This document shows positions 1 to 64,000 of a stretch of 64,000 nucleotides of DNA, in pieces. The DNA lies in assembly GCA_000378025.1 (NCBI GenBank), contig KB899087.1:3968001-4032000 (forward strand), given 5' to 3'. The notes beneath the pieces were generated by a model. That model made no database searches. It saw only the letters and a program-made list of their open reading frames with translations, and was not told where the DNA came from. The DNA comes from Xanthobacteraceae bacterium 501b (GTDB lineage Bacteria > Pseudomonadota > Alphaproteobacteria > Rhizobiales > Xanthobacteraceae). Position 1 is the stretch's first letter; each line of letters opens with the position of its first letter. The translations under genes were made by a program, and so were the position numbers.

Positions 1-726
1 GTCGCGGCCGGCGCGGTGGCGGTGGAGATGTTCCGCGCCGGCGTGAAGAGCTGGTCCAAGCACAATGATTCCCCCGTCACCGAGGCCGACGTCGCCGTCG
101 ACGCAATGCTGCGCGAGCGGCTCAGCCTCCTCGGGCCGGACTATGGCTGGCTGTCGGAAGAGACGGTGGACGAGCCCTCCCGCCTGGCGCGGCGCCGGGT
201 GTGGATCGTCGACCCCATCGACGGCACCCGCGCCTATATGGCCGGACGCGCCGACTGGTGCGTCGAGGCGGCGCTGGTGGAGGATGGCCGCCCCATTGCC
301 GGCGCCCTCTTCGCGCCCGTCACGCAGGAGCTTTTCATCGCCGTGCTGGGCGGCGGGGCGACGCGCAACGGCCAGCCGATCCGGGTCTCCGCCACCCCTG
401 CGCTGGACGGGGCCGTGATCGACGGCCCGGCCCCCTGGCTCGCCCATCTCGACCGGGCCGGCAGCTGGCGCCGGGTCGATCGCATCCGTTCGCTGGCGCT
501 GCGCCTCGCCCGGGTCGCCACCGGCGAGCTTGACGCGGCGCTGGCCTCGCCCAACGGTAATGATTGGGACCTTGCCGCCGCGGACCTTTTGGTGCACGAA
601 GCAGGCGGACGGCTGACCACGCTCGACGGCCGTCCGCTCGCCTATAACGCGCCGGTGCCGCGGCATGGGGCGCTGGTTTCCGCCGGCAGCCTGCTGCATC
701 CGGCCCTTGTGGCTCTGGCGCGCTGA
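1..726 (+). CDS. CysQ-like inositol-monophosphatase-family phosphatase (5' truncated by window)
   Basis: The frame is open from base 1, so the N-terminus (probably a few dozen residues) lies outside the window. The protein belongs to the metal-dependent inositol monophosphatase / 3'(2'),5'-bisphosphate nucleotidase superfamily. It shows the metal-site motifs WLSEE (from about base 148) and DPIDGTRAY (from base 211), and a C-terminal NDWDLAAADLL motif. The likely role is dephosphorylation of PAP or a small phosphorylated sugar; substrate cannot be decided from sequence. It starts a + strand run with a DUF4170 gene, an acyltransferase, waaA and lpxK, an order I know from Bradyrhizobium-type genomes where this gene is called cysQ. 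Confidence 0.85.
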   Translation, partial: VAAGAVAVEMFRAGVKSWSKHNDSPVTEADVAVDAMLRERLSLLGPDYGWLSEETVDEPSRLARRRVWIVDPIDGTRAYMAGRADWCVEAALVEDGRPIAGALFAPVTQELFIAVLGGGATRNGQPIRVSATPALDGAVIDGPAPWLAHLDRAGSWRRVDRIRSLALRLARVATGELDAALASPNGNDWDLAAADLLVHEAGGRLTTLDGRPLAYNAPVPRHGALVSAGSLLHPALVALAR

Positions 727-754
727 CGACCCCCGAGCAGAGGACGTGACAGGA

Positions 755-1000
755 ATGCCCGAGACCACCAGTCCCCAGCTTCTGCACCTCGTCTTCGGCG
801 GCGAGCTGGAGAAGATCGACGGCGTCACCTTCAAGGATCTCGACGCGCTCGACGTCGTCGGCGTGTTTCCGAACTACGCCACCGCCCACGCCGCCTGGAA
901 GGCGAAGGCGCAGCAGACGGTCGACCAGGCGCAGACGCGCTATTTCATCGTGCACCTCCATCGCCTGCTGGACCCGGAAGCCAGCGCGAAGACCAGCTGA
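755..1000 (+). CDS. DUF4170 domain protein
   Basis: Small acidic 81-residue protein matching the DUF4170 family, which has no assigned function. The body reads LLHLVFGGELEKIDG, then a segment GVFPNYATAHAAWKAKAQQTVDQA and an ending YFIVHLHRLLDP. There is no signal peptide or membrane segment. The ATG at 755 is chosen because the family starts here; an in-frame extension upstream would run into the preceding gene. It lies 28 nt after the CysQ-like gene and 15 nt before the acyltransferase, so co-transcription is likely. Confidence 0.85.
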   Translation: MPETTSPQLLHLVFGGELEKIDGVTFKDLDALDVVGVFPNYATAHAAWKAKAQQTVDQAQTRYFIVHLHRLLDPEASAKTS

Positions 1001-1015
1001 CCGCCGGCTTCCCGC

Positions 1016-1798
1016 ATGTGGCGTCGACTGCGCACCTCACCGACGGTCCGCACCGTTCTCGGGCGCGGCATGGCGTCCTATCTCCGGCTGGTCTGGCGCA
1101 CCCAGCGCGTGGTGATGGAGCCGGCCAATCTCTATGAGCTGGCTGACGCCCAGCTGCCGATGATCCTCACCTTCTGGCACGGCCAGCATTTCCTCACCCC
1201 CTTCCTGGTGCGGCCCTATCACCGCGCCAAGGTGATGATCTCGCGCAGCGCCGATGCCGATGTGAACGCTATCGCCGCCGAAGCGCTCGGCATCGGGGCA
1301 GTGCGCGGCTCGGGCGCGCAGGGGCGCGATTTCCGCACCAAGGGCGGGTTCAACGCCACGCTGGAGATGATCCGCCATCTGGCTGAGGGCACCAATGTGG
1401 CGATGACGGCGGACGTGCCGAAGATCTCGCGCATCGCCGGCCTCGGCGTCGTCACCATCGCCAAGCATTCGGGCCGGCCGATCTACCCGGTCGCCATCGC
1501 CACCTCGCGGCGCATCCTCGCCCGTTCCTGGGACAAGTCGGCCATTCACCTGCCCTTCGGCCGCGCCGCCGTGGTCGCCGGCGACGGGGTGATCGTGGCG
1601 GCCGATGCCGGGCCGGCAGAGCTGGAAGCGGCACGGCGCGAGGTGCAGCGCCAGCTGGAGGTCGCCACCGCCCGCGCCGAGGAACTGGTCGGCCGGCCGG
1701 AGGAGGCAAAGGCGCTCGCCCGCAAGCGTGCCGCCGAGGCCGCGGCCACCGCGACGAAGGCTGGGAATACCGCGCCCGCCACCTCCCGCAACGGCTAG
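1016..1798 (+). CDS. Lysophospholipid acyltransferase-like protein (DUF374 type)
   Basis: 260 residues. The segments TFWHGQHFLTPF (about residues 50-61) and AMTADVPKISRIAGLGVVTI (about 131-150) are the conserved blocks of DUF374 / LPLAT-like acyltransferases. Position directly before waaA and lpxK points to acylation in the lipid A/Kdo pathway at the inner membrane, but the acyl acceptor is unproven. The alanine-rich, Ala/Lys/Arg tail (last 40 residues) looks low-complexity. The stop is 6 nt before the waaA start, so the two are almost certainly one transcription unit. Confidence 0.85.
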   Translation: MWRRLRTSPTVRTVLGRGMASYLRLVWRTQRVVMEPANLYELADAQLPMILTFWHGQHFLTPFLVRPYHRAKVMISRSADADVNAIAAEALGIGAVRGSGAQGRDFRTKGGFNATLEMIRHLAEGTNVAMTADVPKISRIAGLGVVTIAKHSGRPIYPVAIATSRRILARSWDKSAIHLPFGRAAVVAGDGVIVAADAGPAELEAARREVQRQLEVATARAEELVGRPEEAKALARKRAAEAAATATKAGNTAPATSRNG

Positions 1799-1804
1799 CG
1801 CGCC

Positions 1805-3100
1805 ATGGCTCGCGCCCGCTCCCCCCTTCTCGTGCGCCTCTACCGGATGGCGACCTGGCTGGCGACGCCCTTTGTCGGCCTTTTGCTGGCGCGTCGGCTG
1901 AGGCGCGGCAAGGAGGACGGCACGCGGCTCACCGAGCGCTATGGCCGGGCCAGCGCGCCGCGCCCGCGCGGGCCGCTGGTGTGGGTGCATGGCGCCAGCG
2001 TCGGCGAGATGATCGCGGTGCTGCCGCTGATCGAGCGGCTGCGCGCGCGTGGCTTTCGCGTGCTGTTCACGTCCGGAACGCTGACCTCGGCGCGGCTCGC
2101 CCAGGCGCGGCTGCCGCCCGATGTGCCGCACCAATTCGTGCCGCTGGATTCGCCGCTCTTCCTGCGCCGCTTCCTCAAGCACTGGCGGCCGGACCTCGTC
2201 CTCCTGGTGGAATCCGAATTGTGGCCGAACCTCATCCTGGAGGTGAACGCCCGGTCGACGCCGCTGGTGCTGGTCAATGCGCGGATGTCGCCCTCCTCCT
2301 TCGCCAATTGGCGGCGTGTTCATGGCAGCGTGTCGGCGCTGCTGGCGCGGGTCGATCTGTGCCTGGCGCAGGGGGCGGAGGATGGCGAGCGGCTGCGCCA
2401 GCTCGGCGCGCCGCGCGTCACTGTGACCGGCAACCTCAAATTCGACGCCCCCCCTCCGCCGGTCGACATCGCCGCCTTCGACGCGCTGCGGCTGGCGACG
2501 GCGGGGCGGGTGGTGTTCGTCGCCGCCTCCACCCATGCGGGGGAGGAGGAAATCGTCATCGAGGCGCATCAGCGGCTCGTCAAGGAACTGCCGAATCTGC
2601 TCACCGTCATCGCCCCGCGCCATCCCGAGCGCGGCACAGCGGTGGTGCAGCTGGCGACGGCGGCGGGCTGCCCGGCGGTGCTGCGCAGCGACGGCTACCG
2701 GCCCGACAAGGGCACCGCCATCTATGTCGCCGACACGATCGGCGAACTCGGCCTATTCTACCGCCTCGGCCCGGTGGCGCTGCTCGGCGGCTCGCTGGTG
2801 CGCAAGGGCGGGCAGAACCCGATCGAGCCGATCAAGCTCGACACCGCGATCCTGCACGGGCCGCATGTGACCAATTTCAACGCGCTCTATGCCCGGCTCG
2901 ACGAGGCCGGCGGCGCGGCGCTGGCAACCGATGGTCGCTCGCTGGCGGCCGCCATCTACATGCTGCTCGCCGACGGCGCCTCGCGGCAGAAGATGGTCGC
3001 GGCGGCGCAGGTCACGGTGGAGAGCTTCGGCGGCGCGCTGGAGCGCACGCTGGGCGCCATCGATCCCTATCTGGTACAGATCCAGCTGGAGAGGCATTGA
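1805..3100 (+). CDS. waaA: 3-deoxy-D-manno-octulosonic acid (Kdo) transferase
   Basis: GT30 glycosyltransferase that adds Kdo from CMP-Kdo to lipid IVA on the cytoplasmic face of the inner membrane. 431 residues, normal for the family. An N-terminal hydrophobic anchor (LYRMATWLATPFVGLLLA) is followed by VWVHGASVGE (about 58-67), whose Glu is the catalytic base in the family. VESELWPNLILEVNARS and a C-terminal donor-site block LVRKGGQNPIEPIKLDTAIL follow. lpxK starts 5 nt downstream. Confidence 0.95.
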   Translation: MARARSPLLVRLYRMATWLATPFVGLLLARRLRRGKEDGTRLTERYGRASAPRPRGPLVWVHGASVGEMIAVLPLIERLRARGFRVLFTSGTLTSARLAQARLPPDVPHQFVPLDSPLFLRRFLKHWRPDLVLLVESELWPNLILEVNARSTPLVLVNARMSPSSFANWRRVHGSVSALLARVDLCLAQGAEDGERLRQLGAPRVTVTGNLKFDAPPPPVDIAAFDALRLATAGRVVFVAASTHAGEEEIVIEAHQRLVKELPNLLTVIAPRHPERGTAVVQLATAAGCPAVLRSDGYRPDKGTAIYVADTIGELGLFYRLGPVALLGGSLVRKGGQNPIEPIKLDTAILHGPHVTNFNALYARLDEAGGAALATDGRSLAAAIYMLLADGASRQKMVAAAQVTVESFGGALERTLGAIDPYLVQIQLERH

Positions 3101-3105
3101 ATTTC

Positions 3106-4125
3106 ATGCGGGCACCCGCTTTCTGGTGGCGTCGGGAACGCGGGCGGCTGGCACAGCTGCTGGCGCCGCTCGGCGCGCTGGTGGGCGGGGCGACGCTGGC
3201 CCGCCTGCGCCGACCCGGCATGGGCGTCGGCGTTCCGGTGATCTGCGTCGGCAACCCGACCGTGGGCGGGGCCGGCAAGACGCCGACCGTGATCGAGATC
3301 GCCCGCCGGCTCACCCTGCGCGGCCACAAGCCGGCGGTGCTCACCCGCGGCTATGGCGGCCGGCTGAAGGGCCCGGTGCGGGTCGACCCGCTGCTGCACG
3401 GCGCTGACGAGGTGGGCGACGAGCCCCTGCTGCTGGCCCGCAGCGCCCCCACCTTCGTCGCCCGCGACCGGCTGGCCGGCGCCCAGGCGGCGGCGCAGGC
3501 GGGGGCGGACGTGCTGATCATGGATGACGGCTTCCAGAGCCCGGCGCTGGCGAAGTCGCTGTCGATCCTCGTCATCGACGCCGGGGTCGGCATCGGCAAC
3601 GGGCTTTGCCTGCCGGCGGGCCCCCTGCGCGCACCGCTCGCCCCGCAGCTGGAACGGGCGCAGGCGCTGCTCGTCATCGGCGAGGGCGCGCCCGGCGAGC
3701 GCGCGGCCCGCGAGGGCTATGCCGCCGGCATCGTGGTGCTGCGCGGCAGGCTGGCGCCGGAGGCGCAGGCGGTGGCGCGGCTGTTCGGCAAGCGCGTTCT
3801 CGCCTATGCCGGCATCGGCCGGCCGGCCAAGTTCTTCGAGACGCTGCGCACGCTCGGCGTGCTGCCTGTCGTGACGCGGGCCTTTCCCGATCACCACGTC
3901 TACACCGCCTCCGACGTGCAGGAGCTGCGCGCCCAGGCCGAGGCGATGGATCTCCTGCTCGTCACCACCGAGAAGGACGCCATGCGCCTCGCCGGCAGCG
4001 AGATCGGCCAGCATCTGATCGAGGTGTCCGACGTGCTGCCGGTGCGGATGGCGCTGGAGCCGCAAAGCGCCAAGGCGCTGGAGCGCATGCTGGGCGGGCT
4101 GGAAGCCGGCCCGCGCGAGCATTAG
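3106..4125 (+). CDS. lpxK: Tetraacyldisaccharide 4'-kinase
   Basis: Phosphorylates the 4' position of the lipid A disaccharide to give lipid IVA, the acceptor of WaaA. 339 residues. The P-loop is GNPTVGGAGKTP (about residues 49-60), followed by LTRGYGG and DVLIMDDGFQSPAL, all diagnostic of LpxK. The ATG at 3106, 5 nt after waaA, is chosen; the open frame extends far upstream but overlaps waaA. Having lpxK after waaA means two consecutive lipid A steps are made from one message. Confidence 0.95.
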   Translation: MRAPAFWWRRERGRLAQLLAPLGALVGGATLARLRRPGMGVGVPVICVGNPTVGGAGKTPTVIEIARRLTLRGHKPAVLTRGYGGRLKGPVRVDPLLHGADEVGDEPLLLARSAPTFVARDRLAGAQAAAQAGADVLIMDDGFQSPALAKSLSILVIDAGVGIGNGLCLPAGPLRAPLAPQLERAQALLVIGEGAPGERAAREGYAAGIVVLRGRLAPEAQAVARLFGKRVLAYAGIGRPAKFFETLRTLGVLPVVTRAFPDHHVYTASDVQELRAQAEAMDLLLVTTEKDAMRLAGSEIGQHLIEVSDVLPVRMALEPQSAKALERMLGGLEAGPREH

Positions 4126-4142
4126 GCCGTTCCGGCCTTGTG
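4124..4142. terminator. Weak hairpin between convergent lpxK and DUF2093 gene
   Basis: A 6-bp inverted repeat (AGGCCG / CGGCCT) with a 3-nt loop begins inside the lpxK stop region and lies in the 17-nt gap between convergent genes. There is only a short T stretch, so terminator function is a guess from position. Confidence 0.35.
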
Positions 4143-4367
4143 TCAGCCCGGCTTGAGCCGGTCCGGATAGAGCCGCGCCAGCACCGCTTCCGGCGTGGCA
4201 TAGGCTTCCTGCAGGTCCACGCTCCAATAGCGCAGCTCGTCGAGCGGAATGGCTTCGCCGGTCACGGCGCAGCGCACGAAAGTGCCCGGACGCACGACCC
4301 GGAAGTCGCCGTCGAGATAACGCACTTCGGCTTCACCCGAGGCGGAGAATCGTTCGAAGCGGTTCAT
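4143..4367 (-). CDS. DUF2093 domain protein
   Basis: 74 residues matching DUF2093, a short alphaproteobacterial family of unknown function. The core reads AEVRYLDGDFRVVRPGTFVRCAVTGE with a C-terminal LRYWSVDLQEAY block. The ATG at 4367 (MNRFERF) is chosen over two upstream in-frame starts (4379, 4442) because it fits the family N-terminus. It faces lpxK and lies 96 nt downstream of xseA on the same strand. Confidence 0.8.
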   Translation of the reverse strand: MNRFERFSASGEAEVRYLDGDFRVVRPGTFVRCAVTGEAIPLDELRYWSVDLQEAYATPEAVLARLYPDRLKPG

Positions 4368-4463
4368 GGTCCCGCTCATCCTGTCGGTTCGGTTGCCGCG
4401 ACAATAAAGACCCGGCCGGGGGTCCGGCAAGCCCGTTGCCACTACGTATCGGCGGTGCGGCCC

Positions 4464-6077
4464 TCAGCTGTCAAACAAGGTGGGCTGGCGGGGCTGCTCC
4501 GGCAAGGGGGCCGGGCGCGCCTTCGCCGGCTTGCGCGCCGGGCGGGAAGGCGAGGGCGGCGCGTCAGGGGCGCTGGCTGTCGCCTGCACCGCCACGCGGC
4601 CGTCGCGGAACTCGATCTCCAGCGCGTCGCCCGCCTTTATGCCGGCCGCCGCGTGCACCGGCGCACCGGAGCCGGCGCGCACCAGCGCGAATCCCCGCGC
4701 GAGCACCCCCTTATAGGACAGCGCCGTCAACAGCTTGGCGACGCCATCGAGCCGGCGGGCACGTTCCAGCGCCTGCTGGCGCTGGCAGCGCTGCAGCCGC
4801 GTGCGCAGATTTTCCAGCCGCTCGCGGCCGCGGTCGCGACGGTCGCGCTGGGACTGCGCGATCAGGCGCAGCCGCGATTCGGCGCGGGTGAGGTGCAGCC
4901 GGTGGCCGGCGGTGGTCGCGCTCAGCCCGCGCGGCAGCCGGGCGGCCACGACGGCAACCCGCTCGCGCCGCCGGGCAAGGGCGGTGGTGAGAGTCGACGG
5001 CGTGAGGCGGCTCTCGGCGCGGGTGAGCCGCAGGCGGTGGGCGCCGGCATTGGCCTTCAGCGCCCTCGGCAGGCGCTGGCCGGCAATGTCGAGGCGCTGG
5101 CGCGGCACGGCGAGCACCGCATCGGCGCTCGGCAGCAGCCGGGCGAGCCCGCGCAGGTCGCTCCGGCGCCGCTCCAGCCCGCGAGCGAAACTGGCACGCA
5201 GCCTTGCGTGCAGCTGCGCCACCTCGGCGACGAGATCGGCCCGCACCGGTACCGCCATCTCAGCCGCCGCCGTCGGGGTGGGCGCGCGCAGATCGGCGGC
5301 GAAGTCGATCAGCGTCACGTCGGTCTCATGGCCGACGGCGGAGATCAGCGGGATGGCGCTGTCGGCCGCCGCCCGCACCACGCTCTCCTCGGAAAAGCCG
5401 AGCAGGTCTTCCAGCGAGCCGCCACCGCGCGCGACGATGATGACATCGGGACGGGGAATCGGCCCGCCGGGGGCGAGCGCGTTGAAGCCGCGAATGGCCG
5501 CGCTCACCTCGGCGCCGCACGTATCCCCCTGCACCCGCACCGGCCACACCAGCACATGGCGGGGAAACCGATCGTTCAGCCGGTGCAGAATGTCGCGGAT
5601 CACCGCCCCGGTCGGCGAGGTGACGACGCCGATGACACGGGGCAGGAAAGGCGGGCGCCGCTTGCGCTCGGCCGCGAACAGGCCTTCGGCGGCGAGGCGG
5701 TTCTTGCGCTCCTCCAGCATCGCCATGATGGCGCCGGCGCCGGCGAATTCCAGCTGCTCGATGACGATCTGGTAGGAGGACTTGCCGGGAAAGGTGGTGA
5801 TGCGCCCGATGGCGACCACTTCCAGCCCTTCCTCGGGCTTGATCCGCAGCCGGCCGAACACGCCCTTCCACACCACGGCGTCGAGCCGGGCATTGCTGTC
5901 CTTCAGGCTGAAATAGGCGTGCCCCGACGAGTGCGGCCCGCGATAGCCCGAGATTTCCCCGCGCACGCGCACATGGCCGAAGGAATCCTCCACCGTGCGC
6001 TTGAGCGCGCCGGAAAGTTCCGAGACGGTCCAGTCGGGGGCGTTGGAGACAGGCGATTCGTCGAGCGTGTCGGGCAT
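4464..6077 (-). CDS. xseA: Exodeoxyribonuclease VII large subunit
   Basis: Large subunit of the single-strand-specific exonuclease VII (partner XseB is not in this window). 537 residues. An N-terminal OB-fold ([32 protein letters not shown], about 36-75) is followed by the catalytic domain with [37 protein letters not shown] and [21 protein letters not shown] long Arg/Leu-rich coiled coil follows. The C-terminus is a Pro/Ala/Lys linker ending QPTLFDS, which resembles a beta-clamp-binding QxxLF motif (see findings). Confidence 0.95.
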
Positions 6078-6124
6078 GGGGAAGTGATAGTCGGATTCGT
6101 TCCGGGCGGGAACGGGGCGGCGGG

Positions 6125-6600
6125 GGCGTCAGATGACGTTAGTCCCGGTACACTTCTCGCTTCAACAACAATAGGTCTGGCGAATCTCTATTTTACGTAT
6201 CAGAGTGATAAACTTACGTCGGCCGGTATGGCGTTGTGGCGGAGCATCAGATGATAGATATCGAAAAGCTGTTCGATCAGGCTATGTTCGAGGTATATCG
6301 CCGTGCCAAGATCGAGGCTGGGTACAATGCAACTATTTTCCTTCAAATGCTCACCGATAATGGCGGTCTTCGTACCGCAAAAACTCTGATTAACTCGCCC
6401 AAACCTTCAGATGGCTACACCGCACTCCATCTGCGAGGCCGGCTGGACCTCACGGTTGAGGCAGTCGTGATTGAGGATGAACGGTGGCATTCACTGTTCG
6501 ATGATAGCGAACTGGCGCGCGCCCGGAAGCGTTTGCATGACTTTCAGTACAAGCCCCGTGCTCGTTCAAACCCAGATTAGGGTACGGCTGATGCGTTGCC
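6125..6600. other. Low-GC patch between xseA and glyQ
   Basis: Base composition drops sharply between two GC-rich genes. By hand count the lines 6181-6240 and 6301-6360 are each 28/60 GC (47%), against about 66% in nearby coding DNA. It contains one small gene (6251-6580). No terminal repeats, integrase or transposase were seen. Confidence 0.6.
6251..6580 (+). CDS. Orphan small hypothetical protein, low GC
   Basis: 109 residues, no signal peptide or membrane helix; mostly predicted-helical and soluble. The ATG at 6251 is chosen because GGAG lies 7 nt upstream; an in-frame GTG at 6236 has no such site. The C-terminal half (HLRGRLDLTVEAVVIEDE, then LFDDSELARARKRLHDF) looks like a widespread uncharacterised bacterial family that I recall from accessory regions, but I cannot name a function. 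Codons such as ata, gta, cga and aaa are used much more than in its neighbours, which suggests recent transfer. It lies alone between xseA (divergent) and glyQ. Confidence 0.65.
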   Translation: MIDIEKLFDQAMFEVYRRAKIEAGYNATIFLQMLTDNGGLRTAKTLINSPKPSDGYTALHLRGRLDLTVEAVVIEDERWHSLFDDSELARARKRLHDFQYKPRARSNPD

Positions 6601-6668
6601 GAGCTTGATCGTATGTCTTGCCCGGCCTAGGTTGCGCCGCCTTTTCAAGCCAACCGCCGGCTCATTCC

Positions 6669-7613
6669 ATGATCGATCCCGCCCTGCCGCCGCATATGCG
6701 CCCCGACAACTCGTTCCAGGGGCTCATCCTCGCGCTCCATGCCTTCTGGGCGGACAAGGGCTGCGTGGTGCTGCAGCCCTACGACATGGAAGTCGGCGCC
6801 GGCACTTTCCACCCCGCCACGACGCTGCGCGCGCTCGGGCCGCTGCCGTGGAAGGCGGCCTATGTGCAGCCCTCGCGCCGGCCCAAGGATGGGCGCTACG
6901 GCAAGAACCCGAACCGGCTGCAGCATTATTACCAGTACCAGGTGATCCTGAAGCCCTCGCCCGCCGACCTGCAGGACCTCTACCTCGCCTCGCTGTCGGC
7001 CATCGGCATCGACCTCAACCTGCACGATGTGCGCTTCGTCGAGGACGATTGGGAAAGCCCGACGCTCGGCGCCTGGGGGCTGGGCTGGGAGTGCTGGTGC
7101 GACGGGATGGAAGTCTCGCAGTTCACCTATTTCCAGCAGGTGGCCGGCTTCGAGTGCGCCCCCGTCGCGGGCGAGCTGACCTATGGGCTGGAGCGCCTCG
7201 CCATGTATGTGCAGGGGGTCGAGAACGTCTACGACCTCAATTTCAACGGCCGCGAGGGTGACGAGAAGGTCACCTATGGCGACGTGTTCCTGCAGGCGGA
7301 AGAGGAATATTCCCGGCACAATTTCGAGCATGCCGACACCGACATGCTGTTCGAGCAGTTCCGCATGGCCGAGAGCGCGGCGGCGAAATATCTTGAAGCG
7401 GGCTGGGAAGACGGCACCAAGGCCCGTCACCTGATGGCGCAGCCGGCCTATGACCAGTGCATCAAGGCCAGCCACGTGTTCAACCTGCTGGACGCGCGCG
7501 GGGTGATTTCCGTCACCGAGCGGCAGAGCTACATTCTGCGCGTGCGCGAGCTGGCCAAGGCCTGCGGCGCGGCCTGGCTGGCCACCGCGGCAGGCGGCAC
7601 TCCCGCGCCCTGA
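6669..7613 (+). CDS. glyQ: Glycyl-tRNA synthetase alpha subunit
   Basis: Catalytic subunit of the bacterial alpha2beta2 glycyl-tRNA synthetase, charging tRNA-Gly. 314 residues, typical length. Conserved class II blocks are present: [18 protein letters not shown] near the start, [40 protein letters not shown], and [16 protein letters not shown]. The ATG at 6669 is chosen; in-frame codons upstream extend into the low-GC gap. The partner glyS is 1.4 kb downstream, separated by an MFS transporter gene. Confidence 0.96.
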
Positions 7614-7642
7614 TCCTCTCCAATCCGCCGGGAGCCGCGTCC

Positions 7643-8947
7643 ATGTCCAGCCTCGACGTTGCGTCCTATCCCGATACCGGGCCCGCCGATACAGTGCCGG
7701 CCGGCCCGCGCGCGCTCCTCGCCGGGGCGCTCGGCAATGCGCTGGAATGGTACGATTTCGCCGCCTATGGCTTCCTCGCCGCCATCTTCGCCAAGAACTT
7801 CTTCCCGGACAGCGACGCCTTTGTCGGGCTGATCGCCGCCTTCGGGATTTTCGCCGCCTCCTTCGTCATGCGCCCGGTCGGTGGCATCGTCTTCGGCCAT
7901 ATCGGCGACCGCCATGGCCGGCGGCAGGCGCTGTTCATCTCCGCCGCCACCATGACCGCCTCGACGGTCGCCATCGGCCTGCTGCCGACCTATGCGGCGA
8001 TCGGCGCGGCGGCGCCGCTGCTGCTGCTGGTGCTGCGGCTCTTGCAAGGCCTCTCCATCGGCGGCGAATACACCACCTCGGCCATCTTCCTCGCGGAGAA
8101 CGCGGCCGTGCGCCGGCGCGGGCTCATCGCCTCCTTCGCCGGCTGCGGCGCGTCGGGCGGCACGCTGCTCGGCTCCATGGTGGGGGCCGCCACCGCGACA
8201 TTGATGAGCACGGACGACCTCATCGCCTGGGGCTGGCGCATTCCGTTCCTGCTCGGCGTCCTGCTCGGCGGATTCACCCTTTATCTGCGCGGCTCCTCGC
8301 AGGAGCGGGCGGCGCCCGCGCGGCCGCGCCGCCCCGGCCGGCTGCCGCTGGTGGAGGCCCTGCGCGCGGACGGGCGGGAGATGATCCGCGCGGCGGTGCT
8401 CAACCTCACGCTCGGCGTCAGCTTCTACATGCTGTTCGTCTATCTCACGACCTATATGCAGCAGGTGGACGGGCTCACCGAGCGGCTGTCGCTGCAGATC
8501 AACACCATCAGCATGGTGGTGGTGCTGGGGCTGGCGCCGGTTTTCGCCGCGCTGTCGGACCGAGTGGGGCGCAAGCCGGTGATCTGCGGCGGGCTGATCG
8601 GCTTTGTGCTGTTCTCCTGGCCGCTGTTCCTCCTGCTGGATTCGGGCGATGCCTTCTCTGCCCTCGCCGGCCAGCTCGGCTTCGCCGTGCTGATGGCGGC
8701 CTATGCCGGGCCGATGCCCTGCGTGCTGGTGGAGATGTTCCGCCCCGCCACACGCTGCACCGCGCTCTCGCTCAGCTACAATCTCGCCCTCGGCCTTGCC
8801 GGGGGCACCGCGCCGATGGTGGCGGTGTATCTGGTCAACCGCGAACAGTTCGACATGGGGCCGGCCGCCTATCTCATCGGGGTCGCCGCGCTCTCGCTCA
8901 TTGCCGCGCTGACGATGAAGGAAGGGCGCGGCCGCGCGCTTTCCTGA
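7643..8947 (+). CDS. MFS metabolite:H+ symporter family transporter
   Basis: 434 residues with about 12 hydrophobic segments. GNALEWYDFAAYG near residue 31, the loop motif GHIGDRHGRRQAL after TM2, and LRLLQGLSIGGEYTTSAIFL in TM4-5 mark the MHS (ProP/ShiA/KgtP-like) branch of the major facilitator superfamily. It likely imports a carboxylate or zwitterion with protons; the substrate cannot be told. It starts 29 nt after glyQ and ends 106 nt before glyS, so it is sandwiched between the two subunits of one enzyme. Confidence 0.9.
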   Translation: MSSLDVASYPDTGPADTVPAGPRALLAGALGNALEWYDFAAYGFLAAIFAKNFFPDSDAFVGLIAAFGIFAASFVMRPVGGIVFGHIGDRHGRRQALFISAATMTASTVAIGLLPTYAAIGAAAPLLLLVLRLLQGLSIGGEYTTSAIFLAENAAVRRRGLIASFAGCGASGGTLLGSMVGAATATLMSTDDLIAWGWRIPFLLGVLLGGFTLYLRGSSQERAAPARPRRPGRLPLVEALRADGREMIRAAVLNLTLGVSFYMLFVYLTTYMQQVDGLTERLSLQINTISMVVVLGLAPVFAALSDRVGRKPVICGGLIGFVLFSWPLFLLLDSGDAFSALAGQLGFAVLMAAYAGPMPCVLVEMFRPATRCTALSLSYNLALGLAGGTAPMVAVYLVNREQFDMGPAAYLIGVAALSLIAALTMKEGRGRALS

Positions 8948-9053
8948 ACGTGACGCCTCCCCTCGCGGGGCGCGACGTGCTAGGCGTCCCGCGACCTTCC
9001 CGCAAGGGCGCGCCCCGCACGGTGCCGCCCGCCAGCCGACGTGACGCAGCGCC

Positions 9054-11315
9054 ATGCCCGATCTTCTGCTCGAACTGTTCTGCGAAGAAATCCCCGCCCG
9101 CATGCAGGCCGGCGCGGCGGAAAGCCTGCGCAAGCTCGTCACCGACGCGCTGGTGGAGCGCGGCCTCGTTTATGAGGGCGCCAAGGCGTTCGTCACCCCG
9201 CGCCGGCTGGCGCTGGCGGTGCACGGCCTGCCGGCGCAGCAGCCGGACACGCATGAGGAGCGCAAGGGCCCGCGCGTCGGCGCCCCGCAAGGCGCAATCG
9301 ACGGCTTCCTGAAGGCCGCCGGCCTCGCCTCGATCGACCAGGCCCGCATCGAGAGCGACCCGAGGAAGGGTGAGTTCTATGTCGCCCACCTGCACAAGCA
9401 TGGCCGCGCCACGCCCGAGGTGATCGCCGAGATCATCCCGCAGGTGATCCGCGCCTTCCCCTGGCCGAAATCGATGCGCTGGGGCAAGGGCTCGTCCAGC
9501 CCCACCACGCTGCGCTGGGTACGCCCGCTGCAGTCGATCCTGTGCACCTTCGGCCCCGAGACCGAGGAGCCGGAAGTGGTGGCCTTCGAGGTCGACGGCA
9601 TCCGCTCCGGCGATGTGACGCGCGGCCACCGTTTCCTGTCCGAGGGCACGATCCGCGTGCGCCGGCTGGAAGACTGGATGGCGAAGCTGGAGGCCGCCTT
9701 CGTGGTGGTCGATCGCGAGCGCCGCAAGGACATCATCCTCAACGACGCCAAGGACCTCGCTTTGGCGCAGGGGCTGGAGCTGGTGGAGGATGCCGGCCTG
9801 CTGGAGGAGATTTCCGGGCTGGTGGAATGGCCCGTGGTGCTGATGGGGTCGTTCGACCCGGCCTTTCTCGACGTGCCTGACGAGGTGATCCGCGCCACCA
9901 TCCGCATCAACCAGAAATGCTTCGTGCTGAGGGACCCCACCACGGGGCGCCTCGCCAACAAGTTCGTGCTGGTGTCGAACCTCGCCGCCAGCGATGGCGG
10001 CACCGCGATCATCGCCGGCAATGAGCGCGTCATCCGCGCCCGGCTGTCGGACGCCAAGTTCTTCTGGGAGACCGACCAGAAGACCAACGCCACCGTGCCT
10101 TTGGCCGAGCGGCTGGAGAAATTCGGCAACGTCACCTTCCACGAAAAGCTCGGCTCGCAGCTGGAGCGCATCCGCCGCATCGCCGCGCTGGCGAAGGCGC
10201 TGGCGCCTGTGGTGGGCGCCGACCCGGACCTCACGGAGCAGGCCGCGCTCTACGCCAAGAGCGATCTGCGCACGGAAGTGGTGGGCGAATTCCCTGAGGT
10301 GCAGGGGCTGATGGGCCGCTATTACGCCCGGCTTGAAGGTCTGCCCGAGGAAATCGCCGCCGCGGCGGAAGAACACTACAAGCCGCAGGGCCCGACCGAC
10401 ATTGTCCCCACCGCGCCGGTCTCCATCGCCGTGGCGCTGGCCGACAAGCTCGACACGCTGGTCGGCTTCTGGGCCATCGACGAGAAGCCGACGGGGAGCA
10501 AGGACCCCTACGCGCTCCGCCGCGCCGCGCTGGGCGTAATTAGGATTATGTTGGAGAACGAAGTAAGGGGCCGTTTGATAATCCCCGTCGCGAGAACAAT
10601 TGGCATGCATCTGGCTGGAAAGAGATTCAACCAGCTAGCTCAGGCCGATCAGAAAATTAGCGAACTGGAACAGATCAATTTCGATCCTGAAAAAATTCGT
10701 GAGCTGAGGGACGTTATCGCAGATAACGTTCAGCCTAGCTCAGCTCTCGATTTCATCGACATGAGTAAGGATTTGGCTTTTGCTATTGGATCTGACCTTC
10801 TAGCCTTCTTTGCGGGTCGTCTTAAGGTGAGTCTCCGCGAAGCCGGCGCGCGCCATGACCTCGTCGACGCGGTGTTCGCCCTTCCCGGCCAGGACGACCT
10901 TCTCCTCGTGGTGAAGCGCGTCGAAGCCCTTGGCCGTTTCCTCGCCACCGAGGACGGTAAGAACCTGCTCGCCGGCAGCAAGCGCGCGGCGAATATCCTG
11001 CGCATCGAGGAGAAGAAGGACGGCGTCGCCTATGAGGGCGGCGTCGATGTGGTGCTGCTGCACGAGCCGGAGGAACGGGCGCTGGCCGACGCCATCGCCG
11101 CGCTCGGCCCGCAGATCGAACAGGCGCTGGCGCGTGAGGATTTCGAGGCCGCCATGGCGCTGCTCGCCGGGCTGCGCGCCCCGGTGGATGCGTTCTTCGA
11201 GAAGGTGACGGTGAATGCGGAGGACCCGGTGCTGCGGGTCAACCGCCTGCGCCTGCTCGCCGACATCCGCGCCGCCACCCGCTCCATCGCCGATTTCGAC
11301 CGCATCGAGGGGTAG
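9054..11315 (+). CDS. glyS: Glycyl-tRNA synthetase beta subunit (mosaic)
   Basis: tRNA-binding partner of GlyQ. 753 residues, on the long side. The N-terminus [20 protein letters not shown] and internal blocks [30 protein letters not shown] and [10 protein letters not shown] are typical. After ALGV (about residue 498) the DNA becomes low GC until about base 10835 while the frame stays open. The encoded segment carries about 79 residues between LEN and [11 protein letters not shown], where E. coli GlyS has about 30 as I recall it. The protein then resumes with [20 protein letters not shown]. The gene is intact, with no stop or frameshift. Confidence 0.93.
10538..10835. other. Low-GC in-frame segment inside glyS
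   Basis: Hand counts give 26/60, 28/60 and 26/60 GC for lines 10621, 10681 and 10741 (44% overall), against 40/60 at 10441 and 39/60 at 10921. The switch starts within the conserved stretch GVIRIMLEN (codons gta att agg att atg ttg) and ends within [14 protein letters not shown], so conserved codons on both edges have the foreign style. Boundaries are approximate to about 10 nt. Confidence 0.8.
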
Positions 11316-11355
11316 GGGCGCACACGCCCTCACCTGCGGCCCCTGCGCCCCACGC

Positions 11356-11387
11356 CGTCATCCCCGGGCTTGACCCGGGGATCCATG
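11356..11387. repeat. REP-like dispersed inverted repeat
   Basis: Short palindromic element with arms TCCCCGGG and CCCGGGGA around CTTGA, flanked by GTCA and TCCATG. It belongs to the same family as copies near 32848, 32907, 57701 and 57762, a type common in intergenic DNA of Hyphomicrobiales. Confidence 0.75.
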
Positions 11388-11445
11388 GCTTTTCAGCGCA
11401 TTGCCGGCGCCCAAGATCGAAACCAACGCCTGCCGCACCGAGAAC

Positions 11446-11480
11446 CATCCTGAGGCGCGCTGTGCGCGCACCTCAGGATG
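11446..11480. repeat. Large hairpin, CATCCTGAGG type
   Basis: Perfect 10-bp arms (CATCCTGAGG 11446-11455 and CCTCAGGATG 11471-11480), with an inner GCGC pairing. A related but unpaired sequence, GTCATCCTGAGGTGCG, occurs at 32815-32830, which argues for a dispersed repeat family rather than a gene-specific terminator. Confidence 0.65.
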
Positions 11481-11680
11481 ACGTCCCGATGGATGACCGC
11501 GAAGGGGCCACGCTGCCCCACCACACCGGCATCCCCTGGGCGAGGGGAGGTAGAGGGCACGGTCCTGACGGCCATTGGACGAATGACAACGGCCCCGCCC
11601 TGCCCCCGCTTGCGCCGGCGCGGGCGCGGAACCATCCTGCGCGCGGCGGCTTATGTCGCTACCACCCAGCGGAGCGTCCC

Positions 11681-11857
11681 ATGGACATCAACATCATCGC
11701 CATTCAGCCGATCGTCGCGCTGATCGCCGGCATTCTCATCCTCATCATGCCGCGCCTGCTCGCCTATATCGTCGCCATCTATTTGATCTTCATCGGCATT
11801 TCCGGGCTGCTCGGCACCGGTGGGCTGGAGAATATCGGCCAGCGGCTCGGCATCTAA
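11681..11857 (+). CDS. DUF3096 small membrane protein
   Basis: 58 residues that are nearly all hydrophobic: MDINIIAIQPIVALIAGILI then LIMPRLLAYIVAIYLIFIGISG, i.e. two membrane helices with a Pro-Arg turn. This matches DUF3096, a short family of unknown function. The ATG at 11681 gives the family N-terminus; the longer open frame upstream runs through the repeat region and is not credible. It faces the HAD gene across 121 nt. Confidence 0.8.
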   Translation: MDINIIAIQPIVALIAGILILIMPRLLAYIVAIYLIFIGISGLLGTGGLENIGQRLGI

Positions 11858-11978
11858 CCCCAACTTCACGCGCGCCGCCGGGCTGACCGCCGCCGTCCGG
11901 CGTCGCCCGAGCGGACGGGACCGGGCGCCTGTGCCAGCCGCCCGGTCGATTGTTTGTCACGGTTGAGAGAGACGCGCG

Positions 11979-12851
11979 CTAGGCGCGCGGGCCGCGCGGC
12001 AGAACGAATCGGTCGATGGCGTGGGCGACGCCGTCCTCCTCATTGGTGAGGGTGACGAAATGCGCCTGCTCCTTCACCTCCGGCGCGCCATTGCCCATGG
12101 CGATGGCGAGGCCGCCCGTGCTGAACATGGGCAGGTCGTTCGACATGTCGCCGATAACAGCCACCTCGTCGAGCGCCACCCCATAGTGCCGGGCGAAGGC
12201 GCGCACCGCATAGCCCTTGTCGGTGCCGGGCGGCGTCATGTCGAGATATTTGGCCTGCGAGCGCCGCGCCGTGGCGCCCGCGCCCGCCAGCGCCTGCAGC
12301 TCAGGCTCGCTCGCCGCCAGCATGTCGAAATCGGTCGAGGAGAACACGATCTTGCCGGCGCGGGTGATGTGGTCGCCGAAATCCTCCACCACCGTCGGTG
12401 GGAACGCCACGGTGCGGGTCTCCCCGGCGACATAGGTGCTGTCGGGGTCGGTGACGAACCACTCATTGTCGGCGAACACCCAGATCGAGGCGCCGCGCGG
12501 CTTCATCAAGGCGATGCCGGCGCGGGCCGCGTCGGCCGCTACGAAGTGCTCTTCCACCACCGAGAAGTCGCGGCGCAGGATGGAGCCGCCATTGAAGCCG
12601 CCGAACAGATCGACATTCAGCGCCTCGACCATCAGCTTCATGCCGCGCGGCGGGCGGGCCGAGACGGCGGCGAAGGCGATGCCGGCGGCGTGGAGGCGGC
12701 GCACCGCCTCCACCGTGGCCGGCGCCACCTCCTTGGCCTTGTTCACCAGCGTGCCGTCGACATCCGACACCATGAGGCGGATGCGCGAGGAGGGGGCGCT
12801 AGCCGCGCCCCCGCGCTCGTCAATTGCCTCAGCGAGGTTCGATACGCTCAT
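11979..12851 (-). CDS. Cof-type HAD-IIB hydrolase
   Basis: 290-residue sugar-phosphatase-like HAD protein. Motif I is MVSDVDGTLV (about residues 26-35), and the motif IV block is VIGDMSNDLPMFSTGGLAIA near the end, with a C2-type cap between. The ATG at 12851 overlaps the zwf stop by 4 nt, so it is translationally coupled to zwf. The open frame continues to 13052 but only as a shadow of zwf. With gnd and zwf it forms a three-gene unit; it might remove a sugar phosphate related to the pentose phosphate pathway, which is inference from location. Confidence 0.88.
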   Translation of the reverse strand: MSVSNLAEAIDERGGAASAPSSRIRLMVSDVDGTLVNKAKEVAPATVEAVRRLHAAGIAFAAVSARPPRGMKLMVEALNVDLFGGFNGGSILRRDFSVVEEHFVAADAARAGIALMKPRGASIWVFADNEWFVTDPDSTYVAGETRTVAFPPTVVEDFGDHITRAGKIVFSSTDFDMLAASEPELQALAGAGATARRSQAKYLDMTPPGTDKGYAVRAFARHYGVALDEVAVIGDMSNDLPMFSTGGLAIAMGNGAPEVKEQAHFVTLTNEEDGVAHAIDRFVLPRGPRA

Positions 12852-14392
12852 CGCGGGCGATCCCTTTCGAGCGGAAGCCACTGGAAGCCGTCCTGCGCCA
12901 GCATCACGTCCGACATGGCCGGACCGCTGGAACCGGCGGAATAGAACTGCACCTCGTTCTCGCCGCCGCTGACCGCCTCCAGGATCGGCTCCACCGCCTC
13001 CCAGCCGGCCTCGATCGTGTCGGCGCGCTGGAACAGAGTGGGGTCGCCGCACAGGCAGTCATAGATCAGCGTCTCATAGCCAGTGCTGGGCGCCGCCTTG
13101 AAGTAGTCGGCATATTTGAAGCTCATCTCGACATCCGAGAGCTTGACCTTGCGGCCGGGCACCTTGGCGGCGAAGCGCAGCGACACGCCCTCGTCCGGCT
13201 GGACATGGATGACCATCAGGTTCGGCTTCAGCGCCGTGGGCAAATGGCGGAACAGCACGCCCGGCGCCCGCTTGAACTGGATGGCGATCTCGGTGCGCCG
13301 CACCGCCAGCGCCTTGCCGGTGCGGACATAGAACGGCACGCCGTTCCAGCGCCAGGAATCGACGAAGCACTTCAGCGCCACATAGGTCTCGGTGCGGCTG
13401 TCGGGATGCACGTCCTTCTCGTCGCGATAGTCCTTCACCGCCTCGCCATTGACGAAGCCGGCGCGGTACTGGCCGCGCACCGCCGCGCCGATCGCCTCGC
13501 TCGGGCGCATATGGCGGATGGCTTCGATGACCTTGGTCTTTTCCGAGCGCACCGCGTCGGCATCGAAGGAGTTCGGCGGCTCCATCGCGGTCATGGCGAG
13601 CAGCTGGAACATGTGGTTCGGCACCATGTCGCGCAGCGCGCCTGTCGCGTCATAGAAGCCGCCGCGCTGCTCCACCGTCACCGTCTCGGCGGCGGTGATC
13701 TGGACATGGTCGATATATTCCTTGCTCCAGATCGGCTCGAAAATGCCGTTGCCGAAGCGCAGCGCCATCATGTTCTGAACCGTTTCCTTGCCGAGGAAAT
13801 GGTCGATCCGGTAGATCTGGCGCTCGTCGGCCACCGCCAGAAGGCGCCGGTTGAGCGCCTTCGCCGACGGCATGTCGGAGCCGAAGGGCTTTTCCACCAC
13901 GACATGGCGGAAGGCGCCCTCCGCCTCCTTCAGCAGCCCGGCGGCGCCGAGCTGCTCGGAGATGGTGGCGAAGAAGCGCGGCGCCACGGCGAGATAGAAC
14001 ACCGCATTGCCGGTCTGCGCCTTGCGCTGGTCCAGCCGCTCGCGGATGCGCCCATAGGTGGCGGGGTCCTCGAAATCGCCGGAGACGTAGAAGATCCGGC
14101 TGATCAGCCAGCGCCAGGTCTCGCCCTCGGGGTCGACCGAGCCCGGCAGCTCCCGCACCGCGTCGGTGAGGAAGGCGCGATAATCGTCCTCGCTCTGCGC
14201 GACATGGTCGACGCCGACAATGGCGAAGTCGTCGACCAGCACGCCCTCATGGGCGAGGTTGTAGAGCGAGGGCAGCAGCAGGCGCTTGGTGAGATCGCCC
14301 GAGGCACCGAAGATGAAAAAGGTCGAGGCCGGTGCCGGCGCCGTATCGGGCGCCAGCACCTTCTGGCCGAGAACGACGGACTCGCTTCCCAT
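12848..14392 (-). CDS. zwf: Glucose-6-phosphate 1-dehydrogenase
   Basis: Oxidises glucose-6-phosphate to 6-phosphogluconolactone with NADP+/NAD+. 514 residues. The cofactor fingerprint is FGASGDLTKRLLLPSLYNLA (about 29-48), and the active-site signature is YRIDHFLGKETVQNMMALRF with the substrate-binding Asp-His-Lys set. The ATG at 14392 gives MGSESVVLGQK; the frame is open to 14437 but that part overlaps gnd. It starts 16 nt after gnd. Confidence 0.95.
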   Translation of the reverse strand: MGSESVVLGQKVLAPDTAPAPASTFFIFGASGDLTKRLLLPSLYNLAHEGVLVDDFAIVGVDHVAQSEDDYRAFLTDAVRELPGSVDPEGETWRWLISRIFYVSGDFEDPATYGRIRERLDQRKAQTGNAVFYLAVAPRFFATISEQLGAAGLLKEAEGAFRHVVVEKPFGSDMPSAKALNRRLLAVADERQIYRIDHFLGKETVQNMMALRFGNGIFEPIWSKEYIDHVQITAAETVTVEQRGGFYDATGALRDMVPNHMFQLLAMTAMEPPNSFDADAVRSEKTKVIEAIRHMRPSEAIGAAVRGQYRAGFVNGEAVKDYRDEKDVHPDSRTETYVALKCFVDSWRWNGVPFYVRTGKALAVRRTEIAIQFKRAPGVLFRHLPTALKPNLMVIHVQPDEGVSLRFAAKVPGRKVKLSDVEMSFKYADYFKAAPSTGYETLIYDCLCGDPTLFQRADTIEAGWEAVEPILEAVSGGENEVQFYSAGSSGPAMSDVMLAQDGFQWLPLERDRPR

Positions 14393-14408
14393 GGATCGCG
14401 TCCGCCGC

Positions 14409-15389
14409 TTACTTGGACTTGAATTCGGTGTGGCCACCGAACTGGAAGCGCATGGCCGACAGCAGCTTTTCGCCGAAGGTGTGGTCCTGGCGCGAGCGGA
14501 AGCGGGTGTAGAGCGCGGCGGAAAGCACTTCGGCGGACACCGCCTCCTCGATCGCCGCCATCACCGTCCAGCGGCCCTCGCCCGAATCGGCGACTTCGCC
14601 GGGGAAATCGCTCAGCTGTTCGTCCTTGGTCAGGGCGATGGCGGAGAGATCGAGCAGCCAGGAGGAGACCACGCTGCCGCGGCGCCAGACTTCGGAGACA
14701 TCGGCGAGGTCGAGCGTGAAGCGCTCATTCTCGGGCAGGGCGGTCGAATCCTTGTGCCGGAGAATCTCGAAGCCTTCGGCATAGGCCTGCATCAGCCCGT
14801 ATTCGATGCCGTTATGCACCATCTTGACGAAGTGGCCGGAGCCGGCCGGCCCGCAATGCATGTAGCCGCTTTCGACACGCGAATCGCGCCCTTCACGGCC
14901 CGGGGTGCGGGGAATGTCGCCAAGGCCGGGGGCGAGGGCGGCGAAGATCGGGTCGAGCCGGTCGACCGCTTCCTTGGTGCCGCCGATCATCATGCAGTAG
15001 CCGCGCTCCAGGCCCCACACGCCGCCTGAGGTGCCAACGTCGATATAGTGCAGGCCCTTGGGCTCCAGCTCGGCGGCGCGGCGGATGTCGTCCTTGTAGA
15101 AGGTGTTGCCGCCATCGATGATGACATCGCCCGGCGACAGAAGGCCGGCCAGCGTGGCGATGGTGCCCTCGGTCGGCGCGCCGGCCGGCAGCATCACCCA
15201 GATGGCGCGCGGCGCGTCGAGCTTGGCGACGAGATCGCCGAGGTCGGCGGCGGGCCGGTTGCCTTCGCCACCCAGCTCCGTCACGGCGGCCTCGTTGCGG
15301 TCCCACACCACGCAGTCATGTCCCGCCTTGGTGAGACGGCGCGCGATATTGCCACCCATGCGGCCAAGGCCAACGATTCCGAGCTGCAT
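14409..15389 (-). CDS. gnd: 6-phosphogluconate dehydrogenase, short decarboxylating type
   Basis: 326 residues, much shorter than the ~470-residue E. coli Gnd, hence the short GndA/YqeC-type enzyme that I recall as often NAD-preferring. The N-terminal Rossmann motif is [19 protein letters not shown], with [35 protein letters not shown] and a substrate-site [20 protein letters not shown]. It is first in the gnd-zwf-HAD unit, giving two of the three oxidative pentose phosphate steps. A pgl lactonase gene is not present nearby. Confidence 0.93.
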
Positions 15390-15557
15390 CTGCTTTTCTC
15401 CCCGATACGACGCCAGCGCCCGCGAACCCCGCGGCCCGGGCCGGCGCCCGTTGCATTCAAGCCGAATGTCTAGGCCAAGCCTATGCCGACCATGCGACAA
15501 TTGGAACGGGTCGGGTGAGAAAGCGCCGCCATCGACCGGTAACGGCGCGATCACAAC

Positions 15558-17387
15558 TCAGGAAGAGAACTCGGTTTCGTGCTTCAGCACGTCCTCGGCC
15601 TCGGGATTGAGCGGGCGCGCGGGACGCTCGGGAGCGATCAGCGGCTCGGGTTCCAGCGGCAGCGGCCCGCGATCCTCGCCCTCGGCGAGCTGCCGGCGCA
15701 GCCGTTCCAGGTCGCGCTGGCGCACATCGGCCACGGTGGCCTGCGCGGTGGCGGCGTCGATGCCATTGGCGCGCAGGGCGGCTTCACCAAAGGCGAGGGC
15801 CGATTCGAAGGTCTCGCGAATCTCGTAATCCACCCCGCGCCCGCGCAGCGCCACCGCATGGGTCCGGTCGAAGGCCCGCGCGTGCAGGCGCACATCGGGC
15901 ATGTTCTGGCGGATGATCTCGACGATATGGTCGGTGGTCTGGCGCCGGTCGACACAGACGGCGACGACCCGTGCCCGCTCGGCGCCGGCGGCGCGCAGCA
16001 CGTCGAGCCGGGTGCCGTCGCCGTAATAGATGCGGAAGCCGAAGCGGCCGGCGTTCTGGATCATCTCGACATCATTGTCGATGATCGTCACCTCCATCCC
16101 CTGCGCCAGCAGGCATTGCGAGACGATCTGGCCGAAGCGGCCGAAGCCGACGACCAGCACCGAGCCATGGGCGTCGCTGAAATCCTCGCTCGGCAGGGTG
16201 CTGGCGCGGCGATCCAGCCGCCGGGCCAGCTGCTCGCCCAGCAGCGCCACCGGCGGACCAAGCAGCATGGTCATGGCAGCGCAGGCGACCAGCATGTCGG
16301 ACTGGCGCGAATCGATCAGCCCGAGCCCGAGGGCGAGCGGAAACAGCACGAAGGAGAATTCGCCCGCCGGGGTCAGCACCGAGGCGGAGCGCACCGCGTC
16401 AGCCCGCGTGCTGTCGGAAAAGCGGAACACCGCCCACACCGACACCGCCTTCACCAGCGTGACCAGCAAGGTGCCGATGATGAGCAGCGGCGCGTTGGCC
16501 AACACCACCGCCAGGTTCATAGACATGCCCACGCCCATGAAGAACAGCGCGATCAGCAGGCCGCGAAAGGCGTCGATATTGGCTTCCAGCTCGTGGCGGA
16601 AATTCGATTCGGAGAGCATGACACCGGCGAGGAACGCGCCCAGCGCCATCGACATGCCGGCCGCCGCCATCAGCGCCCCGGCCCCCAGCACCACCAGCAG
16701 CGCCGCCGCCGTCATCACCTCGCGGGCGCCGGAACGGGCGAGGATGCGGAACAGCGGGGTGAGCAGATAGCGCCCGGCGCCGACGATCAGCAGCATCGCC
16801 CCGACGATGATCGCCACATGCCTGGCTGAATCGAGGAAGCTGTGCTCCTCATGCGCGCCCTGCCCGAGAAAGGGCAGCAAGGCGAGCAGCGGCACGATCG
16901 CCATGTCCTGGAACAGCAGCACGCCGAAGGCCCGCTGGCCGTAAGGCTGGGCGAGGCCGCCCTTCTCCTCCAGCAGCTGCAGCGCGATCGAGGTGGCCGA
17001 CAGCGCCAGCGCCATGCCGGCCACCAGCGCGCCGCGCCAGTCGAAGCCGTTGGCGGCATAATGGGTCAGCACCGCAATGGCAGCGCCGCTGAACAGAAGC
17101 TGCGCCGTGCCCAGCCCGAAGATCGCCCGCCGCAGCGCCAGCAGCCGCGAGACCTGCAGTTCCAGCCCGATGATGAACAGCAGCAGCACCACGCCGATCT
17201 CGGCGACGGTGATGATCCGCTCGGGATCGTCGAACGCCCCGAGGCCGGAAGGGCCTATGGCCACCCCGGCCAGCAGGTAGCCGACGATGGGCGACAGGCC
17301 GAGCCGGCGCGCCACCGGAACGGCGATGACGGCGGTGGCGAGAAACACCAGCGCCCCCAGCAGCAATCCGTGTCCGTCTTCATGCAT
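15558..17387 (-). CDS. CPA2-family monovalent cation:proton antiporter (KefB/KefC-like)
   Basis: 609 residues. An N-terminal exchanger domain of about 12 membrane segments (VARRLGLSPIVGYLLAGVAI, then LLLFIIGLEL) is followed by a cytosolic TrkA-N/RCK domain with the nucleotide-binding motif VLVVGFGRFGQIVSQCL, IIDNDVEMI and YYGDGTRLDVLRAAG (about 410-470). The C-terminus is a charged Arg/Glu tail. It probably moves K+ or Na+ against H+; glutathione gating as in Kef cannot be judged from sequence. A single-gene unit. Confidence 0.9.
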   Translation of the reverse strand: MHEDGHGLLLGALVFLATAVIAVPVARRLGLSPIVGYLLAGVAIGPSGLGAFDDPERIITVAEIGVVLLLFIIGLELQVSRLLALRRAIFGLGTAQLLFSGAAIAVLTHYAANGFDWRGALVAGMALALSATSIALQLLEEKGGLAQPYGQRAFGVLLFQDMAIVPLLALLPFLGQGAHEEHSFLDSARHVAIIVGAMLLIVGAGRYLLTPLFRILARSGAREVMTAAALLVVLGAGALMAAAGMSMALGAFLAGVMLSESNFRHELEANIDAFRGLLIALFFMGVGMSMNLAVVLANAPLLIIGTLLVTLVKAVSVWAVFRFSDSTRADAVRSASVLTPAGEFSFVLFPLALGLGLIDSRQSDMLVACAAMTMLLGPPVALLGEQLARRLDRRASTLPSEDFSDAHGSVLVVGFGRFGQIVSQCLLAQGMEVTIIDNDVEMIQNAGRFGFRIYYGDGTRLDVLRAAGAERARVVAVCVDRRQTTDHIVEIIRQNMPDVRLHARAFDRTHAVALRGRGVDYEIRETFESALAFGEAALRANGIDAATAQATVADVRQRDLERLRRQLAEGEDRGPLPLEPEPLIAPERPARPLNPEAEDVLKHETEFSS

Positions 17388-17576
17388 GGACCCGCCATCC
17401 TCCGCCCGCTGCCCGGCACCACAGTAGAGGATCGGATGACGCGCGCCGATGGCGGAAGCGTGATGGTGCGGTGAAGAATTCGCGCGGCGGGCGGCAATTG
17501 CGTGAAAACGTGCGTTCCGGAAAAACGCTGGCGGCGCATGCCCTTACGGAAGTCGCGGCGCATGACGCCGACATGG

Positions 17577-17608
17577 AAAGGCCGGCAGCGCCCCGCGGCG
17601 TGCCGGCC
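17577..17608 (-). terminator. Probable terminator of the fds operon
   Basis: Perfect 8-bp arms GGCCGGCA (17580-17587) and TGCCGGCC (17601-17608), followed on the minus strand by TTTCC. It lies about 20 nt past the fdsD stop, where an operon terminator is expected. Confidence 0.6.
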
Positions 17609-17628
17609 CCCTGTTTGAATCGGCCGAA

Positions 17629-17916
17629 TCAGTGGTGGTGCGCGGTCGGGCCGGGCACGTCGAGCGTCGGGCGCGGCGCGGGAATGGTGTCGCGGCTCAC
17701 CTTGGGCAGCGAGCGCAGCGCTTCCAGCACGTCGGGCGCCAGCCCCTCGCCGCCGCCGGCGATATGGTCCTCGATCCGGGCGCGCATGCGCGGGTCCCAG
17801 AAATCCTTGATGTGCTTGGCGACGCCGGTGACGGTCTTTTCCCGGCCCTGCGGCTCGAAGAACTTGCCGATCTGGTTCGCCATGTAGACCAGACGTTCCA
17901 TCGTGTTAGCCGACAT
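17629..17916 (-). CDS. fdsD: Formate dehydrogenase delta subunit
   Basis: 95 residues, small non-catalytic subunit of the soluble NAD-dependent formate dehydrogenase. It reads LVYMANQIGKFFEPQG, then VAKHIKDFWDPRMRARI, the diagnostic FdsD core, and ends in a Pro-rich, His-terminated tail. It overlaps the end of fdhD by 11 nt in another frame. It is the last gene of the operon, as in the fdsGBACD arrangement known from Cupriavidus and Rhodobacter. Confidence 0.92.
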   Translation of the reverse strand: MSANTMERLVYMANQIGKFFEPQGREKTVTGVAKHIKDFWDPRMRARIEDHIAGGGEGLAPDVLEALRSLPKVSRDTIPAPRPTLDVPGPTAHHH

Positions 17917-18754
17917 GGGCGATACGCTCCTTCTCTGCCCCGTCCAGCACGATGCGATGGGGGTGGGTAAAGACTTCGAATCCGTCGTCGCGGGCGATGG
18001 CGACGAGGGTGATGCCCGCCTTCTCCGCCGTCCGCAGCGCCAGCGCCGTGGGGGCGGACACCGCCACCAGCACCGAGGCCCCGAGCATGGCGGTCTTCTG
18101 CACCATCTCGATCGACACCCGGCTGGTCAGCAGCACCATGCCGCCGCCCGCCTGATGCCCCTCGCGGACGAGATGGCCGACCAGCTTGTCGAGCGCGTTG
18201 TGGCGCCCGACATCCTCGCGCACCGCCACCAACCCGGTGGCGGGCTCCCAGAAGGCGGCCGCATGCACGGCGCGGGTCTGGTGGTTCAGCAGCTGCGCCG
18301 GCGGCAGCGAGGCCACGGCGCGGGAAATCTCAGTGGCGGAGAAGCGCGCCCCGTCCGCCACGGTGCGGGCGGGCTTCACCGCCAGCTCCAGGCTTTCCAC
18401 CCCGCACAGGCCGCAGCCGGTGGGCCCGGCGATCTGCCGGCGGCGCGCCACCATCTGGCCGGCGCGCGCCTCGTCGAGCCACAGCCGCACCTCGACCCCG
18501 AGCACGCCGGCTTCGTCCTCGAATTCCAGCGTCTCGATCGACTGCACGTCGGCGAGGCTGTCGATCACGCCTTCGGTCAGGCTGAAGCCATAGCCGAAAT
18601 CGTCGAGGTCCGCCGGCGTCGCCATCATCACGGCATAGGTGGAGCCGTTATGGACGATGGCGACCGGCGTTTCCTCGGGGATCGCCCGCTCGCCCACCGT
18701 CGCCCCCGAGGGGGTGACGGCCAGGCGCGAGACGCGGGCGACCGGCGCGATCAT
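17906..18754 (-). CDS. fdhD: Formate dehydrogenase accessory sulfurtransferase
   Basis: Called fdsC in fds operons. It binds bis-MGD cofactor and delivers sulfur for the terminal ligand of the Mo site in FdsA. 282 residues. The conserved catalytic Cys pair is in GPTGCGLCGVESL; a further conserved block is VREDVGRHNALDKLVGHLV, with TSRVSIEMVQKTAMLGA near the end. The ATG at 18754 is chosen; the frame is open to 18820, but that part overlaps the fdsA stop region and is not conserved. Confidence 0.93.
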   Translation of the reverse strand: MIAPVARVSRLAVTPSGATVGERAIPEETPVAIVHNGSTYAVMMATPADLDDFGYGFSLTEGVIDSLADVQSIETLEFEDEAGVLGVEVRLWLDEARAGQMVARRRQIAGPTGCGLCGVESLELAVKPARTVADGARFSATEISRAVASLPPAQLLNHQTRAVHAAAFWEPATGLVAVREDVGRHNALDKLVGHLVREGHQAGGGMVLLTSRVSIEMVQKTAMLGASVLVAVSAPTALALRTAEKAGITLVAIARDDGFEVFTHPHRIVLDGAEKERIAHVG

Positions 18755-18770
18755 CGACGCAGGGCTCCGC

Positions 18771-21626
18771 TCACTCCGCCGCGACCGCGATGCGGCGGCT
18801 CTGGCGGGTGAACTCGTCATAGTCTTCCTGCCACTCGGACGGGCCGTTCGAGCGGGCGATCTGCACCGCCGTCACCTTGAACTCGGGGCAGTTGGTGGCC
18901 CAGTCCGAGAAGTCGGTGGTGACGACATTGGCCTGCGTCGTCGGGTGGTGGAAGGTGGTGTAGACCACGCCCGTCGCCACGCGGTCGGTGATCTGCGCGC
19001 GCAGGGTGGTGGAGCCGGCGCGGCTGTCGATCCGCACCCAGTCGCCGTCGCGCACGCCGCGCTGCTCGGCATCATGGGGGTGGATTTCCAGCACGTCCTC
19101 GGGATGCCAGGCCACATTCTCGGTGCGGCGGGTCTGCGCGCCGACATTGTAGTGGCTGAGGATGCGGCCGGTGGTGAGCAGCAGCGGGAAGCGCGGGCCG
19201 GAGCGCTCATCGGTGGCGACATATTCGGTGAGCACGAACTTGCCCTTGCCGCGCGCGAAGCCGCCAATGTGCATGATCGGCATGCCCTCGGGATTGGCGT
19301 CGTTGCAGGGCCACTGCACCGAGCCCATCTCGTCGAGCTTCTTGAACGACACGCCGGCGAAGCTCGGGGTGAGCGCGGCGATCTCATCCATGATCTGCGA
19401 GGGGTGGGTGTAGTTCCAGTCCATGCCGATGGCACGGGCCAGCATCTGGGTGACTTCCCAGTCGCCATAACCGTTCTTCGGCGCCATCACCTTGCGCACG
19501 AGCTGGATGCGGCGCTCGGCATTGGTGAAGGTGCCGTCCTTCTCGAGGAAGGTGCAACCCGGCAGGAAGACGTGGGCATAGGCGGCGGTCTCGTTCAGGA
19601 ACAGGTCCTGCACGATCACCAGCTCCATCGCCGCGAGGCCGGAGGCGACATGATGCGTGTCCGGGTCGGACTGCAGGATGTCCTCGCCCTGGATGTAGAT
19701 CGCCTTGAAGGTGCCGTCGACGGCGGCGTCCAGCATGTTGGGAATGCGCAGGCCGGGCTCGGGGTCGAGCGGGCGGCCCCACATCGCCTCGAAGGTGGCG
19801 CGGGTGGCGTCGTCGGAAATGTGGCGATAGCCCGGCAGCTCATGCGGGAACGAGCCCATGTCGCACGAGCCCTGCACGTTGTTCTGGCCGCGCAGCGGGT
19901 TCACGCCGACGCCGCGACGACCGATATTGCCGGTCGCCATGGCGAGGTTGGCGATCGCCATCACCGTGGTGGAACCCTGCGAGTGCTCGGTGACGCCGAG
20001 GCCGTAATAGATCGCGCCATTGCCGCCGGTGGCGTAGAGCCGGGCCGCGCCGCGGATCTGCTCGGCCGGCACGCCGGAGAGCTTCTCGACTTCCTCGGGC
20101 GAGTGGCGCGCATCGGCGACGAACTCGGCCCAGTCCTGGAATTCCTCCCAGTCGCAGAACTGGCGGACATATTCCTCGTTCACCAGACCTTCGGTAACGA
20201 CGACATGGGCCAGCGCGGTGACGACGGCGACATTGGTGCCCGGCTGCAGCGGCAGATGGTAGTCCGCCGTGACGTGGGGCGAGCGCACGAGGTCGATGCG
20301 GCGCGGATCGATGACGATCAGCTTCGCGCCCTCGCGCAGCCGCTTCTTCATGCGCGAGCCGAACACCGGGTGGCCGTCGGTCGGGTTGGCGCCGATCACC
20401 AGGATGACGTCGGAATCCTCGACCGAATCGAAGTCTTGCGTGCCCGCCGAGGTGCCGAAGGCCTGGTTCAGGCCATAGCCGGTCGGCGAATGGCAGACGC
20501 GGGCGCAGGTGTCGACATTGTTGGTGCCGAAGCCGGCGCGGATGATCTTCTGGACGAGATAGGCCTCCTCATTGGTGCAGCGCGAGGAGGTGATGCCGCC
20601 GACCGACTTGCGGCCATAGGTGTCCTGGATGCGCTTCAGCTCGGAGGCGGTGTAGGCGATCGCCTCTTCCCACGACACTTCGCGCCACGGCTCGGTGACC
20701 TTGGAGCGGATCATCGGCTTGAGGATGCGGTCCTGGTGCATGGCATAGCCCCAGGCGAAGCGGCCCTTGACGCAGCTATGGCCGCGATTGGCCTTGCCGT
20801 CCTTCCACGGCACCATGCGGACCACTTCCTGGCCGCGCATTTCCGCCTTGAAGGTACAGCCGACGCCGCAATAGGCGCAGGTCGTCACCACCGAATGCTC
20901 GGGGGTGCCGATGTCGATCAGCCGCTTCTCGGAGAGGGTGGCGGTCGGGCAGGCCTGCACGCAGGCGCCGCAGGACACGCATTCCGAGGTGAGGAAGGCT
21001 TCCGACTGGCCGGGCGAGACGCGGCTGTCGAAGCCACGGCCGGAAATCGTCAGCGCGAAGGTGCCCTGCACTTCCTCGCAGGCGCGCACGCAGCGATTGC
21101 AGACGATGCACTTGGCCGGGTCATAGGTGAAGTACGGGTTCGACTCGTCCTTCGGCATCACCAGCTCGGAGGAGGGGGCGAAATGGTTGGCGCCCTCCAT
21201 GCCGTAGCGCACTTCGCGCAGGCCGACCGCGCCGGCCATGTCCTGCAATTCGCAGTCGCCATTGGCGGCGCAGGTCAGGCAGTCCAGCGGGTGGTCGGAG
21301 ATGTAGAGCTCCATCACCCCCTTGCGCAGCTGGGCGAGGCGCGGGGTCTGGGTGTGGACCTTCAGGCCCGGCGCCACCGGCGTGGTGCAGGAGGCCGGGG
21401 TGCCGTTGCGGCCCTCGATCTCGATCAGGCACAGGCGGCAGGAGCCGAAGGCTTCCAACGTGTCGGTGGCGCAGAGCTTGGGGATCTGCGTTCCCATCTC
21501 CATCGCCGCGCGCATGATGGAGGTGCCTTCCGGCACCGTCACTTCCATCCCGTCAATGGTGAGCGTCACCATCTTGTCGGTCTTGGGAGCGGGCGTTCCG
21601 TAGTCGATCTCATGGACGAGTGACAT
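18771..21626 (-). CDS. fdsA: Molybdenum formate dehydrogenase alpha subunit
   Basis: Catalytic subunit, oxidising formate to CO2 at a bis-MGD molybdenum centre. 951 residues. In order: a [2Fe-2S] ferredoxin domain (CRLCLIEIEG, about 63-72), a His-ligated cluster (HPLDCLTCAANGDCELQ), two ferredoxin-like clusters (CIVCNRCVRACEE, CVSCGACVQACPT), the CAYCGVGC cluster, and the Mo domain. The Mo-ligand candidate is Cys in VCHSPTGYGL, so no selenocysteine is needed. No Tat signal is present, so the enzyme is cytoplasmic. The ATG at 21626 follows AGGAGG; the open frame to 21872 is a shadow of fdsB. Confidence 0.96.
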   Translation of the reverse strand: MSLVHEIDYGTPAPKTDKMVTLTIDGMEVTVPEGTSIMRAAMEMGTQIPKLCATDTLEAFGSCRLCLIEIEGRNGTPASCTTPVAPGLKVHTQTPRLAQLRKGVMELYISDHPLDCLTCAANGDCELQDMAGAVGLREVRYGMEGANHFAPSSELVMPKDESNPYFTYDPAKCIVCNRCVRACEEVQGTFALTISGRGFDSRVSPGQSEAFLTSECVSCGACVQACPTATLSEKRLIDIGTPEHSVVTTCAYCGVGCTFKAEMRGQEVVRMVPWKDGKANRGHSCVKGRFAWGYAMHQDRILKPMIRSKVTEPWREVSWEEAIAYTASELKRIQDTYGRKSVGGITSSRCTNEEAYLVQKIIRAGFGTNNVDTCARVCHSPTGYGLNQAFGTSAGTQDFDSVEDSDVILVIGANPTDGHPVFGSRMKKRLREGAKLIVIDPRRIDLVRSPHVTADYHLPLQPGTNVAVVTALAHVVVTEGLVNEEYVRQFCDWEEFQDWAEFVADARHSPEEVEKLSGVPAEQIRGAARLYATGGNGAIYYGLGVTEHSQGSTTVMAIANLAMATGNIGRRGVGVNPLRGQNNVQGSCDMGSFPHELPGYRHISDDATRATFEAMWGRPLDPEPGLRIPNMLDAAVDGTFKAIYIQGEDILQSDPDTHHVASGLAAMELVIVQDLFLNETAAYAHVFLPGCTFLEKDGTFTNAERRIQLVRKVMAPKNGYGDWEVTQMLARAIGMDWNYTHPSQIMDEIAALTPSFAGVSFKKLDEMGSVQWPCNDANPEGMPIMHIGGFARGKGKFVLTEYVATDERSGPRFPLLLTTGRILSHYNVGAQTRRTENVAWHPEDVLEIHPHDAEQRGVRDGDWVRIDSRAGSTTLRAQITDRVATGVVYTTFHHPTTQANVVTTDFSDWATNCPEFKVTAVQIARSNGPSEWQEDYDEFTRQSRRIAVAAE

Positions 21627-21637
21627 GGGGCGTCCTC

Positions 21638-23215
21638 CTATTCGGCGGCTTCGAGGACGACGCGCGGGGGCGCACCGAAATCCTCGGGGAAATGGTTCAG
21701 CGCACTCAGCACCGGATACGGGGTAAACCCGCCAAGGGCGCAAAGGGATCCGAGCTTCATCGTCTGGCAGAGGTCGGTAAGCGTCGCCAGGTTGGCGGTG
21801 ACGCGCTCGCCGGCGATGATCTTGTCCATCAATTCGACGCCGCGCGTCGACCCGATGCGGCAGGGCGTGCACTTGCCGCAGCTTTCCACGGAGCAGAACT
21901 CCATGGCGAAGCGGGCCATCTTGGCGAGGTCGGAGCTCTCATCGAACACGACGATGCCGCCATGGCCGATCAGCGCGTCCTTGGCCGCGAACGATTCATA
22001 GTCGAAGGGCAGGTCGAACTGCCAGGTCGGCACATAGGCGCCGAGCGGGCCGCCGACCTGCGCGGCCTTGACCGGCTTGCCGGTGGCGGTGCCGCCGCCG
22101 ATATCGTTCACCAGCTCGCCCAGCGTGATGCCGAAGGCGGTCTCGAACAGGCCGCCAAACTTCACATTGCCGGCGATCTGGATCGGCATCGTGCCGCGCG
22201 AGCGACCCATGCCGAAATCGGCGTAGAACTGCCCGCCATCGGCCAGGATATGCGGCACGGCGGTGAGCGAGAGCACGTTGTTGATGACGGTCGGCTTCTG
22301 GAACAGGCCCTTATGCGCCGGCAGCGGCGGCTTGGCGCGCACCGTGCCGCGCTTACCTTCCAGGCTGTCGAGCAGGGCGGTTTCCTCGCCGCACACATAG
22401 GCGCCGGCGCCCATGCGGACTTCCATGTCGAAGCTGTAGGGCGAGCCGGCGATGTTGGCGCCGAGCATGCCATTGGCCCGCGCCACCTCCACCGCCTTCT
22501 CCATCGCCCAGATGGCGTGCGGATATTCCGAGCGGGTGTAGACATAGCCCTTGGTGGCACCCACCGCGATGCCGGCGATGGTCATGCCCTCGATCAGCTC
22601 GAAGGGGTCGCCCTCCATGATCATGCGGTCGGCGAAGGTGCCGCTGTCGCCCTCGTCGGCGTTGCAGACGATGTATTTCTGGTCGCCTTTGGCGTCCGCC
22701 ACCGTCTTCCACTTGATGGCGGTCGGGAAGCCGGCGCCGCCGCGCCCGCGCAGGCCGGAGGTCTTCACTTCCTCGATGATGCCCGCCGGGCCCAGCGTCA
22801 GCGCGCGCTCCAGCCCGCGATAGCCGCCATGGGCGCGGTAATCCTCGTAAGAAGCCGGGTCGATGATGCCGCAGCGGGCGAAGGTGAGGCGCGTCTGCTT
22901 GGCAAGGAAGGGGTGTTCCTCCGGCTTGCCGATGCGCAGCGCATGGTCGGCGCCGGTGAGGAAGCCGGCCGCGAACAGGCCCTCGACATCGCCGGCCTCG
23001 ACCGGGCCATAGGCGATGCGGCCCTCATCGGTGACGACCTCGATCATCGGCTCCAGCCAGAGCATGCCGCGCGAACCGTTGCGCACGATCTCGACCGGCT
23101 CATTGCGGGCCAGCGACACGGCAGCGATGGCCTCGGCCACCTCGTCGGCGCCGCAGGCGATGGCGCAGGCGTCCTTGGGAACGTAGATGCGAATGGTCAT
23201 GGAATCGGTGCTCAC
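21638..23215 (-). CDS. fdsB: Formate dehydrogenase beta subunit (NuoF-like diaphorase)
   Basis: 525 residues. Passes electrons from FdsA clusters via FMN to NAD+. The N-terminal thioredoxin-like extension precedes the NuoF core: SGLRGRGGAGFPTAIKWKTV (FMN/NADH site), CNADEGDSGTFADRMIMEGD, and the C-terminal cluster motif ESCGKCTPCRIGSTRG. The start is either GTG 23215, overlapping the fdsG stop as GTGA, or ATG 23200; GTG is chosen for the coupling overlap. Confidence 0.95.
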   Translation of the reverse strand: MSTDSMTIRIYVPKDACAIACGADEVAEAIAAVSLARNEPVEIVRNGSRGMLWLEPMIEVVTDEGRIAYGPVEAGDVEGLFAAGFLTGADHALRIGKPEEHPFLAKQTRLTFARCGIIDPASYEDYRAHGGYRGLERALTLGPAGIIEEVKTSGLRGRGGAGFPTAIKWKTVADAKGDQKYIVCNADEGDSGTFADRMIMEGDPFELIEGMTIAGIAVGATKGYVYTRSEYPHAIWAMEKAVEVARANGMLGANIAGSPYSFDMEVRMGAGAYVCGEETALLDSLEGKRGTVRAKPPLPAHKGLFQKPTVINNVLSLTAVPHILADGGQFYADFGMGRSRGTMPIQIAGNVKFGGLFETAFGITLGELVNDIGGGTATGKPVKAAQVGGPLGAYVPTWQFDLPFDYESFAAKDALIGHGGIVVFDESSDLAKMARFAMEFCSVESCGKCTPCRIGSTRGVELMDKIIAGERVTANLATLTDLCQTMKLGSLCALGGFTPYPVLSALNHFPEDFGAPPRVVLEAAE

Positions 23216-23685
23216 GACTGCGCCTCCGCGATCAGGGCGTCGAGCCGGCGCTCATTGAGCCGCGCCACGATCTTGCCGTCCAGCATGGCCGACGGCGCCG
23301 TGGCGCACAGGCCGAGGCAGTAGATCGGCTCGACGGTGACGCGCCCGTCCGCCGTGGTCTCGCCCAGCTTGCAGCCGAGCTTGTGCTCGGCATGCTCGGC
23401 CAGCGCGTCGCCGCCCGCCGCCTGGCAGGCCTCGGCGCGGCAGAGCTTCAGCACATGGCGGCCGGCCGGCTCGTGGCGGAAATCATGGTAGAAGGTGACG
23501 ACGCCATGGACTTCGGCGCGCGAGACATTGAGCTTCTCGGCCAGCATCGGCACGACGGCGTCGGGAACGTGGCCGAACGTCTCCTGCACCGCGTGGAGCA
23601 TCGGCATCAGCGGGCCTTCCAGATGAGCGAACTCATCGATGACCGCGCGGGCGCGCTCGTCGCTCCAGGGTTCGTAATGCGGCAT
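23212..23685 (-). CDS. fdsG: Formate dehydrogenase gamma subunit (NuoE-like)
   Basis: 157 residues, thioredoxin-like [2Fe-2S] subunit related to NuoE. Cluster ligands are in LKLCRAEACQAAG and, about 35 residues later, IYCLGLCATAPSAM. First gene of the fds operon; all five genes overlap or lie within 17 nt. The subunit set fdsGBA plus fdhD and fdsD is complete for an NAD-reducing Mo enzyme, suited to formate oxidation or C1 metabolism. No regulator gene is adjacent. Confidence 0.95.
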   Translation of the reverse strand: MPHYEPWSDERARAVIDEFAHLEGPLMPMLHAVQETFGHVPDAVVPMLAEKLNVSRAEVHGVVTFYHDFRHEPAGRHVLKLCRAEACQAAGGDALAEHAEHKLGCKLGETTADGRVTVEPIYCLGLCATAPSAMLDGKIVARLNERRLDALIAEAQS

Positions 23686-23770
23686 TTCTCCCGTAGCCTT
23701 CTTTTAGAATTTTCCAAAGGTAAGGATGGTACGCACGGGAAGCGAAATCAATTCAGGTGTTCCGTGCCAC

Positions 23771-23787
23771 GATAGAATTTTTCTATC
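23771..23787. promoter_or_regulatory. Palindrome upstream of fds operon (LysR-type box)
   Basis: Perfect 7-bp arms GATAGAA and TTCTATC around TTT. The core ATAGAATTTTTCTAT contains the T-N11-A pattern recognised by LysR-type regulators. It lies about 85 nt upstream of the fdsG ATG in an AT-rich stretch, between the divergent fds and comM genes. LysR-type FdsR control is known for fds operons elsewhere; that a LysR protein acts here is inference. Confidence 0.6.
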
Positions 23788-23854
23788 ATAAGGCTGCGCA
23801 CCCCCTTCCCTAACGTTTTGTTCATCTTTCGCAGGGTTTGTTCCTGTATTGTTC

Positions 23855-23882
23855 TTGACGTCGGCGGCCGAGCCCGTATCGT
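23855..23882 (+). promoter_or_regulatory. comM: Possible sigma-70 promoter for comM
   Basis: TTGACG (23855-23860), a 16-nt spacer, then TATCGT (23877-23882), about 55 nt before the comM ATG. The -35 is close to consensus and the -10 is poor. Confidence 0.35.
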
Positions 23883-23937
23883 GCCACCAGCGCGTTCGCC
23901 GGCTGGCGGTGCGCCAGGCTCCGTCAGGAGGGCGTCG

Positions 23938-25470
23938 ATGGTCCAGCGCGTGGCAACGGTGGCGTTCGAGGGCGTCGAGACCCGCCCGGTCGACGTTCAA
24001 GTTCAGGTGAGCCCGGGCCTGCCGGCCTTCAATCTCGTCGGTCTGGCCGACAAGGCGGTCACCGAGGCGAAGGAACGGGTGCGCGCCGCCCTCACCGCCT
24101 CCGGCCTCGCCCTTCCCGCCCGGCGCATCACCGTCAACCTCGCCCCCGCCGACCTGCCGAAGGAAGGCAGCCATTACGACCTGCCGATCGCCCTCGGCCT
24201 GATGGCGGCGATCGGCGCCATCGGCCCCGACGCGCTGGACGGGTTCACCGTGGTGGGCGAACTGGCGCTGGACGGGCGCATCGCCGCCGTCTCCGGCGTC
24301 CTGCCGGCCGCCATCGGCGCCAATGCCCGCAATCATGGCCTGATCTGCCCGGAAGCCTGCGGGCCGGAGGCCGCCTGGGCCAGCCCTGACATGGCGGTGC
24401 TGGCGCCGCACTCGCTGATCCAGCTGGTCAATCACTTCGCCGGCCGCCAATTGCTCGCCCGCCCGGAGCCGCGCCTGGAGGCCGGCACGGCGCATCTGCC
24501 GGATCTGGCGGAGGTGAAGGGCCAGGAAACCGCGCGCCGGGCGCTGGAAATCGCCGCCGCCGGGCGCCACAATCTCCTGCTCAGCGGCCCGCCGGGGGCC
24601 GGCAAGTCCATGCTGGCGCAGCGGCTTCCCTCCATCCTGCCGCCGCTCACCCCATCCGAGCTGCTCGAAGTGTCGATGGTCGCCTCGGTCGCCGGCACGC
24701 TGCAGGGCGGCGCGCTCACCAGCCGGCGCCCCTTCCGTGCCCCGCACCATTCCGCCAGCATGGCGGCGATGGTGGGCGGCGGCATGCGGGCGCGCCCGGG
24801 CGAGGTGTCGCTGGCGCATAATGGCGTGCTGTTCCTCGATGAATTGCCGGAATTCGCCCCCGCCGTACTCGATTCGCTGCGCCAGCCGCTGGAGACCGGC
24901 GAGGCGGTGATCGCCCGCGCCAATCACCGCATCTCCTACCCCGCCCGCTTCCAGCTGATCGCGGCGATGAACCCCTGTCGCTGCGGCCGGGCCGGCGAGC
25001 CGGGGCAGACCTGCCGGCGCGGGCCGCGCTGCGCGGCGGAGTACCAGGCGCGCCTGTCCGGCCCGTTTCTCGACCGGATCGATCTGCATCTCGACGTGCC
25101 GGCGGTCGCGGCGGTCGATCTGGTGCGCCCCGGCCCGTCCGAGCCCAGCGCCGCCGTCGCGCGGCGGGTGGCGCAGGCGCGAATCGTGCAGCGCGAACGC
25201 TTCTGCGCGCTCGGCCGGCCGGACCTGTTCACCAATGCCGAAGCCAGCGGGCCGGTGCTGGAAGAGATCGCCACCCCGGACGCCGCCGGGTCGGCCCTGC
25301 TGGCGGACGCCGCCAAGCTCATGCGCCTCTCGGCACGCGGCTATCACCGGGTGCTGCGGGTGGCGCGCACCCTGGCCGATCTTGCCGGCGCCGAATCGGT
25401 CGGGCGGGCCCATCTCGCCGAAGCGCTCGCCTATCGCGCCGCCGCCGACCGCAACGCCGCGGCGGCCTGA
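23938..25470 (+). CDS. comM: YifB/ComM family Mg-chelatase-like AAA+ ATPase
   Basis: 510 residues. The N-terminal Lon-protease-like fold (LPAFNLVGLADKAVTEAKER) is followed by the AAA+ core: Walker A GPPGAGKSMLAQRLPSILPP (about 219-238), FRAPHHSASMAAMVGGG, Walker B GVLFLDELPEFAP, and a Cys-rich insert CRCGRAGEPGQTCRRGPRC. ComM is a branch-migration helicase in natural transformation in other proteobacteria; the role here is assumed. The ATG at 23938 follows CAGGAGG; earlier in-frame codons lie in the fds regulatory region. Confidence 0.92.
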   Translation: MVQRVATVAFEGVETRPVDVQVQVSPGLPAFNLVGLADKAVTEAKERVRAALTASGLALPARRITVNLAPADLPKEGSHYDLPIALGLMAAIGAIGPDALDGFTVVGELALDGRIAAVSGVLPAAIGANARNHGLICPEACGPEAAWASPDMAVLAPHSLIQLVNHFAGRQLLARPEPRLEAGTAHLPDLAEVKGQETARRALEIAAAGRHNLLLSGPPGAGKSMLAQRLPSILPPLTPSELLEVSMVASVAGTLQGGALTSRRPFRAPHHSASMAAMVGGGMRARPGEVSLAHNGVLFLDELPEFAPAVLDSLRQPLETGEAVIARANHRISYPARFQLIAAMNPCRCGRAGEPGQTCRRGPRCAAEYQARLSGPFLDRIDLHLDVPAVAAVDLVRPGPSEPSAAVARRVAQARIVQRERFCALGRPDLFTNAEASGPVLEEIATPDAAGSALLADAAKLMRLSARGYHRVLRVARTLADLAGAESVGRAHLAEALAYRAAADRNAAAA

Positions 25471-25657
25471 GAGGGGAGATACGCCACGGGGCAGCGTGCC
25501 ACGGCACACGCCTGGAGCACACCCAGCACGTCGGCGGCCGGGGCAGCGCGGCAGGCCGGCGGCCGCGCGAAAGGGAGTTGCGCCGCTAGGCGGAGCGCGC
25601 GGACCGTCGAAGCCTGTCAGGCGTGTGGGCCGATTAGGGAATTTTGAGACGCGGAGG

Positions 25658-25702
25658 GTCGGGACGTCGAGCGTCGGGACGTGGAAGGTCGGGGCCGGGA
25701 GA
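25658..25702. repeat. 15-bp tandem repeat, three units
   Basis: Units start GTCGGGACGTCGAGC, GTCGGGACGTGGAAG and a diverged GTCGGGGCCGGGAGA. They lie in the comM-olsB gap. Confidence 0.7.
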
Positions 25703-25896
25703 CGCTGAGACCTCAGAAGGGGCCGTTGGAGTGGTCTTGATGGGAGCGTGGGGATCAGGTTCACGCGCATAGGGGACGGGGACGAGAGGACGGGCGTGCC
25801 ATTCCGCGCCGTGTGGTCAGGGCTTGATGAAGGGCGTCCCACGGCGGCATCGCGGCGGCAAGGAGGCGCGAGGATACGCCTTGTCGCCGCTCGGCA

Positions 25897-26147
25897 ACCG
25901 TTCGGAAAATGTCTGGCGGCCGCCCTCTCCGCCGCAGCCGGAGGCGAAGAGCCGGAGTCGTTCGCCGGGATATCTCCCCGCGCACGGACGGGACCCCGCC
26001 GCGCTTGCGTGCTGGCGTGACGGAGTAATTTGGAGAAGGGAACTCTCGCCCAGGATCGTTCCGGAAAACCTCGGAGGCCCGTCGCCCCGGCCCTCGCAAG
26101 GAGAGGAGAGCCGCGATCATTCGCCGGGTATGTCCCCGCTCACGGAC
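25897..26147. repeat. Diverged direct repeat pair of about 90 bp
   Basis: Copy one (about 25897-25990) and copy two (about 26056-26147) share TTCGGAAAA/TTCCGGAAAA, then a GGCG or GGAG-rich stretch ending AGCCG, then TTCGCCGGGATATCTCCCC against TTCGCCGGGTATGTCCCC, then CACGGAC. Offset is about 155-160 bp. Similarity was judged by eye. Confidence 0.55.
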
Positions 26148-26241
26148 ACGACGGCGGCGTGTCGGGACGAGGCGGCGGGAAGCGTTTCCAGAGGGGCGCT
26201 CGCCGCGAACCGCGGCGGGTGTTGGGGAGCCGCGCGGCACG

Positions 26242-26283
26242 AGCAGGAACTGGCAAGCAGGAACTGGCGAGCAGGATTGGGAG
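26242..26283. repeat. 14-bp tandem repeat, three units
   Basis: AGCAGGAACTGGCA, AGCAGGAACTGGCG, then the diverged AGCAGGATTGGGAG. It is followed to about 26360 by an irregular run of AGGACC/GGACCA words. The unit is not a multiple of three, which argues against coding use. Confidence 0.75.
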
Positions 26284-26390
26284 AGCTGGACCAGACCAAG
26301 AGGACCGAGAGGACCAGACCAATGGAACCGGACCAAGCGGGCCGGGCCAAGAGGACCGGGCGAGCAGGCTTGGCACGCATCCGCCTCGCC

Positions 26391-26429
26391 CGCACGCCCT
26401 GTCCGCACACCCCGTCCGCACACCCCGTC
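26391..26429. repeat. 13-bp tandem repeat, three units
   Basis: CGCACGCCCTGTC then two identical CGCACACCCCGTC units, followed by a partial CGCG. It lies about 250 nt upstream of olsB. Confidence 0.75.
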
Positions 26430-26627
26430 CGCGCGCGACGGCCGGCCACCGGCGGTCACGTCTGCCGCTCAACTTCCCCCTCCTTGCCCCTCGCACCCCA
26501 TCGAAATCGCTGGCGCGCACGAGCCGTCCGCTCCGCCGCACGGGCGTTGTCACCCCCCCTGCCGGCGGTCCGGCCTCCCCCTGCGGCAGGCCGCTGCGGT
26601 CGGGCTGTCACATGGGCGTCCGAGAAA

Positions 26628-26655
26628 TGTGATTCCTGTCACAAAACGCTATAGT
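26628..26655. promoter_or_regulatory. CRP/FNR-type palindrome and -10 element before olsB
   Basis: TGTGA-N6-TCACA (26628-26643) is a perfect match to the CRP half-site pattern. TATAGT (26650-26655) follows as a likely -10, 24 nt before the olsB ATG. Two CTGTCAC words (26605 and 26636) resemble PhoB half-sites (CTGTCAT) but are 31 bp apart instead of 11. The controlling protein is unknown. Confidence 0.5.
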
Positions 26656-26678
26656 GAAGGCAGCGTGGGGGGTCGGTC

Positions 26679-27755
26679 ATGACGCAGCTGTTCGCCGATG
26701 GGACTGTCGAGACACCGCCAGCGTCGCGTGTCGCCGCCCTCACCGCCTCGCTCGCCCCCCCCGGGCTGGCGGCCTGGCGCAGCTTCTTCACCCCCAAATT
26801 CAACGCCAAGCACGCGACGCCGGGCCCGAAGGGCGCCGCGCCGCTGCGGCTGGTGCCGGCAGCGTTCACCCCCTCCCGCCTGATGCCGGCGCTACGCTCC
26901 TATTCCGGCGTGCGCCATCGCGGCAGCCGGGGCGAACCCGGCCCGGCGGCGCTGGGGCGGATCGGCGCGCTGGAAGTGCGCCTGGCGGTGACGGCGGCGG
27001 ATGTGCGCCGCGCCCAGCGCCTGCGCTACGAGGTGTTCTACGAGGAAATGTCGGCGACGCCCGCCGCCGCCATGCGGCTCACCCGGCGCGATGTCGACGC
27101 CTTTGACGGCATTTGCGATCACCTTCTGGTGCTCGACCACGACTCCTGCCGGATGGTGCGTGGCAAGCGCGTGCCGCGCGTCGTCGGCACGTATCGCCTG
27201 CTGCGCCAGGAAATCGCCGACCGCCACAATGGCTTCTACACGGCGAGCGAGTTCGACATCGCCCCGTTGCTGGCACGCCATCCGCACCGCCGCTTCCTGG
27301 AGCTCGGCCGCTCCTGCGTGCTCGCCTCCTACCGCAACAAGCGCACGGTGGAACTGCTCTGGCACGGCATCTGGGCCTATGTGCGCCGGCACGGCATCGA
27401 TGTGATGTTCGGCTGCGCCAGCCTCGAGGGCTGCGACCCGCAGGCGCTGGCCCGCCCGCTCGCCTTCCTGCACCATTTCGCGCCGACCGATCCGGAATGG
27501 GCGGCGCAGGCGCTGCCCCGCCATGCCGCGCCGATGGACCTCGTCTCGGTCGAAGCGCTGGACGCCAAGGCGGCGCTGGCCGCTCTGCCGCCGCTGATCA
27601 AGGGATATCTGCGCCTCGGCGCCCAGATCGGGCGCGGCGCTGTCGTCGATCGCCAGTTCGGCACCACCGATGTGCTTATCGTGCTGCCGGTGGAGAAGAT
27701 CAGCCCGCGCTATCTCGATCATTTCGGCGTCAATGGCGAACGCCACGCCGCCTGA
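26679..27755 (+). CDS. olsB: L-ornithine N-alpha-acyltransferase (ornithine lipid synthesis)
   Basis: Transfers a 3-hydroxyacyl group from ACP to ornithine, giving lyso-ornithine lipid, in the membrane-associated OlsBA pathway. 358 residues with a GNAT-like core: RLAVTAADVRRAQRLRYEVF, the acidic linker RRDVDAFDGICDHLLVLDH, VGTYRLLRQE, and RFLELGRSCVLASYRNKRTV, the usual OlsB/hemolysin-like pattern. The first ~85 residues are family-variable. The partner olsA is not adjacent. OlsB is phosphate-controlled in Sinorhizobium, which makes the upstream CTGTCAC words worth testing. Confidence 0.88.
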   Translation: MTQLFADGTVETPPASRVAALTASLAPPGLAAWRSFFTPKFNAKHATPGPKGAAPLRLVPAAFTPSRLMPALRSYSGVRHRGSRGEPGPAALGRIGALEVRLAVTAADVRRAQRLRYEVFYEEMSATPAAAMRLTRRDVDAFDGICDHLLVLDHDSCRMVRGKRVPRVVGTYRLLRQEIADRHNGFYTASEFDIAPLLARHPHRRFLELGRSCVLASYRNKRTVELLWHGIWAYVRRHGIDVMFGCASLEGCDPQALARPLAFLHHFAPTDPEWAAQALPRHAAPMDLVSVEALDAKAALAALPPLIKGYLRLGAQIGRGAVVDRQFGTTDVLIVLPVEKISPRYLDHFGVNGERHAA

Positions 27756-27794
27756 TCGAGGCGGGGGGCTGGCGGCCTTGAAGGCCTTTGCGAA

Positions 27795-27818
27795 CACCTT
27801 CCGGTGCGCCGGAAGGTG
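27795..27818 (+). terminator. Perfect hairpin after olsB
   Basis: 10-bp arms CACCTTCCGG and CCGGAAGGTG around TGCG, 40 nt after the olsB stop. No T tract follows, so termination would be atypical or Rho-assisted. Confidence 0.5.
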
Positions 27819-27997
27819 AGCGGGGGCTCACCCCGGCGCCGCTGCCCGCCGCCAAGCCCCCGTCCCGCTGAGCCAGCTGTCCCCTCTCCCCCCGACAGCT
27901 GCCTGCCAGACTCCTGCCGCTCGGCCCGGCGCGCGCGAGCGGCGCCGCTCTGGCGCCCCGCCGCCTCCCTTTGCGTCGCTGATCGCCCGGCCCTCGT

Positions 27998-28026
27998 CTT
28001 GCGCGGAGGCGGGCGCTGTCCCATAT
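27998..28026 (+). promoter_or_regulatory. Sigma-32 (RpoH)-type promoter for hsp20
   Basis: CTTGCG (27998-28003), a 15-nt gap, then TCCCATAT (28019-28026), seven of eight positions matching the E. coli sigma-32 -10 pattern CCCCATNT. The distance and the heat-shock gene 70 nt downstream fit an RpoH promoter. Confidence 0.5.
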
Positions 28027-28064
28027 CGCTTCCCAACGGGATGCCTGAACGGGGTCCCATCACA

Positions 28065-28090
28065 CAAAGTCGCTTCAGACGAGGACTTTG
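28065..28090 (+). promoter_or_regulatory. Leader hairpin next to the hsp20 ribosome-binding site
   Basis: CAAAGTC (28065-28071) pairs perfectly with GACTTTG (28084-28090). The best Shine-Dalgarno match GAGGA (28081-28085) straddles the loop and the 3' arm, 10 nt before the ATG. Melting at high temperature could expose it, but no ROSE or four-U motif is evident. Confidence 0.35.
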
Positions 28091-28095
28091 GGAGC

Positions 28096-28518
28096 ATGTC
28101 GCGTATTCCCTCGCTGTCGAGCCCCTTCCTGCTTGGCTTTGACGAGGTCGAGCGGGCGCTCGACCGTGTCATGAAAGGTTCCGACGGGTACCCGCCCTAC
28201 AATATCGAGCGGGTGGCCACGTCCGAGCAGCCGGAAAAGCTCCGCATCACCCTGGCCGTCGCGGGCTTCACCCGCGAGCAGCTGGAGGTGACGGTGGAGG
28301 AGAAGGAACTCGTCATCCGTGGCCGCCAGAGCGAAGAACCCGGGCGGGTCTTCCTTCACCGTGGCATCGCCGCACGCCAGTTCCAGCGCGTCTTCGTGCT
28401 GGCCGAGGGCATGCGGGTGATCGGTGCCGAGCTGAAGAACGGCCTGCTCTGCGTCGAGCTGGTGCGGCCGGAACCGGAACGCATCGTCCGGCGTATCACC
28501 ATAGCGACGGATGAATGA
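28096..28518 (+). CDS. Small heat shock protein, Hsp20/alpha-crystallin family
   Basis: 140-residue IbpA-like holdase chaperone. The N-terminal LLGFDEVERALDRVM and PPYNIERVATSEQPEKLRITLAVAGFTREQLEV lead into the alpha-crystallin domain, with ELVIRGRQ, YLHRGIA-like FLHRGIAARQFQRVFVLAEG, and AELKNGLLCVELVRP. The gene follows a heat-shock-type promoter and a leader hairpin, and a DUF1150 gene follows 46 nt downstream, an arrangement common in Hyphomicrobiales. Confidence 0.93.
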   Translation: MSRIPSLSSPFLLGFDEVERALDRVMKGSDGYPPYNIERVATSEQPEKLRITLAVAGFTREQLEVTVEEKELVIRGRQSEEPGRVFLHRGIAARQFQRVFVLAEGMRVIGAELKNGLLCVELVRPEPERIVRRITIATDE

Positions 28519-28564
28519 CGGAGCCCCAAGCCGGTCTCGACTGTACGCAGAGGAGTAGCCGATC

Positions 28565-28849
28565 ATGACCAACGAATTCCACATCGACCCCGCCTCCGCC
28601 GGTTCGGCGCTCGCCGGCGCCCTCACCGCGGAAGATTTCGCCAATCTCGGCGGCGGGCACATCGCCTATCTGCGCACCATCCGTTCCGAAGAGGCGGCGG
28701 AAATGTTCCCGCAGGCCCATCTCTCGCCCGGCCTCGTGCTGTTCACCCTGCACGCCGCCGATGGCACGCCGATCATGCTGACCGACAGCCGTGAGGCGGC
28801 GATCGCCAACGCGATGCAGAACGAGCTGGTGACGCTCAGCGTCCACTGA
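28565..28849 (+). CDS. DUF1150 family protein
   Basis: 94 residues. The core LTAEDFANLGGGHIAYLRTI and LFTLHAADGTPIMLTDSREAAIANAMQNEL matches DUF1150, whose function is unknown. The AGGAG at 28550-28554 precedes the ATG. Linkage to hsp20 suggests a stress-response role, but that rests on location only. Confidence 0.88.
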   Translation: MTNEFHIDPASAGSALAGALTAEDFANLGGGHIAYLRTIRSEEAAEMFPQAHLSPGLVLFTLHAADGTPIMLTDSREAAIANAMQNELVTLSVH

Positions 28850-28874
28850 ACTGCGCCGCGTGCGCGACGCAAAG

Positions 28875-28908
28875 ACGGCACCGTCTCTTGCCGAGGCGGT
28901 GCCGTTTT
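28875..28908 (+). terminator. Rho-independent terminator of hsp20-DUF1150
   Basis: ACGGCACCG (28875-28883) pairs with CGGTGCCGT (28897-28905), and TTTT ends the 3' arm. It lies 26 nt past the DUF1150 stop. Confidence 0.8.
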
Positions 28909-28957
28909 CATGTCTGGCCGGCCGATGTGCGACAGGCGCGCCCGCTTCAGACGCGGG

Positions 28958-29899
28958 TCAGGCTCGCTTGGCCTCGATCATGTCCCACACGATCGGCGCG
29001 ATGTCCGGCCCGCCGATCCGCTTGATGGCGCGGATGCCGGTCGGGGCGGTGACGTTGATCTCGGTGAGATGGCCGTCGATCACGTCGATGCCGGTGAGCA
29101 GCAGCCCGCGCGCCCGCAGCGCCGGGCCCAGCCGCTCGCAGATCTCGCGCTCGCGCGGCGTCAGGTCGGTTTCCGCCGCCGCCCCGCCGCGCACCATGTT
29201 GGAGCGCAGATCGCCCTCGCTCGGCACGCGGTTGACCGCGCCGGCGAACACCCCGTCCACCAGGATGATGCGCTTGTCGCCATGCTTCACCTCGGGGAGG
29301 AAGCGCTGCACCACCCAGGGCTCGCGGAAGGTGGTGGCGAACAGATCGTAGAGCGAGCCGAAATTCAGGTCGTCGCGGGTGAGGCGGAACACCGAGGCGC
29401 CGCCATGCCCATAGAGCGGCTTCATCACGATGTCGCCGAACTCGTCGCGGAACGCCTTGATCTCGTCGAGGTCGCGGGTGATCAGCGTCGGCGGCATCAA
29501 ATCGGGAAATTCGGTGACGAAGATCTTTTCCGGCGCGTTGCGCACATGGGCGGGGTCGTTCACCACCAGCGTGCGGGGATGGATGCGCTCCAGCAGATGC
29601 GTCGCGGTGATGTAGTTCAGGTCGAAGGGCGGATCCTGCCGCATCAGGATCACGTCGAACGTGTCGAGCCGCACGCGCCTGGGCTCGCCGAGGGTGAAAT
29701 GGCCGCCCTTCAGGTCGCGCACTTCCAGCGGCTGAACGGTGGCGAACACCTCGCCATCGCGCATCGCCATCCGGTCCGGCGTGTAATAGGCGAGCGCATG
29801 GCCGCGGGCCTGCGCTTCCAGCATCAGGGCGAAGGCGGAATCGCCCGCAATATTGATGCGGTCGATCGGGTCCATCTGGACGGCGACGTTGAGGCTCAT
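28958..29899 (-). CDS. gshB: Glutathione synthetase
   Basis: ATP-grasp enzyme joining glycine to gamma-glutamylcysteine. 313 residues. The N-terminus [20 protein letters not shown] is typical, followed by [14 protein letters not shown], the ATP-grasp segments [18 protein letters not shown] and [20 protein letters not shown], and a metal-site ending [15 protein letters not shown]. The ATG at 29899 is chosen; upstream in-frame codons (to 29956) do not fit the family start. Downstream of the rsmI-yraN pair on the same strand. Confidence 0.95.
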
Positions 29900-30011
29900 G
29901 AGAGTTCCGTCTGCGACAGGAGGGAGCCGGCCGAAGGCGGGGTCGCCCGGCGGCATTCGCCTTCCTGTTTAATCGCTCGCGCGGCGTCGCGCCACGACCT
30001 CGTTTCCCCGC

Positions 30012-30419
30012 TCATTCCGCCTCGAAGGCGCCCGGCAGGTGCAGCGGCGGCGCGCCCGGCGCCACCAGCACCACGTCGAGCCGCATGTCGAGCTCGGCCA
30101 GCTCCGGGTGGCGGGAGAGATAGATTTCCGCCGCGCCGACAATGCGCCGGCGCTGGCGCAGCAAAATCGATTCGGCCGCGAAACGCAGTGAGGCCCGCGC
30201 CTTCACCTCGATGAACACCAGCAGCCCGTCGCGCCGCGCCACCAGGTCGATCTCGCCGCGCGGGGTGCGGGCGCGTCGCTCCAGAATGACGAAGCCCTCG
30301 GCTTCGAACAGGGCGGCGGCGGCGGCCTCCGCCGCCATGCCACGGGTGAAGGCGGCGCGGCGGCGCTGCTTCTGCGCGCCCTCCGGCGGTGCCCCCTCCG
30401 GCCGCGCCTCGTCAGCCAT
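30012..30419 (-). CDS. YraN family (UPF0102) nuclease-fold protein
   Basis: 135 residues. The PD-(D/E)XK-like fold is visible in GMAAEAAAAALFEAEGFVIL, RTPRGEIDLVARRDGLLVFI and EVKARAS, with the Glu-Ile-Asp and Glu-Val-Lys residues that form the putative metal site. Its function is unresolved. The ATG at 30419 overlaps the rsmI stop by 8 nt, so the pair is co-transcribed, as in many proteobacteria. Confidence 0.9.
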   Translation of the reverse strand: MADEARPEGAPPEGAQKQRRRAAFTRGMAAEAAAAALFEAEGFVILERRARTPRGEIDLVARRDGLLVFIEVKARASLRFAAESILLRQRRRIVGAAEIYLSRHPELAELDMRLDVVLVAPGAPPLHLPGAFEAE

Positions 30420-31359
30420 CGCCGCCCTGCAGCGCGAGCGCCCGGGCATAGACGGCGCGGCGCGGCAGGCCGGTCGCGGTCGCCACCGCCGCCGCCGCAT
30501 CCTTGACCGAAAGGCTGGCGAGCGCCTGCTTCAGCGCCACGTCGAGATCGGCGGCGCTGGATTCCTCCGCCCCCGGCGGGCCGATCACCAGCACGATCTC
30601 GCCCCTGGGCGGGCCGGCCTCGGCATAGAAGGCGGCGAGCACGTCCAGCGTGCCGCGCCGCGCCTCCTCGAAGGTCTTGGTCAGCTCGCGGCACACCGCC
30701 GCCGGGCGGGGGCCGAGCCCCTCATGGAGGTCGGCGAGGCTTTCCGGCAGGCGCGGGCCGCTCTCATAGAGGATCAGCGTCGCCGGCAGCGTCTTCAGCT
30801 CGCTGATGCGGGTGCGGCGGGCGCCACTCTTGGGCGGGAGAAAACCCTCGAAGAAGAAGCGGTCGGTCGGCAGCCCCGCCGCCACCAGCGCGGCAAGGCT
30901 GGCCGAGGCGCCGGGCAGCGGAATGACGCGGTGCCCGGCCTCGATCGCCGCCGCCACCAGCTTGTAGCCGGGATCGGAGATCAACGGTGTGCCGGCATCC
31001 GACACCTGCGCCACCACGCCGCCTTCGGCCAGCCGTGCCAGCAGCCGGGGGCGCGCCTGCTCGGCATTGTGATCGTGATAGGCCACCAGCTTCGTTTCGA
31101 TTCCGTAACGCTCCAGCAGCCGCCGTGTGATGCGGGTGTCCTCGCAGGCGATGATGTCGGCACCCGCCAGCGTCTCCAGCGCCCGCAGCGTCACGTCGCC
31201 GAGATTGCCGATCGGCGTGGCGACGATGTACAGGCCGGGTTGCGGGCGCGCGGCGGGAAGGCTGTGCGCGCCGATGCGGAAACGGCGGGCGGACGCCGTG
31301 TCGGGGGCGGGTTCGGCGGAAAGCGGATCGGGGGAAACGGCATCAATGGGAAGGGTCAT
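30412..31359 (-). CDS. rsmI: 16S rRNA (cytidine1402-2'-O)-methyltransferase
   Basis: 315 residues. Methylates the 2'-O of C1402 in the ribosomal P site using SAM. Signatures are YIVATPIGNLGDVTLRALET (about 44-63), ACEDTRITRRLLERYGI, VSDAGTPLISDPGYKLV and LPGASASLAALVAAGLP. The first ~38 residues are a variable, Pro/Ala-rich extension. It diverges from the PBP-activator gene across 217 nt. Confidence 0.95.
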   Translation of the reverse strand: MTLPIDAVSPDPLSAEPAPDTASARRFRIGAHSLPAARPQPGLYIVATPIGNLGDVTLRALETLAGADIIACEDTRITRRLLERYGIETKLVAYHDHNAEQARPRLLARLAEGGVVAQVSDAGTPLISDPGYKLVAAAIEAGHRVIPLPGASASLAALVAAGLPTDRFFFEGFLPPKSGARRTRISELKTLPATLILYESGPRLPESLADLHEGLGPRPAAVCRELTKTFEEARRGTLDVLAAFYAEAGPPRGEIVLVIGPPGAEESSAADLDVALKQALASLSVKDAAAAVATATGLPRRAVYARALALQGGDG

Positions 31360-31576
31360 GGCGGCGCATTGTAGAGAGCCCCGGCGCTGCCGTCATGCGT
31401 CTCGTGGCGCACTGGCGCGGGCTAAAATCGCCGGAAACCGGGCCGAACGGGTGGATATGTCGCGCTTTCGCCGCCCGCGCCCCGGCGGCGAGGTGACAGG
31501 GCGAGTCCCGCCGTCCTAAAAAGGGTCAGCGACGTCCGCCAGGGTGGCAGGCGCACAGCCGAGCCGAACGCACCGC

Positions 31577-32782
31577 ATGAACGCGAAGGACACGGCCGCG
31601 ATCCGCGCACGCCTCGCCCGTACCAGCCGGCGCGGCTTTCTCCTCATGGCCGGCGCGGCGGGACTGGCCGCCTGCTCCTCCGGGCCGGAGATGAGCGCGC
31701 CGCAGGCGGCGCTGCCACAGCCGCAACTGCCGCCGGACCCGAATGCCGGCCTTGGCACCGGCACCCCGATCGGCCTCATCCTGCCGCTCGGCGCCTCCGG
31801 CAATGCCGGCGCGGTGGCGCTCTCCTTGCGCAACGCGGCGGAGATGGCGCTGTCGGAATTCTCCGGCGCCCGCATCCGGCTGATCGTCAAGGATGATGGC
31901 GGCACCGGACCGGGAGCGCAGGCCGCCGCGCAGCAGGCGCTGGACGAGGGCGCGCGCGCCATTATCGGCCCGCTCTTCGCCCATTCCGTTGCCGCCGCCG
32001 GCCAGGTGGCGCGCCAGCGCGGCGTGCCGCTCATCGGCTTCTCTACCGATACCAATGTGGCGACGCACGGGGTCTATCTCCTCAGCTTCCTGCCGCAGAC
32101 CGATGTCGAGCGGGTGATCCGCTACGCCGCCGCCAATGGGCGGCGCTCCTTTGTCGGGCTGGTGCCGGACAATGCCTATGGCTCGGTGGTCGAGGCCGCC
32201 TTCCGCGAAACCGTGCCCACCGTCGGCGGGCGCGTGGTCGGGCTGGAGCGCTATGGCGCCGGCCAGGCGGCGGAGGCCGCGCGCCGGCTCGCCGGCTCGG
32301 TGGCGCAGGCCGATGCGGTGTTCCTCCCCGACGCCGCCGACACCGTGCCGCAGATCGTGCAGGCGCTGTCGGCCTCGGGCGCCAGCCTCGCCGGCAAGCA
32401 GCTGATCGGCACCGGCCTGTGGGACGATGCCAAGCTGTTCGCCAATCCGGCGATGAACGGCGGCATCTTCGCCGCGCCCGACACGGCAGGCTTCCGCGCC
32501 TTCGCCGCCCGCTACCGGGCGCGCTTCGGCCGCGAGCCGGTGCGCACCACCACGCTCTCGCATGATGCGGTGTCGCTGATGGCGGCGCTGGTGAACTCCT
32601 ATGGCGAGGCCGGCATCACCGACGCGGCGATCCAGAACCCCTCGGGCTTTTCCGGCGTCGACGGCATTTTCCGCTTCCGCGCCGATGGCACCAATGAGCG
32701 CGGGCTGGCGGTGATGCAGATTTCCGGCGGCACCACCCAGATCGTCAGCCCCGCCCCGCGCAGCTTCGCGCAGGGGATGTGA
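31577..32782 (+). CDS. Penicillin-binding protein activator-like lipoprotein
   Basis: 401 residues. The N-terminus has a twin-arginine-like SRRGFLLMAGAAGLAAC ending in a lipobox, so it may be a Tat-exported lipoprotein. The mature part is a Leu/Ile/Val-binding-protein fold (LILPLGASGNAG, then IIGPLFAHSVAAAGQVA and PLIGFSTDTNVATHG), the pattern of LpoA/YraM-like PBP activators in alphaproteobacteria. It presumably regulates cell-wall synthesis in the periplasm. The ATG at 31577 is chosen over GTG 31544. It is divergent from rsmI-yraN. Confidence 0.85.
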   Translation: MNAKDTAAIRARLARTSRRGFLLMAGAAGLAACSSGPEMSAPQAALPQPQLPPDPNAGLGTGTPIGLILPLGASGNAGAVALSLRNAAEMALSEFSGARIRLIVKDDGGTGPGAQAAAQQALDEGARAIIGPLFAHSVAAAGQVARQRGVPLIGFSTDTNVATHGVYLLSFLPQTDVERVIRYAAANGRRSFVGLVPDNAYGSVVEAAFRETVPTVGGRVVGLERYGAGQAAEAARRLAGSVAQADAVFLPDAADTVPQIVQALSASGASLAGKQLIGTGLWDDAKLFANPAMNGGIFAAPDTAGFRAFAARYRARFGREPVRTTTLSHDAVSLMAALVNSYGEAGITDAAIQNPSGFSGVDGIFRFRADGTNERGLAVMQISGGTTQIVSPAPRSFAQGM

Positions 32783-32847
32783 GGCGGAACGTTTCAGCCG
32801 CGCCAACGCGCACCGTCATCCTGAGGTGCGAGCCCAGCGAGAGCACC

Positions 32848-32938
32848 CGTCATCCCCGGGCTTGGCCCGGGGATCCACGACTGTTTAGCGGCGGCTGAAG
32901 AGAAGACGTGGATGGCCGGGCCAAGCCCGGCCATGACG
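32848..32938. repeat. Inverted pair of REP-like elements
   Basis: Two 32-bp palindromic elements face each other (32848-32879 and 32907-32938), both bounded by CGTCAT / ATCCACG and their complements. The cores are CCCCGGGCTTGGCCCGGGG and GGCCGGGCCAAGCCCGGCC. Together they could fold into a very long hairpin between the PBP-activator gene and hemW, which converge here. A CATCCTGAGG-type fragment lies just before (32815-32830). Confidence 0.8.
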
Positions 32939-32977
32939 ATGTGCCCGGCCCTCACGCGCCAGATCACGCCGCCAGAT

Positions 32978-34153
32978 TCACGCCGCCAGATCGGCGACGA
33001 TGGCGTCGAGCACCGGCAGGCCGAGATCGGTGGCGCGCAGGCGCTCGTCCGGCAGCGCCTCGATCATGCCGTCTTCCAGCAGCGCCGCCACCCGTGCCGG
33101 GTCGAAGGGGCGGCCCGCCAGCCGGGCGAAGCGGCGGGCGTCGATGCCTTCCAGCAGCCGCAGCCCCATCAGCAGATATTCGTCGGCCTGCTCCGCGCGG
33201 GTGAGCTTCTCGTCGACGATGACGCCGTGCCCGGCGGCCTCGACCCGCGCCACCCATTCCTCCGGCCCGCGCTCGGTGGAGGTGGCGACCCGCGCCTCCG
33301 GTGTGTCGAGCCTTCCATGCGCGCCGGGGCCGATGCCGGCATATTCGCCATAGCGCCAGTACAGAAGATTGTGCCGGCTCTCGGCGCCGGGGCGGGCATG
33401 GTTGGAAACTTCATAGGCCGGCAGCCCGGCGGAGCGGGTGGTCTCCTGCGTCACGTCCCACAGCGCGCGGGCGGCCTCGCTGTCGGGCACGATCAGGCGG
33501 CCGGCGCGGTGCAGCGCGGCGAAGGGCGTGCCGTCCTCGATGGTGAGCTGGTAGAGCGAGAGATGCTCGCAGCCCTCGTCGATGGCGCGGCCGAGCTCGC
33601 GCGCCCAATCCTCCGGCGTCTGGCCGGGGCGGGCATAGATGAGGTCGAAGGAGACGCGCTCGAAGGCGGCGCGCGCCACCGCCACCGCGCCCAGCGCCTC
33701 CTGCGCGCTGTGCATGCGCCCCAGCGCCTTCAGCGCGGCATCGTCGAGCGCCTGCACGCCGAGCGAGACGCGGTTGACGCCGGCGGCGCGATAGCCGCGA
33801 AACCGCTCCGCCTCGACGCTGGTCGGGTTGGCCTCCAGCGTCACCTCGGCCCGCGCGTCGAGCGGCCAGGCGGCGTTGATGGCGTCGAGAATCGCCCCCA
33901 CCGTGCCCGGCTCCATCAGCGAAGGGGTGCCGCCGCCGAAGAACACGCTCTGGGTGCGCCGCTGGCCGATGCGGGCGCGAGTGTGGGCGATCTCCGCCTG
34001 GAACGCGGCGACGAAGCGCGCCTGGTCCGGCGGGGCATGGCGGACATGCGAGTTGAAGTCGCAATAGGGGCATTTGGCCTTGCAGAACGGCCAGTGCACA
34101 TAGACGCCGAAGCCGGGATCGAGCGGCGGCGGCGCCGGGGGGCGCTCAGTCAA
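32978..34153 (-). CDS. hemW: Radical SAM heme chaperone
   Basis: 391 residues. The radical-SAM cluster motif is [10 protein letters not shown] (about residues 23-32), followed by [30 protein letters not shown], and [20 protein letters not shown]. The C-terminal HemN-like domain includes [19 protein letters not shown]. It inserts heme into target proteins; it was formerly mis-annotated as coproporphyrinogen oxidase. No ATG fits. The TTG at 34153 overlaps the rdgB stop and gives [10 protein letters not shown]; the frame continuing upstream is a shadow of rdgB. Confidence 0.92.
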
Positions 34154-34811
34154 AGGTCGCCCCGAGGCAGGCCTGCGCCAGCGCCATGAAGGCGCGCGCG
34201 CGGTGCGAGAGGCCGCGGCCGAGCGGCGGCAGGCCGTGCTTTTCGGCCCCCGACATCTCACCGAAGGTGAGCGGATTGTCTTCCGGCTGGCCGTCGGGCT
34301 GGAACATCGGGTCATAGCCGAAGCCGGCCGGCCCGCGCGGCGGCCAGACCAGTGTGCCGTTGACCACGCCCTCGAAATCCTCGACATGGCCATCCGGCCA
34401 GGCGAGGCACAAGGCGGAGATGAAATGCGCCTGGCGCAGATCGGGCAGTTCCGCACCAGCGTCGCGCAGCTCTTCCTCCACGCGGGTCATCGCCGCCATG
34501 AAGTCCTTCTCCGGCCCGGCCCAGCGGGCGGTATAGAGCCCCGGCGCGCCGCCCAGCGCATCGACGCACAGGCCGGAATCATCGGCGAAGGCCGGCAGGC
34601 CGGCGGCGGTCGCGGCGGCGATCGCCTTGATGCGCGCATTCTCGGTGAAGGTGAGGCCGGTTTCTTCCGGCTCGGGCAGGCCGAGCTCGCCAGCGGAGAC
34701 GACGTCGACGCCATAGGGCGCGAGCAGGCCCGCCATCTCCTCCAGCTTGCCGGGATTATGGGTGGCGATGATGACGCGGCCTTCGAGCCGGCGGTGCGGG
34801 GCGGTGTTCAT
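34146..34811 (-). CDS. rdgB: Non-canonical purine NTP pyrophosphatase
   Basis: 221 residues, Ham1/RdgB family, hydrolysing dITP, XTP and ITP. The N-terminus carries [20 protein letters not shown], then [20 protein letters not shown], the catalytic [20 protein letters not shown] and the [11 protein letters not shown] block. It overlaps the rph stop by 4 nt (ATGA) and the hemW start by 8 nt, so rph-rdgB-hemW is a tight operon. Confidence 0.95.
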
Positions 34812-35521
34812 GCGACAGCCAGCTTCTGCAGGTCGACCAGCTTGGCCACGCCCTTGCGGGCAAGGCCGAGCATGGCGTCGAACTCTTCCTGGGAAAACGG
34901 CGTCTTCTCTGCCGTGCCCTGGATTTCGACAAAGCCGCCGGAACCCGTCATGACGAAGTTGACGTCGGTATGGGCGTCGGAATCCTCGGCATAGTCGAGA
35001 TCGAGCCGCGGCTCGCCATCGACGATGCCGCAGGAGACGGCGGCGAGATGATCGCGCAGCGGGATGGTGGAGAGCATGCCGCGCGACTTCATCCAGCTCA
35101 GGCAGTCATGCAGCGCGATCCACGCCCCGGTGACGGAGGCGGTGCGGGTGCCGCCATCGGCCTGGATCACGTCGCAATCGACGGTGATCTGCCGCTCGCC
35201 GAGCTTTTCGAGATCGACCACGGCGCGCAGCGAGCGGCCGATCAGGCGCTGGATTTCCTGGGTGCGGCCGGAAGGCTTGCCGGCCGTCACCTCGCGGCGG
35301 GTGCGCTCATGGGTGGCGCGCGGCAGCATGCCATATTCCGCCGTCACCCAGCCGCGCCCCTGCCCCTTCAGCCAGGGCGGCAGGCGCTCTTCCAGCGTGG
35401 CGGCGACCAGCACATGGGTCTCGCCGAACTTCACCAGGCATGAGCCCTCGGCATGGCGCAGCACGCCGCGCTCGAAGCTCACGGCACGCATCTCGTCGGG
35501 AAGGCGGCGGGAAGGGCGCAT
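34808..35521 (-). CDS. rph: Ribonuclease PH
   Basis: 237 residues, phosphate-dependent 3' exoribonuclease that trims tRNA ends. Full-length. It reads [60 protein letters not shown] and the active-site [20 protein letters not shown], then [19 protein letters not shown]. First in the rph-rdgB-hemW operon, divergent from hrcA. Confidence 0.96.
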
Positions 35522-35662
35522 GCGGCGGGTCTCCTGATCGGCGGGCGGCGGGGCAGTTTAGCCCAGCCCTGTGGCCGGACCTTGTAAGGGTGGCGCGGGC
35601 CCGGTGCAATCGCCGGGCGCGGAGTCTTGACCCGGCGCCGGGCGGCACGCGACCGCGCCCGC

Positions 35663-35692
35663 TTGTACATGGGCGGCGAATACCGAGATAAT
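35663..35692 (+). promoter_or_regulatory. hrcA: Sigma-70-type promoter for hrcA-grpE
   Basis: TTGTAC (35663-35668), 18-nt spacer, GATAAT (35687-35692). It lies about 45 nt before the hrcA ATG. No CIRCE operator (TTAGCACTC-N9-GAGTGCTAA) is present, so HrcA is not obviously self-regulated from here. Confidence 0.55.
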
Positions 35693-35736
35693 AGCCACCC
35701 CTGAACGGGTAGACGACACAAGGGACCAACGCGGCG

Positions 35737-36837
35737 ATGCCCCTCGACCCATTTCTGGCGGCCACCGCGCCTTCGCTGGCGCGGCTCGACGAGCGTTCGC
35801 GCGAGATCTTCCGGCAGATCGTCGAAACCTATCTCGCCACCGGCGAGCCGGCGGGGTCGCGCAACATCTCCCGCCTCATTCCGATGACCCTGTCGCCGGC
35901 CTCGGTGCGCAATGTGATGGCGGACCTTGAGGCCGCCGGCCTCATCTTCGCGCCGCATACCAGCGCCGGCCGGCTGCCGACCGAGCGCGGGCTGCGCTTC
36001 TTTGTCGATGCGCTGCTGGAAATCGGCGATGTCTCGGAGGATGAGCGCAACTCGATCGAGACGCAGGTGCGCGCCGCCGCCCGCGCCCAGACGGTGGACG
36101 GGGTGCTGGCCGAGGCCTCCAACCTGCTCTCCGGCCTGTCGCGCGGCGCCGGCGTCGTCACGACAGGCAAGACCGATGTGCGCCTGAAACATATCGAATT
36201 CGTGCCCCTCGACGCCACCCGGGCGCTGCTGATCCTCGTCTCCGACGATGGCGAGGTGGAAAACCGCCTGGTGCCGCTGCCCAAGGGCCTGCCGCCCTCG
36301 GCGCTGGTGGAGGCGACCAATTTCCTGTCCTCGCTGACGCGCGGGCGCACCCTGACCGAGCTGCGGGCCGAGGTGGAGCGCACGCTCGCCGCCCGCCGCG
36401 CCGAGCTCGACGAAGTGACGGCGCGGGTGGTGGAAAGCGGCATGGCCAGCTGGTCCGGCGGGGAGAAGGCCGACCGGAGGCTGATCGTGCGCGGGCAGAC
36501 GCGGCTGCTGCAGGATCTGCGCGCGATCGAGGATCTGGAGCGGGTGCGCCTGTTGTTCGACGATCTCGACGCCAAGCAGGAGGTGGTCGACCTGCTCGGC
36601 CGGGCCGAGGACGCGCAGGGCCTGCGCATCTTCATCGGCTCGGAGAACAAGCTGTTCTCGCTCTCGGGCTCCTCCACCATCGTCGCGCCCTATCGCGACG
36701 GGCAGGGAAGGGTGGTCGGCGTGCTCGGGGTGATCGGCCCGACACGGCTCAACTATGCCCGCATCGTGCCGATGGTCGACTTCACCGCCCGCGTCGTCAG
36801 CCGCGTTCTCGGCGGGCCAGGCTCCGACGCGGCTTGA
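35737..36837 (+). CDS. hrcA: Heat-inducible transcription repressor HrcA
   Basis: 366 residues. The N-terminal winged helix is [20 protein letters not shown] with [31 protein letters not shown] (about 30-70), and the C-terminal GAF-like effector domain ends [20 protein letters not shown]. It represses groESL and dnaK-type genes by binding CIRCE. Preceded by AAGGGACC. grpE is the next gene, 80 nt downstream. Confidence 0.95.
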
Positions 36838-36917
36838 TTTTTGCGCCGTCCAACCCGATATGGCGGGCGTCCGGGTGGCCCACCGCCCGGGCAAATCCAT
36901 TCTTCGACGAGGTATTC

Positions 36918-37538
36918 ATGAGCGACGAGAACCGCACTCCGGCTGACCAGCCCGACATGGCCGATCAGACTGTCGACGCCGAGAACGGCGCTGCGGGCGC
37001 GCCGGACGATCTCGCCGCCGCCTTCGCCGCCGAGAAGGAGCGGCTGGAGGCCGAGATCGTCGCGCTCAAGGACAAGTTCCTGCGCGCCTTCGCCGAGGCC
37101 GACAATGTGCGCCGCCGCGCCGAGCGCGAAGTGGCGGACGCCAAGATCTATGGCATCACCGGCTTCGCCCGCGACGTGCTCACCGTGGCGGATGATTTCG
37201 AGCGCGCGCTGGGCGCCATCGACGCCGAGGCCCGCGCCAAGGCCGAGGGCACGCTGAAGACCCTGCTGGAGGGCATCGACCTCACCGGCCGCGCCCTGAT
37301 TCAGGCGCTGACCAAGCATGGCGTGGCGCGGATCGAGGCGGAAGGCGCCAAGTTCGACCCGAACATGCATCAGGCGATGTTCGAGGTGCCCAATGCCGAG
37401 GTGCCGTCCGGCACCGTCGTGCAGGTCATCCAGCCCGGCTACAAGCTCGGCGAGCGCGTGCTGCGCCCGGCCCTTGTCGGTGTGTCCAAGGGCGGCCCCA
37501 AGGCGCCGCCGGCGGAAGCCCCGGCCGCCGAGGGCTGA
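36918..37538 (+). CDS. grpE: Nucleotide exchange factor for DnaK
   Basis: 206 residues. An acidic N-terminus and a long helical segment (LAAAFAAEKERLEAEIVALK) lead to ADNVRRRAEREVADAKIYGI and the beta-wing end FDPNMHQAMFEVPNAEVPSG with VLRPALVGVS. It releases ADP from DnaK. dnaK and dnaJ are not in this window. The ATG at 36918 is preceded by GACGAGG; the longer open frame upstream overlaps the hrcA stop. Confidence 0.95.
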   Translation: MSDENRTPADQPDMADQTVDAENGAAGAPDDLAAAFAAEKERLEAEIVALKDKFLRAFAEADNVRRRAEREVADAKIYGITGFARDVLTVADDFERALGAIDAEARAKAEGTLKTLLEGIDLTGRALIQALTKHGVARIEAEGAKFDPNMHQAMFEVPNAEVPSGTVVQVIQPGYKLGERVLRPALVGVSKGGPKAPPAEAPAAEG

Positions 37539-37550
37539 GAGCCCGACCGT

Positions 37551-37578
37551 AAAAGGGCCCTTGCGAGGGCCCTTTTTT
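37551..37578. terminator. Terminator after grpE
   Basis: AAAGGGCCC (37552-37560) pairs with GGGCCCTTT, with a T6 run at 37573-37578 and A4 on the other side. It can serve both grpE and the convergent gene at 37595. Confidence 0.9.
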
Positions 37579-37594
37579 GTTGCCGCGCCGAAGC

Positions 37595-38557
37595 TCAGCG
37601 CAGGGCGACCCCGTCGCGCAGGGCCCGCATGGCGCCGTAATCGGCGTCGAAATTCTCCGTCGGCGCGACGCCGACCATGCGCAGATAGCCGGTGCGGCCG
37701 AAGCTCAGCCATTGCGCCACCTTCACCGGCTGGCCGGTCTGCTGGTCCACCGCATTGGCGATCAGCTCGAAGCCGGGCTGGCCGCCGACGCGCAGCGGGC
37801 CGCCGCGCTCGACGCGCAGTTCCTTGATGCCGGGCACGCTGGTGATCGCCCGCTTGGCCGCGGCCTCGCGCTCTTCCTCGCGGATTTCGCCGGGGCCGAC
37901 GGCGACGATGAAGAAGGACTGGGTCTGCGGCCCGCCTTTATCTGCCGCGCCGGCCGCGCCGGTTTCCGGCTTGGTGAGCAGCACGGCGCTGGAGCCGATC
38001 ACCTTCATCACCTTGTAGCCCTCGGTCTCGGCGACGGTGAAGGGCAGCTTGGCCAGCATCTCCTCGGTGCTGGGCGGGGCGCGGAAGACCACGGTCTTGA
38101 GCGCTTCCTCAACCTTGGCGTCGGGGTAGCGGGCGGCGGAAGCCTCGGGGAACTGCACCGTCACCATGCCGGTCTGCTCCTTGGCGCCGGCGATCAGGAT
38201 CCACTTCTTCAGCGCCCCGGCGCCGACGGTCTGGAAGCCCTTCAGCAGCACGGCCGGCACGCCGTCGGCCAGCGTCACGTCGCGGCGCTGTTCCACCGTC
38301 ACGCCCTGCTTCTGCAGTTCCTCCGGCGCGAAATTCGAGGTGATCTCGGCGAAGGCGGGCTTGGGCATCTCGAGAACGAGGATCGAGGCGCTGGCGGCGC
38401 GGTCCTGGAAGCCGGGCACGCCCGGCACCGGCACCATGCCCTCCGGCGGCACCATGCCGATCGTGCCGTCATTGGGATAAATCGTCTGGGCGGAGGCGGG
38501 GAGGCCGAGCACTGCCAGAGCAAAGGCGGCGGCGGCAAAGCGGGCAACAAGGCGCAT
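37595..38557 (-). CDS. Secreted hypothetical protein
   Basis: 320 residues. The signal peptide is MRLVARFAAAAFALAVLGLP with an ASAQ cleavage site, so it is likely periplasmic. The rest contains no motif I can name. It is soluble, with two similar-looking halves in which ATP/FMN-site residues are absent. I recall related proteins in Bradyrhizobium-type genomes without function; a DcrB-like fold is possible. The ATG at 38557 gives the signal peptide; the frame is open to 38614. Convergent with grpE. Confidence 0.75.
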   Translation of the reverse strand: MRLVARFAAAAFALAVLGLPASAQTIYPNDGTIGMVPPEGMVPVPGVPGFQDRAASASILVLEMPKPAFAEITSNFAPEELQKQGVTVEQRRDVTLADGVPAVLLKGFQTVGAGALKKWILIAGAKEQTGMVTVQFPEASAARYPDAKVEEALKTVVFRAPPSTEEMLAKLPFTVAETEGYKVMKVIGSSAVLLTKPETGAAGAADKGGPQTQSFFIVAVGPGEIREEEREAAAKRAITSVPGIKELRVERGGPLRVGGQPGFELIANAVDQQTGQPVKVAQWLSFGRTGYLRMVGVAPTENFDADYGAMRALRDGVALR

Positions 38558-38610
38558 TCGCAATCCTTCAAGCTTAAGGAAGCCGTAACTTCGCCCTTTC
38601 TGAGGGTTCA

Positions 38611-39252
38611 TCAAGGCCGAATTTCGCCCGCCGGTGCCGCATGGACGCGCCGTAACGTCAGATTGATCCGTCCGGGCTGCTTGAGCAGGGTCGAGCTGCC
38701 CGGGTAGATGCGATCAATGCCGTGAAAGGCCAGCCGCGCCGGTCCCGCCAGCAGCAGCGCGTCGCCCGAGGCGAGGCGAAGCGAGCGGGTTGGGTCCTTG
38801 CGCGCCGTGCCGCCGATGCGGAACAGCGCGGTGTCGCCCAGCGACAGCGACAGGACGGGCGCGGAAAACTCCTCCTCGTCCCGGTCCTGGTGCAGCCCCA
38901 TGCGGGCCGTGGGGGCGTACCAGTTGATCAGGCAGGCTTCCGGGGCGGGCGCCGCGCCGGCGAGCGCGTCCCAGGCGCGGGTCAGCGCCGGGGGAAAGGG
39001 CGGCCAGGGCCGGCCGGTTTCGGGATGCGTCGGCTGGTAGCGATAGCCCGTCACGTCAGACACCCAGCCCAGCGGCCCGCAATTGGACATGCGGACCGAG
39101 AAGGGCTTTGCCGTGCGCGGCATAAGCGGGGTGAACAGCGGGGCCTCGACGAGGATCTGGCGCAGCTCCTCGGCCAGCGCCTCCTGTGCCGCGCGGTCGA
39201 GCCAGCCCGGCCAGTAGCGGCAGCCGGGCACGATGTCGACCGCCGCACTCAT
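38611..39252 (-). CDS. alkB: Alpha-ketoglutarate-dependent DNA/RNA repair dioxygenase
   Basis: 213 residues. Fe(II)/2-oxoglutarate enzyme reversing N-alkyl damage (1-methyladenine, 3-methylcytosine). The iron motif HQDRDEEEF (about 120-128), preceded by LINWYAPTARMGL, and the distal LLAGPARLAFHGIDRIYPGS with a terminal RINLTLRR (2-OG-binding Arg) are present. N-terminal nucleotide-recognition lid RMSNCGPLGWVSDVTGYRY is typical. It lies between the hypothetical gene (53 nt) and coaA (137 nt). Confidence 0.93.
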   Translation of the reverse strand: MSAAVDIVPGCRYWPGWLDRAAQEALAEELRQILVEAPLFTPLMPRTAKPFSVRMSNCGPLGWVSDVTGYRYQPTHPETGRPWPPFPPALTRAWDALAGAAPAPEACLINWYAPTARMGLHQDRDEEEFSAPVLSLSLGDTALFRIGGTARKDPTRSLRLASGDALLLAGPARLAFHGIDRIYPGSSTLLKQPGRINLTLRRVHAAPAGEIRP

Positions 39253-39256
39253 CTTT

Positions 39257-39366
39257 CACCCGCCATCCCGGACGGAAGGAGGCCGAGCCGGGATCGACCG
39301 CGCCAGAAGGGCCGGCGCAATGCCGGCGATCCCCGCTCTCCGCTTCGCGCCGGCCGGGATGACGGC
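39257..39366. repeat. REP-like inverted sequences between coaA and alkB
   Basis: CATCCCGG at 39260-39267 and CCGGGATC at 39282 form one weak dyad, and GCCGGCGATCCCCGC with GCGCCGGCCGGGATGACGG form another. Related in style to the 32.8-kb elements but diverged. Confidence 0.4.
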
Positions 39367-39389
39367 ATGGCGTGGCGTCCGGCCGCCAT

Positions 39390-40349
39390 TCACAGCTTCC
39401 TCAGCGAAACCGCCTCGACCTCATGATCGCCGCCCTTGCGCAGGATCAGGTCGGCGCGCTGGCGGGTGGGCAGAATGTTCTCCTGCAGGTTCAGCAGGTT
39501 GATCGAGCGCCAGATCGCGCGGGCGGTGGCGTCCGCCTCGGCAGCGGTCAGGCTGGAATAGCGGTGGAAATAGGCCTTGGGATCGAGAAAGGCGGTTCCG
39601 CGCAGCCGCATGAAGCGCTCGACATACCAGCGCTCCAGGATGGTCTCGTCGGCGTCGATATAGACCTTGAAGTCGAAGAAGTCGGAGACGAAGGGAATGC
39701 CCTTGCCATCCTTGGGCGGGCGGCTGGTTTGCAGCACGTTCAGCCCCTCGACGATGAGGATGTCCGGCTGGTCGACCTCCACCATGAGGTTGGGCGTCAC
39801 GTCATAGTCGAAATGGCTGTACACCGGCGCCCGCACCGGCCGGCGGCCGGCCTTGATGTCGGTGAGGAAATGCAGCAGCGCCGGCAGGTCGTAGCTCTCG
39901 GGAAACCCCTTGCGCCCCATCAGCCCTTCGCGTTCCAGAATCGCGTTCGGCAGCAGAAAGCCATCGGTGGTGACGAGCGCCACTTTCGGCGTGTTGGGCC
40001 AGCGGGCCAGCAGCGCCTGCAGCACGCGCGCGGTGGTGGATTTGCCCACCGCCACCGAACCGGCGACGCCGATGATATAGGGCATCTTGCCGTTCTGCTC
40101 GGGGCCGAGAAACTTCTGCATCTGGCGGAACAGCTTCTGCGTCGCCCCGACATAGATCGACAGCAGCCGCGACAGCGGCAGGTAGATCTCCTCGATTTCA
40201 GGGGTCGACAGCCGGTCGTTGAAACCCTGCAAGCGCTGGATTTCGTCCGCCTTCAGCGGCTGGGGCGTGTCGGCACGCAAAGCCGCCCATTCGGCGCGGC
40301 TGAAATTACGGAAGGGCGAGAGCCCCGCCCCGTCGAGCTTCAGGTCCAT
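39390..40349 (-). CDS. coaA: Pantothenate kinase type I
   Basis: 319 residues. First step of coenzyme A synthesis. Walker A is [20 protein letters not shown] (about 92-111), with [20 protein letters not shown], the substrate segments [15 protein letters not shown], and [22 protein letters not shown]. Typical length. The ATG at 40349 is chosen; the frame is open to 40442. It is the last gene of the his operon strand, 132 nt after hisE, an arrangement seen in other rhizobia. Confidence 0.95.
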
Positions 40350-40481
40350 GGCAGCGTTTCCCGGCTCGCCCGGACATTCAAAGCGCCAGGCGTTGGTCGA
40401 CCGTATACCACTAAAGGAGGAGACGTGATACCGCCCGCGCAAGGCCCGGGGGCCGCGCCAGAAGCGAGGGTCCCGGCGCCC

Positions 40482-40832
40482 TTAGCCCTTGGGGCGGGAC
40501 GCCTTTTCCTCCAGGCCGGACTGGTTCGTCCGGCGGCCGAGCTCCGCATACACGTCATCCAGCGACACGCCGCGTGCCTGAAGCAGCACGGCCAGATGGT
40601 AGAGAAGATCGGCGGTTTCGGAAATGACCGCTTTGGTATCGGTGCCGACAGCCGCGAGCGCCGTCTCCACCGCTTCCTCGCCGAGCTTCTGGGCGCATTT
40701 GGCGACGCCCTTGGCGATGAGCGTGCGGGTATAGGACGCCTCGCTCTCGCTCGCGGCGCGGGCGGCGACGATGGCGGCGAGGTCTTCGAGCGTCACGCGG
40801 GCAGGCATCTCGCGGGCAGGGGAGGCGTTCAT
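40482..40832 (-). CDS. hisE: Phosphoribosyl-ATP pyrophosphatase
   Basis: 116 residues, MazG-like fold. Second step of histidine synthesis. Conserved [20 protein letters not shown] and [10 protein letters not shown] (metal-binding Glu), then [20 protein letters not shown]. Overlaps the hisF stop by 4 nt (ATGA). HisI is separate, as usual in alphaproteobacteria, and lies outside this window. Confidence 0.94.
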
Positions 40833-41629
40833 CGGCCGGTCTCCTCAATGTCGCCACCGCCGCTCCGGACGGGAAGCCCGGCGGCGCCGAGCGCCTGCTT
40901 GGCCGCGCCGATGGTGAAGGTGCCGAAATGGAAGATCGAGGCCGCCAGCACCGCCGAGGCGCCGCCCTCGCGAATGCCGTCGACAAGGTGGTTGAGCGTG
41001 CCCACCCCGCCCGAGGCGATCACCGGCACCGTCACCGCATCGGAAATCGCGCGGGTGAGCTTCAGGTCGAAGCCCTCGCCGGTGCCGTCACGGTCCATCG
41101 AGGTGAGCAGGATTTCGCCGGCGCCGAGCGCGACGACCTCTTTCGCGTATTCCACCGCGTCGATGCCGGTGCGGTTGCGCCCGCCATGGGTGAAGATCTC
41201 CCAGCGGTCCGGCTCGCCCTCGGCGGACACCTTCTTGGCGTCGATGGCGACGACGATGCACTGCTCGCCGAATTTTTCGGCCGCCTCGCGCACGAATTCC
41301 CGCCGGTTCACCGCCGCGGTATTGATCGACACCTTGTCGGCGCCGGCGTTCAGCAGCGCGCGGATGTCCTCCACCGTGCGCACGCCGCCGCCCACGGTGA
41401 GCGGCATGAAGCACTGTTCGGCGGTGCGGCTCACCACGTCGATCAGCGTGCTGCGGGCCTCGACGCTGGCGGTGATGTCGAGGAAGCACAATTCGTCGGC
41501 GCCGGCGGCGTCATAGGCCTTGGCCGCCTCCACCGGATCGCCGGCATCGCGCAGATCGACGAATTTCACGCCCTTGACGACGCGGCCGTCCTTCACGTCG
41601 AGGCACGGGATGACGCGGACCTTGAGCAT
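40829..41629 (-). CDS. hisF: Imidazole glycerol phosphate synthase, cyclase subunit
   Basis: 266 residues, (beta/alpha)8 barrel; with HisH it makes IGP and AICAR. Starts [20 protein letters not shown]; the catalytic Asp in this strand and Asp in [20 protein letters not shown] region are present. The ATG at 41629 fits the family start, though ATG 41653 overlaps the hisA stop (ATGA) and is an alternative giving eight extra residues. Part of hisB-DUF2628-hisH-hisA-hisF-hisE. Confidence 0.94.
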
Positions 41630-41649
41630 GGACGTCTCGCCTTTCCCGC

Positions 41650-42384
41650 TCATGCCGGCAGGCCGGCGACCAGCGCCAGCGCCGCGCGGGGATCGAGCCG
41701 CCCATCATAGAGCGCGCGGCCGGTGATGGCGCCTTCAAGCTTGGCCGCGCGCGGCTCCAGCAGCGCCGTCACGTCGTCCATCGAGGCCAGCCCGCCCGAG
41801 GCGATGACCGGAATGGAGATGGCGTCGGCCAGCGCGATGGTGGCGTCGAGATTGAGCCCCTTCAGCAGGCCGTCGCGGGCGATGTCGGTGTAGATGATGG
41901 CGGAAACGCCGGCATCCTCAAAACGCTGCGCCAGTTCCAGCGCCGTGAGGTCTGAGGTCTCCGCCCAGCCTTCCACCGCCACGCGCCCGTCCTTGGCGTC
42001 CAGCCCCACCGCGACGCGGCCGGGGAAGCGGCGCGCCGCCTCCTTGACGAAGGCCGGGTCGCGCACCGCCGCCGTGCCGAGGATGACACGGGTGATGCCC
42101 TTTTCCAGCCAATCCTCGACCCGGGCGATGTCGCGTATGCCGCCGCCGAGCTGCACCGGCATGCCCACCGCTTCGAGAATGCGCTCCACCGCCGCCGCGT
42201 TCACCGGCTGGCCGGCGAAGGCACCGTCGAGATCGACGATGTGCAGGTAGCGGAAGCCCTGTGCCTCGAACTGCGCCGCCTGCTGGGCGGGGTCATGGTT
42301 GAAAATGGTGGCGCGTGCCATGTCGCCCTGCTGCAGGCGCACGCATTTGCCGTCCTTGAGATCGATGGCGGGAAAGAGGATCAC
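41650..42384 (-). CDS. hisA: Phosphoribosylformimino-5-aminoimidazole carboxamide ribotide isomerase
   Basis: 244 residues, barrel enzyme upstream of HisF. N-terminus [20 protein letters not shown], with [24 protein letters not shown] and [16 protein letters not shown] (catalytic Asp residues). Start GTG 42384 overlaps the hisH stop as GTGA, giving translational coupling; longer frames upstream are shadows of hisH. Confidence 0.95.
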
Positions 42385-43043
42385 GGCGCCCACTTCAGGA
42401 AATTGGCGAGAAGGGCGAGGCCGAGGCGCTGGCTCTTCTCGGGATGGAACTGCGTTCCGGCGAGGTTGTCGCGGCCGACCATGGCGGTGACGGCACCGCC
42501 ATAAGAGGTGGTCGCGATCACATCGCCCGCACGCGCGGCGTTGAGGTGATAGGAATGGACGAAATAGGCGTCGAGCCCGTCCTCGCCGGTGGGAATGCCG
42601 GCCAGCAGCGGGTGCGGGCGGGCCACGTCGAGCGAATTCCAGCCCATATGCGGGATCTTCAGCGCGGCATCGCCCGGCTCGATCTTGACCACCTCGCCGT
42701 CGATCCAGCCGAGGCCGGCGGTGTCGCCATGCTCGCGCCCGCGCGTCGCCATCAATTGCAGCCCGACGCAGATGCCGAGAAAGGGCTGGCCGCGCGTCAT
42801 CACCGCCTCGGTCAGCGCCTCCACCATGCCCGGCACGGCGTCGAGCCCGCGCCGGCAATCGGCATAGGCGCCCACCCCGGGCAGCACGATGCGGTCGGCC
42901 CGGCGCACCACGTCAGGATCGGCCGTCACCAGCACGCTCTTGCCGCTGCCGCCCTCGCGCGCGGCGCGTTCCAGCGCCTTGCCGGCGGAATGGAGATTGC
43001 CGGAGCCATAGTCGATGAGGGCGACGGGCGCGGGGGGAATCAT
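42381..43043 (-). CDS. hisH: Imidazole glycerol phosphate synthase, glutamine amidotransferase subunit
   Basis: 220 residues, class I amidotransferase supplying ammonia to HisF. The nucleophile elbow is [15 protein letters not shown] (Cys about 88), and the catalytic pair is in FVHSYHLN and [18 protein letters not shown]-terminus [20 protein letters not shown] is diagnostic. Overlaps the DUF2628 stop by 4 nt. Confidence 0.95.
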
Positions 43044-43537
43044 CGGGCGGCCTCCGGGAACAGGCCCAGCACGCCGGCCTGCGCCGGCCGCGCCGCAGCG
43101 TGGATGCGGGCGCCGCCCATGGGGGGCAGCGGAACACGGGCGGCGGCGACCTCGCCGAGCCGGGCGTCGAAATAGCGCTGCTCGGCCGCCTCCAGCTTCG
43201 GGGCCACCACGCAGCCGGCCTCCTCATAGCCCTTGCCGAGCAGCTTGGCACGGCGCAGGCCCGGCAGGCCGACCGCCACCGCGATATTGGCCACCAGCAG
43301 CAGGGCGAAGGCGCGGTCGGCAAGGTCGAGCCCGAGAATGGCCGCGATCACCGCGCCCTGCGCCAGCACATAGACGATGAAAGCCAGCCAGAGGCGGTGC
43401 CGCAGCAGCACCAGCGGGGCGAAGAGCAGCGCGCTCCAGGACAGGCGTTCGGGCACGAAGACGAAGCCATCCGCCCAGTTGAGGGTGGAGCGCCGCTCGC
43501 CGTCTTCCTCGGGCTCAAAAACCGTCCAGACCGTCAT
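43040..43537 (-). CDS. DUF2628 membrane protein in the his operon
   Basis: 165 residues. Two or three hydrophobic segments ([57 protein letters not shown]) follow [15 protein letters not shown], the mark of DUF2628. A soluble, Ala/Arg-rich tail follows. The function is unknown. Between hisB and hisH, where I know the same family in other Hyphomicrobiales. Overlap with hisH makes co-translation certain in practice. Confidence 0.85.
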
Positions 43538-43555
43538 GATGTCTCCAGCCCCGGT

Positions 43556-44149
43556 TCAGCCGCCAAGGCTGCCCTTGGTGGACGGGATTTCCCCCGCTGC
43601 CGCCGGGTCGATCGCCACCGCCGCGCGCAGGGCGCGGGCCAGACCCTTGAAGCAGCTCTCCGCAATATGGTGCGCGTTGGCGCCATAGAGAGTCTCGACA
43701 TGCAGGGTCAGCCCCGCATTCATCGCGAAGGCCTGGAAGAATTCGCGCACCAGCTCGGTGTCGAACTCGCCGATCTTCGCCACGGCGAATTCGGTGCGGA
43801 ACACCAGGAAGGGCCGGCCTGAGATGTCGAGCGCGACGCGGGTCAGCGTCTCGTCCATCGGCAAATGCAGGCTGGCATAGCGGGTGACGCCGCGCATGTC
43901 GCCGAGCGCCGCCTTCACCGCCTGGCCGAGCGCGATGCCGACATCCTCCACCGTGTGGTGGAAATCGATGTGCAGGTCGCCCTTCGCCTCGATCTCCATG
44001 TCGATGCGCGAATGGCGCGCCAGCAGGTCGAGCATATGGTCGAAAAAGCCGACGCCGGTCGCGATCATCGCCTTCCCCGTGCCGTCGAGATCGACGGAGA
44101 GGCGGATCTGCGTTTCCTTGGTGGCGCGGGTGATGCTGGCCGTGCGCAT
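43556..44149 (-). CDS. hisB: Imidazoleglycerol-phosphate dehydratase
   Basis: 197 residues, monofunctional type (no phosphatase domain). Metal-binding His/Glu motifs are [33 protein letters not shown], and the C-terminal [19 protein letters not shown]. First gene of the his operon here, diverging from an MFS gene across 143 nt, in which I see no clear attenuator or leader peptide. Confidence 0.95.
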
Positions 44150-44292
44150 GGCGAGGGGCTCCCGGAAAGAGCGCGCGTCTTAGCAGCTAAAGTGTGGAGA
44201 GGCCATATGCGCAGCCTTTCCCCCCGTGCAAGGCTGGCGCGCGGGGAGAAAGGCCATCATCATCCCGGTCTCCGCGCATGGGAGCTCTTTCG

Positions 44293-45516
44293 ATGGACCT
44301 GGCCACGCTGCGCACGCGCGCGCCCCTGTTCCTCGCCGTCTTCATCGACATCTTCTCCTTCGGCCTGATGTATCCGCTGATCGTCGCGCTCTTCGAGAGC
44401 CCATGGTTGACGAGCGCCTATGGTCCGGCGACGCGCGACACGCTGCTGTCACTGGCCTTCTCCCTGTTTCCGATCGGCATGTTCTTCGGCTCGTCGCTGC
44501 TCGGCGACCTGTCGGACGCGCTGGGCCGCCGGCGCACCCTGATGATCTGCATGGGCGGGCTGGCCGCAAGCTACGCGCTGATGGCGGTGGCGCTCTCCGT
44601 CGGGCATCTCTGGCTGTTCTTCCTCGGCCGCCTCTCCTCCGGGCTGATGGCCGGCACCGCGCCTATCGCCCAGGCATCGGTGGTGGACGCCGTGCCGCCG
44701 GACCAGCGCAGCGCCGCGATGGCGCAGATCGTGCTGGTCAACACGATCGGCATGGTGGCGGGTCCCGCGATCGGAGGGCTGCTCGGCCATTTCGAGCTGC
44801 GCCTGCCGCTCATCGTCGCTCTGCTGCTCTGCGTCGCGACGCTCGTCAGCCTCAACTCGGCGCATTTTGCCAGGGATGAGTCGCGCCGGGCCCTCGTGCT
44901 CGACTGGAGGCAGCCCTTCCGCCTGCTGGCGCGGATCGGGGACCGGCCGGCGATCCTCATGCCGGCGACGTCCTTCTTCCTCTTCCAGCTCGGTTTCCTC
45001 ATCTACTACACCTTCATCCTCATCGAGATGCAGCGCTCCTATGGCTTCACGACGGCCGGGCTTGGCCTGTTCTCCATGGTGATGGGCATCGGCTGCGCGG
45101 TCTCTTCCGCCGTCGGATTCGCGCTGGTTCGCGCGCGGCTCGGCAGCGACAAGGCGACCGCCCTGGTCGGCCTCGCCCTGTGCGGCCTCTGTCTCATCGT
45201 GAGCGCGCTGCCCCTGCCGGCCTGGGCTCAGGTGGCGCTGGGCTTCCTGTCGACCGCCAGCAACATTCTCGCCTTCATCACCCTGCTCGCCGCCATCTCC
45301 TCGGCGGTGGACGAGAGCGAGCGGGGCTGGGCGCTCGGCATCGCCAATGCGGGGGTCGCGCTTTCTGTCCTCATCGCCGGGCTGCTGAGCAGCCTGCTGG
45401 TGGTGCTGCCGGCCGATGCGTTCCTCGCGGCCGGGGGCGTCATCGTCCTGATCGCCCTCCTTCCCGGCCTCCGGCTCGCCGGGCCGACGGCCGCCGCCGG
45501 TCCCGAGTTGCGCTGA
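44293..45516 (+). CDS. MFS transporter, TetA/DHA1-like
   Basis: 407 residues, about 12 membrane segments. The motif GSSLLGDLSDALGRRRTLMI (about 58-77) is the MFS motif A, and RLSSGLMAGTAPIAQASVVD and GPAIGGLLGHF follow as in DHA1 drug/proton exporters. The substrate is unknown. GGAG at 44281-44284 supports ATG 44293 over 44278. It sits between his and hsl genes that are neighbours in other genomes, so it may be a later insertion. Confidence 0.85.
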   Translation: MDLATLRTRAPLFLAVFIDIFSFGLMYPLIVALFESPWLTSAYGPATRDTLLSLAFSLFPIGMFFGSSLLGDLSDALGRRRTLMICMGGLAASYALMAVALSVGHLWLFFLGRLSSGLMAGTAPIAQASVVDAVPPDQRSAAMAQIVLVNTIGMVAGPAIGGLLGHFELRLPLIVALLLCVATLVSLNSAHFARDESRRALVLDWRQPFRLLARIGDRPAILMPATSFFLFQLGFLIYYTFILIEMQRSYGFTTAGLGLFSMVMGIGCAVSSAVGFALVRARLGSDKATALVGLALCGLCLIVSALPLPAWAQVALGFLSTASNILAFITLLAAISSAVDESERGWALGIANAGVALSVLIAGLLSSLLVVLPADAFLAAGGVIVLIALLPGLRLAGPTAAAGPELR

Positions 45517-45572
45517 CGCGTTGAAGACTTAAGTAAGGGCGCACGTGACGCGCCCTCGATACAGAGCCCTTG

Positions 45573-46118
45573 ATGACCCATTCCCCCGATACGATCTACG
45601 GCACCACCATCGTTTCCGTCCGCGCTGACGGGCGCGTCGCCATTGGCGGCGACGGGCAGGTGACGCTCGGCAACACGGTGATGAAATCCAACGCCCGCAA
45701 GGTGCGCCGGCTCGGCAAGGGCGATGTGATCGGCGGCTTCGCCGGCGCCACGGCGGATGCCTTCACGCTGTTCGAGCGGCTGGAGGCCAAGCTGGAGCAG
45801 TATCCCGGCCAGCTGCAGCGCGCCTGCGTCGAGCTCGCCAAGGACTGGCGCACCGATCGCTATCTGCGCCGGCTGGAGGCGATGATGATTGTCGCCGACG
45901 CCAATGTCACTTTGGTGCTCACCGGCACTGGCGACGTGCTGGAGCCGGAAAACGGCATCGCCGCCATCGGCTCGGGCGGCGGCTTCGCGCTCGCGGCGGC
46001 CCGCGCCCTCTCCGACAGCGGCCGGGACGCCGAGGCCATCGTGCGCAAAAGCCTCGCCATCGCCGCCGAGATCTGCATCTACACCAACCACAATGTGGTG
46101 GTGGAGACGATCGGGTGA
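45573..46118 (+). CDS. hslV: ATP-dependent protease subunit HslV
   Basis: 181 residues. Proteasome-like peptidase; the catalytic Thr is exposed after removal of the propeptide in [20 protein letters not shown], with the family's Lys in [10 protein letters not shown] and [15 protein letters not shown] 6-bp GC dyad (45537-45555) lies just upstream and may be part of the MFS gene end. hslU is not adjacent: a membrane protein gene of 1.1 kb separates them, overlapping both. Confidence 0.95.
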
Positions 46119-47203
46119 GCATTTCCGACAATACCGTCCTCATCGCGACCGAACGCGGCGTCATCACGCCGGAGCAGGCCGAGCGGCTACGCGCGCTGGA
46201 GGCGGAGCTGGTTCCCACACGCGACGCCGCCCTCCCGCCGCCGGAGGATGACGAGCGGCTGCGCTTCATCACCGGCTTCGGCGACATCTTCGTCACTATC
46301 GGGCTGGCGCTGTTCCTCGGCGCGCTGGGCTATTTCGGCGATAGGCTCGGCGCGGCCGGCATGTGGGCCGCTATCGGCGCGGCCAGCTGGCTGCTGGCGG
46401 AGTTCTTCACCCGCGTGCAGCGCATGGCACTGCCCAGCATCGTGCTGCTGGTGGTGTTCTGCGCGTCGGTTTTCATGGCGTCGTCCACCTGGCTCGGCAG
46501 CACCATGCCGCTCATCCCGAGCCTCGCGACGCTCGGCGAAGATCCGCTCACCCTGGCGCTGGCCGGTCTGGCGACGCTGGCCGCCGCGATTCTGCATTAT
46601 TGGCGCTTCCGGGTGCCGATCACCCTGGCCGCCGGCGCCGCCGCGCTGGTCGCGATCGTGGTCGGCCTGGTGGCGGCCGCAACACCCGGCGGCCTCGCGG
46701 CGGTGATCAATCCGGTGCTCATGCTCTGCGGCCTCGGCGTCTTCGCGCTCGCCATGCGCTTCGACATGAGCGATCCGCAGCGGCTGACGCGGCGGACCGA
46801 CATCGCCTTCTGGCTGCATCTTCTGGCGGCGCCGCTGATCGTGCATCCGCTGATTCGCGGCTTCATCTGGCCGGAGGGCGCGCCCGGCGAGGCCAGCGCG
46901 CTGCCGATGCTGGCGGTGTTCGCCGGGCTCGGCGTGGTGGCGGTGCTGATCGACCGCCGCGCGCTGCTGGTCTCCGGTCTTGCCTATGCCGGCTTCGCCT
47001 TCGCCTCGCTGATCGAGGTCAGCGGCTTTGCCGATAGCTCGACGCCGCTGAGCCTGTTGGTGCTCGGCGCCTTCATCCTGCTGCTCAGCGCCCTGTGGCA
47101 CCCGCTGCGCCGGGCCGTGCTCGCCCTGCTGCCGGCCCGGCTGGCGCGGCGGCTGCCGCATCCGACCGTCCTTCCCACCCCACATATTGCATCATCATCA
47201 TGA
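46115..47203 (+). CDS. DUF2157/DUF4401-like membrane protein between hslV and hslU
   Basis: 362 residues. A charged N-terminal ~50 residues ([20 protein letters not shown]) is followed by about ten hydrophobic segments, with short loops rich in Arg and Pro, and an Ala/Arg/Pro tail. It resembles the DUF2157/DUF4401 integral-membrane families, with no catalytic motif. GTG 46115 overlaps the hslV stop (GTGA) and its stop overlaps the hslU ATG (ATGA), so it is co-translated with hslVU. Function unknown. Confidence 0.75.
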
Positions 47204-48510
47204 CCAGCTTCTCGCCCCGCGAAATCGTCTCCGAGCTCGACCGCTACATTGTCGGCCAGCACAAGGCCAAGCGCGCGGTCGCCATCGCGCTGCGCAACCG
47301 CTGGCGCCGCCAGCAGCTGGAAGGCCAGCTGCGCGAGGAGGTGCTGCCGAAGAACATTTTGATGATCGGCCCCACCGGCGTCGGCAAGACGGAGATCTCC
47401 CGCCGCCTCGCCCGGCTCGCCGGCGCGCCCTTCCTCAAGGTGGAGGCGACCAAGTTCACCGAGGTCGGCTATGTCGGGCGCGATGTCGAGCAGATCATCC
47501 GCGACCTGGTGGAGATCGGCATCGGCCTGGTGCGCGACGTGCGCCGCAAGGGCGTCGAGGCCAAGGCGCATCTGGCCGCCGAGGAACGGGTGCTCGACGC
47601 GCTGGTTGGCGCCACCGCCTCATCAGGCACTCGCGAGAGCTTCCGCAAGAAGCTGCGCGACGGGCTGATGGACGACAAGGAGATCGAGATCGAGCTCACC
47701 TCCAGCGGTGGCCAGGGCATGCCGATGTTCGAGATTCCCGGCATGCCGGGGGCGCAGATGGGCGCGGTCTCGCTCGGCGACATGCTGGGCAAGGCCTTTG
47801 GCGGCCGCTCCAAGCCCCGCCGCGTCAACGTGAAGGACGCCCATCCGCTGCTGCTCTCGGAGGAAGCCGACAAGCTGATCGACCAGGACGCCATCGTGCA
47901 GGAGGCGATCCGCTCGGTGGAGGAAAACGGCATCGTCTTCCTCGACGAGATCGACAAGATCGCCGGCTCGGAGCGGCGCGGCGGCGCTGATGTCTCCCGC
48001 GAGGGCGTGCAGCGCGACCTGCTGCCGCTGATCGAGGGCACCACCGTCTCCACCAAGCACGGGGCGGTGAAGACCGACCATATCCTGTTCATCGCCTCCG
48101 GCGCCTTTCACGTCTCCAAGCCCTCGGACCTGCTGCCCGAACTGCAGGGCCGGCTGCCGATCCGGGTTGAGCTGGAAGCGCTGACCCGCGAGGACTTCAC
48201 CCGCATCCTCACCGAGACCGAGGCGAGCCTCGTCAAGCAGTCGGTGGCGCTGATGGGCACGGAAGGGGTCGAGCTCGTCATCACCGAGGACGCGGTGGCG
48301 GCGATCGCCGACATCGCCGTGCAGGTGAATGCGAGCGTGGAGAACATCGGCGCCCGGCGTCTGCAGACGGTGATCGAGCGGGTGCTGGACGATCTGTCCT
48401 TCACCGCCCCGGACCGCGCCGGCGACAAGGTGGTGGTGGATGGCGACTATGTGCGCGAGCGCGTCGCCGACCTCGCCGGCAACACGGATCTCAGCCGCTA
48501 TATTCTTTGA
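47200..48510 (+). CDS. hslU: ATP-dependent protease ATPase subunit HslU
   Basis: 436 residues, AAA+ unfoldase of the HslVU complex. Walker A is [17 protein letters not shown] (about 56-72), Walker [16 protein letters not shown], with the pore motif [15 protein letters not shown] and the I-domain between. The sensor and C-terminal [17 protein letters not shown] are intact. The ATG at 47200 ([13 protein letters not shown]) is the family start; the frame open from 47095 overlaps the membrane protein gene. Confidence 0.96.
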
Positions 48511-48544
48511 TTCGGACCCGGAACGAGACCCGAGCCGGCTGAGG

Positions 48545-48558
48545 GTTTCACGTGAAAC
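48545..48558. other. parS site (ParB-binding)
   Basis: GTTTCACGTGAAAC, a perfect 14-bp palindrome equal to the core of the bacterial parS consensus TGTTTCACGTGAAACA. It lies 34 nt after hslU, about 7.8 kb from the oriC candidate. parAB themselves would be expected just beyond mnmE, outside the window. Confidence 0.9.
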
Positions 48559-48590
48559 GGGGCAGTCCGGCAATGACGCTGGAAACACCG

Positions 48591-48644
48591 CCGTCATGCT
48601 GAGGAGCGGGGCGCGAGCCCCGTGTCTCGAAGCACGCAGGCCAT
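48591..48644. repeat. Dispersed hairpin repeat of the GTCATGCTGAGGAG type
   Basis: A GTCATGCTGAGGAGCG start, an inverted GGGGC GCGA GCCCC core, and a CTCGAAGCACGCAGGCCATG end. This form is familiar from intergenic DNA of Bradyrhizobium-like genomes. It lies between hslU and the convergent HTH gene. Confidence 0.5.
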
Positions 48645-48655
48645 GTTCCGCCCCG

Positions 48656-49021
48656 CTACCCCGGGCGCCGCAAGATCTTCAGCCGGCCAAGCAATTCGGC
48701 CACCGCTTCGGGCGGCAGGGTGGCGATCTCGCGGGCGAGAAGGTTCGCCAGCTCCGTCGCCTCGGGCGCGAGGCCTGACGTGTCCACCACCACGCGCGGG
48801 TCGGAAAGGTCGGCCAGCGCCCGCAGCGCTTCCGCCTCGTCCCAGATGACGTTGAAATAGGCCATGATGCGCTGGAGCATCAGCCAGGTCGGCTGGCCGC
48901 GCTTGCCGTGTTCCAGCGCCGAGAGATAGGCGGCGGAGACGCCGATCGTTTCCGCCATCTGGCTCAGCGTCACCCCGCGCTCGGCCCGCAGCTCGCGCAG
49001 GCGGCGGCCGAAGGGCGTCAC
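48656..49021 (-). CDS. Xre-family helix-turn-helix regulator
   Basis: 121 residues. Cro/CI-type HTH at the N-terminus: FGRRLRELRAERGVTLSQMA, ETIGVSAAYLSALEHGKRGQ (about 4-44). The rest is helical without a ligand-binding fold. It overlaps the smr gene stop by 4 nt, so it is made with smr-mltA-timA; targets unknown. Confidence 0.88.
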   Translation of the reverse strand: MTPFGRRLRELRAERGVTLSQMAETIGVSAAYLSALEHGKRGQPTWLMLQRIMAYFNVIWDEAEALRALADLSDPRVVVDTSGLAPEATELANLLAREIATLPPEAVAELLGRLKILRRPG

Positions 49022-49629
49022 GGCCGGCCTCCGCGCAGCCGCCGCACCCGCACATAAAGCGCGCCTTCACCGCCATGGCCGCGCCCGGCGGTCTCGAAGC
49101 CGAGCACCACGGTGCGCAACTCCGGCGCGCCGAGCCATTGCGGCACCAGCCGGCGCAGCACGCCGCGCCCGCCCTCGCCGGCGAGCACGCTCATCGCCTC
49201 GCCCTTGCCTGTTATGACAAGCACCAGCCCGTGGCCTGAGCCCTGCGCCGCACGCAGAAAGCCGATCAGCCTTCCATGCGCGGCGGCCTGGGTCATGCCG
49301 TGCAGATCGAGCCGCGCATCCACCTCCGCGCCGCGCGACAGGCGGCGGCGCAGCTTCGGCTCCAGCGGGGCGAGCGGCAGCGGCGCGGGGGGCTTCGGTG
49401 CGCTCTTGGGAGCGGAGGGTACGGCCTTGGTCAGCCGGGCGGGCTTCTCGGAGGCCGGCTCCGCCGCTGCCTCGACCACGCCGCCGGTCTCCGCCGAGGC
49501 GAGAGTGGTGCGCTTCACCGGGCGGATCGGTCGGATCGAGCGCGTCACATGCTCCCACAGCGCCTTTTCCTCGGTGTCGAGAGGACGGCGCCGGCGCGAA
49601 CGCCCGCCCGAATCAACAGGCCCCGCCAT
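49018..49629 (-). CDS. Smr-domain endonuclease-like protein
   Basis: 203 residues. A variable charged N-terminal half with an Ala/Pro/Lys-rich stretch (residues ~50-90) precedes the Smr domain: VDARLDLHGMTQAAAHGRLI, LVLVITGKG and GRGHGGEGALYVRVRR. The conserved DLHGM motif is intact. Smr domains nick nucleic acid or rescue ribosomes; the exact role here is unknown. ATG 49629 touches the mltA stop; GTG 49632 is an alternative. Confidence 0.9.
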   Translation of the reverse strand: MAGPVDSGGRSRRRRPLDTEEKALWEHVTRSIRPIRPVKRTTLASAETGGVVEAAAEPASEKPARLTKAVPSAPKSAPKPPAPLPLAPLEPKLRRRLSRGAEVDARLDLHGMTQAAAHGRLIGFLRAAQGSGHGLVLVITGKGEAMSVLAGEGGRGVLRRLVPQWLGAPELRTVVLGFETAGRGHGGEGALYVRVRRLRGGRP

Positions 49630-50906
49630 CACGGCGTCTCCGACACGGCGGCGGGAAGCGGCGCCTCGGGCGCGCTCGCCGGCCTCGGCTTCGGCAACGG
49701 CACCCGGGCGCGGGCGGGATCGAGCGCGCGCGGCAGCAGCACGGTGAAGCGGCCGGGATGCTGGATGCGCCCAGCCAGCCTGCCCGCCTCGTCGCCGGCA
49801 CCGAAGAAAATGTCGGCGCGGGCCGGGCCGACAATGGCCGAGCCGGTGTCCTGCGCGATCATCAGCCGCGCGAAGGGTTCGCTGGCCCCTTCCGGCCCGG
49901 TGGGCAGCGCTGCGTCGAGATAAAAGGGTGTGCCGTAGACGTGGATCACCTTGTCCACCGCGATCGAGCGCCCCGCCATCAGCGGCAGGCCCTGCGCGCC
50001 CACCGCCCCGTCCTCGGCCTTCAGCTCACGAGCGATGCGGAAAAAGATGTAGGAACGGTTTTCCCGCATCAGCGCGCGCCCTTCCTGCGGGTGCGTGGCG
50101 ATATAGGCGCGGATGGCGTCCATCGACATCTTCTCGCGCGGCACCAGCCCGCGCTCGATCAGCAGCCGGCCGATCGGCGTGTAGGGCTGGCCATTATGGC
50201 CGTCATAGTTCAGCCGCAGCACCTCGCCATCGGGCAGGCGCACCCGCACCGAGCCCTGGATATGAGCGAAGAAGGCATCGGCCGGGTCGCGGATCCAGGC
50301 GACCACCGCCCCGTCGTCGCCGAGCGCCCCGTCCTCGATGGCGGCGCGGTCGTGATAGGGCACCAGCGCGCCGTCCACCTTGCGGAAAGCGCCGCTCTTA
50401 TTGCTCGGCGGGCCGCCACCGGGCGGCGATTCGATGACGAGATCGGCCGGACGGGCATAAAGCGGTGTAGCGAACTCGCCCGAGCGCGTGCGCGAGCCCT
50501 CGACCTCCGGCTCGTAATAGCCGGTGAGAAAGCCGTTGGCCTGTCCCAGCGCGGTGATGGTGTAGGGGCGGAACTGCGTCTCGAAGAATTTTCGCGCTAC
50601 CGCGTCGCTCGGTTGCCTCGGCAGCCGCGCCGCCCGGGCGCAAATCGGCCGCAGGGCGGTGAAGACCGGGCGGGGCGGGGTGACGCGATCACCCTTGCGG
50701 GCGATCGCACCGCAGCTGCGGCGGAAGGCGGCGAGAGCCTTGGCATGGTCGTCCTGCGCCCAGCCGGGCAGGTCGGCAAAGCGGCTCGGCTCAAGCACCG
50801 CCTGCGGAAACAGCGGCGCCGGCGCGGCGCGCGCCGGCCCGGCCCCGAGAAGAAGGGCCCCGGTCAGACTTCCGGAAAGGGAAAGGATGAGAAGAAAAGC
50901 GCGCAC
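49629..50906 (-). CDS. mltA: Membrane-bound lytic murein transglycosylase A
   Basis: 425 residues. Signal peptide MRAFLLILSLSGSLTGALLL with GAGPARA cleavage. The 3D-like/MltA barrel has GFLTGYYEPEVEGSR, the HIQGSVRVRLPDG and the Asp-containing IAQDTGSAIVGPARADIFFG, where the catalytic Asp lies. It cleaves murein glycan strands in the periplasm. No lipobox Cys is seen, unlike E. coli MltA. Start is GTG 50906. It lies 12 nt after the timA stop. Confidence 0.92.
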   Translation of the reverse strand: MRAFLLILSLSGSLTGALLLGAGPARAAPAPLFPQAVLEPSRFADLPGWAQDDHAKALAAFRRSCGAIARKGDRVTPPRPVFTALRPICARAARLPRQPSDAVARKFFETQFRPYTITALGQANGFLTGYYEPEVEGSRTRSGEFATPLYARPADLVIESPPGGGPPSNKSGAFRKVDGALVPYHDRAAIEDGALGDDGAVVAWIRDPADAFFAHIQGSVRVRLPDGEVLRLNYDGHNGQPYTPIGRLLIERGLVPREKMSMDAIRAYIATHPQEGRALMRENRSYIFFRIARELKAEDGAVGAQGLPLMAGRSIAVDKVIHVYGTPFYLDAALPTGPEGASEPFARLMIAQDTGSAIVGPARADIFFGAGDEAGRLAGRIQHPGRFTVLLPRALDPARARVPLPKPRPASAPEAPLPAAVSETP

Positions 50907-50918
50907 CGCGCCATCTTC

Positions 50919-51647
50919 TCACGAAGCCGCTTCGGTGGCGACAAGCTTCCAGTTGGGGTCGCGGGCGCCCAGCTCCCGGGCGAAGGTCCACACATCGGTC
51001 ACATCGGCGACCTGCTCGGCATCGCCATCGACCACGCCGCCGTGCTTGTCGCGGGTGACGGAAATCAGCTGCGACAGGAAGCGCACGGTGATCTGCGCCG
51101 AGCGTCCACGGGCGTCGGCCTCGATGATATCGGCCTTCTCGATGCCGACGAACTGCGTCTCCATCGTCTCGCCGCGCTGCTCGCGCTCGGCGATGGCAGC
51201 GGCGAAGCCCTCGAACACGTCGCGCGCCAGCAGGTCCTTGAGCGCGGCGCGGTCGCCATGGGCGAAGGCGACGACGATCATCTCATAGGCGGCGCGGGCA
51301 CCGGTGAGGAAGTGCTTGGCGTCGAAGTCGCGCTCCTGCGCGGCGATGGCGTCGAGGCCATTGGCCACCGCCGAGCCGACCTCGGCGATTCCGGCCCAGC
51401 GCGCCGGCGCGGGTTCGGCATCTTCCAGCGGCTCCACAGGCGCGGGCACGGCCGGCTTGTCATTGGCCGGGCCGGGGAAATTCACCACCTTGTCGGTGGC
51501 GCCCACCGGCGCCTTGGCGGCATCGCGGCGCGAATAGGGGTCGTAGGGCGGCCGCTCGCGCCCCGTACGCTGTCCCAGCACGCTCCGCAGCCGTATGAAA
51601 ATGAACACGGCGAGGGCCAGGAAGATGATCGTATAAATATCGAACAC
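50919..51647 (-). CDS. Tim44/TimA-family membrane protein
   Basis: 242 residues. One N-terminal membrane anchor (FDIYTIIFLALAVFIFIRLR), a basic RERPPYDPYSRRDAA linker, and a C-terminal Tim44-like domain with FLTGARAAYEMIVVAFAHGD and ALKDLLARDVFEGFAAAI. The family is proposed to work with membrane protein biogenesis in alphaproteobacteria. GTG 51647 (VFDIYTI) is the family start; the frame open to 52058 is not conserved. Divergent from secB. Confidence 0.9.
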   Translation of the reverse strand: MFDIYTIIFLALAVFIFIRLRSVLGQRTGRERPPYDPYSRRDAAKAPVGATDKVVNFPGPANDKPAVPAPVEPLEDAEPAPARWAGIAEVGSAVANGLDAIAAQERDFDAKHFLTGARAAYEMIVVAFAHGDRAALKDLLARDVFEGFAAAIAEREQRGETMETQFVGIEKADIIEADARGRSAQITVRFLSQLISVTRDKHGGVVDGDAEQVADVTDVWTFARELGARDPNWKLVATEAAS

Positions 51648-52123
51648 GTCGCAGTTCGCCGCTGTTGGCCCCGCCGGAGCCGTTCCGGCGCGGGACTGTA
51701 CATCATGTGGTGCCGACGCGGCTTCTTCCAAGGAAGAACCGACCCGTTCACATGACCTATTTACGACGTCTGGCCGATTTCGCCACCCCGTCCCTGCCCC
51801 AAGGTCATCACATCGGGCGGAACAGCGGGGCGGAACAGCGGGGCGAAACAGCACGGCCGGACATCCACCCGCACAGTAGAGCAAGCCGGCGGCTTCCGCC
51901 AAGCGGCGTGGTTCGCGGTGCCGTTCGCGGCGAGGTTCGTGGCTTGGCCCGCTGGCATGGCAGGACACATGGAAAACGGCGCCGCACCGCGCTTGTGAGC
52001 CGCATCCAACCGTGTTAGCGACACCCGCCCCTTGAAAGACCGGCTGCGGCGGGACCACCGACCCAGCGGCACCATCGCCGGCGCCCCGGATGGCGGAACC
52101 CGGCGAACCCCACGGAGAAACCT
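51648..52123. other. timA-secB intergenic region
   Basis: 476 nt between divergent genes. It has a 13-bp tandem repeat (51815-51852) and an imperfect GGTTCGCGG/GCCGTTCGCGGC/GAGGTTCGTGGC series near 51910-51950. Open frames (51665-52018 plus, and minus extensions) look like GC shadows. A small fxsA-type gene often found here in relatives was not seen. GGAGAAA at 52114-52120 serves secB. Confidence 0.5.
51815..51852. repeat. 13-bp tandem repeat, three units
   Basis: GGGCGGAACAGC (51815-51826), GGGGCGGAACAGC (51827-51839), GGGGCGAAACAGC (51840-51852). Confidence 0.75.
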
Positions 52124-52588
52124 ATGGCTGAGACCGACAACGCCCAGATGCCGACGCTGCAGGTGCTGACGCAGTACACGAAAGACCTGTCCTTCGAGAA
52201 TCCTGGCGCGCCGGAATCGCTGGTCGTGAAGGGCCAGCCGCAGATCGGCATCCAGATCAACGTCAATGCCCGGCCGATGCGCGAAGGTTCGGAATATGAA
52301 GTCGAGCTCAAGGTCGAGGCCAAGGCCGAGCTGAACGGCAAGACGCTGTTCGCGCTGGAGCTGGCCTATGCCGGCATCTTCCGCGCCCAGAACGTGGCGC
52401 AGGAAACCATCCATCCCTTCATCCTGATCGAATGCCCGCGCATGCTGTTCCCCTTCGCGCGGCAGATCGTCGCCGACACGGTGCGCAATGGCGGCTTCCC
52501 GCCGCTGATGATCGATCCGGTCGATTTCGTCACGCTGTATCGCCAGCGCATGGCGCAGCAGGCGCCGAGCAACGTGCTCGCGTCCTGA
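52124..52588 (+). CDS. secB: Protein-export chaperone SecB
   Basis: 154 residues. Keeps preproteins unfolded for Sec[21 protein letters not shown], then [32 protein letters not shown], and the C-terminal [39 protein letters not shown] are the family core. Full length with ATG 52124. It converges on dnaQ across 43 nt. Confidence 0.96.
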
Positions 52589-52617
52589 CGCCGGCCTTTC
52601 GAGCCTGATCTGAACAG

Positions 52618-52654
52618 CACGGCCGGCGGCGTCAGCTTCCGGCCGTGTAGTCTT
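52618..52654. terminator. Bidirectional hairpin between secB and dnaQ
   Basis: CACGGCCGG (52618-52626) pairs with CCGGCCGTG (52639-52647), followed by TAGTCTTT. The 3' arm overlaps the dnaQ stop region. It probably ends the secB message. Confidence 0.55.
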
Positions 52655-53330
52655 TCCAGATGGCGTTCTCGCCCAGCGTGGCGATGAAGGCGGCATGGGC
52701 GGCGGCCTCCGCCTCGTTGCCGCGCGGCGCCAGCGGCCGCGGGCGCTGCATCGGGCTCGTCACCTGGCCCTCGATCACGATGACGGTGGCGTCCGAGGCA
52801 GTCAGGCTCAGCGCCGTCTGCTTGCCGCCGCACAGTTCGGCATAAACCTCCGCCAGCAATTCGGAATCCAGCAGCGCCCCGTGCTTGGTGCGGCGCGAGC
52901 TGTTGATGCCGTAGCGGTTCATCAGGTCGTCGAGACGATTCGACGCACCCGGATGCCGCCGCCGCGCCAGCGAGAGTGTGTCGACCACCCGGTCGAAGGT
53001 CAGCGCCGGCCGGCCGATCTTCGCCAGCTCCGCATTGAGGAAGCCGATATCGAAGGCGGCGTTGTGGATGACCAGCGGGTCGCCGGCGATGAAGGCGAGG
53101 AAGTCGTCCGCCACCTGGGCGAAGAGCGGCTTGTCGGCGAGAAATTCGCTCGACAGCCCATGCACGTTGAACGCCTCCACCGGCATGTCGCGCTGGGGGT
53201 TCAGATAGACATGGTAGACCTGCCCCGTCGGGATGCGGTTGAAGATCTCGACGCAGCCGATTTCGACCAGCCGGTCGCCGGTGAGCGGGTTGAGGCCGGT
53301 GGTCTCGGTGTCGAGCACGATCTCACGCAT
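52632..53330 (-). CDS. dnaQ: DNA polymerase III epsilon subunit
   Basis: 232 residues. 3'-5' proofreading exonuclease of the DnaE core. Exo[21 protein letters not shown] (Asp-Glu), Exo[22 protein letters not shown], Exo[23 protein letters not shown] are all intact. The ATG at 53330 ([10 protein letters not shown]) overlaps the coaE stop by 8 nt. End of the ppsR-maf-aroE-coaE-dnaQ run. Confidence 0.96.
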
Positions 53331-53955
53331 CGCCGTCTCCTTGTTCTGCGTCCGCGCCGCGCGCCGCCCGCAGCTGGTGCAGCAGCTCTGCCATAGCGGC
53401 CCGGGCCGGGTCGAGCCCCTGGCTGGTGTCGAGCACAAAATCGGCGCGCCGGCGCTTCTCGGCATCGGGCATCTGCCGGGCGAGGATGGCGGCGAAGGTT
53501 TCTTCGCTCATGCCGGGCCGGGCCATCACCCGGGCGCGCTGCACCTCTTCCGGCGCCGTCACCACAAGCACGGCGTCGACCCGGCCCTGCGCCCCGGTCT
53601 CATACAGCAGCGGAATGTCGAGCACGGCGATGGGTTCGCCCGCCGCCGCCGCCTGTTCGAGAAAGGCCTTTTCCCGCGCCCGCACCAGTGGGTGGACGAT
53701 GGCTTCCAGCCGCTTCATCGCGTCGTCGTCGCCGAACACGCGGGCGCCCAGAAGCGCGCGGTCGACCCGCCCCTCCACCACCACGCCGGGAAACGCCGCA
53801 CCCACCGGGCCGACGCCTTCCGCGCCATAAAGCGCATGCACCGCCGCATCGGCATCGTGCACCGGCACGCCGAGCGCGCGGAAAATCTGCGCCGTAGTCG
53901 ATTTGCCCATGCCGATCGAGCCGGTCAGCCCCAGCCGGAAGGGGCGCGCCCTCAC
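53323..53955 (-). CDS. coaE: Dephospho-CoA kinase
   Basis: 210 residues. Last step of CoA synthesis. P-loop [20 protein letters not shown] (about 8-27), with [23 protein letters not shown] and [20 protein letters not shown]. Overlaps the aroE stop by 4 nt. Both coaA (39.4 kb) and coaE are in this window. Confidence 0.95.
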
Positions 53956-54797
53956 GCCAGTTGCCCCTTGGCCTTCAGATCATCGATCGCCAGCGCCCGC
54001 AGCTCCGGCGTCACCTCCGGGCGCACGCCGAACCAGCGCGCGAAGCCCGGCACCGCCTGGTGCAGCAGCATGCCGAGCCCGTCCACAGTGGCGAGGCCGC
54101 GCGCCTTGGCCGCCCGCAAGAGCGGGGTTTCCAGCGGCACATAGACGATGTCCGTTACCAGCGCGTCCGGCGACAGGGCGGAAAGGTCGATATCGAGCGG
54201 CGGCTGGCCCTTCATCCCCAGCGAGGTGGTGTTGACCAGCAGCCGGCAGCCGATCAGCCGCCCGCCAAGGTCGCGCCAGTCGATCGGCAACACCCGCGGG
54301 CCGAACTGGTCGCGCAACGCTTCGGCCCGTGCCCGCGTGCGGTTGGCCACCACCACGCGATCGACGCCGCGCTCCAGCAGACCGTAGACAACAGCCCGCG
54401 CCGCGCCGCCGGCGCCCAGCACCACCGCCTCGCCGAGCGCCCGCGCCCAGTCCGGCTCGGCGGCGTCGAGATTGGCGAGAAAGCCATGCACATCGGTATT
54501 GGCGCCGTGAAGCGCGCCATCCTGCAGCCAGATCGTGTTGACCGCGCCCAGCGCCGCCGCCACCGGATCACGCGCGACACAGGCGCGGAAGGCAGCTTCC
54601 TTGTGCGGCACGGTGACATTGCCACCGACGAGGCCAGAGGCGGCGAAATCGGCGAGAAAGCCGTCAATATTCTCAGGCGCGACATCGCGCACGCCATAGG
54701 CGCCATCAATGCCGTGCTGGGCCAACCAGTAGCCATGGATCAGCGGCGAGCGCGAATGGCTGACGGGATGGCCGATAATCGCCACGTTGCGGGTCAC
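53952..54797 (-). CDS. aroE: Shikimate dehydrogenase
   Basis: 281 residues, NADPH-linked enzyme of chorismate synthesis. Substrate site [20 protein letters not shown], catalytic Lys in [13 protein letters not shown], cofactor motif [20 protein letters not shown], and [14 protein letters not shown]. Overlaps the maf stop by 4 nt. Confidence 0.96.
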
Positions 54798-55426
54798 AGC
54801 AGAAGTCCTTCGGAGCGGAGAAAGCCGAGCAGCGGCAGCAGCGGCAGTCCCAGTATCACCGAATGGTCGCCCTCGACACGGGCGAACAGATGAATGCCAA
54901 GCCCCTCCAGCTGGTAGCCGCCAACGCTGGAGAGCACCGCATCGCCGGCCGCCTCGAGATAGGCCTCAAGCGCGGCGTCATCGAGCGGGCGCAGGGTGAG
55001 ATGGGCGCTTTCCACCGTCGCCCACAGCACCGCGCCGTCGCGCGCCACCGCGACCGCCGAATGCAGGGCATGGGTGCGGCCGGCCAGACGGGCGATCTGC
55101 GCCTTCGCCGCCGCCCGGTCCGCCGGCTTGTGGAAGGCCTCATCGCCCAGTGCCAGCGTCTGGTCGGCACCAATCACCAGCCGCCCGTGATGCTCGCTTG
55201 CCCCCGCCAGCGCCTTGGCGCGGGCAAGCTCCAGCGCGACGGCAGGCGGCGCGGCGCCGCCCTCCACCGCCTGCGCCTCAATCGCCCGCTCATCCACCTC
55301 AGCCCTCACCACCGCGAAGGGCAGGCGGGCCGCCTCCAGCAAGGCGCGGCGGGCCGCGCTCTTGGAGGCCAGCAGCAGCGGCGCCGTCCCGCGCCAGAGG
55401 CCGTTGTCGCCTTCGGTGTCAGCCAT
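54794..55426 (-). CDS. maf: Maf-family nucleotide pyrophosphatase
   Basis: 210 residues. [20 protein letters not shown], the motif EVDERAI, and [20 protein letters not shown] are typical of Maf/YhdE-YceF house-cleaning NTPases. YceF-like (7-methyl-GTP) or dTTP/UTP preference is not clear. Overlaps ppsR by 8 nt. Part of the conserved ppsR-maf-aroE-coaE-dnaQ origin-flanking operon. Confidence 0.93.
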
Positions 55427-56285
55427 TGGGATTCTCGGTCAGTTTGCGCCGGCGCTCCTGCAGCAGGGCGATGATCGCCGCCGCCGTCTCCTCGATGGAG
55501 CGGCGGGTGACATCGATCATCGGCCAGCCATGGCGGGCGCAGAGCCGGCGGGAAAAGGCGATTTCCTCCGCCACCGCCTGGCGGTCGGTATAGGTGTCGG
55601 CCGCCTGCGCCGCGTTCAGCCCGAGCAGCCGGTTGCGGCGGATTTCCACCACCCGGTCGGCGCTGGCGAGCAGGCCGACGATCAGCGGCCGCTTGAGATC
55701 AGCCAAGCCCGGTGGCACCGGCAGGCTCGGCACCAGCGGGATATTGGCGGTCTTGATGCCGCGATTGGCGAGATAGATGCTGGTCGGCGTCTTGGAGGAG
55801 CGGGAAATGCCGAGCAGCACCACATCGGCGGCTTCCAGCCCGTCCACATGCTGGCCGTCATCATGCATGACGGTGAAGTTCATCGCGTCGATGCGGCGGA
55901 AATAATCGCCGTCGAGCTGGTGCTGGCCGCCGACGCGCGGTTCCGGCACACCGCCGAGATAGGCCTGGAACAGCTGCACCACAGGCGCCAGTACGGAGAG
56001 CACCGGCACGCCATGGTCGCGGCAATAGGTCTTCAGCCGATTGCGCAGTTCCGGATCGGTGAGGGTGTAGAGCACGATGCCGGGGAATTCATCGATCGCC
56101 TGCACCACCTTGTCGAGCTGCTTGTGCGAGCGCACCAGCGGGTAAATGTGCTCGATCGGCTTCACATCATACTGCGCCGCCGCCGCCCGGCCGACGCTGA
56201 TCAGCGTCTCGCCGGTGGAATCCGACACGAGATGGAGGTGGTAGTAGCTCTCCGACGGGCGGGCGGAATCAGTCACCCCGGTCAT
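55419..56285 (-). CDS. ppsR: PPDK regulatory kinase/phosphorylase (DUF299)
   Basis: 288 residues. Bifunctional Ser/Thr kinase/phosphatase that controls pyruvate,phosphate dikinase or PEP synthase. [20 protein letters not shown], the P-loop [20 protein letters not shown], and [19 protein letters not shown] are the family signatures. ATG 56285 ([17 protein letters not shown]) is chosen; the longer frame to 56429 runs into the origin region and is not conserved. It is the RP001-like gene flanking oriC in alphaproteobacteria. Confidence 0.93.
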
Positions 56286-56611
56286 CCACAGGCCTGTGCA
56301 TAGGATGGGAACAAGCCATGCCCTTTGCCCGTTCGCAAGGGGAGGGCTGGGGACAGCGGCCGTTTTCCTCCACAGGTGACACCCTGTGCGCTTTATCAAG
56401 GCGCATGCGGCGAACTGCGTGGATAACACCGCACGCGGCGGCTAAGCCCTTAAACCGGCTGAATTTTGGATTCATCCGCGGCCGGCGCGCCAGCGCCTAG
56501 GCTGGGGGCGTATTGTGGGCGGGGAGGAACATCTCTAATCCCCTGCTCACTACACAGACAACCTTCGATTCAAAGTGCTTAAAGAAGTATGAAGAGGCAG
56601 GGGACAAACGG
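56286..56611. other. Candidate chromosomal replication origin (oriC)
   Basis: 326 nt between divergent ppsR and hemE, the known oriC position in Caulobacter, Rickettsia and other alphaproteobacteria. Near-consensus DnaA boxes (TTATCCACA) are TCATCCACA (56282-56290), CTATGCACA on the other strand (56295-56303), TCCTCCACA (56367-56375), and TTATCCACG on the other strand (56418-56426). One near-CtrA site (TTAA-N7-TGAA) lies at 56579-56593, just before hemE. The right end is relatively AT-rich. No function was tested. Confidence 0.7.
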
Positions 56612-57688
56612 ATGGAAAGCGCCGGAATGGAAAGCACCACGGCAGGGGCCAGCGTGAAGAACGAGCCGATCCTGCTGCAGGCGCTGGACGGACAGGTGCC
56701 CAGCCGCACGCCGATCTGGATGATGCGCCAGGCCGGGCGCTATCTCCCGGAATACCGGGCGGTGCGCGAGAAGGCCGGCGATTTCCTCACCCTCTGCTAC
56801 ACGCCCGATCTCGCGGTCGAAGTGACGCTGCAGCCGATCCGCCGTTTCGGCTTCGATGCGGCGATCCTGTTCTCCGACATACTCGTCGTGCCGCACGCGC
56901 TCGGCTGCCCGCTGACCTTCGAGGCCGGGGAAGGGCCCCGCCTCGTGCCTGTGACGAATGGTGCCGAGCTTGCCGCGCTGCGCGAGACGCTGGACCCGGA
57001 CAAGATCGACCGGGTGCTGGAAGCGGTCACTCGCATCCGCGCCGAACTTCCCAGCGAGACCGCGCTGCTCGGCTTCTGCGGCGCGCCGTGGACGGTGGCG
57101 ACCTACATGATCGCCGGGCGCGGCACGCCGGACCAGGCACCGGCGCGGCTCGCCTCCTTGCGCGATCCCGATTTCTTCACCGCGCTGATCGACCGGCTGG
57201 TGGAAACCTCGGCGCGTTATCTCATCGGCCAGCTCAAGGCCGGCGCCGATGCGGTGCAGATCTTCGACAGTTGGTCCGGGGTGCTCGATCCCACAAGCTT
57301 CCGCCGCTGGTCGATTGAACCGATCGCCCGCATCGTCGCGCTGGTGCGGGCTGAAGTGCCCGGCGCGCGGATCATCGCCTTTCCCAAGGGCGCCACATTG
57401 TCCGGCCTCACCGCGATGGTGCAGGCATCAGGCGTCAATGCGGTGGGGCTCGACTGGACGGCCGACCGCCCGGCGACGCGCTATGCGTTGGGGGGCAAAT
57501 GCGCGCTGCAGGGCAATCTCGATCCACTCACCCTGATCGCCGGCGGCCGGGCACTCGACGCCAGCATCGACGCCATCCTGGCGGATTTCCGCGGCGCCTC
57601 GCATGTGTTCAATCTCGGCCACGGCATCCGCCCGGAAACGCCGATCGCCCATGTCGAGCAGATGATCGCCCGGATTCGCGGCGGCTGA
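56612..57688 (+). CDS. hemE: Uroporphyrinogen decarboxylase
   Basis: 358 residues. Decarboxylates uroporphyrinogen III to coproporphyrinogen III. The N-terminus contains [20 protein letters not shown] (signature), with [38 protein letters not shown] and the C-terminal [34 protein letters not shown]. The ATG at 56612 follows GAGGCAGGGG; an ATG-led frame from 56513 lies in the origin and is not conserved. Next gene is hemJ, two heme steps together. Confidence 0.96.
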
Positions 57689-57700
57689 CGACTTGGACGC

Positions 57701-57793
57701 CGTCATGGCCGGGCCTGACCCGGCCATCCACGTCTTCGCTATGGGCCGAGGTCGGACAAGTCGTGGATGCCCGGCCCGAGGCCGGGCATGACG
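57701..57793. repeat. Inverted pair of REP-like elements
   Basis: CGTCATGGCCGGGCCTGACC (from 57701) and its facing partner CGTGGATGCCCGGCCCGAGG (from 57762), each 32 bp and each an internal palindrome. Same family as the 32.8-kb pair. Lies between hemE and hemJ, and may act as a hemE transcription end. Confidence 0.8.
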
Positions 57794-57815
57794 TTGTGCA
57801 GGGAACGGGGTGTCG

Positions 57816-58241
57816 ATGCTCTACGACTGGATCAAGGCGCTGCATGTGATCGCCATCATCTCCTGGATGGCGGCGCTGCTCTACATGCCCCGGCTGATGG
57901 TCTATCACTGCGACGCGCCCCAAGGCTCGCCGCAGTCGGAAACCTTCAAGGTGATGGAACGGCGCCTGCTCAAGGCGATCGCCCGTCCCGCCATGGCGGT
58001 GAGCTGGCTGGCCGGGCTGTATCTCGCCTGGCAGGGCGGATGGTTCGTCTCCGGCTGGTTTCACGTGAAACTGGCGCTGGTGCTGGGCATGACCGTCGCG
58101 CAGGAATATCAGGCCCGCTGGGTGGCCGATTTCGCCGCCGACCGGAACACGCGGCCGGCGCGCTTTTTCCGGATCATGAACGAGGTGCCGACGCTGCTGA
58201 TGATCGGCATCGTCATCATGGTCATCGTAAAGCCGTTTTAA
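57816..58241 (+). CDS. hemJ: Protoporphyrinogen oxidase HemJ
   Basis: 141 residues (143 from GTG 57810). Oxygen-independent-looking protoporphyrinogen IX oxidase, four membrane segments. [20 protein letters not shown] with conserved His and PRLMVYHC, then [20 protein letters not shown] and [18 protein letters not shown] lies 11 nt before the ATG and 5 nt before the GTG, so both starts are plausible. The codons for WFHVKL (about residues 81-86) contain a perfect parS site. Confidence 0.93.
58058..58071. other. parS site inside hemJ
   Basis: GTTTCACGTGAAAC, identical to the copy at 48545-48558. About 1.6 kb from the oriC candidate. It encodes part of WFHVKL in HemJ, so the ParB site and the protein must be maintained together. 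Confidence 0.85.
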
Positions 58242-58485
58242 GCCGCTCAAAGCTTGTGACGGCGCACTTGCGCCGAATCGTGCCTTTGCCTATGGTGCGC
58301 GAACTCCACGAAGCTGGCTGTCGCTCCGTTCAGACGGGCATCTCCCCGATGCCGCACGGTGTGCCGGACAAGAAGCCGATCCCCTCGGCCTGGGTCCGCA
58401 GACCAGCGCTTCCCACCTTTTGTCGTTTCGGCGGGTGTTTTCCCGACCGGCTACGTCCACATTAGACATATCGAGGCCCTTTCCC

Positions 58486-59751
58486 ATGGGGGAAATGAAG
58501 CTCCAGGACCTCAAGTCCAAGAACCCCGCCGAACTTCTCGTGGTTGCGGAGGAGCTTGAGGTCGAGAACGCCAGCACGCTGCGCAAGCAGGAGCTGATGT
58601 TCGCCATTCTCAAGCAGCTCGCCGCCAAGGACACCGACATCATCGGTGAGGGCGTGGTCGAGATCCTTTCCGACGGTTTCGGCTTCCTGCGCTCGCCGGA
58701 CGCGAATTATCTGCCCGGCCCCGATGACATCTATGTCTCGCCGAGCCAGATCCGCCGCTTCGGCCTGCGCACCGGCGACACGGTCGAAGGCCAGATCCGC
58801 TCCCCGAAGGATGGGGAGCGCTACTTCGCCCTCCTCAAGGTCAACACGATCAATTTTGAGGACCCGGACAAGATCCGGCACAAGATCAACTTCGACAACC
58901 TGACCCCGCTCTATCCCGACGAGCGGCTGAAGCTGGAAATCGAAGACCCGACGCGCAAGGATTTCTCCGCCCGCGTCATCGATGTCGTGGCGCCGATCGG
59001 CAAGGGCCAACGCGGCCTGATCGTCGCCCCGCCGCGCACCGGCAAGACCGTGCTGCTGCAGAACATCGCCCAGTCCATCACCACCAATCATCCCGAGTGC
59101 TACCTGATCGTGCTGCTCATCGACGAGCGGCCGGAGGAAGTCACCGACATGCAGCGCTCGGTGAAGGGCGAGGTGGTCTCCTCCACCTTCGACGAGCCGG
59201 CCCAGCGCCATGTGCAGGTCGCGGAAATGGTGATCGAGAAGGCCAAGCGCCTCGTCGAGCACAAGCGCGACGTGGTGATCCTGTTGGATTCGATCACCCG
59301 CCTCGGCCGCGCCTACAACACCGTCGTGCCGTCGTCGGGCAAGGTGCTGACCGGCGGTGTCGACGCCAACGCGCTGCAGCGCCCCAAGCGCTTCTTCGGC
59401 GCGGCGCGTAACATCGAAGAGGGCGGCTCGCTCACCATCATCGCCACCGCGCTGGTCGATACCGGCTCGCGCATGGACGAGGTGATCTTCGAGGAGTTCA
59501 AGGGCACCGGCAATTCCGAGGTCATTCTCGACCGCAAGGTGTCGGACAAGCGGGTGTTCCCGGCCATCGACATCACGCGCTCGGGCACCCGCAAGGAAGA
59601 GCTGCTTGTGCCGGCCGACGTTTTGAAGAAGATGTACGTCCTGCGCCGCATCCTGAACCCGATGGGGACGGTCGACGCGATCGAGTTCCTGGTCGACAAG
59701 CTGCGCCAGACCAAGACCAATGGCGACTTCTTCGACTCGATGAACACGTAA
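58486..59751 (+). CDS. rho: Transcription termination factor Rho
   Basis: 421 residues, the usual length. N-terminal helical and RNA-binding OB domain ([40 protein letters not shown]), ATPase domain with Walker [19 protein letters not shown] (about 177-194), Walker [21 protein letters not shown], and the Q/R loops GTRKEELL. The ATG at 58486 ([12 protein letters not shown]) follows GAGG; ATG 58495 is an alternative. The 244-nt leader upstream may hold rho autoregulation but no specific element was resolved. Confidence 0.96.
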
Positions 59752-59817
59752 GGCGAAAACACAAGGCAAGCACGCCCACGGCGAAAACGCCGGGGCGAGG
59801 CCGCTGGGAGGCGGGGC

Positions 59818-60186
59818 ATGCGGGCAGGGCGGATCACTCGGCTTTCGTTGATATCGCTTCCTGTGGCGCTGCTTCTGGCGCTGCCGGTCCAGGCCGGCGT
59901 CGCCGAGCGCGAACCGCCCATGGCCGAGCTGTGGCTCTTCGTCATCGGTATCGCCGCGCTGAGTTGGGTCATGGCCTGCCGGCGCTGGTGGCTGCCCCTT
60001 GCTGTGTGGCTGCCCACCGCCCTGTTCGTCGCCAGCCTCATCGCCGATTTCGCCGACCCGGTGATCGGGCCGGCGGTGCGCGAGGAACTCGGCCTCGCCT
60101 ATGTCCTGCAGGCGGACCTTGCCGGCGCGCTGCTGCTGGTCGTGCCGCTCATGCTGGCCAATATCCGCTTCAGCCGAAAAGACTGA
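59818..60186 (+). CDS. Small membrane hypothetical protein
   Basis: 122 residues. Signal-like N-terminus (ITRLSLISLPVALLLALPVQ) and three further hydrophobic segments (LWLFVIGIAALSWVMA, LPLAVWLPTALFVASLIADF, ADLAGALLLVVPLMLANIRF). No motif is recognised. GGGAGG precedes the ATG. It follows rho by 66 nt and may be read with it. Confidence 0.65.
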   Translation: MRAGRITRLSLISLPVALLLALPVQAGVAEREPPMAELWLFVIGIAALSWVMACRRWWLPLAVWLPTALFVASLIADFADPVIGPAVREELGLAYVLQADLAGALLLVVPLMLANIRFSRKD

Positions 60187-60410
60187 CGCCGCCGGCGTCC
60201 GGTGCGCCCCGCGGTGTCGGGAGGGCGATCTTTGCGCCGACGCATTTGATCCGACATTTTACGGCGATAAATAGTGCGCCCGTGCACGTTTCGTAGCCGA
60301 AACAATACACTCCACAAATGACTCAGGGCGGCCAAACGGGGTCACGTCCGATCCATCCATCGTAAAAGTCCTTTCGCCTGCCAGCGGCCATTTCTGTTGA
60401 AATGCGGGCC

Positions 60411-60431
60411 GGTGGGGGTTTTTGCCCCCAA
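60411..60431 (+). terminator. GGGGGTTTTTGCCCCC hairpin
   Basis: GTGGGGG (60411-60418) pairs with CCCCCAA-side CCCCC (60425-60429) around TTTTTG. It ends two nt before the perfect DnaA box. Possible terminator of the small membrane gene or of an unseen transcript. Confidence 0.35.
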
Positions 60432-60432
60432 C

Positions 60433-60453
60433 TTATCCACAGGACTGTCCACA
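60433..60453 (+). promoter_or_regulatory. DnaA-box pair
   Basis: TTATCCACA matches the DnaA consensus exactly; CTGTCCACA matches 7 of 9. Either an accessory part of the origin region or a DnaA-control site. Confidence 0.6.
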
Positions 60454-60538
60454 GGCGGGCGCGACGGGCGCAAATCCGCGCCAAGCCCGCGTCCCGGCGC
60501 CCATTGCCGGCGCGACCCGAGGCGTCACGCCCTCGCGC

Positions 60539-62560
60539 TCAGCCGCCACGCACCACTTCCGCCAATCGATTCGATTCCGTAACGGGAAGCGAACACACCG
60601 CGCCGGCGCAGACAAAGGCGGCGGCGCCCCCTCCCGCGCCGGCCGCGAGACTTTCCGCCTTGGCGCGGGCCGGATGATCGGCCGGCAGCGCCGCCGGGTC
60701 TTCCACCCGCTGCAGGGTGATGTCGACGCGCGGCAGGCGGCGGGCGGTCTCCGCCAGCGCGTCGGCGGCCTCGCCCGCGCCGATAATCACGATCTCCGGC
60801 GCCCGCAGCCGGCTGTCGAGCGCGTTGAGCAGGCCGGCATGGCTGTAGAGATTCGGCGCGGCGCGCGGCAGCAGGGCGTCGAACAGAAGGTCGGCGCGGG
60901 CGCGATAGGCGTCATCTCCGGTCAGCGCGGCGAGCCGAACGAGGTTGCGGGCGATCAGCGCCTGCGGGTTGGTGACGGCATCGTCAGCGGTCGCTTCGGG
61001 CCGCAAAATCAGCCCCTCGGCATCGTCGGCCGTGAGGTAATAGCCGCCTTCCTCGCTCGCATGGTGCGTCTCCAGCTGAGCCTGCCAGGCGACCGCCTGG
61101 TCGAGATAGTTCCGCTCGCCGGTCGCCTGGTGCAATGCAAGCGCCGCGCCGATCATCGCGGCATAGTCGCTGGCAAGGCCGGGGAACACCAGCCGCCCCG
61201 CGCGCCAGCTATGGCCGAGCCGCCCGTCCTTCACCATCGATTCGGCGATGAAACGGAAGGCGCCGGCGGCCAGCTCCACCCATTCCGGCCGCCCAAAGCG
61301 CGGCGCCGCGCCCACCAGAGCTGACATCATCAGCCCGTTCCAGTCGGCCAGCACCTTGTCGTCGCGGCCGGGCGGCACCCGCTTTTCGCGCACGGCCAGC
61401 AGCTTGTCGCGCAGCAGGGCGAGGCGCACCTCGTCGGCGCCGGAGCGCTCCATCTCCTTCAGTCGATTCGGGATCGAAACGCCTTCCCAATTGCCGAAGG
61501 GCACAATGTCGTAATGCCGGGCGAAGAATTCCGCGTCCTGCGCCCCAAGCGCGTCCAGCACCTGCTTGAGGGTCCAGACGTAATAGCGGCCCTCATGGCC
61601 TTCGGAATCGGCGTCGAGGCTGGCGGCGAAGGCGCCGCCTTCGGTCAGCATTTCCCGTTGCAGCCAGCCCACCGTCTCATCGGCGCGGGCGCGGAAAAGC
61701 TCGGCCAGCGTCTCGCTATAGGCGAGGCCGAGCAGGTCGAGGATCTGCGCATTGTCGTAGAGCATCTTCTCGAAATGCGGCACCAGCCAGCGCTCGTCGA
61801 CGCTGTAGCGGGAATAGCCGCCGCCAATATGGTCGTAGATGCCGCCCTCGCTCATGCCATCAAGCGCGTGCAGCGCCGCGTCGCGCAGCTTCGTTCGGCC
61901 GGTACGCTCCCAGCCGCGCCACAGCAGCTCAAGGAACGGTGTGTTGGGGAATTTCGGCGAGCCCTGTAGCCCGCCATGCTCGGTATCCATGATGCCGAGG
62001 ATCCGCCCGGCGATATCGTCCAGCTCATGGGTGCCGATCACCACCTGGCCGGCGGGCCGGGCCTTCTGCCGCAGCCGGTCCAGCAGGGCGGCGCGGTTCT
62101 GGGTGATGCGCGGATCGCCCGAGGCATAGGCGCCAGCCATGGTCTTCAGCACCTCGGTAAAGGCGGGCTGGCCATAGCGCGCTTCTTTCGGGAAATAGGT
62201 GCCGCCCCAGAAAGGGGCGCCTTCCGGGTCGAGGAACATGGTCATCGGCCAGCCGCCCTGCACGCCGAGCTGCTGCAGCGCGGCCATATAGATCTGGTCG
62301 ACCTCCGGCCGTTCCTCGCGATCGACCTTGATGTTGACGAACAGCTCGTTCATCACCGCCGCCGTCGCCTCGTCCTCGAAGCTCTCATGCGCCATCACAT
62401 GGCACCAGTGGCAGGCGGCATAGCCGATGGAGAGCAGGATCGGCCGGTTGCTGCGCCGGGCCTCCGCGAAGGCGTCCGGCGTCCATTCCCACCAGTCGAC
62501 GGGGTTGTCCTTGTGCTGGAGCAGATAGGGGCTGGCGGCGGCGGCGAGCTGGTTGGGCAA
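60539..62560 (-). CDS. Thioredoxin-fold DUF255 protein (YyaL/SSP411-like)
   Basis: 673 residues. N-terminal thioredoxin-like domain with [32 protein letters not shown] and the CxxC-like CHWC in [20 protein letters not shown], then a long (alpha/alpha)6 glycosidase-like domain ([40 protein letters not shown]). The role is unknown. No ATG fits: TTG 62560 after GGAG gives the family start ([10 protein letters not shown]), and the frame open to 62677 overlaps the mnmE start and is rejected. Divergent from mnmE. Confidence 0.88.
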
Positions 62561-62652
62561 GATGTCGCTCCGGCTGGGGACGGGGTATCGTGGCGCGGCG
62601 GCGGGCGCTTCTTGCAAGCGACGCGGCCGATTCAACAGATAGGGCGTAGCGG

Positions 62653-64000
62653 GTGGACGTGCAGGAAAAAAGCGCAATCGACATAACCGCCACTGACAAA
62701 GGCGCCGCCGTCGCCGCTACCGACACCATCGCGGCGGTGTCCTCCGGCAGTGGCGGCGCGGTGGCCGTCATCCGCCTGTCCGGCCCGCAGGCCGGGGCCG
62801 TTCTGGTGGCGCTGGCCGGCCGGCTGCCCGAACCGCGCCGGGCGCATCTGGCGCGGCTGCGCCACCCCATCTCCGGCGACGTGCTCGACCAGGGGCTGGC
62901 GCTGTGGTTCCCCGGGCCGCGCAGCGCCACCGGCGAGGACATGGCCGAATTGCAGATCCATGGCGGGCGCGCCGTCGTCGCCGCCGTGCTCGGCGCGGTG
63001 CTCAGCGTTCCCGGCCTGCGGCCTGCGGAAGCCGGCGAGTTCACCCGCCGCGCGTTCCTCAATGGGCGGATGGACCTGACCGAGGCCGAGGGCCTCGCCG
63101 ACCTGATCGGGGCGCAGACCGAAGCGCAGCGCCGGCTCGCCTTCGCCCACGCCTTCGGCCATCTCGGCCAGCGCGTGGAGGAGTGGCGCCGCCGCCTCAT
63201 CCGCGCCATGGCGCTCATTGAGGCCGGCATCGATTTCGCCGACGAGGACGATGTGCCGGCGGGGGCGCGGGCGCTGGCGCGGCCGGAAGTGGAGGCTCTC
63301 CACGCCGAACTCACCGCCGCGCTGGCCGACCGGCGCGGCGCGCTGGTGCGGGAAGGCGCGCTCATCGCCATTGCCGGCCTGCCCAATGCCGGCAAGTCGT
63401 CGTTGATCAACGCGCTGGCGCAGCGCGACATCGCCATCGTTTCCGACGAGCCGGGCACCACGCGCGACCTGCTGGAAGTCGCGCTCGACCTCGACGGCCA
63501 CAAGGCGACGCTGGTCGACACCGCCGGCCTGCGTGAGGCGGAAAGCAAGGTGGAAGCGGAGGGCATCCGCCGCGCCCGCGCCCGGATGGCGCAGGCCGAT
63601 CTCGTGCTGTGGGTGCACGACGTCTCGGTGGGACCCGCGCCCGAGGCCTCTCCCTCCATCGAAACAGAGCGCCCGCTCTGGCTGGTGGCGAACAAGATCG
63701 ACCGGGCCGGGGATGCGCTGTCGCCGGAAACCGGCTGGGCGGCGCGGGGCTTCAAGGTCTCGGCGGCGAGCGGGGAGGGGCTGGAGGCGCTGACCCGTGC
63801 GCTCGGCGGTTTCATCGCAGCGCGGGCGGAAGGCGAGCACCCGGCGCTGATCCGCGCCCGTCATCGCGCCAGCGCGCGGGAAGCGGATGCACATCTCGCT
63901 CTCGCGCTGGAGCACTGGGAGCGGCTGGACGACGAGCTTCTGGCCGAGGAGCTTCGCCTCGCCGCCCGGGCGCTCGGCCGCATGACCGGGGCGATCGGGG
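62653..64000 (+). CDS. mnmE: tRNA modification GTPase MnmE (3' end beyond window)
   Basis: About 449 codons are visible; the last ~15-20 residues with the CIGK-type end lie outside the window. N-terminal THF domain [41 protein letters not shown] domain with G1 [14 protein letters not shown], switch [13 protein letters not shown]3 [20 protein letters not shown] and G4 NKID. With MnmG it makes the wobble-uridine modification. GTG 62653 or 62659 is the start; the first 26 residues ([20 protein letters not shown]) are an unusual hydrophilic extension before the family core. Confidence 0.94.

Follow-up and report, generated by a model that had tools for sequence, protein, structure and literature searches.

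Hypervariable loci in which specificity domains or whole alleles are swapped are known from the target domains of HsdS, from pilin and from polymorphic immunity proteins. The locus described here shares with them a conserved scaffold, an exchangeable variable module, and a high turnover between close relatives. While those loci encode surface, defence or specificity proteins, glyS encodes a single-copy cytosolic enzyme of translation. A different precedent is offered by the Rickettsia palindromic elements, multi-copy repeats inserted in many protein genes, which likewise represent a foreign in-frame segment tolerated in a housekeeping gene. Unlike these elements, the cassette in the window (the whole 64-kb stretch of DNA analysed here) is single-copy and belongs to a family seen only in glyS, although six of the slots we compared hold a repeat-like peptide.

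Alterations of glyS have also been recorded under phage pressure. A glyS SNP, with a count of 4, is listed among 109 phage-resistant mutants of avian pathogenic Escherichia coli (PMC8711792), and an indel upstream of glyS is reported in phage-coevolved Vibrio alginolyticus (PMC8521149). Unlike the exchange of cassettes, these changes are small, were found in Gammaproteobacteria, are candidate causes at most, and involve no cassette. Because glyS mutations arise under ciprofloxacin too (PMC11016087), slow growth alone may explain the glyS changes in the phage-selected mutants. A toxin that acetylates Gly-tRNA exists as well (PMC7470980), with nothing linking it to the slot. We regard the printed leads for a link between glyS and phage as weak.

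Aminoacyl-tRNA synthetases are usually treated as conserved housekeeping enzymes. Here we describe a single-copy one, the beta subunit of glycyl-tRNA synthetase (GlyRS), whose predicted helical segment can give way to an unrelated one from one sister species to the next. The best explanation as a whole, which we hold to be probable, is that cassettes are exchanged whole between glyS alleles at a hypervariable slot and that their diversity is kept by an antagonist; the exchange itself is well supported, and the donor, the mechanism and the antagonist are what we infer. No description of a hypervariable GlyRS slot was found in the titles and abstract starts of the top-ranked papers listed for searches of the open-access literature, and its novelty is provisional. 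The presence of unrelated segments in sister species, together with purifying selection on the shared ones, points to an unrecognised conflict around glycine charging, and the 98 or more alternative modules that occur naturally in the slot could serve to find the agent behind it. The slot is also informative on why fast-turnover DNA is AT-rich in GC-rich genomes, since one site can be compared with and without turnover.

The low-GC tract in glyS

The gene glyS lies on the forward strand at 9054-11315 as an open frame with a product of 753 aa. Pfam searches place in this product the two domains of a GlyRS beta subunit, tRNA_synt_2f at residues 4-608 (E 9e-178) and the DALR anticodon-binding domain (DALR_1) at 642-739, and glyS has a single match in the 5.1-Mb genome. 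Upstream on the same strand, the open frame at 6618-7613, read from a TTG and named from its translation, is glyQ, encoding the alpha subunit; its true start is probably downstream of that TTG. In E. coli, glyS is reported to be essential (PMC6242692), and because the gene is single-copy it would be essential in Ancylobacter also.

The segment at 10538-10835 has a GC content of 46.0%, against a mean of 69.0% for the window, and the lowest-GC 180-bp stretch of the entire 64 kb begins at 10616 (43.9%, z = -5.3). The count made in the first-pass annotation for 10621-10800 (80/180, or 44% GC) was reproduced exactly, and the frame, as it had stated, is unbroken by the segment, running through all 753 aa without stops. 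GC3 is 0.47 in the window cassette and 0.90 in the remainder of glyS. Only two other places in the window include 180-bp stretches at or below 50% GC, namely 6116-6440 and 23648-23889, the second apparently surrounding the space that separates two divergent open frames.

The nearest relative is Ancylobacter vacuolatus, of a genus of the Xanthobacteraceae (Hyphomicrobiales), with DNA 94-95% identical on either side of the cassette and a best-segment identity of 96% for strain DSM 1277 (L241). By blastn, window positions 391-17612 align with an A. vacuolatus genome (G029) in three collinear blocks at 94-95% identity, interrupted at 6122-6619 and 10561-10793 only. At the first interruption, just before glyQ, A. 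vacuolatus has 386 bp of other sequence, and the window has low GC over 6116-6440 and a 114-aa open frame at 6236-6580. At the second, 233 bp in the window stand against 35 bp in A. vacuolatus; therefore a cassette of 78 codons (10560-10793, forward strand; residues 503-580, delimited by this alignment and by flank anchors) has replaced a loop of 12 codons, whose place it occupies. The alignment stays in register up to position 10560 and is taken up again at 10794, which bears out the edges proposed earlier; both lie inside conserved helices.

Comparison of codons shows foreign codons in both conserved edges, on the left in the conserved end of helix H19 (VIRIMLEN; 10536-10559, forward strand) and on the right in the start of the next conserved helix (10794-10832, forward strand). 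Over the 12 codons to the left of the slot the window has 8 nucleotide differences from A. vacuolatus, and over the 12 codons to the right it has 10; in three species of the window's clade that carry other cassettes, the corresponding left and right figures are 1 and 1 (L002), 2 and 1 (L003), and 8 and 1 (L015). Because L015 equals the 8 differences of the window on the left, the right edge is the clearer evidence of import. The right edge also shows two amino acid changes in the window, D to G (D in 29/29 other Ancylobacter species sampled) and H to S (H in 28/29, Q in one). As the foreign codons run into the conserved edges, we place the imported tract at about 10536-10832, very close to the 10538-10835 estimated before. 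The conserved edge codons came along in this species, as expected from the suggestion that the incoming DNA carried homologous glyS sequence on both sides. The flanks of most cassettes are rich in GC or show no more than a mild drop, and foreign flanks like those of the window are found in few genes.

The beta subunit of E. coli GlyRS has the same domains (PDB 7yse and 7eiv) and is without a cassette, the slot being a 24-residue stretch at 497-520. The HD domain of this subunit is given as residues 341-540 (PMC8464048), and the slot falls within it. The alignment between the window and E. coli proteins breaks after window residue 504 and picks up again at 579, so that 74 residues (505-578) stand against the 24 of 7yse (497-520), in agreement with the first estimate of about 50 residues beyond the E. 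coli length. A model of window residues 334-753 has a mean pLDDT of 91.8, with 71-91 in the blocks of the cassette, and matches 7yse_C (TMq 0.75, E 1.5e-19), the fold of the solved beta subunits being kept with the cassette in place. The cassette is predicted to be helical; as modelled, it forms two helices, of 32 and 15 residues, and roughly half of a third one of 33 residues, which continues into the conserved sequence after the slot. A model of another cassette family (family B, from L021, L027, L098 and L175) is also helical, at middling confidence (pLDDT 71.8), and a structure search with it found nothing in the PDB at a threshold of E 0.001. Because Arg481 and Arg482 of the E. coli enzyme, at the opposite end of H19, are reported to touch the tRNA acceptor stem (PMC9908026, PMC8464048), the cassette would face away from that stem.

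Turnover of the slot in Ancylobacter and beyond

The whole-genome samples contain one genome per species, and glyS is present in 30/30 genomes of the genus sample. A short loop of related sequence is found in 13/30 Ancylobacter species, while 17/30 have cassettes of 14 kinds, with no link at E < 1e-3 between kinds and with slot lengths of 28-148 residues. On a backbone tree built without the slot, no fewer than 17 changes are needed to account for these states; the window and L002, L003, L014 and L015 form a single clade (100/98) that contains five different slot states. The first-pass annotation had reasoned that the same segment, if found in all close relatives, would be ancestral, and it is absent from 29/29 other Ancylobacter species. 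Sixteen of the 17 Ancylobacter cassettes lie below their gene in GC, and that of L012 lies slightly above.

Matches to glyS were obtained in 145/149 genomes of the family sample, 156/159 of the order sample, and 148/173 of the class sample. From the genus, family, order and class samples and a scan of named records, 294 distinct glyS genes were gathered, mostly from Hyphomicrobiales; loci with a right anchor score below 44 (with the exception of L304, which was kept) and duplicates were left out, L343 and 20 class-level candidates stand outside the set, and L078-L080 end inside glyS and have no slot. The slots comprise 99 of less than 30 aa, 36 of 30-39 aa, and 159 of at least 40 aa, counts that are not frequencies, long forms having been deliberately favoured in choosing the genes. 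The 159 slots of at least 40 residues fall into 98 clusters (E < 1e-3), 79 of which are singletons. Among the 249 genes that are complete at both ends, 214 have at least 15 extra residues over the shortest form at the slot, against 16 at the second most variable position. Close relatives carry modules unrelated to one another in the glyS slot; even among gene pairs whose backbones are at least 95% identical and of which one or both have a long slot, the cassette is common to 5/27.

Some lesser variation was noted elsewhere in the gene. Extra stretches of at least 15 residues occur at minor variable sites 345-349, 540-544 and 545-549 (L016 numbering) in 11, 16 and 6 of the 249 genes, and near residues 290-300 a few glyS genes are longer by as much as 30 aa. 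Contigs of three genera (L078, L079 and L080) end inside glyS soon after the match end at residue 293-296, and the contig of L343 begins with the rest of glyS in one genome with a split gene.

Slots of 33-114 residues are present in 20 candidates from other orders of the class, which were picked for their broken matches; in slots of at least 40 residues from these orders, GC3 is below that of the gene in 13/14 cases, in some of them slightly. The cassette of L334 matches that of L164 (E 1.5e-8), placing one family in two orders of Alphaproteobacteria. Cassette families recur across genera with their conserved columns kept. Relatives of the window cassette occupy the same slot in Methylobacterium haplocladii of the Methylobacteriaceae (L248; E 1.1e-10, 31% identity) and in another genus of the window's own family (L185; E 5.1e-9, 28% identity). 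Both are 78 aa long, match the window cassette over all 78 aa, and are AT-rich cassettes inside GC-rich glyS genes. In family B, with members about 30% identical, 18 columns are invariant.

Composition, selection and descent

Most new cassettes are rich in AT, whereas established cassettes are not. Cassettes that are not shared with the nearest backbone relative have a mean GC3 of 0.59 vs 0.85 for the gene (n = 132), those that are shared have 0.85 vs 0.88 (n = 27), and short slots have 0.77 vs 0.84 (n = 99). A GC3 deficit above 0.15 is found in 102/132 unshared cassettes, 1/27 shared cassettes and 22/99 short slots; the difference in deficit between unshared and shared cassettes has p 2e-11, with genes counted as independent of kinship. 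Either an AT-rich pool or between-strain cassette differences that escape GC-biased gene conversion could explain this AT-richness. By the second route it would be made in place, differing cassettes having no homologous partner for such conversion and fixed ones being drawn to the GC of the host. That GC3 is predicted by sharing with the nearest relative agrees with this account, as does the fact that multi-genus cassette families stay AT-rich though their sampled hosts are mostly GC-rich. However, the conserved edges of the window cassette are recoded too, which drift in place explains poorly, and the GC3 of a cassette is only weakly correlated with that of its host (rho 0.35, n = 132), so we hold an origin in place to be a tentative account that may yet be correct. 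It can explain composition and not swapping, and it is compatible with our main reading, the exchange of whole cassettes with their diversity kept by an antagonist.

Selection was compared in 18 hand-picked and partly overlapping pairs with a cassette in common. In the 15/18 pairs where dS was computable, dN/dS of the cassette ranges over 0.01-0.27, and that of the backbone over 0.03-0.25 in all 18. At the level of sequence these ratios demonstrate purifying selection on shared cassettes, and for cassettes common to relatives they contradict the neutral fast-evolving insert that the first-pass annotation had offered as its alternative. They also count against a related idea, that the loop is a neutral landing pad, open to whatever DNA keeps the frame, where stray fragments accumulate and decay afterwards. 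Such a pad would accommodate the 79 singletons among 98 clusters and the repeat-like peptide in 6/159 slots, but it sits badly with the recurrence of families and their conserved columns across genera and with the confidently predicted helices of the window cassette. Moreover, 76/76 cluster representatives are open where 9.8 would be expected by composition, a comparison biased by the fact that glyS must stay open, and lengths peak at 70-84 aa (30/76 clusters). We consider a landing pad unlikely. Unrelated families have a length near 75 aa in common, without detectable common ancestry. A single hidden superfamily was rejected by hhalign: among 13 families of 60-90 aa, 0/78 pairs exceeded 50% probability, an outcome not distinguishable from that of reversed controls.

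Recent transfer between sampled species was not seen, cassette identity exceeding backbone identity in 1/154 linked pairs (same cluster, backbone identity below 85%). In family A, the one cassette family compared by trees, the Ancylobacter copy groups with hosts of four other genera (90/89) in the cassette tree. By the AU test vertical descent is not rejected on the 78 columns (p 0.32); on the backbone, the grouping seen in the cassette tree is firmly rejected (p 2e-5). The family A trees therefore depart from the backbone towards transfer, but short of significance.

The first-pass annotation had favoured a single replacement event, with homologous glyS sequence supplied by a relative of lower GC. 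Its core holds, in that a segment from outside replaced resident sequence and left the gene intact, and both the foreign codons in the conserved edges and the absence of the segment from the nearest relatives are in its favour. The lower-GC source is another matter, as no such donor of the window cassette was found in the gene set, and the two known relatives of this cassette both reside in GC-rich glyS genes. Nor does one event account for a slot whose content keeps changing throughout the order and outside it, of which the window cassette is one state: 16/29 other Ancylobacter species hold other cassettes there, 15 of them clearly below the gene in GC, and other cassettes fill it in many genes of the order. 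A one-off replacement is accordingly quite improbable.

If cassettes are instead exchanged repeatedly, as we favour, the ancestral Ancylobacter loop was probably of 12 residues, and in various lineages it would have been replaced whole by a cassette. Because the window and a few other genes have foreign flanks as well, the swap may proceed by homologous recombination of one glyS allele with another, with the conserved codons of H19 and those following the slot as anchors. We suggest tentatively that the antagonist keeping this diversity might bind this face of GlyRS, so that selection would favour new cassettes, and that it could be a protein of a phage or mobile element or the toxin of a competitor. 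In the broadest form of the proposal, the GlyRS beta subunit of many Alphaproteobacteria would be an arms-race locus, attacked or hijacked at its HD domain, with glyS-specific helical cassettes of which rare ones win; this we put forward as a conjecture, possible and rather doubtful.

Searches for cassettes outside glyS

A search of 149 genomes, known carriers among them, with family A gave 20 hits, and the 17 strong ones (E 2.5e-17 or better) are all in glyS as judged by coordinates. Two of the three weak hits are not in glyS (E 4e-4 and 0.004), and the third (G128:C8, E 0.008) is the other half of a contig-split glyS, slot included. The window family gave 2/2 hits in the same genomes, in glyS of its two known genomes, with no second copy of the window cassette found in its genome; for the two families together, 20/22 hits are in glyS, every strong one included. 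Family A had no hit at E 0.001 in 297 genomes of the order, and family B had one marginal hit in 297 genomes (E 1.1e-4), in a frame that we take to be an adenylate cyclase; in both of these searches known positives were absent from the genus and family members sampled.

The window cassette was not found at E 0.01 in 72,556 plasmid and 50,697 phage records, and family B was not found in viral contigs. The short-form slot region has matches in 35 plasmid and 14 phage records; the majority of those listed resemble megaplasmids, chromosomes filed in error or host DNA. When viral contigs were searched for the slot region two matched, L238 with an apparently complete glyS and L237 with a fragment. 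In this contig (L236/L237, 1-447; IMGVR_UViG_3300022549_000032), an AT-rich glyS fragment spanning the slot joins GC-rich phage tail genes after RHELVDAV, a junction that may be a chimera, a prophage edge or packaged host DNA and carries little weight.

Known domains were rejected as the source of the cassettes. For 97 slots out of a smaller set of 132 of at least 30 aa, scans of Pfam, PHROGs and NCBIfam at E 0.01 gave matches in 5, 2 and 2 families, one member each, the best being to Lip_prot_lig_C (E 2e-4); the window cassette has no match in Pfam, NCBIfam or PHROGs at this threshold. A structured RNA in the slot was likewise rejected, the one match scoring 17.9 against a family cut-off of 80 bits. 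Six of the 159 slots of at least 40 aa (L093, L136, L176, L204, L206 and L305) have in common an in-frame repeat-like peptide (of the type GLVPAIHA...KKDVDARVKPxHDG), presumably a translated dispersed palindromic repeat.

A selfish element inserting at this site (an intein, a palindromic coding repeat or a homing unit) would suit the precise position in a conserved gene and its recurrence, but it is very improbable, since the 97 cassettes have no match to an intein splicing domain or other element (Pfam, NCBIfam and PHROGs, E 0.01), no repeats bound the window cassette, this cassette lacks both the several copies per genome and the long palindrome across the insert that a palindromic coding repeat would have, and the short loop is replaced rather than interrupted (L001 vs L014). 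Of the inverted pairs seen, only one lies within the window cassette, with 15-nt arms that are 87% complementary, and a 9-nt pair spans its left edge.
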